Assembly (NCBI GenBank): GCA_021234155.1
Contig: JAJEKV010000028.1
Location: 14,188,168 to 14,252,167 of the forward strand
DNA: 64,000 nucleotides
Source of the DNA: Isoetes taiwanensis
Taxonomy: Eukaryota; Streptophyta; Lycopodiopsida; Isoetales; Isoetaceae
Direction of reading: 5' to 3'
The notes below the pieces were generated by a model. That model was not told the origin of the DNA. It did no database searches and saw only the letters and a program-made list of their open reading frames with translations. Within the stretch, counting starts at the first letter, position 1; the number at the start of each line of letters is the position of its first letter. Shown in pieces: positions 1-64,000 of this stretch. Made by a program: the position numbers and the translations under genes.

Positions 1-105
1 CTAATAGCGGATGAGCAAGCATGTACAAATCCAACCGCGGCCCGGAAGGGGGCGGCCTCTTCTCATCTTAGCATTATTTATGACCTCTATGACACAATGC
101 GACTA

Positions 106-1660
106 ATAAGAATAGAATAGAATAGAATAGTTTTTTTAACGTCCACGGAGACCAATAGGTCATGGGACCCATACAATGGACTAGTACAATCATTACTACT
201 AGGATTAAAAAACCCCTGGCCCGAAAGGTTTTCAAGGGAAAAACCTTTGCAGTAATGATGATAGTAGACAAGCGGAGATAATGACTACCGAGGGCTCGAT
301 AATTGCGATGTTTATCTAGAACCTCAAGTATGTATATAACAAGTCATGCAATGATGGTGCTCCGAGGAGTTGTGGAAGCGTGGAATGGAATGCTAAGGTC
401 AAAAAAATGATTCGAACTATCTCAAAAGCGGGGCAACTCGAAAGAGTATGGCTTTCATCTTCAATAACATCAGAATGGCGGCAAAGCAGACACATAGTCT
501 CGCTTCAAATTGCGTGCGGTACCGCTCCCATCTACATCTCAATCAACGTAGCTGTGGGACCCCGCATGCAATAGCTACAAGCTTGTTCTGGACAATGAAG
601 CAAGCAAATAAGCTTGGGGCCCCGTGCCAAGATGGGATTTATGTGTGCATGATAATGACCAATTTTCACTTGGGCCAAAATAATCTGCGTCCCATATCTT
701 TTTGAGAAAAATGACCATTGAGATATTGTTGCAAAAGCTTCGGGGATCCGATCGGCAAAGCATCGGGCGATTAACTCTGGTTTACCTGACCAATCCGCAA
801 ACCATGTAGTGCAATGCTCTTTCCAACATCGTTTCAAACGAGGGAGATTCACCATGGCAAGTGCAAAACGGGATACCTAACATCATCCATGTGGTGCACC
901 TTGCGGATATAGTGGAGATGGCGCTTCATGGCGAGAATGTTGAAGAGGCCAAAACACCTCTCTTGTAAAAAGAATAGCATAGGGCACACCGTTGTTTTAA
1001 CTCCGAGGTCGTAAGTGAGAAAGGACTTTTGCACCTGCTCCAAGCTCTTCCAAGCACTAGCAATGGCGGGCCCCACACTTGAGAACCATCTGATAAAACA
1101 GGCTCTACCAAAGCCCAAAACAAGTGGGCTTTCCGTGGCCAATCATGAATTTCTTGAAAAACAATTGTTTTGCATTGCATAGAGTGCTCTCCATCCAGCC
1201 GACCACCAGCTTGGTAACACCGCTTGTTCCCCAAATTGTGTTCTTCTGAGAATTCTATACCAAGATACTTGTAGCTATCTACAACTTCAACTTCCGGCTA
1301 TCATAGTGCATAGGGGAACATTGTGGCGAGAAGATTGAACTACCAAAAGCTTGGTCTTTTGGAGATTAACGGACTGTGTTCTCACAAAAAGCGTCGCGAG
1401 CATATAAATGTTGCTTGCATACTAGCGGCGGTATGTGCGAAAGTGAAACATCATCGGCATACATAAGTTGCCTAATGATATAGTGTGCCAAATGTGGACC
1501 TCCGCCGCCATGATTATCAAGTCATTCTTCCAATTGATCAATGTACAAGCCAAAGAGTGTAGGAGATAAAGGGCAACCCCGGCGAACTCCAATATTGCTA
1601 GTGATTTGAGACTACGATCTTTGAAGATAAGTATCACTACATCGATGAGTCTAACAAGAT
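106..1660 (-). mobile_element. LINE copy A, 5'-truncated 3' half of ORF2
   Basis: Minus-strand non-LTR retrotransposon remnant. Reading leftwards from about 1,650, frames contain a reverse-transcriptase palm with LEFAGV- and YADDV-like remnants near 1,440-1,590, then the connecting region around 1,060 (LEQVQKSFLTYDLGVK), then the C-terminal region near 640-800. The same peptides occur in LINE copies B, C and D in this window, which is the main support. Several frameshifts and stops break it, so no protein is expected. It ends at 139-170 with a short self-complementary segment and a T-rich run, followed by an (AATAG)n tract at 111-130, the reverse complement of the tail of copy C. The 5' part (endonuclease, ORF1) is absent, as is usual for incomplete target-primed reverse transcription. 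Confidence 0.85.
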
Positions 1661-1678
1661 GCTTTTGAGTTTATTAAC

Positions 1679-1901
1679 ATGTCCACAAAGACACAAGTGT
1701 TACGTATATCATATAAATATCCTCGCATATAAGGACACACACCGAAATGAAGGAAACTTTTTTAACATATACCATTCTTTGGACGTAAAAAATTTTTATG
1801 TCCACAAAGACACAAGTGTTACGTATATCATATAAATATCCTCGCATATAAGGACACACTTGAAATGAAGGAAACTTTTTTAACATATACCATTCTTTGG
1901 A
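1679..1901. repeat. Tandem duplication, about 120 bp unit x2
   Basis: Two nearly identical copies start at about 1,679 and 1,799 (period 120). Both run from a shared GTCCACAAAGACACAAGTG start to ACCATTCTTTGGA. High identity suggests a recent local duplication. Apparent minus-strand reading frames here are low-complexity and not convincing genes. Confidence 0.9.
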
Positions 1902-1936
1902 GTAGAGAAGACCACAATGTCTTCTCTACTCCAAAG
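1895..1936. repeat. Perfect 18 bp inverted repeat (hairpin)
   Basis: The arms at 1895-1912 and 1919-1936 are perfectly complementary, separated by a 6-base loop. The left arm overlaps the end of the second tandem copy. No flanking gene suggests a terminator or a small-RNA role. Confidence 0.85.
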
Positions 1937-4925
1937 TCTCAAAATCTCACCTAGAGGGGTCCATTAAGCAATAATGACGTAAATGAAAATGATAGATCTC
2001 ATATAGCATGACTTCGGGTTGATAGAATTAGGTACACAGGAAACATTTATTTGCATTTTATTTTATTTTTTAAATTAGAAGATTTATAACCTTTGTAATT
2101 ACTAAAAGAAGGATGTGGTTGTGAACAAGTGTCTTTCTTACAATATTTCACTACCTGAGATAGCACGCAAAGGTTTGGATAAAGTGATTGGTTAAATTGG
2201 AAACAAAATGAAGATGTTATACCATTGAGATATTGGCCTCCTAGCTGCAAGAAAGTTCTAGTGTGGAAGTATTTCATTGACATGTGGCAAAAACTAGTCA
2301 ACCAAGCGTTACAAATTCTGTATTGCAAAATATCACAACTTCAATTAGTTGGTTTTCCTCCCACAATTTCGTTTCCCTCATTTCTTGCTTTAACAATGGA
2401 AGTAAAACTTCGGCGATCTGATTACTTATATTTGAGAAACCAACTTTGATTAAATGTATTTGCCGAGCTGCTTTGCCATCATAGTGCACACACAACCAAC
2501 CCGGGCAGCTCGAATCAATTAGTGGACCACTTCCCATGACATAGCGATCTTTGTTGTTGCAACAACCAACATGCTATTAATAACAAAAGAATGCATTAGG
2601 TTCTACACTTCAACACATTCCAAAAATTGCTTTTTAGAAATACTACTACATATGCCATCTTTACTAGAATGAATAAACTAAAGTGCAGTTTTACTCAATG
2701 ACAAGGATCAATTTAAAAGCAGTTCGGGACATATTCCACAACACAAAAGACTTCGGATCTGGATTTCGAACCTTTTGCTCGCTTTAATTTGGTCTTCGAA
2801 AGTTCAGAATAGCACCTTCCATAATAGTGAATGCTCGAATTAAGACCTGGGATGCTCTGCTGCAAGCCCCGATTACGTCTCAACCCTTGGCCTATAATTA
2901 ACTTTGCCCGAGATTCCACTTGTTAGAGGTTCCACATGTTATTTGATTTGCTGTTTGCTCGTCCCTGAATAATAAAACTTCGCAGAACAACGAAATTAGT
3001 TTCTGCTTCTCTAGCCATGGACTTTGTTGCAAGATCTAGCCCCCTCTATTGCCTCCTTTATTGATGTTGCAAGTACAAATTGAAAGCCTTATTCTAACGT
3101 ATCCTACAACGCTTCTTACTGGGACTTACCTGCTTCATAGTTATCTAGAGAATCCTTTTATTGTGCCTCATGCTCAAATGCTTATAACACAAATGCGCAC
3201 ACACTGTTGTATTCTTGTTGCATGCAATGGCTCCCAACCACCATCGCAAGGGAACTGGCTCCGCCTCCAGAAGCTTCTCGCGACCCTAGAAACAAGGATG
3301 ATCGGAACACCAAATGTGGTGATGGTAGAAACTCGGAAACAAAATATGCTTTAGAATCTAAGAAAGAAAATGACCACAAAAGATTGGAGCCCAAAAGCCA
3401 AGATGCTATTCACAATGCCATATGCAACAAGAGTTCAGTATGCTACTGAGGAGACTAATTTTCTGGAGCGAGACTGATTTTTCTGGAGTTCTTTGAAATT
3501 CCCCAACCGTAGATGCCGAAAATAAAAGATTTGAGGGACAGGATTTTTTTTAGCTTACGTGACAGGACACGTGGCATAGTTAGAATTGCAGCAAAGTGTG
3601 CACCTCGGGTTAGACAACTCTGCTAAAGAATCAATATCTCTGTCGTACTGTTAACGGAGCAACTGGACAAGATCAACGATGGCTTTTCTTATATGCATTG
3701 CTCATACTGTTGTCTTGAAGTCTTGCAATGGAATAGGTAAACCTCTGAACTTAGGTCTTTGCGAATTAAGCCTCCAAATGCCCCGATTTTTTTGTTGAGC
3801 TTGATTCTGTGCGGTACATGCTTTTCTAAGGTCCAAACATATTGCTAAGGCTCGCGCTTTGCTTGGCCATGTTTCTGTATCTCAAGATCCCTGCAGCAAA
3901 GATGGGAGCTGGGAGCTGTGACCGAATTTAAGAGCTGGGAGACTGAATTTAAGAGCTGGGACCTTGTCTCGTATCAGGGAGGCATAGAACTTTTTGCCTG
4001 GATTGATCTGCACAGGCCCAATGCTTAAGATTTTGGAATGGGGGCTGGGATTGTGACCTTTAATACTACAAGACTGCTATCTTTCGGTCTGTAGTTCTTT
4101 CCTTTCATTCTACCTCAAGTTTTGGCATTCCAACCTTGACGCCTAGCAATGGTGGGGAGGAATGCACTGGAAGGCACATAAGATGCATAACTCCATGTTC
4201 TGAGTTGGACAAGCTAAGCAGGATATAGTGGGAATGACTGCGGCAAGCGAATCAACGAGGCGAGGTCAAGCCAAATTCACATCGAATTTGTGGAGAATGT
4301 CTGAAAGTATGCCGATTTTAGTGGTTTGCTAGAAAACTGGAAATGCTGGAGATCTTGAAGGCACATGGATGTTAGTTTTTGAAGTGCGCATAGTTTCCAG
4401 CCGTTGGTCTTGACCTTCCGGCCAGCGGCCACCATTCGATAGGTGGCCATATCACGGTTTCCACTTTGTGGCTATTTTGTTCGATAGCTTATCACGGTTG
4501 CCACAACAATTTTTTGTATTGTTTCTCAACATCTTTTCGTAAATTTGATACACAAACTTGCTTTTTTTTTCATTTTTGTAGATTTGTGATAGCTTCATGC
4601 ATTTTTGTTGTTGTTTTTAGATTTGAATATGACATTGATTACTTGATTTTTAGCCTTTGCGACTATCTAAACTCTTCCGCGCAGTCGGATGGTCAATGAC
4701 ACTCGGATTTTGATTTTCTTTTCACCTTCATACATTTGCAAAGCATAATATGCCTCTATATGTGATTGGCATTCTTTAATTTGCCAAAATAGTATCTAAG
4801 AAGACCAGCCTTTTGCAAAATGTGGTGACTTGGAATTCAATTGTTTTAGATATATACATCATGTCAACTTAGAAGAAGAGAATCGATGCGAGTCTGAGGT
4901 TAATTTCATGGAATTTTGTTACACA
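1937..4925. other. No recognisable gene; AT-rich intergenic DNA
   Basis: Short reading frames on both strands (for example 2,298-2,537 and 2,713-2,919 minus, 3,207-3,449 plus) show no domain I recognise and have no consistent splice structure. A 22 bp unit built on GAATTTAAGAGCTGGGA is repeated in tandem around 3,905-3,961. A T-rich stretch lies at 4,560-4,630. Decayed gene or element fragments are possible, but I cannot name any. Confidence 0.5.
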
Positions 4926-5079
4926 TAACATGGGTTGGGAAAGCAAGCCCTAGGGCTCACAGTTTCCCCTCCTCACTCTAGCGCCCTCCTCACTCTCTCT
5001 CTAACGCCCTCACTGCCCTTGCATAGAGCCCCCTTGCTTTGCCCCTTTACGGCTTTCTCTCTCTAGGGTTTACAATCTC

Positions 5080-5295
5080 TCTCTAGCCCCAAAACCCCAA
5101 ACCTCCAAAGCGGGCTCGCCTTGCGTCTTTGACTCCCCAAATTGGATTCTAAACACCCTTTTCACGGCCGAGCCCCCCTCAAACTTTGGAAACCCCCAAA
5201 CCCCAAACCCCCAAAGCGTGCTCTGCGCGTTTTGAGTCCCCAAATTGGATTCTAAGCACCCTTTTAGCGACAAGAGACCCTCAAACTTTGGAAGT
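5080..5295 (+). repeat. LINE B 5' UTR tandem repeat, 103 bp x2
   Basis: Two diverged copies, with the CCCCAAATTGGATTCTAA core at 5,135 and 5,238 (period 103), sit directly before the ORF1 start at 5,296. Each is preceded by a C-rich CCCCAAACC stretch. Monomer repeats in a LINE 5' UTR are known as internal promoter units in other LINE families; that role here is inference. Confidence 0.75.
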
Positions 5296-6900
5296 CATGG
5301 CCCACGGAAGATGGGCTAGCACAGGAAACCCAAAGGCGGGGCACGCCATAAGCGGTCCCGTCGGCAATCATGGGCGGGGAGTCATCCTCCATGAAGAAGG
5401 AGGCTTCGGGCTAAGGCTAAAGGCCCCCCCGGCAGCGACCGGCCCGGCCGGAAGGGATTCATTGCTCGGACCACCACGGGGAACTCACCTTTTCGGCGGT
5501 GGAATTGGACCCGCGTCAAAGCGGGCGTGGAGGCTAACGATGCGTATTGAGGCTAACGGTGCAGCAGGCATGGTAGTGGAGATGGAGTCCTCGGCACCCC
5601 ATGTGCTTTCGAAAGGCAACGGTGGTCGAAAGAACCGCATCACAGGTGCGGAACCAGCGCCGAATACGTAGAAGATGGCCTTGGCACGGCACGCCGGCGG
5701 CAGCAGGCCGGCGGGGCTTCGGCCCGACATGCGGGCCGCCCTGAACTTCTGTGTTCATCACTCACGGACACCATGACGGGAGAGGAGGCGGACAATGCAT
5801 GAGGCGATGGTCCGCGGTGTCACCGGCTTCGGTCGAGAAGGTTGAGGCCACCACCACCATGGTGGAAGCGCGATTGCTGCTCTGCGAGCGGCCGGAACGA
5901 CTTTGGGTTCTTGATGCGATCCGGGCAACAAGCCGCGGCTCACGGGCCCGTGTCTTTGGGGCTCGAAACGCGCTCTCGCTACCCGAGCACGGGCTCCGGG
6001 GTTGCGGCGGCCATCCATAGAAGGCGGGGCGGGGTCTCCCCTCACAGGAGTTCATAGTGAGCTGCGGCGGTCTGCAGGCGGGGAGATGTGCTGCGGCCAG
6101 CCGAGCCACACCAGAGCCCCGTACTCCCGGAAACTTCCCGCGGGGCGAGGGGCGGCTCGGTCGCTACCCCACTGCACCCGGCCTCCCCAGCCAGCGGGGA
6201 CCACACCTGCTGCTTGCCCCGCCTCAAGCCACCCGCCATCCGGCCACCACCCGGCCCCCGGCCCGGGCCACAGGCCCTCGCCCACCTTTGACGGGCAGCT
6301 TGAGAACTCAAGAGCACGGTGAGAGACCACAATCACGGTAGTCGGGGCATGCGAGCGGGGAGGGGGAGAGTCTGCGCCCACAACATCCGAACACACACTA
6401 TCTCGATCGGATGACATTCCCAGGCCAGTTCACATTTCTCGAGCAGCCCGCCATGGGGCTAAGCGGCGGGGTTAGATTGGCCGCATTGTCATATTCTTGA
6501 TTTCTTGGATCTTGCAGTCGCGTGATGCCATATTAGCGCCCGGGGGCAAGATCTTTGAAGGGGACATCCCTCTATGTGGACCGGGGACCTCACACCCTTT
6601 AGGAGGGGAGGCCTGTGAGGCGAGGAAGCTTGTCGGGGTCGGGAGGCATTACGCCACCAAGGGGTGCAGCGGGGATTGGTTAGGCGGGATGCACATTATC
6701 CACCACCACCTTTCGCTGCTGCAGAACCCGAACCCCCCAACCCGCTTGGGTGAGCGTGGCCACATTACGCTTCTCCTACCCGCGGCCCTCCCTCTCCCCG
6801 CTACTACTCCACGCTCCCTCCACGACCTATGCCCTCTCGACCACATCTTTGCCTCCGGCTCCATCTACTTCTCACTTTCGGCCTCTGCTTCCCGTCCTCC
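5296..6900 (+). pseudogene. LINE B ORF1 (nucleic-acid-binding, gag-like), broken
   Basis: The first ATG after the 5' UTR repeats, at 5,296, opens a frame that runs to 5,671 and begins MAHGRWASTG. It is rich in Gly, Pro, Ala and Arg. Beyond 5,671 coding-like composition continues in shifting frames to about 6,900, where the endonuclease domain begins. No zinc-knuckle or RRM motif is readable with certainty, so assignment rests on position between the 5' UTR and the endonuclease. The boundary between ORF1 and ORF2 is not resolvable because of frameshifts. Confidence 0.5.
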
Positions 6901-6929
6901 CCAGCGACTTCGAGTGCGCATACCCGCGG

Positions 6930-7790
6930 CTGGCGACAAATAGGAATTGTGCCTCGGGTGGTCTCATGGAATTGTCGAGGCTTCCTTTGGCGAAGGGGGC
7001 CGGTCTCAACTTCGCGTGGCGGCCGATATGGATCTCATCTTTCTCATGGAGACATGCGAGCATCTTTGGCATAGGCTACGATCTGTAGGGTTACCAACAT
7101 TTCTCGGTCTTCAATACATGCGGGGACGGAGGGGTCATGGTGGGGTTGCTTGCTACTACCGGACAACCTTGGCACATTCGGTTACCCTCGAGAAAACAGA
7201 CGCGAACCTGGCCGATACTTGTGGGTTCGTGTGCATAATACCCGATGGCAACCCTCTTTTTACGGCCGCTTTTATTTCCCTCATCGCGAGAGAGCACCTT
7301 CTATCGCAGCCACCCGTCTGGATAGGATGGACCCTTATGTCGATCTATATGATGACATCTCTGGCCCTGAAGCTGTTGGGTAGGAGATCGTCCTTCTTGG
7401 GGATTTCAATGCATGGGCCGGGAATAGAGCAGCCCATGAGACTTGACCCCTCGGCGATGTCCTGCTGGCTTCGTCCCGAAACAACACGGCCCGCGAGGAT
7501 CAGATGGCCCGGCCGGGTCACTTTGGCTTTGGCGGTTGCTCTGCTATGTGGTATTTTGACTTGATAATTTACAGCGGCTGTCCGCGGTGGCCGCTTCTGA
7601 AAGTGCACATGCGAGCGGGGACAATCGGTAGGGGGAGGGTCTAGTGTGGTGGACTATGTGCTGTAGTTGCGCCAAAATATGCATCTCATCGGTCGTTTAG
7701 GGTGGGCACCCGGCGGTCGAGATGAGGAGGTCGACTCGGATCACCTCCCACTTTATTTGGACATGGTTTGGCAAGCGCGGAACCCCCACT
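6930..7790 (+). pseudogene. LINE B ORF2, AP endonuclease domain
   Basis: Endonuclease/exonuclease/phosphatase fold that nicks target DNA for target-primed reverse transcription. Recognisable pieces in order are VSWNCRGF at about 6,960, the LFLMET-type stretch near 7,040, the LGDFNAWAG metal-binding strand near 7,400-7,425, and the SDHLPLYLD histidine motif near 7,735-7,760. They fall in different frames, joined by at least four frameshifts, so the protein is dead. Spacing fits a typical domain of about 230 residues. Confidence 0.85.
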
Positions 7791-8079
7791 ATGCCAGACC
7801 CCTCACCATCCTCGGTTGTGACTAGATTATGGCGGCGGAGAGGGACTACGCCAAGATGCTCATGGATGCCACCGGCAATTCTGCGGACCCCCACTAGAGC
7901 GGCGAATGGAGCCGGTTGACCCGCTATTCGGGGATGCGGCGGGCGGTGCTTTGGCGGACCCCGCATCGCCGCTCGGGGTCAGCAATATTTCCGCGTAACC
8001 AATGGTTTGATCGCGGAGTGTAAACATAAGCACCGGCTCGTCACATTACGGATCCAGTGCTAAACTTGCGGCCACCACC

Positions 8080-9120
8080 ACGATGCAGCGCCCATCGGAA
8101 GGAGACAAAGCGCGGTACCTTATCGAGCATCATGGGGAGATGTTAGACTGGCTTGGACACTCATCCTCGAACCTTTTGGCGCGAGAGTGTTTGAAGGCCA
8201 GCCCAACCTCTGAGGAGACATCACACGGGCGGTGGGAGCGGTACTGCGGCTCTATGACCCACCCGGGGGCCAGCGTCGCCCATACCCCCGGGATGGCCCC
8301 ATTGGTTCTCGCGGAGGAGGATGTTGTGGAGGGCACAGCTTGGTGGCTAATGGGAAGGCGGTGACCTCGATGGTATCTTGGCCGAGGGATTACTCAAATG
8401 GGCGAGGCGGCCGGCAGTGCGATCCTCACTACCCTATTCAGCGAGCATTGCGGGGAGGTTTCCCAGACAATGGACCACAAGCGAGGTTGTCCCCATTCAC
8501 AAGGCGGGCTACCCACCTTTGTCCGACCAATTCAGGACGATCATATGGTCGATTCGGTATTTGCCAAGCGGTTGGTTGGCATTCTCGGCGGCGATTTGAC
8601 CCGTAGGCGGACGGCGGATGTCGAGAGCCCTCACACAAGCGGGCTTTGGACCCGCCACTCAGCGATTGACCATATCTTTACTTTGTAGGCGATTGAAGGC
8701 GGTAGGAACCATCGGCGGGACTTGTATTAGCGCTTTGTGGACTTCGCGAAGGCTTTTGTCGGTCCCGGGGAAAAGCTATGGGCTAGGCTGCGCGTCAGCG
8801 GGGCTGCCGCTGCACATCGCGAGAATGCCATATCTGGTATCTGCGAGTTGTTTTGGCGGGATCGGCCAAGCCAGGCCAAGCATTCACCCGTAGTATCGAG
8901 TCGGGGGCTGCCCCTCTCACCAACACTTTTGGCCTCTACATTGATCGGTTAGAGCCACGGCTTCTGAGCATGGGGGATGGCATCGATTTTGCACCGGGTC
9001 ATCTGCCGGCTCATCTATCTGCGGGCGATGTTGACCTTCGGCCCACACCCGAAGCTATGCGGTCTCATCACGGATGCCCTAGACACATTCTATCGGGCTC
9101 TGGACATGCGGCGTGAATCG
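8080..9120 (+). pseudogene. LINE B ORF2, reverse transcriptase domain
   Basis: Non-LTR reverse transcriptase. Visible blocks: a fingers region near 8,450-8,520 (WTTSEVVPIHKAG), the FVDFAKAF block A near 8,737, a GLPLSPTL block B near 8,905-8,925, FGLYID just after, and a degenerate YADD motif read as AGDVDL near 9,028. Frames change repeatedly. The catalytic YxDD has lost its first aspartate in the current reading. Closest relatives in this window are copies A, C and D. Confidence 0.85.
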
Positions 9121-9453
9121 GCCAAGACCGGGGTGGTTTCATATCCACTTCATGCCACCCCGCGCCTCCTGCACTCACATATCGGGGGGGCCCGACTGTA
9201 GAGTCCACGCCCACCTACAAGTACCTAGGGGTGGAGTTCCCCCTGCAGCTCTGTTGGGGCGTCCATCCGCTTCTTGGTGTGACGGCTGGAAAGGCGCTTT
9301 ATGCCATGCATAACAACGATCACCGGCGAGAGCTCTATGATTGGGGCCATCGGTCACATCACGTTTTGAACCTTTGGTGAGCTGTCATACATGCGGGGTC
9401 GAGGTTTGGGGCCCAATCGTCTCTTTGGCGACTGGAATGACTTGGGCGGTCTT

Positions 9454-10963
9454 TGTGGCGTTCGATGCGATATCACGGTCTCAAGGCGTATACCGTATTG
9501 CCGAATCAGCAGCGTACCGTCATTCAATCAACGCGTGTCTGCCGGCGTGTAGCCAAGCAAGTAGCGCCCTAGGGGCAACTTGCAAGGTGCTTTTACTAAT
9601 GTCGCACTTTAACCATTAACCTTTAAGAGGCATACCAAGGGTCATAGAAACCCTAAACCTAAGCGATAGCCTATGTAAAGCAACCAAACCCTAATTCTTC
9701 CCTTTTTAGTCCCGCGAACCTTCCGAGCTTCAGTTCGCGCGCCTCAAGAGTCAATTCCGACTCCCAAGAACTGCCTGTGCGCTCTAGCTCGTCAGATTCC
9801 CTTTCCGACCGCATCTCCAAGCAAGACAGTGACATGGACGCATTCGGATCAAGAGGAGCAAGCCAAGGACTAGGTATTTCGTCAATTCAATAGTCTAATC
9901 CGCCTTCCGGGCATAGAGTTAGCATGTTTAGCCTATTGAATTGCCCATAACAGCCACATAGGACCCCAGATAGTGAGCCCTAACTAAAGAACATAACTTC
10001 TATGATGTAGATTAGATATTATTCTTTAGTTCTATAATGATGTGATGGATGGATGATCTCTGTGGACTCATTGTATTGGGAAGGGGGTAGAGACCTCTGA
10101 CTTAGTAGTTGATGCTCCTAGCTAGTCCCTTTAGTGCATTACTAGTATTAGGCACTGTGTACAAGAACCACACACAGGTTGTGGGTGAAGGGGCGGGCCC
10201 GGCTCGAGAAGGAGGTTAGGTGTTGACTCTTGAGCGATCCCCACGGTGTGTAATGTCTATCGGGGATCCTTGTGGACTAGGTCTAATGGCTTTGCCCTTT
10301 GAGTGCGGGTAAGGCATGGGCTCGACACCCGTGGGGTGATCGTCACTCTCCGGTGGGTTCAAGTCGAATAAAGGGCGGTGGCTCTCTAGTCACCTTGAGT
10401 CGGCATGGAGATCTCACGGAGGAAGTGATCCCTACCTATCGGGCGGGGAGATGCAACCCGGGGAATAGCCCCTTTGGCTATGCATCCGGCCGACTCTGGT
10501 CGGGTCCCAAATACTCTTCAACCTACTGCGCAAAGTGTGCACGGGGAGGATGGAGTGGACTACCTAAGCCATGTTCTCATGCCCGCCAAATCCATTGCCA
10601 TGAATTACATGCGCAATGAACTCTGGAGACCAAGCCCGTCGGTCATTCCCTTGAGTCGAGCCTTGGGTAGGATTCCCCATGTGATGTCTTGATCTTTGTC
10701 TATCTGCGGATATGTGATGAGCTATCCTTGAGATGGTTATGTGATGTTGATGTTGTATCTTGACATGTATGTTTTAAGCTTCAGCGACTAGGTAGGCCAC
10801 GAGGAAGGCGGGGTAAATGACCCCTTCATTCTTCCCACTTTGGAACTCATCAAGGTTGCCGTGTCGTGGAGGGGCCACATGTCGGGTATGGAGCTGGTAT
10901 GGGGGATGAACTCATGTTTGTATACGGTCGCGGGCCTTATATATATGAGTAAGGGGGCGTCCA
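9454..10963 (+). repeat. Chromovirus 5' LTR
   Basis: Aligns along its whole length with 20,748-22,256. Both copies begin TGTGGCGTTCGATGCG. The left copy ends near CGTCCAC just before the primer binding site, the right near CGTCACA. About 1,510 bp, long for the group. Differences between the two LTRs are mostly small indels at CAG/CTG/CCG sites. Confidence 0.9.
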
Positions 10964-10966
10964 CGG

Positions 10967-10984
10967 TGGTATCGAGCTATGTTC
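10967..10984 (+). promoter_or_regulatory. Primer binding site, tRNA-Met(i) type
   Basis: TGGTATCGAGC starts three bases after the LTR end. It matches the common plant retrotransposon PBS TGGTATCAGAGC with one base missing. Its position fixes the 3' boundary of the left LTR. Confidence 0.75.
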
Positions 10985-11162
10985 TTGGAGACCAAGAGCA
11001 AAGCACGACCATGCTCCCATAGTACTAACTTGATAGGATCCTCAAACCTCGAAAAATGGGAAATGTTTTTCTCATTTTTGTAGTAAATACTAAGTTAGTA
11101 GAGTTAAGAGAATTGGAACATAAAAGATTAAAAATAGTGAGCGAATCCTTCTAAAGCAAGAA

Positions 11163-11226
11163 GGTCTCACCCGCAGCGCCCGGACCAAAACCAAAACTCA
11201 GTTTTGACACGAGCAGCGTGTGAACC
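11163..11226. repeat. Leader palindrome P1
   Basis: Imperfect two-level hairpin: outer arms GGTCTCACCCGCAGCGCC and GAGCAGCGTGTGAACC, inner arms CAAAACT-like and AGTTTTG. First of four copies of the same motif (others at 11,373, 12,973 and 13,173). Confidence 0.7.
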
Positions 11227-11372
11227 ATTGAACCAAAACACCTTAAAAGTTGATGAATTTCAGAAAAAAATAGCGTGCTAATTCGAATTTTAAGCTAATA
11301 ACTAGCGGATTAGTATATTACACTTCTAGAAACATGCTTAGAAAGCATAAAATTTAGCATCAAAATCCATCA

Positions 11373-11440
11373 TGTCTCTGCGTCGGCGCCCGGGAGCAAA
11401 ACCAAGACTCTAGGTTTTGATCACGAGCAACATCAATGAA
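11373..11440. repeat. Leader palindrome P2
   Basis: Second copy, the most decayed in its right outer arm. The inner stem CAAAACC-AAGACTCT-AGGTTTTG is well kept. It lies about 170 bp before the TATA box of the first leader cassette. Confidence 0.65.
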
Positions 11441-11541
11441 CCATAAGAATAGAAAATTCTAAATTAAGCCCATGTAATAGGTTAATAAGTGTCTTGGCTC
11501 ACCTAAAAAGAGTAGTTTGAAATTTGACCTAAAATGGCATC

Positions 11542-11549
11542 TATAAATA
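11542..11549 (+). promoter_or_regulatory. TATA box of leader cassette A
   Basis: TATAAATA lies 106 bp before the ATG of the histone-fold ORF. Downstream sequence (TCTGCTC...GGCGATTTT) matches the region after the second TATA box at 13,434. Promoter function is inference from motif and duplication. Confidence 0.55.
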
Positions 11550-11647
11550 GATCTAGATCCCCCTCATTTCCGTTTCCTCTTTAGAAATCTGCTCCCGCTC
11601 CCTAAAGGGCGATTTTGGCCCCGGACATCGGATCGAGGCCGTCAAAC

Positions 11648-12838
11648 ATGGCGGGGCGAAACAAAGCGCTAGAGTTCCTCCACGGAGACACAACCCCGGC
11701 CCTACTCCGGGGAGATACTTGAGGCGGCTCTTTCCGCAGAGAAGACCAACCTTCATCTAGCGAAGGAGCAGTCAGGAGCGTCCAGAGCAACCCACCTACC
11801 AAGAGGGATGAGGCAGTCGAGGAGGGCGCACACTCCGTCTCGAGCGAGAAGTCCTCGACAGCGAGGAAGGAGGCGTATCTGAGAAGGTCTTGAAGAGATG
11901 GAGGAGGAAGGAGATAGAAGGAGGAGCAAGATCGGGTGGTCGAGCAAAATGAAGAAACGAGGAGGGCCCGGCCTTCGAACCGGCTAAAGAAGAAAGAACT
12001 AGCGGCGTGGATCAAGAGACATGAAGCCAAAGAAGCATCATCGAGAGGAAGAGAAGAGGAGGAGGAGGAGGGCTGAAGGCGTAGGAAGAAGAAAAGAAGA
12101 AAGGAAGTTAGTTGGAGGTAGGCAGAGGAAACTCAAAGAAAGCCCCACGAACCAAGGTAGTTATCAAGAACAGCCGGCGGACAAGCCCCCATCCTCCTCG
12201 GATGACTTCGGAAGATGAGGATTTTAACCCCCATGATAAAAGCGAGGTCCTTGAAGGATCCGATCAATGGCGAGGCGTGCCGACCGGGCAGCCGAAAGGC
12301 GGTAGAGAAGCCCCACCATACCCGGCGTGGGATAGAAACAAAGCACAGGCGGCCCAGCGGCGTATGTGATAGACCCCATCAAGGTCACGAGAGGAAGATG
12401 AGGGAACAGGGCGTATATGAAGAAGTGGGAGGATTACAACTCCTATTACCGGCAAAGCGAGTAAGGACTATTGAAGGGGACATCAGAACCGAGAAGAAGC
12501 GGACTCTCGGGGCCACCACCGGAAAAAGCCCAAGCCTCCTAGACCACCAGCCAAAAGAAGCCCGCAGAAAGGAGGCGAGAGGAAAGCAACGTGAGAAATT
12601 AGGCATTTTCAACTAGCGCGCCGGGTTCCTAATACCCGTGCACCGTTCGCCCGATTAGTTAGGGAAGTGATGCGAGGAGTTTAACAGGGATGAGGTAGCG
12701 GATGAAATGTTGCTGGCGTTACGAGGCGGTAGAGCAAAAGATAGTCAACGACGCCGAAGATTCTACAGCCTGCACAGTACATGCTAAACGAGTCACGCTA
12801 ATGAAGAAGGATATGCACTTGCCCAGTATAATTAAGGT
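11648..12838 (+). pseudogene. Chromovirus extra ORF A: charged tail plus histone H3 fold
   Basis: A coding-like unit from ATG 11,648 (MAGRNKALEFLHG) to about 12,838, with several frameshifts. The first 300 or so codons are very rich in Lys, Arg and Glu (for example 12,021-12,110) with coiled-coil-like stretches, then a Ser/Pro/Asp part. The C-terminus, 12,588-12,838, is a histone H3 core: REIRHFQ (αN) at 12,594, APFARLVREVM (α1) at 12,640, EFNRDEVADEMLLALR (loop 1 and α2) at 12,677, then AVEQKIVNDAEDSTACTVHA and KRVTLMKKDMHL (α2-loop 2-α3). In the last 33 residues 17 match canonical H3 with no gap. VTLMKKD is closer to centromeric H3 (VTLMRKD) than to VTIMPKD, but loop 1 has canonical length. 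There is one in-frame stop before REIR and two frame changes in the fold. Confidence 0.8.
12588..12838 (+). pseudogene. Histone H3 fold domain within ORF A
   Basis: Domain-level entry for the H3 core. Segments are read in three frames: 12,594-12,676 (αN, α1), 12,677-12,722 (loop 1, start of α2), and 12,724-12,838 (rest of α2, loop 2, α3). Each junction needs only a one- or two-base correction. The alignment to H3 is essentially gapless from REIR to the α3 leucine. The usual ARRIRGERA end is replaced by PSIIKVH and then unrelated residues. There is no intron, and the sequence is continuous with the preceding charged region, so it reads as the C-terminus of an element-encoded protein rather than a separate host gene. 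A nested histone retrocopy is the main alternative. Confidence 0.8.
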
Positions 12839-12972
12839 ACATGATGAAAATTTTGTTAATATAAAGAGTTTTTGAATAAATGATAGGAGTAATCTTACTT
12901 AATTAAGCTGAGTTAACAAGTGCCAGCTTTTGTTTTAGTAAAATCAGACATTTTAGACCAATTTAAGAGGAT

Positions 12973-13039
12973 GTCTCACACGTTGCGCCATGACCAAGAC
13001 CAAGACTCCAGGTTTTGAGCTGGGCGCAACGTGTGAGAC
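12973..13039. repeat. Leader palindrome P3 (perfect 17 bp arms)
   Basis: Arms GTCTCACACGTTGCGCC at 12,973-12,989 and its exact complement at 13,023-13,039 enclose an inner partial stem. It is the best preserved of the four copies and opens the second leader cassette. Confidence 0.85.
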
Positions 13040-13172
13040 CATGTCCAAATTAGCCCAAAACACCTCCAAATTGGCCCAAACAAGGGGTCAATTACGCTTC
13101 TTTCGATGAGTCTAGCGAGGATTAGACCCTTATATCACCAAATTGGACAAGTTTAACCAAAATAGAGTTGAT

Positions 13173-13242
13173 GTCTCACCGCGTCGGCGCCGGGGAGCAA
13201 AACCAAGACTCCCGGTTTTGATGCGGGCGCAACGTGTGAGAC
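13173..13242. repeat. Leader palindrome P4
   Basis: Fourth copy, 200 bp after P3. Its right arm is identical to that of P3 (GGCGCAACGTGTGAGAC) and it has the inner stem CAAAACC/GGTTTTG. The P3-P4 spacing matches that of P1-P2 (about 210 bp), so the pair was duplicated as a unit. Confidence 0.8.
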
Positions 13243-13433
13243 CTCCTAGCATTTCCTCCACCATGCCATATCCAATTGACCTTCAGTCTGTTGCAATAGG
13301 TTCATTAGCTAGTCCTGTATGCTCAAACCCCAAAAGTAGCTTTCAAAACCTCATTTGGACCTCTTAATAGGTCAGAATTGCCCAGCTCCAATAAATTTCT
13401 AGGTCACCCAAAAATTAGAGTTTTTCCCTTCTC

Positions 13434-13441
13434 TATAAATA
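13434..13441 (+). promoter_or_regulatory. TATA box of leader cassette B
   Basis: TATAAATA 121 bp before the ATG of ORF B. Its context parallels the TATA box at 11,542, including the downstream TCTGCTC and GGCGATTTT blocks. Confidence 0.55.
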
Positions 13442-13554
13442 GGCTCCCATTTCTCACTTGGCACCCTACAAGTCTGCTCTCGACCCTTTAGGCGATTTTC
13501 TAGCTCCCAGAGGCGCTTCTACATCCGTCTGTTACTCCCAACTTTCCTAGAGCA

Positions 13555-15033
13555 ATGGCAACTGCTGACTTCAGGCGATGGCAGTGCTCATGCTGCCGAG
13601 GCTGATGTCAATGACATTTTCCGAGTTTTCCGGAAAGAAATAGATGTCCAAGACACTCTGCACGCAACTCCAGCATATAGACAAGTTTTGACAGAGTTCC
13701 AAGCTAGGGTAGGACCGTCCTTAGTGCAGCTCCCCCCTTGTACAGGCTACTTTGTCCCCAGGCAATCCCTTCAAGCAGCCTTGGGTGATGTTCCAAACAT
13801 TGCCAAGTACCTGACCAACAAGGCCCAGAGGTTGCCAGACTACATGGTCCTGACAGTCGACTGGACCAAGTATTTTCTCTACCGCCGCCTTAGCGATCTT
13901 CTTTTCCACCGTCTTTGAAAATCAATGGGGAAACCTTTATCCCTTCCATGGAGGTGGACCCCATAGCATCCTCGGCCCGGCCCTTCTCTGATGCCCGGCC
14001 GGGAGCAAGAAGGAAGGGGCAGAAGAAGAGGAAGAGTACATGGGCTCGACCAGCAGAGAAGAAACGGCGGCTAGCGGAAGAAGAGTTACCCAACCCGGCC
14101 GGCCAGCGGACCCTGAGTCGCTCCCCCACTTTCGGGCTAGGTATCACAAGCCTAGCCCCCATCATCGATGGCCGAGGAGTACACGCTCCTCGGTGACATC
14201 AAAACCTCCACGAATGCGGGGAGAAAGCTCCGACCGGCGAGTTCTTTGCATCAACTGCGGCAGCAACAGATCTAGATGATTTCATCGTCCGGGGAGTCTC
14301 GAAATTCCCGCTTCAAGTGAAGAAAGCCGACACCTATCTGGGAGAGTCGACTTGGGACCTCAAACCAACGGCAACATCGGGCAAATAATGGAAGCCCGGG
14401 AGCGCCATCGAGGAGGAGTTCTATGCCATCCAAGAGCGGATGGGGATCCATGGCAAGACCACGAGCATTTTGATGCCGAGCTCTTTCGATACCAGCTCCC
14501 ACAGACAGAAGAGGAGGAATCGACATCAGGCGAGTTTCATCCGACAATCGGGGATTCTGAAATCAGCGAAGTTGAGGGTCGATGAATCTGTAGGAAGACA
14601 TAAAGCTGGCGGCGAGGCGGCGAGTCATCAACGGCCGCACAATGGCGGTCGGTGAGGTACTACCTCCCCTGGCTGGCGGATGGGAGAATAAGCGGTAATA
14701 CCGCATAAATTCAGCCCGAGGGGCGAAGAAGGAGTGTTCATGCTCATTGCACTCTCTGGCTTTGGCATGCATGCTCGGTTGGCTGCAAACATCGACTATG
14801 CCGTCTTAGTCAAGAGAGCGATGACACTCGACATCTTCGACTTCGCAGTGCCCCACCGACGGCAGGGAAGATTAGCAGTAACCGCGGCCTACACCTCCGA
14901 CCGCAGGGTAGAGGAATTGGTGACAGCTTTGCAGGGCAGGTCATCAACAAATATCCTCAGGAACTTGGGGCCTTCGGCCCAAGTTAAGTTCCTTGAAGAT
15001 AACCCATCCCTACTAAAGCGATTTCAAGAATAG
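13555..15033 (+). pseudogene. Chromovirus extra ORF B, unrecognised protein
   Basis: Coding-like unit of roughly 480 codons from ATG 13,555 to a stop at 15,031-15,033, with a handful of frameshifts. From the N-terminus: a segment of about 110 residues with DIFRVFRKEID and LTNKAQRLPDYMVLTVDW (13,590-13,918); a basic, nuclear-localisation-like stretch with GQKKRKSTW and EKKRRLAEEE (about 14,015-14,090); a region with DDFIVRGVSKFPLQVKKAD and FYAIQERMGIHGKTT (14,277-14,470); and a C-terminal part (14,734-15,033) with TLDIFDFAV and ending DNPSLLKRFQE. I do not recognise any domain. It precedes gag, has its own TATA-like cassette and follows the H3-fold ORF. The KR-rich stretch would suit a nuclear protein; that is inference. 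Confidence 0.55.
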
Positions 15034-15339
15034 TTAGACTCTTGATCCGGAGGCTTTGTATTAAAGATATTATATAATATAAATATAATTTCTTTTGCAC
15101 TTTAAATGTTTTGTTGACATATTTTGTGCCACAATTATACCAACAAACACATAATGCAACAGAACAAATGAATCTAACCGTAAGGCTATGGTCAACTGTG
15201 TATGCAGCTAGGGAACAAAAAAACGGTCGAACAAAGCGGGGAGAACCAGCGAGAGATGGAGAAACCCGGACATGCAACCAATTGCAAGGAACCTATTCCG
15301 AAGAATCTGACCCTCTAACTCTGAAGAAGAAATGTAAAA

Positions 15340-16330
15340 ATGAAATGGGCTTCAACAAATAAAAAGCTACGCTGGCGGTTCAAAGCATCGGTCGGGCATA
15401 AACAACACCTCGAAAAGTCGGGGAAAGATAAGAAGAGGGTAAGAAAGGAAGTCTCCTACCTACGGATACCTCCATTCGAGCTGGGTCTCGGACTCACGAG
15501 TCAGAAAGAAAATGAACAGTGCAAGACCCTAGAGATGGCGAGAGAGAGACACTAAGGCCTTAGACTATCGGAAGAAGGTAGGCTTCGGCATTGGGAAATG
15601 TATGGAAAGCGAGGAAGCTTGAACAATTCTCGGCGAGAACAGGTCAGGCTTGGAAGCGAGCGTGGCTTTCGATGAGATGAGTGAGTATGGCAACACCTAT
15701 GAGATGAAAGACAAGAACAAAAGCGGGGTAGCAGCCAACTGAAGGGGCGGCTCGCATCACGGTGGAAGGGTTATGCAAGGCCCATGGGTTAAGCGAGGCA
15801 GTCGCGTTTTAAAAAGTTTGTTAAAAGCTTTCAAAAGCGCCATTATGTCCCAAGAAACACAAGTCCAACATGATCTGGCGGTTCTGATTGCGGCAAGGCT
15901 ACAAATTGGTCGAAAATATCTGAAAAGAATTCATGAGACTAAGGCTTTATGTGCGAAAGTTGAGTGAAAAACAACGATGGAAACTACATTGAAGGATTGA
16001 GCGAGGAGATCCGTAAGCTTGTAAAACCATAGACCCCAAAGCGGTATCAAAAGCGAGAATCCAAGGCAATAAGTTTGCAAGGAGCGGGGCCTCGAGCAGT
16101 GGCGGCGAAGCGGCAATATTACCGGGGATAAAGGCAAGGCAACGAGGGAGTTATAGCCCTAGAGCGGCCCGGCCCAAGTCGGCTAAATCCCATATAGTGG
16201 CAACCGGGAAGCGGCGGGGAGAGGAAGCGAGGTGTCCTTGAGGGGACAAGCGGGGAAAGGGTCGAACTACTCAAAAGCGGTCGCGGTCCTTCTTACAAGC
16301 AATGCCCAGAAGAAGAGATAGAAGTGCATA
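15340..16330 (+). pseudogene. gag: Chromovirus gag, degenerate
   Basis: Gag-like peptides in changing frames before the protease: FKKFVKSFQKRHYVPRNT near 15,812-15,865, GLSEEIRKLVKP near 15,995-16,030, and a Lys/Arg-rich C-terminal part near 16,080-16,260. The pattern resembles the plant chromovirus capsid region, in which a YxPRN-type motif is followed by GLxxEIR. The CCHC knuckle expected near 16,270-16,330 is not readable. Assignment rests on these motifs and on position upstream of the protease. Confidence 0.65.
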
Positions 16331-16479
16331 GAAAGCGGCTTTGCTTGGATGCTTCAACCGAACCCACGGGGCGACGAAGCGCCCCCGTTAAGTCATGGCC
16401 TTGGTCCCGTGGAGTTAGGTGGATGGGACACTCCGTCGGCGATGGGCGAGGCGGCAGCGACTACATTCGGGGTGAGTGT

Positions 16480-16640
16480 CATATTTTTATTTGCCATAGA
16501 TCTGAACAAGCGAAAAACCGGTATAAGGTAATTTCCACGGTAGGGAAGGCCAAGGCCAAGTCTTTCATAGTCTGATAGACTTCGGGGAAGTAGCCACAAC
16601 TTTGCATCCCCAAGAATGGTTAATATGTTGAAGTTGAAAC
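16480..16640 (+). pseudogene. Chromovirus aspartic protease remnant
   Basis: A short stretch reads as TVGKAKAKSFIV followed by LIDFGEVATTLHPQEWL, corresponding to the LIDSGATxNFI active-site region of Ty3/gypsy proteases. The catalytic DSG appears as DFG in the present sequence, and the flanking frame is broken. Identification is by position between gag and RT plus this motif. Confidence 0.55.
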
Positions 16641-17179
16641 CATTGAAGTCAAGCGAGGGCGTAATCTTAGCAAGTGGAGCGATAAGACATCTGGCCGGGC
16701 AAGGATAAACCGACATCGACTTGCGAGAATTAATATCCGATGGGGGCGGAAGTAATGGGCATCGGCAAAATGCGACTTGATAATAGGAATGGAGTATCTT
16801 GGACCAGCGGGGGCCATCATAGATTGTGGAAGCGGAAGGTGACCCTCCTAGCGCCCGGCGGCAAAATCATTGAGATCACGGGTAAAAAGAAGTTGCTCCC
16901 ATCATGCAATGTATGTCTATTAAAGAAGCTGCTCGAGTCTATCGGGAGGCGAGCAAGTAGCATATGTCTTCAAGCTTGAGATTGAAGAACACGAGTCGGA
17001 AGGAAAGCAAAGAAGACAAGGTGCTCAACAAGTTGCCCAAGCAAATAGCTAAGTTGATCACCCGGTTCCACGATCTCTTCCCGGATGAGATCGGCGACTC
17101 CCTCACTTAGGGGGGTCAGTGTGAGATAGCTTTTCGAACCGAGAAACCAAGCCGATGAGCAAGGCTCCGTGCGGAATGG

Positions 17180-17810
17180 CGACCGCGAGGCCCGGCCGGA
17201 CTAAAAAGCAATTGCGAGGAGTTGCTCGACCTAGGCTTCATTAGACCTAGCGTCTCACCATCCCATTCTCTTTGTCAAGAAGAAGGATGGCGGCTTGAGG
17301 ATGTGCATAGATTACAGGCGGTGAATAAGCCGCGGCATCAAAAATAATACTGCGCTCCCCGGTCAGGATGACTTGATGGATCAACTCCAAGGGGCAAAAG
17401 TCTTCTCCAAGATTGACCTAAAGGTCGGTTATCATCAGATCGGGATAAAGGAAGAAGACATCCACAAAATGGCCTTGGGACCGGTATGGGCATTACGAGT
17501 TTTGCGGTAATGCCATTTGGGTTATCAAATGCCCGACAGCGTTCATGAGACTTATGAGCGACATCTTGAGGGCGTTCTTGGACACCTTACGTGATAGTGT
17601 TCTTTGATGACATCCTAATGTATAGAGATCCCTTGAAGAGCATATACAACCGCGTAAGGAGGGTGCTTTCGAAAGTTGAGAAGGCACGGTTATGCGCCAA
17701 GTTGTCGAAGTGCCGCCATAGCGAGAAATGGGAATACACGGGTCATGTAATTTCAGCTTTAAGGAATCTCGGCGGATCCGCCAAGATTGAGCGGTGATTC
17801 AATGGCGGCC
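17180..17810 (+). pseudogene. Chromovirus reverse transcriptase
   Basis: Ty3/gypsy RT in several frames: LLDLGFIRPSVSP near 17,223-17,255, KKDGGLRMCIDYR near 17,280-17,320, [14 protein letters not shown] near 17,377-17,420 (catalytic block A aspartate), [14 protein letters not shown] just after, PFGL near 17,515, and a YxDD block read as VFFDDILMY at 17,597-17,623. At least six frameshifts of 1-8 bases separate the blocks. The second catalytic site (FFDD) is intact. Confidence 0.9.
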
Positions 17811-17899
17811 ACCGAAGAAGCGTCCGCGAGGTCGAAGTTTTCTTGGCCTAGCGGTACTCTGGGAAGTTTGTGAAAAAAGCCGCCAAAGATAGCAGCCCA

Positions 17900-18370
17900 C
17901 TAACGACTTGGACGAAGAAAAGGTGAAAAATTGGGCAGATCATTGGCTCAAAAAGCCCAAAGCGAGGGTTTGAATTGTTGAAGGAAGCTTTGACAACCGC
18001 ACCCATCTTGACCACTCCGGACCGAAGAAAACAAGTTAGTAGCGGCGGGCGCCGTAAGTAAAGATAGCCACAGTGCGGTGCTCATGCGGGAAAAGGCGGG
18101 TAATAACATCACGATTCGGAAGATGAATAGCCTTGCAGCGTTACCCGGCCGACCAAAATTACTTGCCTTGTCGGGCGTTGAGAATTTGGAGGCACTACCT
18201 CTTGGGAAGGAAGTTCGGTTGGATCTGGATCATGAGCCTCAATATGTATTCATGCAACCACACCTTAACACGGAGACGAAAGGTGGATGGAGTTCCTCGA
18301 AGAGTATGACTTTGATATAGTCTACAAGCCGGGAAGCTCAATGTGGTAGCAGATGCACTTTCAAGGCATC
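17900..18370 (+). pseudogene. Chromovirus RNase H
   Basis: Follows RT directly. Readable pieces include the DHEPQYVFMQPHLN stretch near 18,225-18,265 (TDHEPL motif of LTR-element RNase H) and EEYDFD near 18,298, followed by a KPGKLNVVADALSRHP-type end near 18,325-18,372. That last motif is a strong marker of Ty3/gypsy elements. Broken by frameshifts. Confidence 0.85.
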
Positions 18371-18589
18371 CAACGACAACTAGAGTGCATTGCAATGCAA
18401 TTTCGGCGCTCTCCAGCGATTTCGGGGAAAGAAGATTGAAGAAACCTTGCCCAGCGGATGTGGACTTCAAGGAAGTATGGGCAAGCTTGTGCAAGGAAGC
18501 AAGAACGGATAAGGAGAGGAAACCTTCAAAAAATTTTAAGAAGGAAGGTAATCTTCTCTACTATAAGAACAAAGGCTGTGCGTGCTGAA

Positions 18590-19909
18590 TCATCGGTGAG
18601 GAAGTTGATCCTCCACGACACCCACAGCACCTAATAGCTGGCCACGCAGATTCATGAAGGCATATTTCAAAGTCTTGTGGCTATTATTATTGGCCGGGGA
18701 ATGAAAAGCGGTGGCTCGCCACATCAAGGAATGTCGGCTATGCCCGCAGACGAAAGCGAAGCGGCTTCGAATTCGAGGGCATTGGAACCATTAGCGGTGC
18801 CAAACGCTAAGTGGGGAGGTTGTCGGCATGGACTTCATAACCGGGCTTCAAGGGCGGTAAGAGGAAGGATGCCTTGATGGTCGTGGTCGACAAGTTGTCG
18901 AAGATGGACCCGCGGACCGCGACTATGGACCGCGGCGAAGCTCTTCACCAAAAGAAATCTTCGAGCTCCATGGCATGCCAAGGGAAATCATCTCCGACCG
19001 AGATCCGAAGTTCATCGATTGCCTTTTGGCGGGACCTCTTTGCAATGATTGACGAAGCTATCCATGAAACACGACCTACCACCCTCAGACGGATGAGCAA
19101 GCGGGCGGACCAACGAGAATATTGGAGGATATGCTTTCGAAACTATATGCGGAACAAGCAAGATATGTGGGAAAGAGTTTATTCACTTGGTGGAGTTTGC
19201 ATATAATAGCACCAAGCAGGAATCATCCCAAATGTCGCCGTTCATGATTAATTACGGCTACCAATGCCTAACTCCAGATACTTGGCACAACCCCGTGTCA
19301 AAAGTAGAAGTTTCGCAGCAAATGTTGGGCGATATGCAGCAGCTCGTGGAAGAAGTTCGAGGATATCTCCTTGCAGCAAGAAGTCGACAAAAGAGCATCG
19401 CCGATAAACATCGGACAGTCAGAGAGTTCCAAGTTGGAGATAATGTATGGCTCAAGATCAAAGTCAAGCAGGTGAAGCTCCGCATCAGAAATTGTAAGAA
19501 GCTTGCTCCAAGGTGGGCTGGACCCTTCAGAATAATCCAAAGAGTAGGTAACCAATCCTACAAGTTAGACTTGCCAGCACACTTAAAGATCCACAAAGTC
19601 TTCCACGTGAGTTTGCTGAAAAAGCACACTCCCAACCCAGATGAAGTCTTGGACACTCCAACGTTGTTAGAAATGACAGAGGAGCAGATAGAAATAGTTC
19701 CAGAACTAATTCTTGATAAAGCATTCAAGAAAACAAGGAGATCGGAGTTTCTCCAATATTTGGTCAAGTGGAAACACTTGCCCGTGGAAGACGCGACATG
19801 GGTACTTAAGAGGGATCTAATAAAGCAGTACCCACAGTTTATGGAGCAATGGGATGGCAAGGTCATCTCCGAAGAAATCAGCTCAGGCATGTCGATTTGT
19901 GTAGATTAA
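18590..19909 (+). pseudogene. Chromovirus integrase and C-terminal chromodomain
   Basis: The integrase core is broken (MVVVDKLSKM near 18,874, FWRDLFAMID near 19,026, LRNYMRNKQDMW near 19,130), but from 19,187 to 19,909 a 240-codon frame is open: VEFAYNS, a GPY/F-type module (DNVWLKIK, APRWAGPFRI near 19,508), KIHKVFHVSLLK, then a chromodomain at about 19,695-19,870 with FLQYLVKWKHLPVEDATW. Chromodomains of this class bind methylated H3 tails and direct integration to heterochromatin; that is family knowledge. The mixture of an eroded core and an open chromodomain is notable. It ends at TAA 19,907-19,909. Confidence 0.92.
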
Positions 19910-20735
19910 TGTCTTGTATAGTTAAGAATAATCTACGCATGCAACCTATGTTGGATATGGGTTGCATGCGTTGTTACCGATGATGAGACCACTACGGTGA
20001 TCTCTAGGATGTGGTGTAATGTCAAGGTAGGCATGACCGGGTTCCGCTTGGAAAGTCTACTTCTGTCCCACGGAAGTAGACGACCTCGAGAGATAAGAGG
20101 CCATTCAGGAATGCATTGATAGGAAAAGCACCTATAGTCAATGCCTCTGAGGGGAGGACCCTATCCTTCCGCCCCATATCTGTGAAGGACCCTATCCTCC
20201 ATCTTTGGGCAACTAAAGGTGTAGGCATGAGCGCCATATAGGCATTATAAGGCGCTGTCTCCACGATCACGATGGAAGAAGCATCCTCTTCCTACGCCGG
20301 AAGATTAGCCATTTATGTAGATAGTAGGGGTGGTTCCCTTATAACCAAATTTATAAATAATTAAAGTGGTACTAATGTAGTGTCGACCGCTTGCGGGCCA
20401 ATAGAAGCTCAGGAGGGCAAGGAGGTTAGAACTCACGAACTTACAACACAAATTTTGTTGGAATGTGTTGCAAGGAATGAAGAAATACCTCAAAGAATAA
20501 TTGTATATATTAAATTATTGATAAACTAAAATAATGACTAACTTGTTGTAATGGCGTGCAATTGATAAGTTATTTGATTGAATAATGGTGTAATAATGTT
20601 CTAAAAATATTACCTTAAAGGTAATCTAATAAATGTGTAAGGATGATAATAGTATATTGTATGCATCAAGTTGATTGCGGGTTAGGAAGATCCCAAGGTG
20701 GGGAGGCCGGCGATCTTTGCGGACAACATCATTTT
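19910..20735 (+). other. Chromovirus 3' untranslated region
   Basis: About 830 bp between the integrase stop and the polypurine tract, with no coding signal. AT content rises towards 20,500-20,640. Nothing else recognisable. Confidence 0.6.
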
Positions 20736-20747
20736 AAGGTGGGAGAA
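20736..20747 (+). promoter_or_regulatory. Polypurine tract
   Basis: AAGGTGGGAGAA immediately precedes the TGTGGCG start of the right LTR, the expected position of the plus-strand primer. Confidence 0.8.
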
Positions 20748-22256
20748 TGTGGCGTTCGATGCGATATCACGGTCTCAAGGCGTATACCGTCTTGCACCAT
20801 CAGCATTACCGCCATTCCAATCGACATGTATGCGCAGAAGCGTGTAGCCAAGCAAGTAAGCCCTAGGGGGCAACTTGCAAGGAGTGCTTGCTACACTTAT
20901 TAATAATGTCACTTTAGACCATTAACCTTTAAGAGGCATACCAAGGGTCATAGAAACCCTAAACCTAATTAACCTAAACCCTAATTCTTCCCTTTTAGGT
21001 CCACGAACCTTCGAGCTCAGGTTAAGCGCCTCAAGCTCGTCAATTCCGACTCCCAAGAGGCTGCCCGTCTTTTTAGCTTAGCTCGTCAGATTCCCTTTCC
21101 GACCGTATCTCTAAGCAAGACAGTGACATGGACACATTCGGATCAAGAGGAGCAAGCCAAGGACCATGTATTTCGTCAATTCAATAGCCTAATCCGCCTT
21201 CCGGGCATAGAGTTAGCATGTTTAGCCTATTGAATTGCCCATAACAGCCACATAGAATCCCAGATAGCGAGCCCTAACTAAAGAACATAACTTCTATGAT
21301 GTAGATTAGATATTATTCTTTAGTTCTATAATGATGTGATGGATGGATGATCTCTGTGGACTCATTGTATTGGGAAGGGGGGTAGAGACCTATAGCTTAG
21401 TAGTTGATGCTCCTAGCTAGTCCCTTTAGTGCATTACTAGTATTCGGCCTGTGTACAAGAACCACACCTGGTTGTGGGTGAAGGGGCGACGGCTCTCGAA
21501 GGAGGTTAGGTGTTCGACTCTTGAGCGATCCCTACGGTGTGTAAAGTCTCTGGGGATCACTTTGGGACTAGGTCTAATGGCTTGCCATTGAGTGCGGGGT
21601 AAGGCATGGGCTCGACACCCGTGGGGTGATCGTCACTCTCCGGTGGGTTCAAGTCCCGAATAAGGGCGGTGGCTCTCTAGTCACCTTGAGTCGGCATGGA
21701 GATCTCACGGAGGGAGTGATCCTACGCCCCATCGGGCTGGGGAGATGCAACCCAGGAATAGCCTCTTTGGCTATGCATCCGTGGGACTCTGATCAGGTCC
21801 CAAATACTCTTCAACCTACTATGCAAAGTGTGCATAGGAGGGGGCGGATGGATGGACTACCTAAGCCATGTTCTCATGCCGGCCAAATCCATTGCCATGA
21901 ATTACATGCGCAATGAACTCTGGGAGACCCAAGGCATCGGTCATTCCCTTGATGCCTGAGCCTTGGGTAGGATTCCCCATGTGATGTCTTGATCTTTGTC
22001 TATCTTGGATATGTGATGAGCCATCCTTGAGATGGTTATGTGATGTTGATGTTGTATACTGACATGTATGTTTACGCTTCCGCAGCTAGGTAGGCCCTGA
22101 GGAAGACAGGGTAAATGACCCCTTCATTCTTCCCACTAGAACTCATCAAGGTTGCAGTGATACGTGGAGGGCCCTGTATCAGTATGGAGCTGGTATGGGG
22201 GATGAACTCCTGTTTGTATACGGTGCGGGCACCGTATATGAGTAGGGGACGTCACA
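20748..22256 (+). repeat. Chromovirus 3' LTR
   Basis: Direct repeat of 9,454-10,963, 1,509 bp, TG...CA ends. Followed at once by the rest of LINE copy B, so the boundary is precise to a few bases. Confidence 0.9.
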
Positions 22257-23250
22257 GGTGCAGAAGGCATTTTTGGCACGGGCACTTGGGGTGAAACCTT
22301 CAGTCCCCTATCAGATTCTGCTGCAGGAAACTGGATTCTTGCCGCTTCAGCGGGCAGTCCTTGATAGACACATCGTCTATTTTAAGAAAGTGGTTAACAT
22401 GGGTGATGCTCGGCTCCCGCACCTGGCTTACGCTGTGGCAATGGGCCCGCAGTGGCTCAGGGCCTGTTGGAGGGGTAAGAGAGATCAGTGGTTCGGCCGG
22501 ATGGAGCGTGCGAGAACCTGCAGTGCGTCGCGAGTGGACCAGAGGAGGCCGATCGTGACAGCTGGCGCTTGCTTCCTTGGCAAGCTCGGGACCCCGACGC
22601 TCTAGAGCGGTCAAAATGGCCCATTACAAGGAGCACATCAACCCGCGTGTTAGCGGGGCCCTTGACTCTACTGCGTTCCCGGTACCCTTCCGAAAAAGCG
22701 GACTCATTGCCTCCATTCGCATAGGTGCCCACCATCTTCGCATCGAGACGGGTAGGTGGATTGGAGAGCCCCGCCAGGACAGGCTCTGTCAGTGCTGTCA
22801 AATGGGTGCCATTGAGGATGAGTCTCACACTTTCCAGAGTTGCCCGGCGAGTCGAGATCTGGGCGGATCACGCTCCCTTTTAATGCGGCCCACTTGCCCC
22901 TACATTTGCTGATGAACACACACCGCAAGTCGATGCGTGCTGGGGGTCATACATTGGGAGGTACTAGATCTGCGAGCTCACCTTTGCCCCCGGCTACCGC
23001 TGATCAGGCACTACGGGTGTGGTGCATGAGTGTATATATCTGTGTGTTTTTGCATTTTGTATATTAGAACAGTTTGTCGGCCGGGCTGATTCTTTGCCCG
23101 CGGTTTTCCCCTCGAAAACCCTTGAGGCGGGGGTTTTTAATCCGGGATAGTAATCCGCTTCTTTAGCGCTTTTTGTATTGGGTCCTATAGACCGATTGGT
23201 CTCCGTGAACAATAAAAATACCTTCCTTCCTTCCTTCCTTCCTTCCTTTA
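22257..23250 (+). mobile_element. LINE copy B, 3' part with (CCTT)n tail
   Basis: Continuation of LINE B ORF2. A long frame at 22,258-22,605 (QKAFLARALGVKPSVPY, then LQETGFLPLQRAVLDRHIVY) covers the connection domain. 22,577-22,912 contains MAHYKEHINPRVSG and a zinc-knuckle-like end, CQCCQMGAIEDESHTFQSCP, as in many plant LINEs. The element ends with a self-complementary segment at 23,183-23,213, a short A-rich run and a (CCTT)n tract at 23,217-23,249. Confidence 0.88.
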
Positions 23251-26030
23251 TAAATTTCAGCTAATGCAAGCAGAAGGTGGAGAAGGTGTTTTGCCAAACA
23301 CTTGCAATAGCAGTAGGCAAATAGGTGCAGGTCCTTCTCATTAAGAACGATTACTCCTTGAATGTTGTCATCTTTAGATATAAGCTATAGGTTCCACGCT
23401 ATTCCCGTGTAGGTTCTATGCTATTCCCGTGATAGCAAGAATAAAAATATGTATAAACTCAACAAATGCAGGAAACCATGACCATAACGAGGCGATCTTG
23501 TGAACACGTATGAAAATGTGGAAGTTTGGACATGGCAAGGTTGATATTTTATAGGATGCCCATGCACAATGTGGTTTCTTGGACATCCATAATTGCAGCA
23601 TATGCCCAGCATAGCCTGATAAAAGAAGCCTGCTAAAAAAAGCTTTTGATATCTTCCAACAAATGCCTGAGAGAATGAGATCTCATGGAATGTTATGTTT
23701 ATGGCATGGAAAGGAGACTCTTCAGCTTTTAAAAAAAAATGCAAAAGTATGAAGCGGGACCAAATTCATTTCGACTTATAATTGAAATTTAACCTTAGCA
23801 TTTTGCAATTGAATACAATAAATTCCTCACGATTTAAGTGCGTAGTAATGATTATGATTTCCTTTCTTCACAATTGGTCATATAGTAATTTGTAAGAGTG
23901 CAATTTGCAATGGTACATCCAAACATATTCCTAGATACAGTTGCTCTCCAATGAAAGTCAAATCAACAATGACCAATGATTTATTTTGTCATTTATAAAC
24001 ATCAATATCTAGCATTATAACGGAGGGGTTAACTTTTTTGATATTTTATACGCTTTTCTATATGTTTTTTCTATGATTTTGTTGTTGTATTCGGGTGCGC
24101 ATACTAAATAGTATTTCTAGAGTGCATCAATGTTGATTTTTACTAGGGAAAAGAAATTGCGAGGCTGTGGTTTCTCTTTTAATTTTCACCCTTAAAAAAA
24201 TCTAAAGCTACAAAAAATCTTTAGGGCTACAAAAACTTTAGGGCTTTAGGGTTTGTGTAGGAAAGGAGCAACTTCGTGTTTGGGGATTGCAAACTTTAGT
24301 GCTTTAGGGTTTGTATAGGAAAGGAGCAACTCGTGCTTGGGGATTGCTGGATTCCGAGCTTCAGAAACCCTGGATACCCTTCCATTCTAAGGTGGGATCT
24401 GGCAAAAGATAGCAAAGGCAGGGACATCATCGAACCGCCATGCCATGGCATGGCGGAGTTTTAAACGAATCTCACCCTTGTATTTGAAGGCTCGGACATA
24501 TTTCTTCATTTTTCTGAAGGAATCGCTTTCGAAAATTTTGTTATCTAATCTCCTAAGTAGACTTAGGCTGGCGTGATCCTTCTCTCATCGTCTATGCTCG
24601 AACCGGATAAATTATGGGTTTTCGGGTGAAGGCGAGGAACTGCTATGCGGGGACCGATTCGCATTAGTTTGAAAGGGTGCAATCGCATTTGTTTCAAAGC
24701 GTGTGATCACGGACCAAAAGCTTGATCTGCGATCTTTGGCAAAACATCTGAGACTAGGTCCTTCTAACCCATATACAAAGAATTGCTTATGCGGTACCGA
24801 CAAATGAGGTAAATGGTATGCAATCGTCAAAATGATCTACATGCACTTGAATTTATTAGCTATGAAGAAATGAAGTTTATTGTGGATGCTCATTCAATCG
24901 ATAACTCATTCAATTGTGGTACTATCATACTTAAATCTTTTGATAGTGGTATTGTTGTTCTAAATAGATGCATCTTTACGTTTACGTAAACCCCCCATGT
25001 ATTCTTAACATTAAAGAGAAATGTTTCATGGAGCAATCAAGTATTGGAGTTTTTTGCGGTTCTGGCGGAGTGGAGAGGGCATATGGTTCTGGTGTTAGTG
25101 TTGGGCATGAACCATCCCTGCAATTCTTGCATTATGCACTTGCAGATGATTGGCATCCATACCGTATATCCTTATTCTCCCATCAATGTCCCACCTCACA
25201 AAAGGGATCTATGATGGTTGAACAGTCTGCCGAACTTGAAAGCGCCATTTTGGGAACATTTATAAGATAGCATTTGCACCATAAAAGTTTGCCGGATGAA
25301 ATATCTAGCATTATATCTATATGGTTTTCTATAAATTATATGATGCAATTGATGAGCCACCAGTTTGAAGATAAAGCGATGTAAAGCAATTTATTTCCAT
25401 CAATGGCATTCATAATATAATAAGGTTCAGGCTTCAGATCAGTAATTCCAACACTGAAAGCTAATCTTGTAGGATGACTTACTAGAGAAGAGTAACCATT
25501 ACGGAAACAACCATTAGGGATTGCCCAACTTTGCTATAAAACTCTTTGTGACATTGCCATAATGTGGTTTTCCAAAGAAGAATTTGCAATCTTGACAGCT
25601 CGGGGATGATTTTAAATCATATCTTGTTTTAATGCTAGATATTGGATGCCAATGCTGGTTATGATTGTAATGGAAATAATTTGTTTGTCTTCATGTTATT
25701 GTGCTTTTTAGTAATGGCATCGATCCGAGCCCTCGGATCGTTATTACTGGATGGGACGAGCAGCTATATATGTGCTCGTCCTTCTTATTGTAACTTCGTT
25801 ATCGTCTTCCCACAACAAAGCATCTCTTTCCTTGTCCATTGCTTCCCTTCTATTCCAAACCTTGCACCGTAGCCCTTTGATGATTCAACCTTTCTTGCTC
25901 CTAACGATGATTTTTACTAGACTTTTTATATGTTTTGTACCAATCATCGGCGGTTTTGTGTTCTTTACTGAGTCCCTTCCTGAATTAATATTTAGGCCCA
26001 TGAAGTTTACCTATGTTTGCTTTTAGTTAG
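23250..26030. other. No recognisable gene; AT-rich with local repeats
   Basis: Two copies of a unit of about 60 bp containing GCTTTAGGGTTTGT and AGGAAAGGAGCAACT occur at 24,241-24,350. The stretch 24,020-24,140 resembles 55,180-55,290 (shared CGCTTTTC, TCCTATGATTT-like and CTAGAGTGCA segments), so a dispersed repeat is present. Reading frames such as 24,968-25,270 show no domain I can name. Confidence 0.5.
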
Positions 26031-26034
26031 GGCC

Positions 26035-26460
26035 CGAGGGCCCAAAATTTTAATGTAACAATCAACACACAACTACCATTAACATTATTAACACAAACCA
26101 TTGCATTTAACACATTTAAATTAAAATCCCCTTAAACCCCCTTTGGTTTGGGTGCATATTCACCGCGAGGGGGTTCGTAGAGGCGGGCGAGAGCTCCAAA
26201 ATATATTTACAATACATGTACAAAATTAACACCATTAAGTACATTCTCTCAAACCTTATAGTATTTTGCAAACCTTAATATCAATTGTACAAAAACTTGT
26301 ACATGCATACCCCACAAATGAGGATAAGCTATGTATGGTCCGGATCTTGGAATAAAGGGCAAATATGCCCATCCGACAGCTCTCGTTGCCCGGAGTAACC
26401 CCCGTGTGAATATGCACCCAAATCAAAGGGGGTTTAAGTGGGATTTTAATAAACCCCCTT
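26035..26460. mobile_element. MITE-like fold-back element, copy 1
   Basis: Two inner arms are inverted copies: 26,112-26,165 (ACACATTTAAATTAAAATCC then CCTTTGGTTTGGGTGCATAT) and 26,405-26,453. The same arms and a related central part occur at 56,283-56,911, which proves a dispersed family. The left end starts with a GGGCCCGAGGGCCC-like palindrome. No coding capacity. Confidence 0.75.
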
Positions 26461-27680
26461 GAATAAATGCTTGATAATAAAAAATTTCTCATATGTGTAG
26501 ATAATCAGAAATTCCTCGTGTATTGGCGATTAAAGCCAATACCTTCTCCCAACAAGCCCTTTTTTACATGCCCCCTTTTTTACATTGGCACCTGACCCTC
26601 AAGTTGAGGGCTCAAATGAAAGCTCTCTATCTTTGTTTAAATAATCAATGTGTTTTATTCTGAACTTGATATCTTTTTTTTTTTTAAGAAGGCATTGCAT
26701 TGTCAAATGTTGAACGTTAATAGTAGGTCTACTGCACAGGTTTGAACTAAAAAAGAAATGTTAAGTGGCGGCCTTGGCCGCCGTGATAAATTCTTGTCTA
26801 AACATATATAAAGCGGTTTGCCATTTTTTCTTTTCTTTTGTCCCTCCCTATTTTTTTTGTAAATCCAATCTCATATTTTTTTACGCCATCGTCTTACGTA
26901 TTGGACAATCTTACTCGGCGTGCGCGGTAGTCGCTGGCGTCGGCCGGTGCAGCCAAGATAAGAACCTTGCAGCTGCAAGTAGCTCCTCAATCTACTAAAG
27001 CAGCATTACGGCATAGTCTTCGCTTTAGCTCCATAGCCAGAATATGAATAGGAGGTTCCAGGCATATAATATTTTTAAATTTGAATCGGAGGCATATCAT
27101 ACTCGATTGTTGCATTGGAGGCAGAGGCGGGTCGCAGAGGCTTTGAGAAAAATCTGGCCGGATTTGTGGAAGCTGTTCTCGCTCATGGAGCTCTTGAGGC
27201 TTTGAGCTCTTGCATGTTGCCGCACCTGTCATATTTCTATTAAGGTAAGAAAAAAAATTTGAGGGTTTTTACCAGCATCGATATTTGTTTGGATGCAGAG
27301 GTGAGGCGGCATTTTCCATGTGTGAGCGATGGCAGCAGTAGCTATGGGCGATGTCAAAAAATATCTTGAAGCCTTTGAGCTACATTCGTGACTTAGGCTC
27401 TGTGAAGGTTATTTGTGTATTTCTACACAATACATTAAGGGTCATGGTTAGAAACTCTTTCGCGCCTTTTTCCAGTTTTGCCCAACGCCTATCTAACGGT
27501 AAATTGTCCTGCACTTCTTATTACTCTGTATTTGGCGCTCATGCCTTCTACATTTCTTCAATTAGATCACCGAACTATCTCAGCATCTGTGCCTTGCTTT
27601 TATGGCGTTGTTGGACAATTTTGTCTTTAATGTTCATCCATACGAAGATGATTGATGCCCACATAGATTTTGGCGATAAT
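26460..27680. other. No recognisable gene
   Basis: AT-rich sequence. The frame at 27,351-27,803 looks chance-like up to about 27,660 and then enters LINE copy C. A palindrome-centred segment at 26,755-26,797 (AAGTGGCGGCCTTGGCCGCC) recurs at 31,067-31,111. Confidence 0.45.
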
Positions 27681-27689
27681 GTTTTTAGG

Positions 27690-28868
27690 TACTATATGCC
27701 ATGCGAGAACAACGACCACAAAAGCGAGTTGTATGCACAGGGCCACCGATCACATTTGTTTTGGACCTTGGTCGTCGGTCCTTTTGTATGGGGGCGTAGG
27801 TGAGGTCCCGGTGATATCCCTCAACACGGAATGACCTCGGCGGGTCGCGAGAGAAAGCCTTCTTGACCGCGCGGGCCATTGGGGTAAAGTCCACAGTTCC
27901 ATACCAGGTTCTACTCCGAGAGCGGGTTTTCTACCCCTTCAGCGGGCCGCATTGGAGCGGCATATCATTTACTTCCGGTGGTGGTCGCTATGGGTGATAC
28001 ACATTTGCCCAACCTTGCTTTGGCCATGGCGATGGGTCCCCAACGCTGGCTTGCTGGAAGGACAAGCAAGCCGGTGGTTCTCCCACGGCCGGGGTGTCTG
28101 GGGCAAAATGTCTGCGTACATGTAAGGACAAAGAAAGATCACAAGGCCCTTAAGTTGTACCTAGATACTACTTTCCTTCGCAAGCTTTGGGATGCGGTGC
28201 TTCGGCGCGACGCTGCGGGCACACTATCGCCAGCAAGTCAATCCTAGGCTCACAAGAGGCCCACACCCGCCAAGATTTTTGTACACCCAATTGCCCATGA
28301 AGAAGCGGCCAGACCGATAGCTTCCATTCAGCGGGTGCACATCGCCTCCGCGTGAGACAGGGGCGTTGGGCTCGGGAAGCCACGAGCAAAGGCTTTGCCG
28401 ATGTTGCCACCTCGCGCCATTGAGGATGAATGTCATGCCCTCCGGATGCGCCCGGCGTTTGCCCACATCCGAGTGGTATGTTGGGTCACTAGTGCCCGCC
28501 AACTGTTGCATGAGTTATTGAATACGACGTCGGTGGGTTTGTTGGGGTCATACCTCCGAGGAGGTTATGGATGCACGGACTCAGTTGTGTCCTTCGGGAC
28601 GGTATTGAACAGTCCTATACAATTGTCTGCAATGCGGCATGCCCATTACTACTAAGGTTTTCCCCTCAAAAACCACGGTAGGGGTTTTAATCTGTCGATA
28701 ATAAACTTTGTCGCTCTCTTTTGTTTGGGTCCCATAGGCCAATGGTCTCCGTGGGCGGCTAAAAACCTATTCTATTCTATTCTATTCTATTCTATTCTAT
28801 TCTATTCTATTCTATTCTATTCTATTCTATTCTATTCTATTCTATTCTATTCTATTCTATTCTATTCT
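27690..28868 (+). mobile_element. LINE copy C, 5'-truncated, (TATTC)n tail
   Basis: Plus-strand LINE 3' part related to copy B. It begins with NNDHKSELYAQGHRSH near 27,708, parallel to NNDHRRELYDWGHRSH in copy B at about 9,309. Later pieces include MGDTHLPNLALAMAMGP near 27,988 and a decayed zinc-knuckle region near 28,400-28,450 (IEDECHALRM). Frameshifts throughout. The end carries the GGTCCCATAGGCC...GGTCTCCGTGGG stem at 28,729-28,757, then AAAAACC and about 20 units of TATTC. Confidence 0.85.
28767..28868 (+). repeat. (TATTC)n microsatellite tail of LINE C
   Basis: About 100 bp of nearly perfect pentanucleotide, directly joined to the LINE 3' end, where a poly(A) tail would be in other LINEs. 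Confidence 0.95.
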
Positions 28869-28869
28869 T

Positions 28870-31850
28870 ATCAGTTCTAGGCTCTGAATGAGGCATTTGC
28901 CTGTTCTTTTCTTGAGATGAGGACTACTATCATGTCAAATCTGGTCTATAACTAACCACGAACATGGTTGTTCCTCGCCATAGCTTCAAGATGTTTCCAT
29001 TTTCATGCACTCTATATTAGCACAGACAGGGACAAATGCAAACGTTGTTCTAGAATTTCAAGCTCATAGATCAATCTTTAAGCAGATTTGTTATGCACCC
29101 ATCTTCTTAGACATCCAATCTGCAGTGTTGACAATTGCTCCTCTGAATTTAACATGCTGTTGAAAACTTCTTTATTGTGTTTTGAATTGGTTTATATTGA
29201 AACATATATATAAGACATGGTTTTACTTAATAGATAGACTCCACAAGGCATGCGATAGGAAATCCCATCTATATCAAATGAACTTCAGGAGTTCTCTGCG
29301 GCTACAATTTGCCATATTGCTACCTGGTCGAGCTGGCCCGCTGTTTTGCAAGAATTTAGTTGCAATTCATGAAAGTTCTTCTGTAGAAGAGAGTAAGTTT
29401 AGAGATAACCAGGGCTCATACTATTTTTTTTCCTCATCCAAATATCTAAAAGCGTCATTCATCACAAAATAGCCCTTTTCCTGTGAAGCAAGGAAAATTA
29501 TTTGGACACAAAGCCACGTTTCTCATTTTGCTTTCTTTGATAGGGAGCCAGTGACCATAACCAGAACATCTCCAACAACTTGATCTCCATACAGTAGTCA
29601 CCAAATTCAATGACATAATCTTTTATGGATTTCTTACCATGAATATATCAAATTACTTATATTAGATGTATATTCTTTGAATTTTGATTAAATTAGCTCG
29701 TAGATATAAATGAACAAAAGAGAGATGAACATGGAATCCATATTTATACTAATGGTTAAAGGATATTGAGAGGCTAAAACACTTTATTCTGTGACTTAAG
29801 TTTCAGTTCTTAGGACAACAAAAATAGGCGTTCTTGCATGTGTTTTGCCTCTGATTTATATCAGAATAGATGTCAGAATTCAATGATTGGCTTTGATTAT
29901 ATGAGCTACGAACTGAAAGTTCGTTTTTACAAATTAAAGGTCTTACAAATTAAATTATAAGACTGAAACTATCTGTTTGAGGATGATTTGTGCCATTCGC
30001 CATGTTGAATACTATTTTGATACATGGGTTCTAATCTTCATATGTTTTGACAGTAGACCGACAATGTAACAATAAATATAATATTGAGTCCGTTGTAAGA
30101 TAAGCAGCATGATGGTGGTAGTTGTATGTGCTACATTTGAAACCTTTAGAGAAGCAATGGCTGCAATATTATTACCTTGATATTTGGATGCTGCAATATT
30201 ATTACCTTGATATTTGGATCTCATCGTTTTCTATAATTCTTTTATCTTCTTCAAATCAAATGAACATTCTCTACAAATGGGTTTTGCATGGTGTAATATA
30301 GGTGGGAGTTGTCTTAGAATGAAATTATGTTTGGTTGAACTTATTATCTCACCTCCCTTAAACAAAAGGATATTTATGTAGCAATACAATTAACATTTTT
30401 AACAAATCTAATTCCTTCTGTATCAATAAAACCAGAGCGAAGGCTTTGCCTCGTGTAAAATTGTAAATACAAGTATTCGTTTCAAGCTCAATTTGCAGTA
30501 TTCGTTTCAAGCTTGATTTGCTAGTGGTACAAAGATGTTTAAATATGTTCGTTCTTTAGGTACCGTTATTAGAATACTTGGGTTTTAAGCTGACACGTTC
30601 AAAGTACTTGGGTTCCAAGCTCAATCCAAAACAAAAACTACATACATTTCTTGCGTTGTTTACAATCACTGGCTGAAGCATGTGATGAAAGTGGCATGTA
30701 AATTATGCCCAAAGATCAAATCATCAAAAAAGTTTGACTGAAGGTATGATCCCATTTTCTCCAGTTCATTTATCATATACTCTTTTCAAATAATTAATTT
30801 GCAAAAGCATGACTCTCAATCTTTTATAAATATAATCCTTATAGGCCAGGCTAGGCCTTTGCAATCTCTCTTAAAAAGGACCTTCCAAATTGTTTAGCAA
30901 GTCATCAGAATGAAGCAAAGCACGTGGCTCATCAATTTCAAAGCCCTCTAGAAAGTCCAACTGGAAATTCTCAAAGGTGATGTTATGACTAAGTTTAAGG
31001 TCATACCGCATAAAGCTTATGTCAAAGTTACACAAATCCCCATTTACAAAACTGAGTTGGCGAAGAGAAATGTTCGTGGTGGCGTTGGCCGCCACGATAA
31101 ATTTCTTGTAATATTAATGCATGTATAAATATGGAAGAGTGGTGTTACTTTTATACAATTATGATGTCGTACGTGTGGGGGGATGGTTATGGGCGTGCTA
31201 CTCTTGTGCACACACATTGCCTATCCCCCATAGGCATCATCCTCGGGAGCATAGCTTCGATTTGCGGACTACCCAAGAGCGCGATCGATTCAGCGATTGG
31301 TTTTAATTTGTTACCAAGAACATGACAGTTGTTGCCAATAAGCACCCAGACCATACTTCCAACCTACTGCAATCTGCCACTATGGTGGCAATTGCTGTGG
31401 AAACGAATCTGCGGACCACGCATCAACGATTAATGTCGTTGTTGAGATTCCACTACAAGGTGGAACCCCCTAATGTGGAGTCAGATTTCTGAGTTTTTTC
31501 TGACAAGGGATCTCGCCCGGCAGATGCATGGAAAGCTTGCTAGCTATACTGAAGAATGCTTAAAACCGTAAAAGCAACCTGCTTTGCATTCTGCCGCCTC
31601 GTCCAATCCTGTTGCGATGTGTGGCCTCATTTCTTTCCCTGAATGCTGCAAGGTTCAACGGCGGCTCCAGGTTTTCCCTCTGTTCTGCTTGTTCTTGAAT
31701 CTATCTTGCATTTCGGAGTCATTTACCTTGCGTTCTTGGATTTACTTGCATTGCGGAGCCATTTACCTTGCATTCTTGAACTCTTACCCGCGTTTCGAGT
31801 TGCAATCAGATTTTCTTGCCCTGCTAATGCAAAGCGGGTTGCTTCCGTAA
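28870..31850. other. No recognisable gene; AT-rich
   Basis: No frame with a known domain. A tandem 30 bp duplication (GCTGCAATATTATTACCTTG) lies at 30,160-30,220 and a second short one (CAAGCTxxATTTGC) at 30,480-30,525. A minus-strand frame at 30,871-31,095 has no recognisable homology. A duplicated segment with CATTTACCTTGC lies at 31,720-31,785. Confidence 0.5.
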
Positions 31851-31854
31851 AGGA

Positions 31855-31938
31855 AATGTCTCTCTGCTTGACATTCCCGGTGTGGAAACAATGCCTCGGC
31901 ATTGTTTCCACACAGGGAATGTCAAGCAGAGAGACATT
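31855..31938. repeat. 41 bp near-perfect hairpin
   Basis: Arms 31,855-31,895 and 31,898-31,938 are complementary with about one mismatch and a 2-base loop; the arms include CTCTGCTTGACATTCCC and GTGTGGAAACAATGCC. It would form a cruciform or an RNA hairpin if transcribed. No gene is attached. Confidence 0.85.
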
Positions 31939-32044
31939 CCCTTATACAAGAACTACCACCACTTCAACGGAATGCCGATTCTTGCAATTTGCTTCCAATA
32001 ACCTAGTACTTATGCGAGATGGGTCTGGATCTACTGCAATAGTG

Positions 32045-32335
32045 AGATCTGGACGTTAGGTCCAGATTCCACTCCGGCAGAAGGTCAGAGTTGGATAAAC
32101 CTGAGAGTTGCACGGCAACAAGAAATCTTGATTTTGGCATTCCATTACAATCTAAAAACTTTCGATATGGCATCCAAAATCAGTGATTTAACTCCCCGGC
32201 AAGATCCCCCAAGAGCTTTTGTTACCATCTCCGAAAATCTGCCACATAAGATCATAGTGTATTTAGGAAAACTGCTAGAGCTGTAGTGGAATCGTGAGTC
32301 CGGAATTTAGCATGGAAGTTAGAATAGAAAAGAAA
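32045..32335. mobile_element. Fold-back repeat family, copy 1 (empty site of the 11.8 kb transposon)
   Basis: About 65-75% similar by eye to 32,950-33,194 and its continuation at 44,956-45,010. Shared landmarks are a TAGGTCCAGATTCCA-type palindrome at the left, GCAAGATCCCC, TCTGCCACATAAG, and AGCTGTAGTGGAATCGTGAG at 32,279-32,298. The last shows the uninterrupted sequence into which the transposon inserted in the second copy. No coding capacity. Confidence 0.75.
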
Positions 32336-32345
32336 AAGTGATGAA

Positions 32346-32451
32346 GGGGATAAACACCCCTGAGAGCCCATTACCTCAGATAAACAGGCGAGCTGGGAGG
32401 GGCGAGCCCGTTTATTTGAGGTAGTGGGCGAGCATGGATGTTTATCCCCTT
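32346..32451. mobile_element. Small MITE-like inverted repeat
   Basis: Arms of about 44 bp at 32,346-32,390 and 32,407-32,451 share GGGGATAAACA ends and ACCTCA...ATAAAC cores at roughly 80% identity. It sits inside the repeat cluster. No target duplication could be assigned with confidence. Confidence 0.6.
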
Positions 32452-32469
32452 TAACCGGAGGCAAGTTGC

Positions 32470-32615
32470 CTCATCCATCGCCGGATTATCGAGGGTTTGG
32501 TAGGCTATTAGCTGGGTTATCAGAGGTTTGGAAAGCGGTAGATCGATTATCAGAGGTTCGACAGGCTCATTTCTCAGTTATCAGAGGTTTGTAGATGCTC
32601 CCAGCCTAAATTATC
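32470..32615. repeat. Minisatellite, about 30-37 bp unit x4
   Basis: The core TTATCAGAGGTTTG (with variants ATCGAGGGTTTG and ATCAGAGGTTCG) recurs four times between 32,484 and 32,592, with AGGCT or AGATC linkers. Confidence 0.7.
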
Positions 32616-32777
32616 AGCATTCGAAGCTGAATCCAGGGCTGAATCATGCATGCCGCTAGATAATCATGCACGCCACTGCTTCTCCCTGAGTTTTCTTGCT
32701 TGTTATGCCCTATCACAGGGCAGGAATCAACGGGCAGGAATGCCTTGATCCGAAAAGTATGTTAATGGAATCTGGGT

Positions 32778-33194
32778 CTTAGGCCCAGATTCCATTACGA
32801 GTCTGTCACTTTTTTTTTCTATTCTAACTTCCATGCTTATTTCCGGACTCACGATTCCACTACAGCTCCGGCAGTCTTCTTAAGAACACTGGTATGCTTA
32901 TGTGGCAGATCTTAGAAGGTGGTAACAGAAACTCCCGGGGGATCTTGCCCAGGAGTTCTTAAATCAGGCTCAGATTCCATTACGGTGGAAGATCAGAGGT
33001 GGATCAACTTGAGAGCTCCACGGCAGCAAGAAATCCTGATTTCTGCATTCCACTACAGTCCAAAAATTTTTGATGTGGCACCCAAAATCACTGATTTAAC
33101 TCCCGGGCAAGATCCCCTGGGAGTTTCTGTTACCACCTTCTAAGATCTGCCACATAAGCATACCAGTGTTCTTAAGAAGACTGCCGGAGCTGTA
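32778..33194. mobile_element. Fold-back element, copy 2, left part (split by transposon)
   Basis: Long-arm inverted repeat. The left arm from 32,778 (CTTAGGCCCAGATTCCATTA) through 32,950 is complementary to 33,095-33,194 plus its continuation at 44,956-45,041, which ends TGGGCCTAAG. Joined across the 33,195-44,955 insertion, the element would be about 500 bp with arms of roughly 160-180 bp and a short centre. No protein. Confidence 0.8.
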
Positions 33195-33217
33195 GGGTAT
33201 GGTTGCCCGCCACCGCG
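33195..33217 (+). repeat. Left terminal inverted repeat of the transposon
   Basis: 13 bp exact match plus a CCGCG block to the right end at 44,933-44,955, preceded by TA. A related inverted segment also appears inside the element at 40,393-40,432. Confidence 0.85.
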
Positions 33218-33419
33218 GACCTACCATACCACACTCACCCCGGTTTTTGGTCCACTGTGGAAAACATCAGTTTTGGTAGGTCTACATGTCCTGTTTTCAA
33301 AGAATCCTACATGTGGATTTGTGGAGGTATGGTTTTGTTCAATAATGGTGTTCTTTTTTCAGTGGACTAAAACATCCACTGTTGTTTTGTTGTTTCCTCT
33401 ATTTTGACACGTCATTTTA

Positions 33420-33960
33420 TAATACAATCCACCGTAGGAAAGAATACTTGAATTTCTACATGTCTAATAATTCTGTTGTCACATGTCTTTATAGATGTAG
33501 GAAAGAATATTTGATTCTCTACATGTCCTATGCTTCCATTCACATGTCTTTATAGTAGTAGGACAGAGTACTTTATTTACTAAAGCATTGTAGGAAAGAA
33601 TACATGAATTACAACATGTGTAATACTTCTATTGTCACATGTCTTTATAGAAGTAGGAAAGAATACTTGATTCTCTACATGTCGTATGCTTCCATGTCAC
33701 ATGTCTTTATGGTAGTAGGACAGAGTACTTTATTTGCTAAGGCATTGTAGGAAAGAATACATGAATTACGACATGTGTAATACTTCTATTGTCACATGTC
33801 TTTATAGAAGTAGGAAAGAATACTTGATTGTCTACATGTCGTATCCTTCCATATCACGGGTCTTTATAGTGGTAGGACACAGTACTTGATTTGCTACATG
33901 TGATGCACGTGCACGATCACATGTCCTTATACTAGTATTCCATGTAAGACAAGTTACTTC
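33420..33960. repeat. Left subterminal tandem array
   Basis: Three to four units of about 150-160 bp, each with ACATGTCTTTATAG.AGTAGGA and GGAAAGAATACTTGAT or ACATGAATTAC blocks. ACATGT occurs more than ten times. Subterminal repeats commonly bind transposase in plant DNA transposons; that function here is inference. Confidence 0.8.
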
Positions 33961-33964
33961 AACT

Positions 33965-34500
33965 ACTTCAATTACTTAACGCCTATTTTTGCATAACAAA
34001 ACCATCAAGAATTTGATTTGTATTCCTTGAGGGGGTGCAGGACCGCTGCAACAAATCCCTAAGCATTAATGTCATAGGACCACGCAAAATCCTAACAATA
34101 TCCTAACATTTTGGATATTGTTAGAAGGAAGGAAGTTATTGTTAGAGAAAGACCATTAAACCACGCCTACATTTTTGCATAACAAACCATTAAGAATTGT
34201 GAGATGTATTTCTTCATGGAGGAAAGGACCATTGCAACAAATCCCCAAGCATTAAAATGGCAAGACCATGCAATATCCTAATATTATTCCCCCATTTTGG
34301 ATATCGTTAGTGGAACACCATTAAACCATTCCTACATCTTGGTATAATTTAGACCATTAAGAATTTGAGATGTAATTGTCTATGAGGAATATATAGGACC
34401 ATTGCAAGAAATCCCCAAGCATTATAAAATGGCAAGACTACGCAATATCCTAACATTATCCCCCATTTTGATATCATTAGTGGAACACCATTAAACCATG
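33965..34500. repeat. Second tandem array, about 165 bp unit x3
   Basis: Repeated order in each unit: CCATTAAACCA, a CTACATxTTGxATAA block, CATTAAGAATT, AGGACCATTGCAA, AATCCCCAAGCATTA, CAATATCCTAA, then TTTTGGATAT. Copies are about 80% alike. Confidence 0.8.
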
Positions 34501-37500
34501 CCTATATCTAGTTGGTACTAAGGTTCGCTATAGACGATCCAATAGTTATCCACGTCATCCAATGGTTTTAATTGTATCTAATTTATCTTATCCAATGGTT
34601 CTTTCTAACGATTTGCACTAAGAATCCAATGGTTATTTGAAAAACAAGATAACTTATTGCACTTAGACGATTTGCACTAAGAATCCAATGGTTCTTTGAA
34701 ATGCAACAAAATTCCGCAGCATTTAGAGATAGCCGTGAGGCAACGAAATTGAGAGACGTAATCCTAGCACTATGCTCTCACTTACCTCGAGCGAAGCCCA
34801 AAGAAGGCCGCCCATGCCGATTCTTCCTCCTCCTCGCTCAACGTGGTCGCCGAAACCGCCACCGGTTCTCTCGGCTCCCGACTCCAACTCCATGGTCTCC
34901 TTGCTAGCGTTCCCACCACATGTGAAAACAACAAAAAAAAACCCAGCATATCCAAACCACGGGACGCCACCGTCGACAAAAATACGGTGTGAAATACTGA
35001 ATACATGCTATAAACCTTGGGAAACCTTATGTAACACCTCCCATTGCACTTATAATGATTTGCACTAAGAAATAGAGATGTAATTGTTGGAGCCATAAGC
35101 AAAATACCACAGCCTAACACCTTAAACCCTAAACACAAACTCGGAAAATTTTGCTCGTGAAAACCTTTGCTTCCGAGTCCACGAAGGTATCGAGCTCCTC
35201 TCGCATGGTAATCCTCTAAACTAGTGGCTAGACGTTATAGTTTGGCAGCTCCCCTAATTCCAAAACGATTGCATCGAATATCTTTGTCATACTTCGCATA
35301 GGAATCCTTTAAATCGTTGACTAAGCTTCCTAAGGAGTATGAATGCAATAGAATTGATGAGGTAGGTTTTTGCAAAAGTACCTGAATTGGGTGGAAAGAT
35401 TATCTCTTAAGGGCCTTTATTCTTGTTTAAATGGCAAACTTGTTTGGAGTTCTGCTGTAAGTGCTTTCTTAACCTTTTTGAAAAGTTATAATCTCCATAG
35501 AAAACTTTTGTATCAAAGACATGACTGTATGAAGAATCATAATTTCTTAGACAACTTATGCAACAAGCAAACAATTGTTAAGACTCCTAAGAGAACCTCC
35601 ACATCCGCATGAATGTTTGGTGCTTATGACAAAGGCAGGATTGCTGCACCATAATTGTGCTTTCGAATGCATGAATCTGCGAAGGAAGGAGGACCCTAAG
35701 TGAAGTTATGCCCTTTAGAACTTGATAGGAAGTAAAAGAATTATAGATGCCCACAGGGGTTCCATCGGGGATCAAAAGGACTACTTCCTTTGTCGGGTTC
35801 GGCTCCTTCAACCTCTTGTATTGCAACCTCTTGTATTTTCCCCAGAATTACATAGTTTACAACTTTGGTTGTTTTTACTTGTTAAAACTGGCCATTGAAA
35901 CCAATACATGATTCAAATTAAATTCTAGTAAGAAATACATGTACCGATTCTTTCTCTTCCTATCTCGGGCACCTCATCTCCAAGGAGCATCTTGTCGACT
36001 TTGGGTAATGTAGGCAAGTTGTTTAAAAGCACGATGCATTTTACTTGTATTGAAGACCTTGCACTTGTCAATCTTGTGCAGCCGAACTACAATTGACAGC
36101 AAGCTAGAAGTGTCACAGAGTGAGGCGTTCAAAGCTGAGCTCTCCTAGCTACCGAGATGACCTAAGAGTAACAGAGGTTTAGGGTTTGAAGAAGCCACAA
36201 TCCACAAGCAAGAGGCAGCTGAAGCTCGCTTACGCGAGTGTGAAGCCAAGAATCCACCGGGTGTCTTGATTCGCACTCAACATGGTGGGATCACGATAGA
36301 GAGTCCAAATGGGCATCATTCGAGGCAAGCCTCGCCAAATCCAAGACTGGCGTGAGGGATTGCATTTGCCAATGCCAAAGGTGTATTCTTGCCAATCCCC
36401 ATGGCTTGTCTTTTTTAGGCAGTCTGATTATCATGCGGCATTTGCGCATAAGTAATGCAAATCTTGGCTTCGATGTTGGGGCTGAAGTGAACATGATTGA
36501 GGATCTACGATGTGGCAATGCCTCGCACGAGAAGAGGGACATGTTGGTTGCGGCGGTGGGTGGCGAGGAAACAGAGAAGCGGGGGAGTGGCTGCGACCAC
36601 GGATATTATTTGTGAGCCGAGGGCTTTGTTGCTCCGAAAAGAGCCCGTACCGAAGGTGATCGCCATCTCGTTGTTTTTTCTTTGTGGAAGATCGGTTGGA
36701 CAAATGATGGAGACGAGGAGGGGGATGATGATGCGCCCTGGATTTTTCAAAACCAAATCATACTACGATGCAACCGTAGATGACCATATTCTCCTGGCTA
36801 TAATGAAGCTAGAGAATGTCCTCGAGATGCACTCAGGATCAGAAAGTTTGAGAGACGACATTCTTAGAGTTCTATTCTCGATGCGAAACAATCTAGTCTA
36901 GCTTCCCCGATCTCCCGAAGGGCAACTGGGGCGGCTTTATCAATGGCCATAAAGTCCCTTCTAGTTCGAGGAGCATGAAGCGTCTTCTAAAAGCACACGG
37001 GCCTCACACCAATTCAGCGTTATGCAATTTGCTACCACAAAGCGGGCTTTCAAGGATCGAAGAACCATGTATTCAGCAGTAGTTGATGATGAGAGCATTG
37101 TTACTCGCTCAATTGCGAATCTGCCCAACTGCGCAGCAGCAGACACCCGAAGGAAAGTGTACAATTTCTTTGTGATTCCTTTGGCGAACCGTGTTAGATG
37201 ATGTGCTCGTGCCGCTGATTTGTTATGATCTGTTGCAAGGTAATCGGCTTTAATACTTTCTTCACAAAATGCCAAATGGGACGAAGATGAGGAAGAGTAC
37301 GATATCCCTGGTCTATCATCTTCTAAAAACATGGAAGAATAAGGCTGCCCAAGCGAGTCCCCAGATTTAAGAAATCTTGCCCAGGTTGTCCTTCAAGATA
37401 GGCGCCTTTTCGCCAACCGGATCATGTCCTTCCGTAAGGAGAAGCATGATGGCAAGTTCCACCTCGAAAAACATCAAGATAGACGCGAGCTCACGCACGA

Positions 37501-38005
37501 AGTTAGGTGGAGCAATGCTTGAGTTAGCGTGCTGCTTTCGTTAGAACGATGCATGGGATGGCGGCAAATTTGAGGACAGCCGGCTTCTCCTTATGTAGCT
37601 TTTATGTTACCCGTTCTCCTGATTTAGCTTTCATCTTCTGATCACAATACTCTCTGAACTAGTGATTAAGCACATAATCTTATGTGACATGCTACTTCTT
37701 TTTGTTTTTGAACTTCTAAACCTTTGTGACTTCGTTTTACGATCTTCTAAGATCTATAGCGGTCTGGATAATATATGCTTTGAATTTGTAACGATTCGGA
37801 TAATAGATGCTTTGAATTATGTAACAATTCGGATAATAGATGCTTTGAATTATATATCGCTCGTCCCAAATATCCATCAAGGTCATTTTGAACTTCAAAC
37901 TTCAGAACCAAACGGAAAAATCTCGTTTAACTTAAAAATTCGTTGAGTATTACTCTGTTTTTGTATGGTCCATAAGTAGCCATCCATATTAGGCTTACTT
38001 GTTGG
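34500..38005. other. Transposon interior without a recognised gene
   Basis: Contains a 27 bp-type repeat (TTTGCACTAAGAATCCAATGG) at 34,608-34,700, a coding-like plus frame at 36,497-36,901 ending SMRNNLV, another stretch near 36,965-37,200 reading DRRTMYSAVVDDESIVTRS, and a short tandem repeat (ATTCGGATAATAGATGCTTT) at 37,785-37,845. I cannot assign any of these. Further captured gene pieces are possible, given the Argonaute exons that follow. Confidence 0.4.
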
Positions 38006-38009
38006 CATA

Positions 38010-39118
38010 GGCTTCCGGCCCGGCAAACATTTGGAGCGACATAAGACCAGGTAATGAGGACTTCCTCCTTGCTTTAGAAATCTACAAAAATCTGCTTGCT
38101 TTTGTTATTGACCATTGCTATTTACTAGGGCTGCTTTCGATTGTGAAGGAATTTGCTTGACTAGGTACCGGACCAAAACATTTTCCTCCACGGCTTCTTC
38201 TATTCGGTATTTATCGCTTTATGGTTTTTATAGTTCTCTACCATGTCTCAAGTTATCAAGTTTAATGAAGTTTATTGGATTATAGTTTAGGATGGCGTCT
38301 GCGATGCCGGTTAGTAAGTGTTCTCATTTGTAGAGTTGGCGAAGATGCAAGTTGAACGACCAAGTCTACATTGAGAAAACTTGCGGTTGGATTCATCGAC
38401 GCCATCCCTGCAACTATAATCCAAAGATAACATTAATTGTTGCAGAGAAACGTCCTCATACATGTTCAGTGCACGGCAAGTGAAATCTTTTGTTTCTCAT
38501 AGCCAGGTGTTCATCAAAGCCAGGTAAAATTTTTAGTTTCTGTTCTGTATATGCACTCTCAAATTGCTTAGAAATGTGGTGCAATTTCATCCAGGAACAA
38601 TCATGGATACGGTCCGCTATATGTCATCCCCAAAACTATGAGTTCAGCCATGCTGGGGTTATTGTAAGTGATATGCTTTTAATTATCGAAATACGAGCGA
38701 CAATAGATATGATTAATGTGCACACATGAACCTGCAGGGAACAACCAGACCAGCATACTACGTTGTTTTAATGGATGACATCGGTTCGGACATTGATGCT
38801 AGAGCATTTCAGCATGTATTACAGGTACGCATGAGATTACTTCTGGGCTGATTTTGCAGAGAGCCATGAGTTAATAGTTTCCCATTCTAACAGGCATGCT
38901 TAGGCCACAACTACTGATCCAAAAGGGTTGTCGCTGCACTTGATCGTTTAGTTTTGTATTAAGCGGTGGGAAGAAAAAGTAAGCTCGTGAATTATGTGTA
39001 TGCGCACTTACCTGCCACTAAGGCAACCAATATTTCTGGATATGACGGCCTACCAGAATCTGCATCTTCACTGGAGGTAGGCGGAACACCGCAGCCAGGT
39101 CCAGATCAAGCTGCATGA
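38010..39118 (+). pseudogene. Argonaute PIWI-domain gene fragment, multi-exon, broken
   Basis: Exon-like blocks with GT-AG borders encode the PIWI domain of an Argonaute: 38,010-38,050 (FGA-DI-RPG, around the first catalytic Asp); about 38,272-38,309 (WIIV-DGVCDA, second Asp); 38,334-38,480 (NYNPKITLIVAEKRPHTC); a short block ending AAGCCAG at 38,523; 38,595-38,663 (GTIMDT, then ICHPQNYEFSHAGV after a 4-base insertion); 38,738-38,824 (GTTRPAYYVVLMDDIGSD, 29 codons in frame); 38,894-39,118 (YAHLPA, catalytic His, and tail). Three of four DEDH positions are visible. Stops at 38,915 and in the DGV block, plus the frameshift, rule out a product. PAZ, MID and N domains are not seen. Introns are retained, so this is a DNA-level capture. 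Confidence 0.8.
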
Positions 39119-39429
39119 GAAGATGCTCACAGGTCTCTTTTTGGTAATGCTCTATCAGCACAAGACAATCATAATGTAAATTATGGGCAGTTGTGCTCTA
39201 TGCATCTTGTGTTCACTTTTCGTTCCATAATATAAAAGATTTGTTCATATTGTCTCTTGCTGTAATTAAGAATGTATGATAGAATATATGTTTAGGAGGC
39301 AGAGACAACAAATTAAAATGCTGCACCAAGAAATATGCAACAATATCTAAAAGTGAGAAGAATACAATACTAAGAAACACGTGTAGAAGAAAAGAAAAAC
39401 ATTAGACCTTTCACACAGAAACTGTGAGA

Positions 39430-39995
39430 AACATCACATACTTTAAATAGAAACCCTTGAAACCACAATGCTTTTTAGATGGGACATTGTGTAGTATTAC
39501 CTTATTCACATGTCTAAAACAAGAATATTATATCTGTAGCTTTATTTCAGGTATTGTAAACAGGTTTTCCACGTATAAAACAACATGCTCTTTCTGTTTC
39601 TCCACCTATTGCTTTTCTAAATGTTACATGTCTAAATGCATAAAACAACCAAACAGGATTCTTTTGGACTGTTGGAAAGCCATATAGCAACGTGTTTCTT
39701 CTCAAATAAAATTGTTTCTCTACACATTGAGTTCACAAAAATGACATGTCTCAAATGCCTAAAAGAACAATATTCAACTCTATAGTTTTCTTTTGGGTGT
39801 TGTAAATTGGTCCAAAAAGTATAGAACAACATGTTTAATTTAGATATAGCAATGCATACAAAATTGTTCCTCTACATATTGAGTTACTAAAAAGTACACG
39901 TCTCAAATGCCTAAAACAACAATATACAACCCTATAATTTTTTTTTGGCTATTGTAAATTGGCTCAAAAAATATAGAACAACTAGTGTACTTTGG
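39430..39995. repeat. Tandem array, about 125-130 bp unit x4
   Basis: Each unit carries ACATGTCTAAAxxGCCTAAAA, an ACAATATxCAACTCTATA block, TGTAAATTGG and ATAGAACAACAT. Units diverge by 15-25%. ACATGTCT is shared with the left subterminal array. Confidence 0.7.
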
Positions 39996-40392
39996 AGATA
40001 ACAATACATGGTTTATGCAAAAAAGTGGTGTTTTTTCCCTTCTCCTACATGTGGCTATTTCTTTAGTCTTTTATTTATAGTGTTGATATTAAGTGGTCCA
40101 CATGTATAAATGCTTAAACCTACATCTGTTATTTTGAAGACAAACAACACCTAGAACCTCATAAAACCACATTACATAAAAACAACACGTGGATAAAAAG
40201 TAGCAAAAAACAATAGTCAAGAAAAAAGACATGTTAGAAAAAAAAAATATTTGCGCCAATTTTCCACGTGTAGACCTTTTCTTCCAAAAAAACCACTGTC
40301 CCTTTGTGCAAATCCGGATAAACGGGCCATGTGGTCTTTTAGGACCATTTTGGTGTTGTTTTTGGCATAAAACAACACTTCCGTACAACAAA

Positions 40393-40432
40393 AAAACAAC
40401 TGTGGACCAAAAATCGGGGTCAGTGTGTACCC
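40393..40432 (-). repeat. Internal inverted copy of the left subterminal region
   Basis: TGTGGACCAAAAATCGGGGT at 40,402 is the near-exact complement of 33,233-33,260 (CCCCGGTTTTTGGTCCACTG). A GT-rich stretch inside it also matches the complement of the segment that follows on the left side. It may mark the right end of an older, shorter element that ended near 40.4 kb. Confidence 0.65.
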
Positions 40433-40880
40433 TTTGGTACCAAATGCCACCTCTGCGCCACCCCACAGTCCCCCCTGAACGCGCACCAGGTGTCGCGACT
40501 TCGTGGGCCGAGAGGCCATGGATCCCGAGCCATACAGCCAGTCATCCGCACATGGGAACCCCCGAACATGCCCATTCCGAGGCATGATTCAATGCCGGGG
40601 GCTGGAATTCGCGTGCAAATTCCAGCCACAATGCATGCAGATGAGATGAGCAATTAGTGTGATTCGAAGGAACAAGAAATTCATCACTTGTCCGGGCAGC
40701 CCGCTTGTTACTCAACTCGATCCCTCTGCCGTCCGAAGGGAGACCAATGGTGTCCACTAGAGCTCGACTGGATCGATGCTACAACGCCAGCAAAGCAGAG
40801 GGTCGGAACGCCCAAAGAAGCGAAGTTTCAAGGCCTAGAACAAAGAAGAAGCCTCCTCGACTAGCGGATCGGGTTCTACA

Positions 40881-43435
40881 ATGACGAGAAGCCAACAAGA
40901 AGAGGCCAATGGATCGGAGGGAGAGATGCTAGACGCTTTGATGAGGTTAATGAACATGGTATTTCAATTAGAGAAGCCTCTAGACGATCCGTATCCCGTA
41001 ATCATCCATCGAGACTGGTTGTATGGCCGAATTTCCCACAAGACAGATAGACATCCACAGATTCTAACACCGTCCCAAGAAAAGGAACTTGTGGATTGGG
41101 CCATAGAGAGGGCGTAATGGGGATGGGCGTGGACCTTGTCCTCGCCAAGCGAGCGTTTGTAAATGGCTATGGAGAGAACAATCCAGCCTTCGAAGGGGAA
41201 AGTGGTGGAAATTATTCAAGCAGCGCCATCCTGAGATCTCCCTTAGAAGTGCAGAGACTCTAGATGTCTCACATGCCCGGGCTATGAACCAAGAAAACTT
41301 GGATAGGTTCTACTCAGGCCTTAAAGAAATATATGATGAGTATAACTTCCCTTCTTCAAGGATCTGGAATGCAGATGAGACTGGGATCCAAGCTGGGAAA
41401 GTAAAGGGGCTAAAGATAATTGCAAGGAAAGGTGAGAATAGGGTTAGTGAGCTAGTCATGAATACCAGGGAATGTGTTACAATCTTAGTGTGTGTAAATG
41501 CAGAAGGGTTTAGAATACCCAGTATGTACATTTTGAAGGGAACTAGGATGAGGCAGGACAACATATCCAGGTGTGAAGAGGGGGCAATTCAGTCATGTCC
41601 AAAGATCGGCTTGGATGACAACTGAACTCTTCAAGTCTTGGTTGCCTCACTTCCAATGTAGAGTGCCTGGAGGAGTGTCACCTGAACGACCACATCTGAT
41701 CTTGCTTGATGGGCATGGAAGCCATGTAGAATTGGATGTCATACTAGCAGCCAAAGACACGGGAATACATTTTGCATTATTACCTGCACATACATCACAT
41801 AGGCTGCAGCCATTAGATGTTTCATGCTTTATGCCTTTCAAGGCAAAGATTCAAAAAGATTGAGGGCTGAATACATGGTAAGAAAAGGCGATCTGAACCT
41901 AAGAAGGAGGATATAGCTGAATTGATATCTATGTCCATGGCTGCGTGGTTAACAAAGTGGCAAATATAAAAGCTAGTTTCATGGCTCTGTGGATTTGGCC
42001 ATTCAATCCAACAAGGGTAGTGCCTGGAAAGGAAGGCAGTAGACTTGTTCAAGAGGAAGTTTATGTGCCAGCACCATTACCCGATCAACCACCAGGAATT
42101 GATGATGGATTGGCTATCCCCATTGTGCAACCTGCAGCAAATGAGAGTGCACACATAGATGATGTTGATAGGGTTGAACCAATTGGACAACCATGTGACC
42201 AAGGGCTGAACATAGAGGGTTTCAACATGCAAGAAGTTGACTTGCAATGGGAGGAACATGTGCAAGCCACATGTGACCATGCAGCAAATAGCTTGGGAAC
42301 AATGCAGCAAGTCTTGCTCCATAGGGTGGCAGCTGATCAAGCTCCAGGCCAGCAAGCATCTCAGGTTGCACCAAGTCAGGGCACCCAAGATGTAACAAGG
42401 AGGAGGAGGGAGATTGCACCTAATCTGCATGGAAGAGTACACATTAGCAGCAATGAATTCTGCCAAGCACTTGCAGCAGAAAAGGCAAGAAGAGAGGAGG
42501 CTGAGAGACTTAAGGTCCAGCAAACTGCCCTTAAGAAAGTGGAGGCAGCCAGGAGGAGCGAGCTGCTGCAAACAGGTTAGAGAGGGAAAGTAGGAAGCAA
42601 GCAGAGGTTTTGGAGCAGGAGAGCACCAGGAGGCTGAGGGCATTTATGTATCCAGCAGGGCAATCCAGGGTGAGAGCCATCTTTGGCTGCCAAAGGCCAT
42701 TGAATGAGGCAGCAAAGGCCAGGAGGTTGGCTGCAATGAAAAGGATGAGAGAAAGGCAAGGTAGTGCAAGGCAGGTCATTAGGGAGGAAGACAATTGGGA
42801 GACTTGTGTGCCCAGCAGCCAGAATGACGAGGTGGGGGTCATCCAAATACCAGGAGAGCAGGCAGGTCTTGAAGGCCTAGTAGCTCCTCGAACACAAACC
42901 CTGGACATAGGTTGCAGTCTTGAAGACACCCACATATGTGAGGGAGATGGGGTGCATCCTCAATCAATTAGCATAGAGGGCTGCATCCCTTTGGTCAGGC
43001 CTACACCCAACAAAGTCAGCAACATCCGTTCACCTTTGAAGAGATGGGACCTTGCCACCAAACAAAGAACATTCAACCCCTTAGCTAATTCTTTGAGGAT
43101 GGATACACAAGGCTGGATAAACTATGCAGCAGCAAACACGGGACCAGAAAATGATGAAGTTAGGGCAATTGACAAGGCCAGACACATTCGGGAGATGGCT
43201 GAGATTGGAGTTGATGCTGAAGCTCTTGCTACAGCAAGGGGCATGGACGAGGGCTTCTTTAGAGCATGGAGGACTGCACAGGTATGCAGTAGGAATTCAT
43301 TGCTGCAATGTTGTGCTCAATCTTCTTAGTATACTTTTTGTATTGCAGGTAAACGAGGCAACACCAGAGCTGCCTTTGAACACGGCCTTAGCAGAACAGG
43401 ATGCATACGATTCAGACGAGACCATAGAAGAGTAA
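40881..43435 (+). pseudogene. pogo/Tigger-like transposase gene, frameshifted
   Basis: DDE-class transposase (DDE_1, CENP-B/Tigger type). From ATG 40,881: an N-terminal helix-turn-helix region (ALMRLMNMVFQLEK, SQEKELVDWAIERA), a CENP-B-type DNA-binding segment at about 41,194-41,260 (WWKLFKQRHPEISLRSAE), then the catalytic blocks IWNADETGI at 41,366, LILLDGHGSH at 41,698 and QPLDVSCF at 41,810 (DDD triad), and IKASF-x-IWPFNP at 41,969-42,010. The C-terminal part is long and Gln/Glu-rich, with an apparent 67 bp intron at 43,282-43,348; the last exon ends at TAA 43,435. Frameshifts lie near 41,117, 41,190, 41,590, 41,865 and 42,570. All three catalytic aspartates survive. Confidence 0.88.
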
Positions 43436-43765
43436 TTTGAGCTACAAAAGATCTTGCTTAAGGAGGATGACTCCACATGTCTTGTTAAGCAAGCAAACAT
43501 GTTTTGTTTATGTCTCGCAAGCAAATGGACATAAATTGCTACATTAAATACATGAACACAAACTCTTTTGGGATTTCCACTAGAAAATTACATTTCATTT
43601 GAAGTGTCGGGCAAATACATGGTTGCATGCAAATATTTGCATTCACAAAACACTAAACGAAAATGGCACCATGCCTGTTTCAAAATACAGCAAAACAAAA
43701 ACTAAAAAAAAACATAGGCCTATAAGGTTCGTCCAGTGTGTCAAGGTTCACCAGCAGGCTTGTGC

Positions 43766-44101
43766 TTAGGTCCCTTGATTGACAGGGCTCTCAAATTTCA
43801 CGTTATCCCCCTCAGCAACCGTGACTTGGCAGTGGACCAGATCATGCTCCCCCTTGGCATGCTGTATCTGGTCACAAATCTCGAGTGTGACCAGCACATT
43901 CAGATTTGACCCCGCAGCAGCAGATATCTCTTCGCGGTTCACCAGACAATTTTTCAGAGTAAATGATCCAACCTCCTCTGTCTGCACAGAGGCATCAGAG
44001 GTTCGGCGCTCCCTCTTCTTCGATGGGGAGGGCGTGCCTGGAGGGGGCTTACGGTAACCCCCGCCTTGGATACCTTGACCCTTCCTCCAGTAACCTCCCA
44101 T
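43766..44101 (-). CDS. Intact small ORF of the transposon, convergent to transposase
   Basis: 111 codons, from ATG at 44,099-44,101 (MGGYWRKGQGIQGGG) to a stop at 43,766. An in-frame upstream start would make it 127 aa; I prefer the inner ATG because it follows a leader. The N-terminal third is basic and Gly/Pro-rich (KPPPGTPSPSKKRERR). The rest alternates hydrophobic and polar residues like a small β-rich domain (VGSFTLKN, NLNVLVTLEICDQI, HCQVTVAEGD). No family recognised. It lies tail-to-tail with the transposase, 330 bp apart, near the right end, and is unbroken although the transposase is not. A TATA-like box lies about 190 bp upstream. Confidence 0.6.
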   Translation of the reverse strand: MGGYWRKGQGIQGGGYRKPPPGTPSPSKKRERRTSDASVQTEEVGSFTLKNCLVNREEISAAAGSNLNVLVTLEICDQIQHAKGEHDLVHCQVTVAEGDNVKFESPVNQGT

Positions 44102-44287
44102 ATTGTGCAGATCAGAAAAAGAAAGGTTAGATAGACTGAAACCCTGCACAACTAGATGGACTGTAACCCAGAATAGAGATCACCTTGACGACGGAGTTGA
44201 TCGGAGCTTGACGACGGATTCGGCCGGGAGTCGAGAACTGAGGGAAATCAGCTGCTGGGATGACCATAGAATGCAAGGCCAACACTT

Positions 44288-44296
44288 TTTATAGCC
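44288..44296 (-). promoter_or_regulatory. TATA-like box for the small ORF
   Basis: On the minus strand the sequence reads GCTATAAAAAGTG, about 190 bp upstream of the ATG at 44,101, followed by a CT-rich leader. The region 44,102-44,287 could contain an intron (CAAGGTGATC...), but this is uncertain. Confidence 0.5.
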
Positions 44297-44942
44297 GAAA
44301 TTGAGATGATGAGGGCTCTGACCCCATTTGTGCGAGGCATTACAAACCGTAACCCTTTCAAATCATCTGGAGGAAGCCGATTTAGGGGAAGATGAAACAT
44401 TTGTAGGAGATATTCTTTTGGCAAAACCTCGAGATAGGGCCAAATTGGGTCGCGAATGATGGTCCCTGCATCCTCGATGAGCGGACCATTGGGTCATGAT
44501 GGAGACTTCGGGCTGCGCGACCGCGAGCCCCGCGCGAGGCCTAAGAGTGAGGTTCCATCACGACGTGGGTAGGGTTAGGCACGCGAGACGGACCGTTGGG
44601 TCGCGGAATAGGGTTAAGCCCAACGCGCCCCTAGGATGCCATAATGGCGAATTCTGGACTACGCCTGCGCGATAGGTGGCCCTGCAGGGCGTGACAGGGG
44701 GCCATTGGGGGGGCGAGAGCGGGCCATATTCCTGGCGTTAGTGGTTAGATATACCGCGATGGGGGCACTTACACCCCCCTAACTTTGGAGGCCCATAACT
44801 TGCTAATGGTAGATAATTTAAAGGCAATTTTTTGATAGACTTATAGTATTTCTGATTAGGTATCTAATGATACTTGGATTGATGCAATTGGACAATTTTT
44901 TGGCATATTAATGGGTGCGCGCCTCTTATCTGCGCGGAACAT
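44297..44942. other. Right subterminal region of the transposon
   Basis: GC-rich at 44,440-44,760 (many CGCGA and GACCG words), then AT-rich to the right terminal repeat. No gene. Unlike the left side it has no tandem array. Confidence 0.5.
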
Positions 44943-44955
44943 GGCAACCATACCC
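44943..44955 (-). repeat. Right terminal inverted repeat of the transposon
   Basis: GGCAACCATACCC, exact complement of 33,195-33,207, followed by TA and then by the continuation of the fold-back repeat (GTGGAATCGTGAGTCCGGA). Confidence 0.88.
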
Positions 44956-45165
44956 TAGTGGAATCGTGAGTCCGGAAATAAGCATGGAAGTTAGAATAGA
45001 AAAACAAAAGTGACAGACTCGTAATGGAATCTGGGCCTAAGTGATTTTGGGTGCCACATCAGAAATTTTTAGACTGTAGTGGAATGCAGAAATCAGGATT
45101 TCTTGCTGCCGTGGAGCTCTCAATGATCTTCCACCGTAATGGAATCTGAGGCTTAGATCCAAAGA
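44956..45165. mobile_element. Fold-back element, right part, plus adjoining inverted segment
   Basis: 44,956-45,041 completes the second fold-back copy. 45,041-45,155 is an inverted copy of 32,983-33,093 (shared CCACGGCAGCAAGAAATCCT on the other strand), so another unit of the family abuts it. The dehydrogenase leader begins within about 100 bp, so the promoter region of that gene is partly repeat-derived. Confidence 0.75.
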
Positions 45166-45370
45166 AGACAACATATTATGCCACATCATCAACCCAGGTA
45201 GGGCAATTTGAAGAGTTTGTAGTCGTGACAACACTCACTCACTCACTCAATTGCCAGGCTCGCCATGATTTTAATAATCTCAGCCCACCAGATTCCATCG
45301 GGGAGCTTGATTCCCTTCTTCTGTCGTTTAATCATTCCCTTCAGTTTGTGTTGCAATCTAGCCGGATGCC

Positions 45371-47839
45371 ATGGCCGGAAGAAGAGCATCAATGTACTTT
45401 CCTCGTAAGGCCTTCTTCTGTAGTCCGGCAAGCAAGAGGATTAGTAGAACAGGCGTTTTTGAAGAGCGTAAATGGGTATTTGATCTCAGTCGGTCGATCG
45501 CTACCAAAGGTGATTTGGGCGGGAAAACTCCGGATGTTGCTATCATTGGAGGTGGAATTGTGGGCCTAGCAACTGCTCGCGAAATTGTTTCTCGTTTCCC
45601 TCGCGCTACCGTGGTAGTTTTGGAGAAGGAAAAAGATATCGTTGCTCACCAGACATCTCATAACAGGTATGTCTTTGCCAAGTTCTAAAGTTAAAATGCA
45701 ATAGCCAATGTATTTTAGTCTTCTGTGTTCCGAGTTCCAATTTCCTGTTTCTTTTCAACCTTCTAAGGAGGTCCCTTATACATCTAAGATCCAACAAAAT
45801 ATTAGAGACGCAGGAAACATATTCTTTTGGTTAATCACATTCAAACTGCAGCATTAGTGTTGGCTTTCCTTTACACAGGATGCTTTATTTTTAGTCCAAA
45901 CATGTGAAAGGAAATGAAAAAAAGGAGGATGGGAATTTAATCCACTGATAAATGGATTTTATGCAGCAGGCAGTGCCTTTTTGCAAATGATCTTATTGTC
46001 ATTTCTTATCAGGAATCATTCCCTTAGTGTGTTCTTGAACAGGATGAGATATCAGAAGGAAATCATAGTTATTAACATTTTCTAGAGAAACTTAGAATTC
46101 CATCATAAGAGGCCGGATGGATAAAGAATAAAATGATAAACGCCATGCATTTAATGCTGAAACTTGAAAACCTATTCTGTTCTTTGCTGGTTCAGTAAGC
46201 CTCTGCATGCATGTGGTTTGCTACATATTTGTGAGGATACATGCACATTAACAAGTCATAGTGGATTTTCCTTGTAAACTTACTGAGGACTGCATTTGCA
46301 GCGGTGTCATCCATGCAGGTATCTATTATGAGCCCGGCAGCAAAATGGCAAAGCTATGTGTTGAAGGTGCAGAAAAGATGTACGAGTATTGCAAGAAGAA
46401 AAACTTACCACATGAGCGAGTTGGAAAGCTTGTTGTAGCAACTGAGGAAAGTCAGCTTCCAATATTAGAGAGTCTCTATAAGCGTGCAACTGTGAACAAG
46501 GTACCTGGATTAGAAATCCTGGACTCTGCGCAGGTGTTGGAGTTGGAACCAAATGTGCATGTTCTTCGTGCTCTTCATTCTCCAAATACAGGAATTGCTG
46601 ATTATGCTGCTGTTGGGCGTTCTTTGTGTGAAGATGTTCTTTCGAGCAATCGGGGCCAGGTGGTCACAAGGTTGGTCGTGCACTTGGTTTCTTGAATGTT
46701 AGAAGTGGCATAACTTTTGTTAGATCCAGTATTGAAGATAAAAGTAATATACTTTGAAGTGTTATATAGTTATTTCTGCTGGTTTTGTTTATATGGAAAG
46801 GATGACTAAAAACATATTTTTGTAGTTATTTCGGCTCGTTTTACGGGTTTTAGTAAACATGCAAAGGATGAGTACAAATGTATTTCTGAAGTGAGTTAGG
46901 ATTTATGTCTTCTTGAGAAAGCGGCCCTAACTCTATCTTGTCAATGCAGTTTCCATGTGGTACAAATAGATGCAGAAGAGAATAAAGGCGTGAAGGTTAT
47001 AAGTAGAGATGGAGAGGTTATTGAAGCAAGATGGCTAATCACTTGTGCTGGGCTTCAGTCTGATTACGTGGGTCAGTTAGCTGGAGGTGCAAAAGGTCCC
47101 ACTGTTCTACCATTTCGTGGCACATATCATGAGCTTAAGCCGGAACATAGAAGAATTGTGAAACGGAACATTTATCCTGTTCCTGATCCAAGGTGTGAAA
47201 CTTTTTTTTATTAGCATAATTTACAGGTGTAACTTTATTGTTGTTTTGGCTTCCAGGTTTCCAATGGTGGGTGTCCACTTAACACCACGTGTTGACGGAC
47301 GCATGCTGATTGGGCCCAATGCTGCACTCTCTCTGGCAAAGGAGGGATACTCCTTTTGGAATATAAGCCTGAAAGATGCATTCACCTTTCTGTCAAATAA
47401 AGGCCTTTGGAAGCTTGTTTTCAGAAATCCTGGAGTTGTACTACAAGAAGTTTGGCGTGATTTAAATACACGAGCATTTATCAGTGAAGCCCAAAGGTTG
47501 GTTTATCTTAGGACACTAATGTTATTTCTAGCATGTGAAAAATTTCCTCATAAATGCTTTGCATTAGTAACTTGAAAGGACGATGATTTGAATACCAGGT
47601 TTTGCCCAACATTAAAACTCGAGCATACAACTCATGGATGGTCAGGAGTGCATGCAGTAGCCATTGATGATTCAGGAAATATAATTGGAGATTTCCTATT
47701 TGAGAATGGAAAGGCTGGAAGAGTACTGAATGTTAGAAATGCCCCATCACCTGCCTGTACCTCCTCACTAGCCATTGCTGAGGCAGTTGTTGATCGTGCA
47801 GAAAGTGACTTTAATTGGAATTTTGACAAGCAAGAGTAA
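45371..47839 (+). CDS. L2HGDH: L-2-hydroxyglutarate dehydrogenase, mitochondrial
   Basis: FAD-dependent enzyme oxidising L-2-hydroxyglutarate to 2-oxoglutarate (metabolite repair), mitochondrial in plants. Five exons: 45,371-45,666, 46,302-46,670, 46,950-47,192, 47,257-47,496 and 47,599-47,839; 1,389 bases, 462 residues, all GT-AG, all introns phase 2. Residues 1-52 are Arg/Ser/Lys-rich with few acids, like a mitochondrial presequence. The FAD dinucleotide motif VAIIGGGIVGLATA is at 56-69, with the ribose-binding Glu at 85 (VVVLEKE). HNSGVIHAGIYY at 97-108 spans the first splice junction. FRGTYHELKP, GVHLTPRVDGRMLIGPNA and the C-terminal NAPSPACTSSLAIA motif follow. Length fits the plant family. 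The ATG at 45,371 is chosen as the first in frame; an out-of-frame ATG at 45,366 overlaps it. Nearby 5' DNA is repeat-derived. Confidence 0.95.
45667..46301 (+). other. L2HGDH intron 1
   Basis: 635 bp, AG|GTATGT donor, TTTGCAG acceptor. AT-rich and without a gene inside. The longest of four introns; the others are 279, 64 and 102 bp. Confidence 0.9.
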
Positions 47840-50800
47840 CATCTTGTTGAATTCGGTCTACTGTACACAGCACAAAAACGTGTTTCATAAACTTATTGTG
47901 ACTATTATGATTCTTTGAAGATATCTCAAAATAAATACCTGCTTGAGTCCAATTATTGCAATCTCTAAGACCTCTCTGGGAACCACATATGTAACATAGA
48001 AGGCACTTAAAGTGGACATTCAATCACACAGGTATGCACCATTTGACTTTTGGTTCTTTGTTAGCCACATCAATGTGGTTTTTTGTTCCTTGTAGTTTTG
48101 TATGGTAGAGTTCACATAAAAGTATTCCATTAAAGCAGCCATGCTCTTTAGACATGCCGATTGTCCAATGAGATTCCAACTAGTTGCCGCTAGAGTACTC
48201 TTAGATGAAGGTTTCTTAAAACATTAGTTTCTTATTGTCCATAGAAATCTGAAACTACCAATCAAATAAACTAGATGATATTTAACTGCATCATGACACC
48301 AGGACAAGACGAACATGAAATAGCAAACATGTAATAGTCACCTCCTTCAAAAGTAGAAGATGAGCAGGAGCTGAGTTGACCTGTACCTGCTGACTATACC
48401 TTGTTCCTGATGATCTTTCATTGAAAAAAGCATTTATTTTGTCAAGAGGATGTTTATATCATGGAGCTCCAAACATTTGAAGGAGACCAAGGCACCTTGT
48501 ACATTCTTATCAGGCTAACGCTTGAGAAGTTCGTGGGTAAGCAAAGGTTTTATAACTAATCAACCCATGCTGCTCCAGTTAAGAAGAGTTGGCCTGTGCA
48601 TGCCAAAGTACGAGCTCCGTAGCCTACTGCTGGTGGAAAATATTGCATGTTGATAGCAATTTCAGTGATATTTTGGACATTTTTCTGAGCAGGGTTGCAG
48701 CTGCGTCGTCTGATTTTCTGTATTTTGAAGTTGGGCTTTAAGATCGGCTAATTCAGCTGCATGTCCCTTTTTTTAAACTTGGTGTACTTGGCTTGCAAAG
48801 CCCTGTAATTGTTATCTGTCAGAGTTTGTCGAGAAAGGACCTTCCTGTGTTTTAAGACACTCAACTTCTGATCGTGTGTCAACCAACTTCAACCAACTGC
48901 TGTTGCAAGGCAACATGGGCCTCTTATGTTGCCTGAAGGCGTGCTTGCAAAATTGATGATTGTGGCAGAATCTGTAGTAGGGCGGTTATGCTCCGTCACC
49001 AAAGCCGTGAGCTTGACCTGACAACCTTTGGAAGCCAGCTGCTTCTTTGACATCTTGTTTGGTTATAGATGCAATTGGAACTCTGCGTGAGCAAGTTCTA
49101 AAGCAGCAGTGGTATTCCGAAGTTGAGCATGTTGAGCACTAAGTTCAGCCTGGAGAAGTTCCAGATTTGCCACGACCTCTTCTTTGGCCATCTGTTCAGC
49201 TGGATTTCTCACGAAAATTTTGCTAAAGCTGATGAAATCTGGACTTGATTTTATCCAAGGATTTCCTTAAGAGCATGATTTTTATTCAAGGTTATATAAA
49301 AGGAATCCATGAAATGTTCTTGCAGATTGATCTGATATTCATATAGAATGCCTCGTGGGTGAGTTGGATACGAGGTAGTGGCTAGCTACCTGTGTAACTT
49401 GCTGCCTGTGAACTGCGAACTGTTGGACAGGGCAACAATTTCATTAGTGTGAGTAACATGAGGTTTGTCTAGCACTTGGATGTCATGACGTAGAAGGAAC
49501 AACTGGTGCTTGCTAATGTTGATCAATGGTGGTGCCCTTTTGGCAGGTCTTTTTGGCTGTTGATCGTTGCCCACGTTCTTGGTCCAAATCGTGAAGGCCA
49601 CTTATTCGAGCCTAGTCAAGGTCACAAGACCAAGGAACCCTTGCTCTTTATTTTAAAACAATACGTACAACACTTTTCAAGCACATGATGTGGTTCCTGG
49701 TGCCTACTAGCCTTGTTGGGTGCATAAAAATAAGGGAAATCTGTAAAAATTAGCGCGCTGGCGAACCAGCGCCCATTGGCCTGGGGGCAATATTTTTTTT
49801 TTTTTTTTTCTTCTTCTTCTGGTTGTGGTTTTAAGTGTTTATTGGAACTCTGGGGAGGAGAAATTCTTTGGGGTGAGGAGAAATTTACCATCACAGAATT
49901 GTAGATTTTCTAGGGTCCACTAGGGATTTCATGGTTTTGACTTTATGTTAGCATGTTCAAGGTCACCATCTTGCAACACACCATTGTAAATAAATCATAA
50001 ATTTAGGTGCATGTTCTACTCTGTCATGAGGAACTTTGAGAGGAGCAAAACAAATGTTGTGGCAACAATATAGGGTAAGGTGAATCTATAAACGTTAAAT
50101 GAAACAATTGAGCAAATTGTTTTGATGAACCTTCTTTAAATTCAGCGTGTTACCCCCCCTCATGATTAGGTTGTAAAATCTATTGTATGTATGTTGATAT
50201 TTAGTGAATGGCCTTCATGGCTCAGATGTCGATGTCTTAATTTAGTTAGCATGTTTCCCAGCTCTGCTAATTCTGTTTATTAATCAAGATTGCCGATTTA
50301 TACTGAAAGGGTTGTACATAACCAACTATGACAACATATTGTTCAAGCCAACGGAGACATATAGTTTTTCCCATCCAAATGGACTATTGACTGGTCAAGA
50401 CTATTCATCTTGAGCTATTAGTTGATCTGCAATGTCTACCATTGCTTGGTTAAAAGACGTACTTCTTTCTTTAATTTCATATTCATTCTACTCCACTTGC
50501 ATTGATCCATTTACACGACTATGTAGTAGATCAACTTCTGTTTGAAACTCCACAAGCTCCAATGTTAAATTTGCCTTTTTTTTAGCCATAATTTCGTGAG
50601 AGAAAGAAGCATCCGCCTTCTTGCCTTCTCTAGCAAGTAGCTTAACATTGCAGATATCTCTCGAAGCCAAATTTCAAGGTAAAATAGCTTATCTTAAAGG
50701 CTTGATAATACTATCGCCATAAGCGGCTGTGGCAGAAAGCCCAACTTTGGACATGGCTCGGCATATATTTTGTAGCAAAATACCATTTATCTGCATCTCA

Positions 50801-50840
50801 CAAATCTAAATCTAGATGCAATTTTTCCAAACAAACATGC
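47840..50840. other. Downstream intergenic region with possible coiled-coil remnants
   Basis: No intact gene. On the minus strand 49,220-49,055 reads through a heptad-like stretch (NLELLQAELSAQHAQLRNTT, then ALELAHAEFQ) that stops in both directions, and 50,670-50,488 reads KKANLTLELVEFQTEVDLL. Both could be relics of one coiled-coil protein, such as a retroelement gag, but no family is recognisable. A T-rich tract (about 18 T, then TTC repeats) lies at 49,793-49,820. Confidence 0.4.
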
Positions 50841-50861
50841 ATTCATCTTGGCATCAAAGCT

Positions 50862-51060
50862 TCTACTCGCATATAAGACAAAAATTTCGAGACATCTCTA
50901 CTGCATATATAAGACAAAAAATTTCGAGACATCGCCTGTAAAGAAGGCGCCAAAGCTTAAGTACATCCGGATTTCTGCTTGCTCTGTTCTTCATCAACAT
51001 GGCTGGATTTCTGCTTGCTCTGTTCTTCATCAACATGGCGGGATGTTTTGGTCTTGAAAC
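50862..51060. repeat. Two local tandem duplications
   Basis: A unit of about 43 bp with ATATAAGACAAAAA and TTTCGAGACAT occurs twice at 50,868-50,935. A 36 bp unit (GGATTTCTGCTTGCTCTGTT then CTTCATCAACATGGC) occurs twice at 50,968-51,043, with a third decayed copy near 51,172-51,210. Confidence 0.85.
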
Positions 51061-51949
51061 TTTCCCCTTGTGTGAATTTTTTTTTCTGAGCGTTGTCCAG
51101 GCACCGCTTGATTCTTCCATCTAAGAAACTACAAAAAAGTGGCACCATTTCTAGAAAATAAAAAATCTCACCGATTTGCTCTGTTTTTTATGAACAGGGC
51201 CGAATGTTATAGGCTTGAAGCGCTCCCTTTTTGCCGGCCAAAGCATCCTTTGCCATATTTCTACATAATCACGGCTAGATGCATTTGGCACGCAGGGCCT
51301 TCCCACTCGCAGGCCCCAAAAAAGAGGGTTGCTTGATTCTCAGAGGAAAGGCTTGTTTTTCCCAAAGCAGCTTCAAGAAACCCGAGTAAGGTTTGATCGT
51401 TGCATCACCATTTCTGAATCTAAGCAGAAATCTTTGAATTCCTTGACAAATTCGATGGCCAAAGGTTTCAGTGGCTTGTTTGTGGCCATAGCCCTTCTCT
51501 TAGAATAACCCGTGTGGAGTTTTCAGTCATGGAAAACCTCATTATTCTTGAGCTCAAGCAAGGGTTTGAGCTATAATATTCTGAGGGACCTATTTTGGCA
51601 CAGCGCCATATGCCACTGGTCGAATTGCTGAAAAGAAAGACATTGCTATAATAATCTGTGCAAGAACAATAAACGCCCTCAACTACTAAAAGATCTGAGT
51701 GCCAAAATCTTCACAGAATTAGGCTTAAGGCATCTCAATTTATGTGCCAAAATTGCCTGTTTCTTTTTCCGCCATGGTTAGGATAGCTCGCCCATAGCCA
51801 GAATAAAATAATTCGAGTGATTTTTCCTGAAGAAACACAGACGCTATAACAATGTGGCCCTTTGCTGAGCTCGAAGCTCGACCCCTGCGGAAAACATTCC
51901 CGGAAAAACCATTCCAAAAAACATAGATAATTCCAAGTTTTTTTTTTTT
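51061..51949. other. No recognisable gene
   Basis: Short frames only (for example 51,139-51,336 plus). Nothing supported beyond the decayed repeat copy at 51,172-51,210. Confidence 0.5.
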
Positions 51950-52345
51950 TGCTAGTAATCTTATATTTATTTAGATATTTGTAAAACTATGAATATGCCT
52001 TGTTTTACGTGTATTTTTGTTTTTAAATGAAAATAACTGTAAATTTTGTGATGATAATATCCATCACATAAATTGGAGATGTAGATAGTATTCTCACAAC
52101 AAAGCTTAAATCACTCAAATCAGAGTTAGAAATCACAAAAGGTTATAAGGATTTTAAACTCTGATTTTAGCTTTATTGTGAAGATATCATCTTCATCTAC
52201 AATTTATCTGAAGGACACATTCCTATTTGAATAATCACAGAAAAAATTACAGTCATTTCCATTAAAAAATATTCATAACACAGAGGCATTTTTATAATTT
52301 TGTAAATATGTAGGGTTATTTTTACAAATTTCCATAAAAATAATA
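51950..52345. mobile_element. Fold-back MITE-like element
   Basis: Left half 51,970-52,115 and right half 52,150-52,340 are inverted copies at roughly 75-80%: ATATTTGTAAAACTATGAAT against the complement of 52,295-52,315, AAATAACTGTAAATTTTGTG against that of 52,240-52,262, and GATGTAGATAGTATTCTCAC against that of 52,175-52,200. Very AT-rich, no coding. Confidence 0.7.
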
Positions 52346-54390
52346 ACAAAATGTTGTGAAACTTCCCTAGGAGCATCAAAGGACTCGATCAAAATGGACA
52401 TTTCAGAGGGATTTGATATGGATATAAAAAGAACAATTCCTGAAACTATAGACTATATATCCTTAAAACAATCGAATAAGTTATTAAAAAAACATAGATT
52501 CAAGATAAAAAAATTATTGTATTAGCTCACTGGGTATATTGGTTAAAATAGTCTTAGTTAGACATTGAATAATTTTGGTAGAGGTTTGAGCTCCTATATT
52601 TCATATTCTAAAATCTTAGGCAAAGTCGTATAGAGGTTCAATATTCCCTCAAAACTTTAGGCGAAATCGTATTTCATATTTTAAAATCATAGGCGCTTTC
52701 AATCATAAATGACTATAAGCGAAACGAGAAGTGCCCGGGGGTCCCAACATACGATCTGGATCATAGGATCGACGGATCCAACGACTGTGGTAGTAGTCCA
52801 GGGTGCACCTCGTTTAGAATATGTAGCAAAATAATAGAGGACTAATAGCAAGAAACTAACAAATGATAATGAAAAAGAATTTCAATAGAAAAAGATGATC
52901 AAAAAGAATAATGCAAAAGATGATGCAAGGCAACAAGGGTGGGTGCGTGGGTGGGACAAGCAACCGGGAGAGCCTCAAAAGCAGTTGATAGGGATGAAAC
53001 TAAAGTAAATGGCCTTAAATACTCTATGGAAAACCTCAACTACCTTCAAGAAGTGGATTTATCTGCTAGATGGTAAATCACACTTCTAGTCGAGAAGACA
53101 AGACCAAGAAACCCTATTGAAAAAAGAGGGAGAAAAGGGAACTAAAAATAAACATGACTCTGCCACTCATATGCACCCGAGATAACTCTAGTTGAGATAC
53201 TAGGCATTGCAAATGAAATGAAGGGTTGGCAATATACGAGGTTAGCTAAACCCATAAAGTTAAAATATTAACAAAACAAAATCATAGCCTAGGACGTGCA
53301 AGAGGTTGAGCAAGGCAAGAGAGGATAGAAATATATTACTGTGACAAACATAATGCAAAAGAAAAAATGATGATTAAATGACACAAAGAACTGCACCAAC
53401 TAAAAAGGGAAAGAGACTAGATAGAAATTTGAAATCCTTGCAAGAAAAAAGAAGTGCTAGCATCAACAACAGGCTGAAACACGTTGTAGCTGTGATTGTA
53501 GCCTTCTAGAGATGTGATCCCAACGATTCACTCTAATGAAACCACTACAAGTTACATCTCAATTTGATGAGGTAGGAATGAGACAAATCCCATCTAGGAG
53601 CATGATGGATCTGTGGGTGGCTAGAGGATCGTGGCGACTCACGTCTGTAGTCGACTTCATCTCCCAGACATCGTATTAGGGTGACATCTGAGCCTAGGGA
53701 GTGTTAGACTTATACTTAGTCCATAGACAATGATCGACTATAGGCCTAGCCCACTATAAGGACTCCAGTAGCTGTGCTCAACAAGATCTACCTCCATATC
53801 ACCGTTACTACCATTGTCTAGTGCTGAATCACAACATATGATCTAAAGTCAGTGGGCTCCTATGCATAGGCCAAATCTAATGGAATTTATAAAATTTCTA
53901 ACTAGGATTATCCATATGTCTACTAACTTTTGGATCTCTACCCCCTTTCCGCACGCACAAGGGGTGCAAATTGAAGTATTTTACAACCATCATCCAACAT
54001 CACGTAATTAGGGATCAATGAAATACTTAACATCCATCTGGTCAGAGAAGGATCAATTCCTATCTAATAATCTGTCTATCTAACTGCCATACCTATTTCC
54101 TAGCTCGATTCGTTATCATGGGGCATCTCCATCCTTCTGGCTACTAGGTGCTCCTACTGCTCCTCAAGCAAGTGAACTATCCCTAAATCAATTTAGGTTT
54201 CGGGATAATACTAGGTTGATCCAGCTGGTTATGATGGATTCTAGTTGGCCAAATGTTTTGGGCCTCGTGGCATTTCAATAAGTAGATTTATTTAATCAAT
54301 CAGTCAACATAAATAACTAGCAACTCTAATTCATAATACTATTTTAAAAGACAACTAATACCTTGCATGCCTTGATAGAAGACAACATAA
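52346..54390. other. No recognisable gene
   Basis: AT-rich to about 53,450, then mixed composition to LINE copy D. No domain seen. The stretch 52,523-52,600 has weak tRNA-like promoter boxes but no further support. Confidence 0.5.
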
Positions 54391-54394
54391 ATAA

Positions 54395-55168
54395 ATGATG
54401 AGATTTGTATTGCTCTTTATGGACTTTGCCAAAGCTTTTGAAATTGTTCCTAGGGACAAGAAGTGTAAAAGGTTGGTGATGTTGGGAGTTCTCCAGGAAA
54501 TGAAAAATGTAGTCTCAATGCTACCCCTCAAACAATTATCAATAGTAGTATTGAATCCTAAGAAGGCTACCCATTATGTCCTACATTGTTTTGATTGTAT
54601 ATAGATCAAGATGAAGATTGGCTCACACATCATGGAGGTGGACAGGTTAGGCTAGCTCAACATATCAGTCGACAACTAATATATGCAGATGATGTGGACC
54701 TCGTAGCATACATTCCATCAGGTAGCAGCATTTGAACTTTGAGCACTTTCTGCGAAGGAACTAAAATGCGCCTCAACTTGACCAAAATAATGGTGCTCCT
54801 AGTGTCATCCTCGAGGCAATAGAGGCAGCCTCGTTTCACTTTCCGAGGTCAAGATGTGGAGGTGGTCCTACCATACAAGTACCTGGGAGTGGACTTCACC
54901 ATAACCATGTAATGGAATACTTGTATTAGGTAGCGGGTGATGGCAAATTGGAGGGTTTTCTATGCAATGTAGAACAACCTTCACAGAGCAGAGCTTTATG
55001 ACAGTCACACAAATTGCACTTGTTCTGGATGTTGATCGAGTCGATTCTTCTCTATAGAGTGGAAGTATGGGGACCAGTGATATCACTTACTACTTGGGAT
55101 GACTTGGAATAGATACAGAAAGTCTTTTTGACCCAAGCACTTGGGGTAAAGTCCACATTCCCATATGT
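54395..55168 (+). mobile_element. LINE copy D, RT part
   Basis: Plus-strand LINE relic related to B. It starts with LFMDFAKAFEIVPRDK (RT block A) at 54,407, then a YADDVDLVA catalytic box near 54,673-54,700, RLNLTK-like and PYKYLGVDFT near 54,868-54,900, RVEVWGPVISLTTWDDLE near 55,058-55,110 and ALGVKSTFPY at 55,136-55,165. The reading stops at about 55,168, where inserted repeats begin, and resumes at about 56,915. Frameshifted, but less GC-rich than copies B and F. Confidence 0.85.
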
Positions 55169-55174
55169 AGCATA

Positions 55175-55870
55175 ATAACAGGGGGTTTTCTTTGTGTTTT
55201 TGTACGCTTTTCACGAAGGTTTTCCTATGATTTCGTGATGTATTCAAATGGATGTATTAATGCGTACATCTAGAGTGCACCATTTCCGAGCCATTGATTT
55301 TAGCCTTTTTTTTTTTTTTCAATGGTCAACAACCAATGGCTCACAACAAAAGCCCCTTTTTGTGCGTGTGGTGCATAATGGTCAACAACCAATGGCTCAC
55401 AGCAAAAGCCCTCTTTTTGTGTGTGTGGTGCATAATGGGCACATGAAGGGTTTGAAGGGCGCATGAAGGGCTTGAAGGGCGCATGTAGTGCAGCTTCCCC
55501 GCCGGCAACACATTTCTTATTATAACTTTTGATCCGTAGATCCGCTTCGCATGATTTTATTATGCTTGGAAAGCTCTCTCCGAGATCTTTTTGATAGTGT
55601 ATGATAATGCTAAAACAGCAATTTTTCGGCCGGGTTGGGCACATGGAGGGCTTGAAGAACGCATGTAGTGCGCTTTCCTCGCCGCAACACATTTCTTATC
55701 ATAACTTTTGATCCGTAGCTCGTTTCAGATGATTTTTATTACGTTGGAAAGCTCTCTCCGAGTCTTTTTGATAGTGTATGATATAGATATGTTTGGTTAA
55801 GCTATCTATGCTAAAACAGCAATTTTTCGGCCGGGTTTGGTAGGCTTTCACATCCTACCAGCTGATTAAT
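55175..55870. repeat. Tandem duplications in the LINE D insertion
   Basis: A 62-64 bp unit (ATGGTCAACAACCAATGGCT, CACA, AAAAGCC) occurs twice at 55,320-55,440. A unit of about 180 bp with ACACATTTCTTATxATAACT and GAAAGCTCTCTCCGAG occurs twice at 55,480-55,850. The leftmost part resembles 24,020-24,140. Confidence 0.8.
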
Positions 55871-56282
55871 ACAGGATTGTGCTATTGGATATTGTTTTAT
55901 GGCTCATTCCGAATGAAGCTTGCAAAAAATTACCATGCATTTTTAGATTTTGAGGCAATTATTAAGCAAATTCCAAGGCTTCTAGATCCTTGTGCTAACA
56001 AGCAGAAAAGTTTCCCACTTTGGTTTCTCACCACAAGAATCCATGGAGGCCAAAGGTCACCAAGTTAAATTCCAGCTTGAAAAATGTTTCTCAGATGGGT
56101 GTTGCAAACTTTATGACTTTCAAAATAATGGGATCAATCTGCTCTATCTTTATGGTAAGTTTTACTTATGTTCTATTTGTTTTATTCTGATGAAATTCAA
56201 AAGCTACAGGTGATGAAAGCCTCAAATGAATTCTAGTTTTTTTTTTGTTTGAATTCTAAGGTGACGTCCCTAAGGTGACACA

Positions 56283-56914
56283 CCTAAGGCCCCGAAGGGG
56301 CCAAAAAATTTTTAGCACAAACCATTATCCAACATATAAAAAATTTTTCAACATAATAACAATTGGTTTAACAATTGATTTAACAACCAACACATAACTA
56401 CCATTGACATTAATTAACACAACCATTGCGGCCCAACACATTTAAATTAAAATCCCCTTAAACCCCCTTTGGTTTGGGTGCATATTCACACGGGGTGACG
56501 AGGGCGCCGAGAGCCCCTCATAATTGTATTTTGCACGCATAAAAAATCAACATCATATAGTATTCCGCTTGAAATCTTATAGTATTTTGCTAATCTTGTT
56601 ATACATTATAGCAAATTTTGTACTTGCATACCCCACAAACGAGGAACTTTACGCATCGGTGTAGATTAAGGAATAAGGGGTGAATATGCCTATCCAATGC
56701 CTCTAAGTTCTCGAGTCACCTCCCCGTGAATATGCACCCAAACCAAAGGGGGTTTAAGGGGGATTTTAATTTAAATGTATTGGACCCAATGGTTGTGTTA
56801 ATTAATGTCAATGGTAGTTATGTGTTGGTTGTTAATGTCAATGGTTGTTATGTGTTGGTTGTTATGTGTTGGGGATTTAATTTTATATGTTGATGTTAAT
56901 GGTTTGTGCTAACC
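56283..56914. mobile_element. MITE-like fold-back element, copy 2 (in LINE D)
   Basis: Same family as 26,035-26,460. The outer arms start AGCACAAACCATTA at 56,314 and end TAATGGTTTGTGCT at 56,910. The inner arms ACACATTTAAATTAAAATCC at 56,438 and GGGGGATTTTAATTTAAATG at 56,758 are inverted. Arms total about 190-210 bp. Left of it lies a GGCCCCGAAGGGGCC palindrome, also seen in copy 1. It interrupts LINE D within the connecting region. Confidence 0.8.
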
Positions 56915-57600
56915 CGAGCATCACATATTATATTGTCAAAAGTGGTAAGCAAAGATTGAGAGATTCATGGCTTCCACACCTTGCCTTCACATTGGTCATG
57001 GGTCCACAGCTCCTTAAGGCCAGTTGGAAGGAGGAATGAGCCAGATGGAATGTACAGATGGAATGTACAGATGGAATGTACAGAAACAAAGGTGTGTACA
57101 CGACACGTACCCTAACAATGAGGATCACAACCACCTGAAACGGTATGTGAGTATATGTTTTCAAAGTAAACTTGGGATAACAGTGCTTTGGAGTTGGTAA
57201 AAACCTTGCACTACAAAAACTAGATTAACCCTGTACTTATCAGGGGTCCACAACGATACTTGTTAACACACTTGCCTATGAAAAAGCATAAGGCGATTGC
57301 TTCTTCACAAGGGAGCACATTGCCTCAAAATTGAGACAGGCAGATGGGCCAGGGAAGACCATGAACATAGGATTTGCCAATGTTGCCACACTAGGAGTTA
57401 TTGAAGATGAGGCCCATACTCTTCAGCACTGCCTAGCATTTGTATCTATTCAGGCATGCTATCAGGGGTTGGTTGCATCTGACTGGTTGCTACATGTGAT
57501 GATGAATACACCTGCAGTAGGAGCGCTAAGAAGTTGGACATGCAAGGCCAACTATACCTCTCAAGCTGATGTATCGTAAGGATTGAACGGGCTTTAATGA
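56915..57600 (+). mobile_element. LINE copy D, 3' part
   Basis: Resumes with RHHILYCQKW-like sequence, then WLPHLAFTLVMGPQLLKASW near 56,968-57,030 and a decayed zinc-knuckle region near 57,330-57,450 (IEDEAHTLQHCLAF), parallel to copy B 22,790-22,850. No microsatellite tail is visible after 57,600. Confidence 0.8.
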
Positions 57601-58660
57601 AGGAGACTGTATTGAATGTGCTCGATGTTCTGAAGGCATAGTTTCCTACACTTTTTTATGGTTTTTTCCATAAATCTAAGAAGGCTACTCTTTGCCTTTC
57701 TCCGGCCATCTCCCTCCCTCCCACCAGAATCTCCTTACTCCCTCCAGCTTAATCTTTAATAATGTGTTTTACAGATTGCTTGATCTGTTATAACCTCATC
57801 AACACAGATCCTGCGGCATAAAATCACAAGTTTACATGCAAAACCAAGGCCTGTGGAAAAGATGAGCTTTGAAAGAGGTAATGGCATATTCATCATTGTT
57901 GCTTCTTGTAAAGACATTTGCTTCTCGAGTAAAAGTATACTAGGGTGTACCATCTAAAGTTCTTTTTAGAGAGTGCGAAGCTATCCAAAAAAGTACCCAA
58001 CACTGGGTACTGGGAACTTGCATAAATGTCTCAATAAACAATAAGTTTGAGAGTTGATTCATTAATTTTAATCTCTAATAATATTGTTAACACTATAGAT
58101 TGACATGTTATTGACCTTCAATTCAAAAGTTTTAAATTGATTTTAATGGGAAGAAAGCTTTAAAATTACCCAGTGAAGGTACTTTTGAGGGTTCCAAAAG
58201 TGGTACACCGTAGCATAGTTTCATGCTCTCGCTTTCTCTAAGATCTTCAAATTTTAGAGCGATCCTCCTTGTGAACATTGATGATCAAATTTAATCTCTG
58301 ACCCTTTCCTTGACAGAATGCTTTTTTGGATGGTTTAGCTATGCATCTTCTCCACGATCTTGTCTCAAGAAAAAAAAGGATATATGATTTTGTCTTGCCC
58401 TCATCATTGCTTTGATGTTTCAACATCTTCAACATTTTAGATTAGGTTTGCCTCATTTTCTTGCATTTTAGAGTTTCAAATTTTTTCCTGACATGTTTTT
58501 GGTACAAGGGCTTGGTTTTGGAAGATGTACCAATATGACGAGAGCTAAAGGTTCTAAGTTGTGCTTCTTGTATGGGTGGAATGGCTTTGGTGCAAGACTT
58601 GCTTTTGAGTCCCATCGGCTCTATCACAAGGGGAAATCCAAAAATCTAAATCTATCTCTA
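57601..58660. other. No recognisable gene
   Basis: AT-rich. Frames such as 58,247-58,435 minus are short and featureless. Confidence 0.5.
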
Positions 58661-58661
58661 T

Positions 58662-58760
58662 AGGAAGGAAGGAAGGAAGGAAGGAAGGAAGGTTCTTTTA
58701 TCGTCCATGAGGCCAATCAGCCTATGGGATCCAAATTACACGGTGCAAAGAAGAAGACAA
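58662..58760 (-). mobile_element. LINE copy E, 3' stub with (CCTT)n tail
   Basis: On the minus strand, GGATCCCATAGGCTGATTGG and CCTCATGGACGATAAAAG are followed by (CCTT)n at 58,662-58,693. The layout is the same as the 3' end of copy B. The upstream extent is uncertain; about 70-100 bp is recognisable. Confidence 0.8.
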
Positions 58761-59199
58761 GTTGATGATGATGACATAGAAATATTAGACATTAGTTCAC
58801 CAATATTAGATAGTAGTCCAACTTCATGCCATCCAAATGAGAAAAGAAAGACCCAAATTCTAACAAGGCATCCTATTTCTTTTTTCTCGACACTATAGCC
58901 ACAACCAATTTAATTCTTTTCCCTCTCAAATTTTTGCTCATTGTAACATTACATTTTAAATATCATGCTTTTTTTGCATCATTGAAAGTTGCAAGCACTT
59001 TTGTTTCTAAAATTATATAAGGGCTAACAACAATCTTAATAAGATATAAGATGAAAATAATATGTAAAGAAATAATATGATGCTTGAAAACAATAACATT
59101 TAAAGAGTTTGGTTAGAAGCAATATTTATTTTCATGTTTTTTATATATTGTTTATTTTTAAAACATCTCTTTTAATCACGTGTTTTTTATTGAAAAAAC

Positions 59200-59390
59200 A
59201 ACACCTGAAAATACTTACCTTCAGATGCATAGACATGTGGTCGTGCTCAGTTGGGTTAGTTTGTCTGCTGGGATTATAATCCTGTCTTTGCATTTTATTT
59301 GTTATAGTTATTTATTCTATTCTATTCTATTCTATTCTATTGGTGAATAAAGATCATTGTACTTAAAAAAAAAACACCTGAAAATACTTA
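59200..59390 (+). mobile_element. Small retroposon (SINE or LINE 3' stub) with 18 bp target duplication
   Basis: AACACCTGAAAATACTTA occurs at 59,200-59,217 and 59,373-59,390 and flanks a 155 bp insert. The insert has a tRNA A-box-like stretch (GTGCTCAGTTGGGTTAG at 59,243), about six TATTC units at 59,312-59,341, AATAAA at 59,345-59,350 and an A-run at the end. Target duplication and 3' A-run show retroposition. A B-box is not clear, so SINE status is open. Confidence 0.75.
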
Positions 59391-59437
59391 TTTTTATAAA
59401 ACCGCGCATGGAATCATGTAAAACAGTACTTAAAATA
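59391..59437. other. Spacer between retroposon and LINE F
   Basis: Short AT-rich sequence, nothing recognised. Confidence 0.5.
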
Positions 59438-62400
59438 TAGAATAGAATAGAATAGAATACATTAGCGTCCCTCAGGCCGTGAGGCCCCCGGACTTATGTA
59501 GCATCCTCATGAAGCTCCCATAGGGTGTCGCCAAAGAAACACGCGATAGATTTTATGTAGCCATCTAGCTGGGCTTCACTTGTTCTTTATATATTACCCG
59601 CATCGTGGTTTATATCCGGCTTCTTGGCCATACACAAATGTATCAATATAAATAGCTTTTGATCAGACTTTGTGGGCTTCTCGATCCGCTTCATCCGTGT
59701 TTTCGATTATTAGCCCTCTCTTTGTGCACCCCCGGTGTCTTATTATCATTTCTTTATAGCTTTCGCCATATCTGCGAGAGTCTCTTCTTTGTCATCAAGG
59801 CCGGGAGTGGAGATCCCACCGACCTTGTTAAATTTGACCTTATGTCGCTTGTAAACCGGCACTCCTTTACCATGTGCTCTTCGCCGCCTCTATTTTCCCC
59901 GAGTCACATACTCGCATATTCTCTCGGGCTTCTATCTATTTTCCTCCATCTATCTTTCTCCAATTCGAGGTCGGGCTTCCCATTCAATCGGCCGCCGCTC
60001 CCCGCACTCTTTATTCAACGCGGCCGCTTTTTGTATGTGATATGCCCCATCCGTCCCCCGATTGAAGGTTTCCAATAGCCATTCTCGCCTTTGGGCCCCA
60101 TGGTGCCGTGCCAGCCGCTTCATTGCTTTTCCCCGTCCATTCTTCGTCCCATCCATCCGCTTTTGTATAATCCGACTTAGTTGCATCCCCTATATTTGCC
60201 GGCCCATTTCGCCAATTCGTTAAACCATCCCTTGCTACCGCCATGTGTCAGTTTTTGTCGATTCATCTATCGCTATTGACGACAGCTTTGTCTTCTTTCC
60301 CATAGCTATTGTCCTTTATTAGGTATCTAATCGTTTTTCCCGTGCCCTCACTTCCATTGGCTTTTCCCCGCCTCATATAAGATTGTTGCCAATGATGTAC
60401 CTCGCCTTCACCGGAATTCCCGGCCCCGCGCCATTGCCTCAAGATGCCTTCTTTGTTTTTCCCATTTCTTTTCTCGACAGCCTGGTCCCCATGTCTCACA
60501 TCCGCATAACTGTTGATGCTACTATCGTGTTAAATAGATATGCTTTGATTTCCCAATTGGTGATCCTCATGTTGTTGCAATAATTCATCATGATGTAATA
60601 ATTGCCTATTGCCGCTTTTGGAACTGTATCCGCTTTCTTGACCATCTCCCCCCATGTGTGTGTCGCACTTTGATACACGTGCACCCGCGGGCCTCCTCCA
60701 GCCTCCTCCCCTTGTATCTAAATGGCCTGTGTTTTATCTTTGTCCCAAGGTCACTATTTTTGTTTTTCCCAAGTTGATCTGTCACCCCGCCTCCTCACAA
60801 AATTCCTCTAGTATCTCTAGCATTCTCTGGCATCCCTTTGGTTTTGGTCAGCCATCATACCTAAATCATCCGCATATAGCATTATTGGGACTTTTATTTT
60901 CCCTATCATTGGTGCTTCACTGCCTCCCCTGCCTTTCCCTGACAAATTCCCGTAAAGCATCTATGTATATCCCAAATAGTGTGGGCTTATAGTGGACAGC
61001 CTTTGTTTAACTCCCCGTATCGCATTCTATGGCTTCTCCTCCTCCTCATTTGCTTTGGCATACACCTTTTGGTATAGCCTTGCGATTGATCCCACTAACC
61101 CCTTCTCGGTGCTCTCAAATCTATTAGCCTAAGTAGAAGTTTATCTCTAGGCACCGTGGTCGGCTGGCTTTTTAAAGTCCACAAAGCGAAGATATGATCT
61201 TCTTGTTATTCTCCTTTGTCTCCGCTCTATCATTATCCTTAGAGTCACCAAATGGTCCGGTGGTCGAATATTCTGGTCGAAAACCGCCCACCTTGTGCTC
61301 GAAGCTTCCTTCTTCGCCCACATTTTCGCTTTTGATCCAAATTTTCCCGAACCATTTCGCGAATAATCGAGCTGACCATAATAGTCCTCGAATTGCTCGG
61401 TTCCTCCTTGTTTCCTCCTTTGCAAGCGGGATTACCTTGTTAAACCGCCATCTTCCTAAGACCCAAATGTACTACCTCATTGAATATTTACATTATAATC
61501 CCTATTATCTCTCGTTTCCTCGCACTTCGAAGATCTGCTTTGTTAGCCCATATAGATCCTGAGCTTTGTTATTTGCCATTTTGTTTAGTGCCCATGTCAC
61601 TTCTTCCTTGGAGAAAGGGGGGTTTGTGTCTACCTTCGGGTCCATGATTGGTGCGGCCTCTGTTTTGTACAACCGTTCTAGGTATCTTGTCCACCATTTC
61701 TATTTCCATTTCTTCTCCCCTTCCCCCTTTTGATGTACCCGCTTTGTTTTTGAGCCTCTTTTTCATATTGTTCCAGAATACCTTGGTCTCCTTTTCGGTC
61801 TTCTACCAATCCCCATTGGTGGTTTTTCAGTCCGGTCCTCTTTCTTTTCGCACTTTCACGTTACTTGCTCATTCCTCTTGGTATGCTCCTTCGCCCTTTT
61901 GCCTTTGGCTTGAATCCTTCGTTGTTCCATGCACCCCTTCATCAAACCATATACCGACCTTTTAAATGCTATATCCTTCCTTTTTCTCTTCTCCGGTCGC
62001 CACTCTAGTTGCTCCCTCCAAGATGTCGTTCATATCATTCCTCTGTTCTTCATTCCCTCTTCCCATTCCCTTCCTTCTATTTCCTTTTATACCGGTTTTA
62101 TGAATGTTCCCACTCTTTTTTTCTGAATTTAATTGTTATCTCGCCTGTTTACCTCTTCCTTGCTCAAGCATCCTGCTCTTCCCCTTTGTCGATTTATCTT
62201 GAGCAATATGGGTCCGTGTCCCTCCTCCTTCCTATCGGCCATTCCCCTAATTCCATCTTTTCGATTTCCTATTATTTCCTCATTTGCTATCACATAGTCT
62301 ACTATGTCAGTCTCCTGCAGGCATTTGTGCTTGTGGAATGCCTCAATCCTCCCATCTTCTTAAACTGTTGTATATAATTGTATCTGCCATTTGTACCCTC

Positions 62401-64000
62401 CATCGGTGTTTCTCCTCATTCATCAGTTCATTTCCCTCTACCCGTTCTCGCCGCCATTCCTCCCTCTTATAGTTACTGTGGTCCACCGCCTCTACTCGTT
62501 GTCTATCCCCTCGCTTTATGTGATTGTTCCCGTCCCGCCCTTGCATTAATATCCCCCACTATGATCAACATTCCTTTATCCCTATGTCTCATGATGATCT
62601 CTCCCATGCTTAATAGTTCCAGCTATCACATTGAGGCTGATAGTATACTATTAGCACATACTGATTTCGTAATCAAGTAACACAACATTTATAAGCATGT
62701 ATCTTTTATTAATATCGCTCTCCAAAATACATGCTTTTCTCGATACTACTATTCCTAATGTAACAGCTATCCTCAAGGCACCCCTTCCTATTTTGTAGTT
62801 CTTTTCTCCAACAGAACAAAGTGTAGCCCGTTCGTCTGGTAGCCTCTTTGTGCCGTGGTTCCCATGTCTCTACCAGACATATGATATCCCCGGTCTCGCG
62901 GTTTCGCTTAGGGCGCTCCCCATCATCCCAAGGATATCCCGTACAATTCCAGTACCGTGATTGTTATTTCTTCCTTCCTTTCTCGCACCCCCTGCCTCCC
63001 TTTTGTTCTATTATGTCCTTTTCCTCACTGTCCTCTAGTTCTTGCTCCCCGTCCCCCTCGCTTCTCTCCCTTGTCGGGCTTTACATTCTTGTCTAGGTCC
63101 CTTCCGACCTCTTTTTTCCGCCCCCATCCTAATCAGTGTTTGTGTTAGAATCTTGGGGCTGTTTCGGCCTATTGCCCCCCGGGGTGTTATTTCCCTCACC
63201 TGCTTCAGCTGTCCTTGCCCTCTCACTACCTCCGCTTCTTGATTCCCATCTCCCCTATCTCCCCGGGGTCCATCCCATCTCTCTCATAGTTTGTTCTTGG
63301 GTGTGTTCTCCCGTCCTCTTTTGAGGTATAGTTTCCCATTCTTTACCCCCGCTTGTACTCCCGCTGGGCTTCAGGTTCTTTTGACTTTCGCCAGGTTCTA
63401 CGGTAGCTCCCCTGCCTCGCATGGGTGTTAGTGCCTCTTATACTTTGAGACCATTCCCCTCAGTTTGAACCCTCAAGCGTGAATGATTCTCTCTTTGGTC
63501 GCCGAGATCTCTCATAGTCACATTTATATGTCTCGCTCTCCCTCTCCAAGCCCCTCTCGCTCTTGCCGCTTACTATCACATTCCGTGTTCCCCAAAAACG
63601 TTCTCCATAATCTCTGCAGCGACGAAACGTGTCTTCGTTAGCCCTCTCGGCTACTCCTATCAATCTTACATCAAGTTTAATCCTTTCCCGTTCTTTGAAC
63701 TCCACTATGTGCGGTTTAATCCTATCAAAACTCACCACGATCTAGATCTATTTGTTGCTTTTCTAATATCACCAACCTTTGTATGATTTTTCTTTTTCTT
63801 TTTCTTCTTCCATCCTCTTCCTAATTTCCACCTCTCAGATCTTCCACCACCTGCACCCGCTCTTCCACTTTCCCTATTGCCTCTTTGTTCTCATTTGCAC
63901 CGCCTCGCCAATGTGTTCGATTCCATCCATCCTCGACCCACGGCTTCCAAAATTTGCGTTCATCTCTGCGCCAAGAAGTCCCGCAGATCTTGCTTGAGTT
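59438..64000 (-). mobile_element. LINE copy F, near full-length, runs off the window
   Basis: Minus-strand non-LTR retrotransposon of a lineage different from copy B. Reading from the right: ORF1-like charged sequence near 63,460-63,740; the endonuclease strand VGDINARAG at about 62,545-62,570; a linker with KKRLKNKAGTSKGG near 61,750; RT block A FVDFKKPADHG near 61,150-61,185; the catalytic YADDL box at about 60,860-60,885 preceded by VPIML; then a long thumb/C-terminal region. It ends at 59,460-59,500 with a short stem (GGCCTCACGGCCTGAGG) and an (ATTCT)n tract at 59,438-59,458. Stops and frameshifts are frequent. Plus-strand frames in this stretch are pyrimidine-rich shadows. Confidence 0.82.

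Follow-up and report, generated by a model that had tools for sequence, protein, structure and literature searches.

The locus studied here raises the question of whether a mobile element can carry a histone H3 gene of its own and, if so, what that gene does. The window, a stretch of 64,000 nucleotides of the Isoetes taiwanensis genome, holds a copy of a chromodomain LTR retrotransposon (Table 1) with an additional gene for a protein, called H3L below, that starts with an ATG at 11648, continues with a long charged region and ends in a C-terminus matching the H3 core. The H3 fold assigned to this C-terminus in the original prediction was confirmed by Pfam Histone, solved-chain and protein-database matches. 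Taken alone, the piece at 12702-12872 matched Pfam Histone with E=1.2e-5 and 26.0 bits, slightly below the curated cut-off of 26.4, and a Pfam search with the middle piece (12671-12784) found no histone domain. Comparison of the C-terminal piece with solved structures gave H3-type chains, the best 60 of 173 lying between 2.4e-5 and 1.4e-4. When a 120-aa read-through was searched against 5.8 billion proteins, 74 of 91 candidates were found at E<=1e-3, the best at 2.8e-10, and Pfam Histone was present in all 74. It was counted by hand that 17 of the last 33 residues are those of canonical H3, as had been claimed, and loop 1 was found by eye to have the canonical H3 length. The near-gapless alignment to the H3 core was also observed outside the window, with no internal gaps over H3 residues 47-135 in 43 element copies. 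A profile search of H3L for a histone fold had been set beforehand as a test, and a significant match was obtained; other copies scored 148.7 bits (L022, class A) and 85.5 bits (L050, class W) against Pfam Histone. Chance resemblance to a histone was ruled out by the Pfam and protein-database scores and by the profile score of another copy.

Table 1. Features of the retrotransposon copy, in positions of the window.
Feature	Position	Strand	Remarks
5' LTR	9454..10968	+	starts TGTGGCG...; self-BLAST pair with 20748-22260; exact shared start
PBS, iMet type, altered	10967..10978	+	TGGTATCGAGCT; PBS-like TGGTATCGAGC adjoins 5' LTR
Leader cassette 1, hairpin-like repeats	11159..11431	+	64% identical to 12968-13233
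TATA box of H3L	11542..11548	+	106 bp upstream of H3L ATG
H3L gene, class W	11648..12838	+	frames broken in window copy; sisters L035-L064
H3 N-terminal tail remnant	11648..11683	+	MARTKQTARVPP in sister copies; damaged in window
H3 core, alphaN/alpha1 piece	12595..12681	+	one frame; Pfam Histone E=0.0065
H3 core, loop 1/alpha2 piece	12671..12784	+	second frame; resembles sister copies by eye
H3 core, alpha2/alpha3 piece	12702..12872	+	third frame; Pfam Histone E=1.2e-5
Leader cassette 2	12968..13233	+	repeat of 11159-11431; palindromic at 12951-13060
TATA-like box	13434..13440	+	121 bp upstream of ORF B ATG
ORF B, protein without Pfam family	13555..15033	+	broken in window; relatives of sister and class A elements occupy the corresponding place
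Reverse transcriptase piece	17325..17507	+	RVT_1 E=9.8e-4, under curated cut-off
Integrase C-terminus and chromodomain	19097..19906	+	open 270 aa; SH3_Tf2-1 4.7e-23, Chromo 8.5e-10
3' LTR	20748..22260	+	self-BLAST partner of 9454-10968

The window copy was found to be broken, as expected, with H3L spread over three frames; its last core piece extends beyond the gene end predicted from sister copies, and 7 of the 12 residues of the tail remnant are kept in the best frame, which starts at 11647. The two LTRs are 87.5% identical (K2P 0.118). At the place of the primer binding site (PBS), the sister locus L033 has TGGTATCAGAGC, a 12/12 match, and the window counterpart is altered: the best score of an ungapped scan, 7/12, lay at another place, and the site at 10967..10978, counted by hand, also scores only 7 without gaps because one base is missing. 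The tetranucleotides GCGG/CCGC are dense in the window element (10.1 per kb at 10969-20747) and at 4000-9000 (18.0), with 1.85 per kb at 40000-60000; elsewhere, the pooled density was 4.0 for 30 sister loci and 6.9 for 20 loci sampled by reverse transcriptase (RT), and L031, L033 and L034 had 3.7-5.8 per kb. The assembly was built from nanopore reads according to the accessible text of PMC8566536, and the dense GCGG/CCGC may be consensus error in repeats. Because of this density, part of the window damage may reflect poor assembly consensus rather than decay. A Pfam search with the ORF B pieces of the window gave no match. A hairpin-like cassette is repeated in the window, one copy ahead of each extra ORF (H3L and ORF B), and is perhaps a regulatory unit.

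One complete element was found at the genomically adjacent loci L033 and L034. It has TG...CA LTRs (93.7% identical, K2P 0.058), the target duplication AAAGT on both sides and an iMet PBS, all features of a chromovirus, and its internal order is H3L (a 485 aa frame in L033), ORF B, ORF C, gag-protease region, RT, integrase zinc domain and chromodomain; the gag and pol frames are partly broken. Its gag-protease region shows 77% DNA identity to the counterpart in L031, where capsid (gag), protease and zinc-knuckle Pfam matches lie in ORFs separate from H3L. The possibility that H3L is the gag was ruled out by this separate gag ORF. Past the gag-protease region, only 220 positions match between L031 and L034, and a second LTR of L031 was not found within the stretch fetched. 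The chromovirus order of gag, protease, RT, integrase and chromodomain was pieced together from three copies, with gag and protease from L031, RT and the integrase zinc domain from L034, and the chromodomain from the window (by Pfam) and L034 (by eye). The predicted place of H3L in a chromodomain Ty3/gypsy element, after the PBS and ahead of gag, proved to be common to the lineage.

The same interval holds a second extra gene, ORF B (window 13555-15033; L031 6087-6962), which is common to the subclasses, and the ORF B of L031 finds that of class W weakly (best E 1.7e-5). A third, small acidic ORF ahead of gag, ORF C (L031 7468-7845; L033 7767-8147), matched no Pfam family above the cut-off. 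An open 459-aa frame at 8597-9976 of L034 lies outside the element and may belong to a PIF/Harbinger-type transposase, which it resembles by eye.

The prevalence of H3L was studied in 1,658,258,908 bases of genome in 1,110 contigs, and the first-look candidate counts of the histone, class W, RT and H4 searches are not equal to confirmed copies. The histone profile gave 8,704 first-look candidates, and all of the best 150, which were scored, were above the cut-off. Host H3 genes accounted for 15 of these, each beginning MARTKQTARKS; among the other 135, 36 had an open frame of at least 400 aa. Fifteen of the 135 (L016-L030) were translated and all were H3L, and the remaining 120 were judged from the table. 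A class W query gave 7,400 candidates, possibly overlapping with the 8,704; 150 were scored, the top one being 76% identical. A control query with H4 yielded 69 candidates and 43 matches; the amplification thus does not extend to core histones in general, and a general histone gene amplification was ruled out.

The RT query gave 28,725 candidates, of which 150 were scored, and 20 of these were sampled by taking one row in seven between rows 4 and 137. An H3L match (E<=1e-3) was found within the stretch 3.7-6.3 kb upstream in 17 of these 20 elements; in L081-L083, there was no H3L match within the upstream stretch read. Among the 17, L067 (the weakest), L072 and L077 gave no output in the motif scan. 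When 150 class W H3L places were compared with 142 integrase-chromodomain places, 10 pairs spaced by 6.7-8.7 kb shared a strand and had the right order, and the controls for wrong order and wrong strand yielded one pair each. A search for further element copies had been set beforehand; H3L turned out to be widespread, and a family lacking the H3 segment was not the outcome. A one-off nested retrocopy was ruled out by the presence of H3L in other copies of the element family. It was shown that H3 is a standing gene of an abundant chromodomain Ty3/gypsy lineage of Isoetes taiwanensis.

Four H3L subclasses (W, A, B and C) are in hand, and the window copy belongs to class W. Counted from the ATG, H3L has 410-459 aa in L031, L033 and L075 and 416 aa in L050. 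Class W proteins consist of H3 residues 1-8, a charged insert (about 320 aa in L050) that replaces the remainder of the H3 tail directly ahead of the core, and an H3 core of normal length. Classes A, B and C can be aligned over their full length (46-90% identity to the first row) and consist of an N-domain without known family, a linker or tail remnant and the core. The core is 80-89% identical to Arabidopsis H3.3 in classes A-C and 53% identical, at the same length, in class W, where R69, R72, R83, C110, H113, K115, R116, D123 and L126 are each conserved in 26 or all of the 27 rows and R63, R128 and R129 are missing. The marks of an H3-type core (alphaN, loop 1 length and C110/H113/R116/D123) were found across the 43 element copies; one class A and one class W row of these end early, and one class W row extends further.

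The class W N-terminus is exactly that of H3 (MARTKQTAR) in 14 of 30 loci and has at most two changes in 24; in the other six, no tail start was found by motif. K4 is kept in all 24 rows, as the motif required, and the K9 place is occupied by V in 22 of them, by I in two and by K in none. These nine tail codons are encoded by 19 different DNA sequences, and therefore the identity of the tails is not recent. The pre-core stretch of class A resembles T-K-H-P-S-T-G-G-K-S, that is, H3 residues 6-14 with P at K9, and P occupies this place in all 18 class A-C rows in which the motif was found; the other 13 of the 31 rows lacked the motif, some being truncated and some because the motif was overly strict. 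Thus, the K9 place is not K in any readable row of any class. The K36 place is R in classes A (16/16) and C (3/3) and K in four of five class B rows, and the K27 region is not recognisable. Since only residues 1-8 (class W) or about 6-14 (classes A-C) of the complete tail with K4, K9, K14, K27 and K36 can be recognised, H3L does not qualify as a canonical H3 and is an H3-like fusion.

Classes A-C are devoid of the H3 1-8 tail and start with MPRFKLTVD, METPKQVYK and MANTKSAPD, respectively, each having K at position 4; the joint chance of this likeness to the H3 tail is P of about 2e-4 to 3e-4, calculated post hoc with one copy per class. The ARKS motif, the usual context of K9 and K27, occurs in the linker upstream of the core in 2 of 31 class A-C rows (L075 and L080) and in none of 30 class W frames. 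An ARKT motif was seen by eye in L078. The linker ARKS/ARKT may imitate the marked H3 tail from a displaced position.

The comparison of dN/dS across copies, another check proposed in advance, gave a purifying pattern, with core values of 0.04-0.05. By the NG86 method, dN/dS was 0.041 for the class A core (13 copies) and 0.050 for the class W core (27 copies), and 0.237 (6 copies) and 0.222 (12 copies), respectively, for the rest of the ORF; mean pairwise dS was 0.69 in class A and 0.90 in class W, and single pairs reached about 3. The core alignment and dN/dS were computed without L037, L046 and L063, which had no anchor, and dN/dS also without the class A copies L019, L021, L031 and L033. 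Such a choice of copies lowers dN: those of class W had been selected for their resemblance to the window protein, and those of classes A and B by the Pfam profile. The calculation was therefore repeated on RT-picked copies. Seven of these had an intact core and formed 21 pairs, 16 of which were saturated in dS; the four pairs with dS <1 gave dN/dS of 0.018-0.067. The intact-core filter was failed by 10 of the 17 RT-sampled H3L copies, including L076, whose core is open but whose anchor missed its test, and L079, which is cut by the stretch end. The class W tail codons A1-R8 had a pN/pS of 0.11 (24 rows) and were not more constrained than their neighbours (0.276 vs 0.247 in the same 16 rows). 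Judged by this substitution pattern, the H3L core was shown to be held by selection.

Of 24 class W copies, 22 have a TATAAAT or TATATAT box at 100-123 bp ahead of the ATG; the background at random window places is 4.9%, and the -120..-100 block that contains it is 93% conserved, similar to the first codons. For classes A-C, ten starts in nine copies were checked, and no TATA box was found at 100-123 bp. The separate TATA box suggests that class W H3L may be expressed apart from gag-pol.

The original prediction also had the chromodomain of the element reading its own H3. In the window and L034, the chromodomain reads ...VKWKHL..., and by eye only W45 of the cage residues Y24, W45 and Y48, which make up the aromatic cage of the H3K9me-reading CHD_I type, is present. 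This part of the prediction found no support: because two of the three cage aromatics are missing, and K9 is missing from H3L, coupling of the chromodomain to H3L is unlikely in its classical form. A self-reading chromodomain was not supported by the cage residues, and the type is CHD_II. To our knowledge, standard CHD_II chromovirus members carry no histone ORF. Both chromodomains agree with the CHD_II description in the accessible text of PMC3350952, by which this type has no Y24 and usually no Y48, and an interacting factor has not been found. The plant CHD_II chromoviruses described there share LTRs, iMet PBS, gag, protease, RT, integrase and a chromodomain without Y24/Y48 with the Isoetes element, but a histone ORF upstream of gag is not mentioned in that text.

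The likeness of the motif VTLMKKD to centromeric H3 (CENH3), pointed out in the original prediction, is real but confined to class W, the subclass of the window. The class W core shares VTLMKKD and APFxRLVRE with CENH3, and several of its top protein matches are named CENH3. However, its loop 1 is, by eye, one residue shorter than that of the CENH3-like proteins P0001 and P0002 and thus of canonical length, not lengthened as in CENH3, and H3L belongs to a mobile element and has a long insert. Because of the canonical loop 1 length, class W is disfavoured as a plain CENH3. In a tree of H3 and CENH3, class W formed a long branch near the CENH3/H3 divide, in a placement that is not secure. This branch, together with the absence of similarity between the N-terminal regions of classes W and A (in shallow profiles), would fit two separate H3 captures at the same place of related elements, one leading to W, from an H3 or a CENH3-like gene, and one to A-C. 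Such an origin, compatible with any functional reading, appears possible but somewhat unlikely, as a single clade of all element H3Ls was not rejected (p-AU 0.281), ORF B is common to W and A, if weakly, and K at position 4 recurs in all four classes, a post hoc match.

Giant viruses encode histones. In the virus collection IMG/VR, two large contigs, L085 and L086 (106 and 132 kb), encode a relative of H3 that shares 41-42% identity with the class W core. A mobile element with an H3-like ORF that multiplied in its genome is known from the fungus Pyrenophora tritici-repentis, in which the accessible text of PMC3538342 reports 26 H3L genes, described as very similar, on a recently expanded hAT DNA transposon with terminal inverted repeats. 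The Isoetes element is, in contrast, an LTR-bounded retrotransposon with RT; its histone is a fusion protein, old and diverse, in which the K9 place is changed. The VANC proteins of VANDAL transposons are likewise transposon-encoded and counter host silencing, a proposed analogy of action; in the accessible text of PMC10398659 and PMC5735166 they are sequence-specific anti-silencing proteins, whereas H3L would act as a nucleosome subunit. In the open-access literature, excluding subscription papers and preprints, neither a histone encoded by an LTR retrotransposon nor an H3 with the K4 end kept and the K9 place changed was found. The word "histone" does not occur in the main text, as far as accessible, of the I. 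taiwanensis and I. sinensis genome papers (PMC8566536 and PMC10541799) or of a 2026 review of plant transposon gene capture (PMC13317346). Transposon-borne H3-like genes were already known from the fungal hAT, and an LTR-retrotransposon lineage with a selected, standing H3 was not found described in the literature searched.

As to function, we tentatively prefer to regard H3L as an H3 variant supplied by the element, a nucleosome subunit that resists silencing marks, although the chances of this reading are somewhat below even. H3L would be produced, in class W from its own promoter, pair with host H4 and join nucleosomes on the chromatin of the element or on its new copies. In such nucleosomes, K9 would be absent from its place and the K27 region would not be recognisable; without them, the marks that silence transposons could not be placed in the usual way, and the element would stay transcribable. 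The more specific form, in which H3L replaces host H3 in the nucleosomes of element chromatin and blocks heterochromatin at its own copies as a counter-defence at the nucleosome level, is more doubtful. Several observations speak against resistance to marks. The loss of K9 may result only from the position of the fusion junction; the ARKS motif in L075 and L080 counts against it, and with K at the K36 place in most class B rows, resistance is not general for K36. The class W core reaches only 53% identity to H3.3 and has lost R63, R128 and R129, and the tail codons of this class are no more constrained than their neighbours. Classes A-C have no H3 1-8 tail, their K4-like start being a post hoc match, and their starts that were checked have no TATA box at the class W distance.

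Alternatively, H3L could condense the cDNA or RNA of the element, either alone or together with H4, or could deliver the pre-integration complex to chromatin by engaging H3 chaperones and import factors; taken jointly, these roles are rather unlikely. Its regular position beside gag-pol in the same element, the DNA-contact arginines R69, R72, R83 and R116 kept in the core, the long N-terminal extensions, which could link H3L to particles, and the separate gag ORF of L031 with its capsid, protease and zinc-knuckle matches all fit such a role. However, conservation extends beyond basic residues to the whole core, including C110, H113 and D123, which we take to be residues of the H3-H3' interface, and the separate TATA box of class W suggests expression apart from gag-pol. 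An improbable alternative is that H3L acts as a decoy that sequesters H3 chaperones, H4 or proteins reading the H3K4 tail throughout the genome and relaxes silencing indirectly; the unaltered K4 tail, found at 14 of the 30 class W loci, and the high dose that many candidate copies could supply agree with it, but a tail mimic would not need the whole histone core that is kept, and a global poison should presumably be costly to the host. It is very improbable that H3L has no function at present and was spread by hitchhiking as captured cargo. Transposons do carry pieces of host genes, and the Pyrenophora hAT carries an H3-like gene (PMC3538342, accessible text); moreover, more than half of the RT-sampled H3L copies (10/17) failed the intact-core test. 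Nevertheless, the cargo explanation is largely refuted by the substitution pattern, with a core dN/dS of 0.02-0.07 at the mean dS given above and 43 copies free of internal gaps.

If the preferred reading of H3L as a mark-resistant nucleosome subunit is true, a mobile element contests silencing by means of a histone and not of an enzyme or a DNA-binding factor. Isoetes taiwanensis would then harbour natural, long-selected H3 variants, changed at K9 and present in many copies, and these would offer a handle on the effect of H3K9 methylation on transposons and on the share of H3 that a nucleosome needs.
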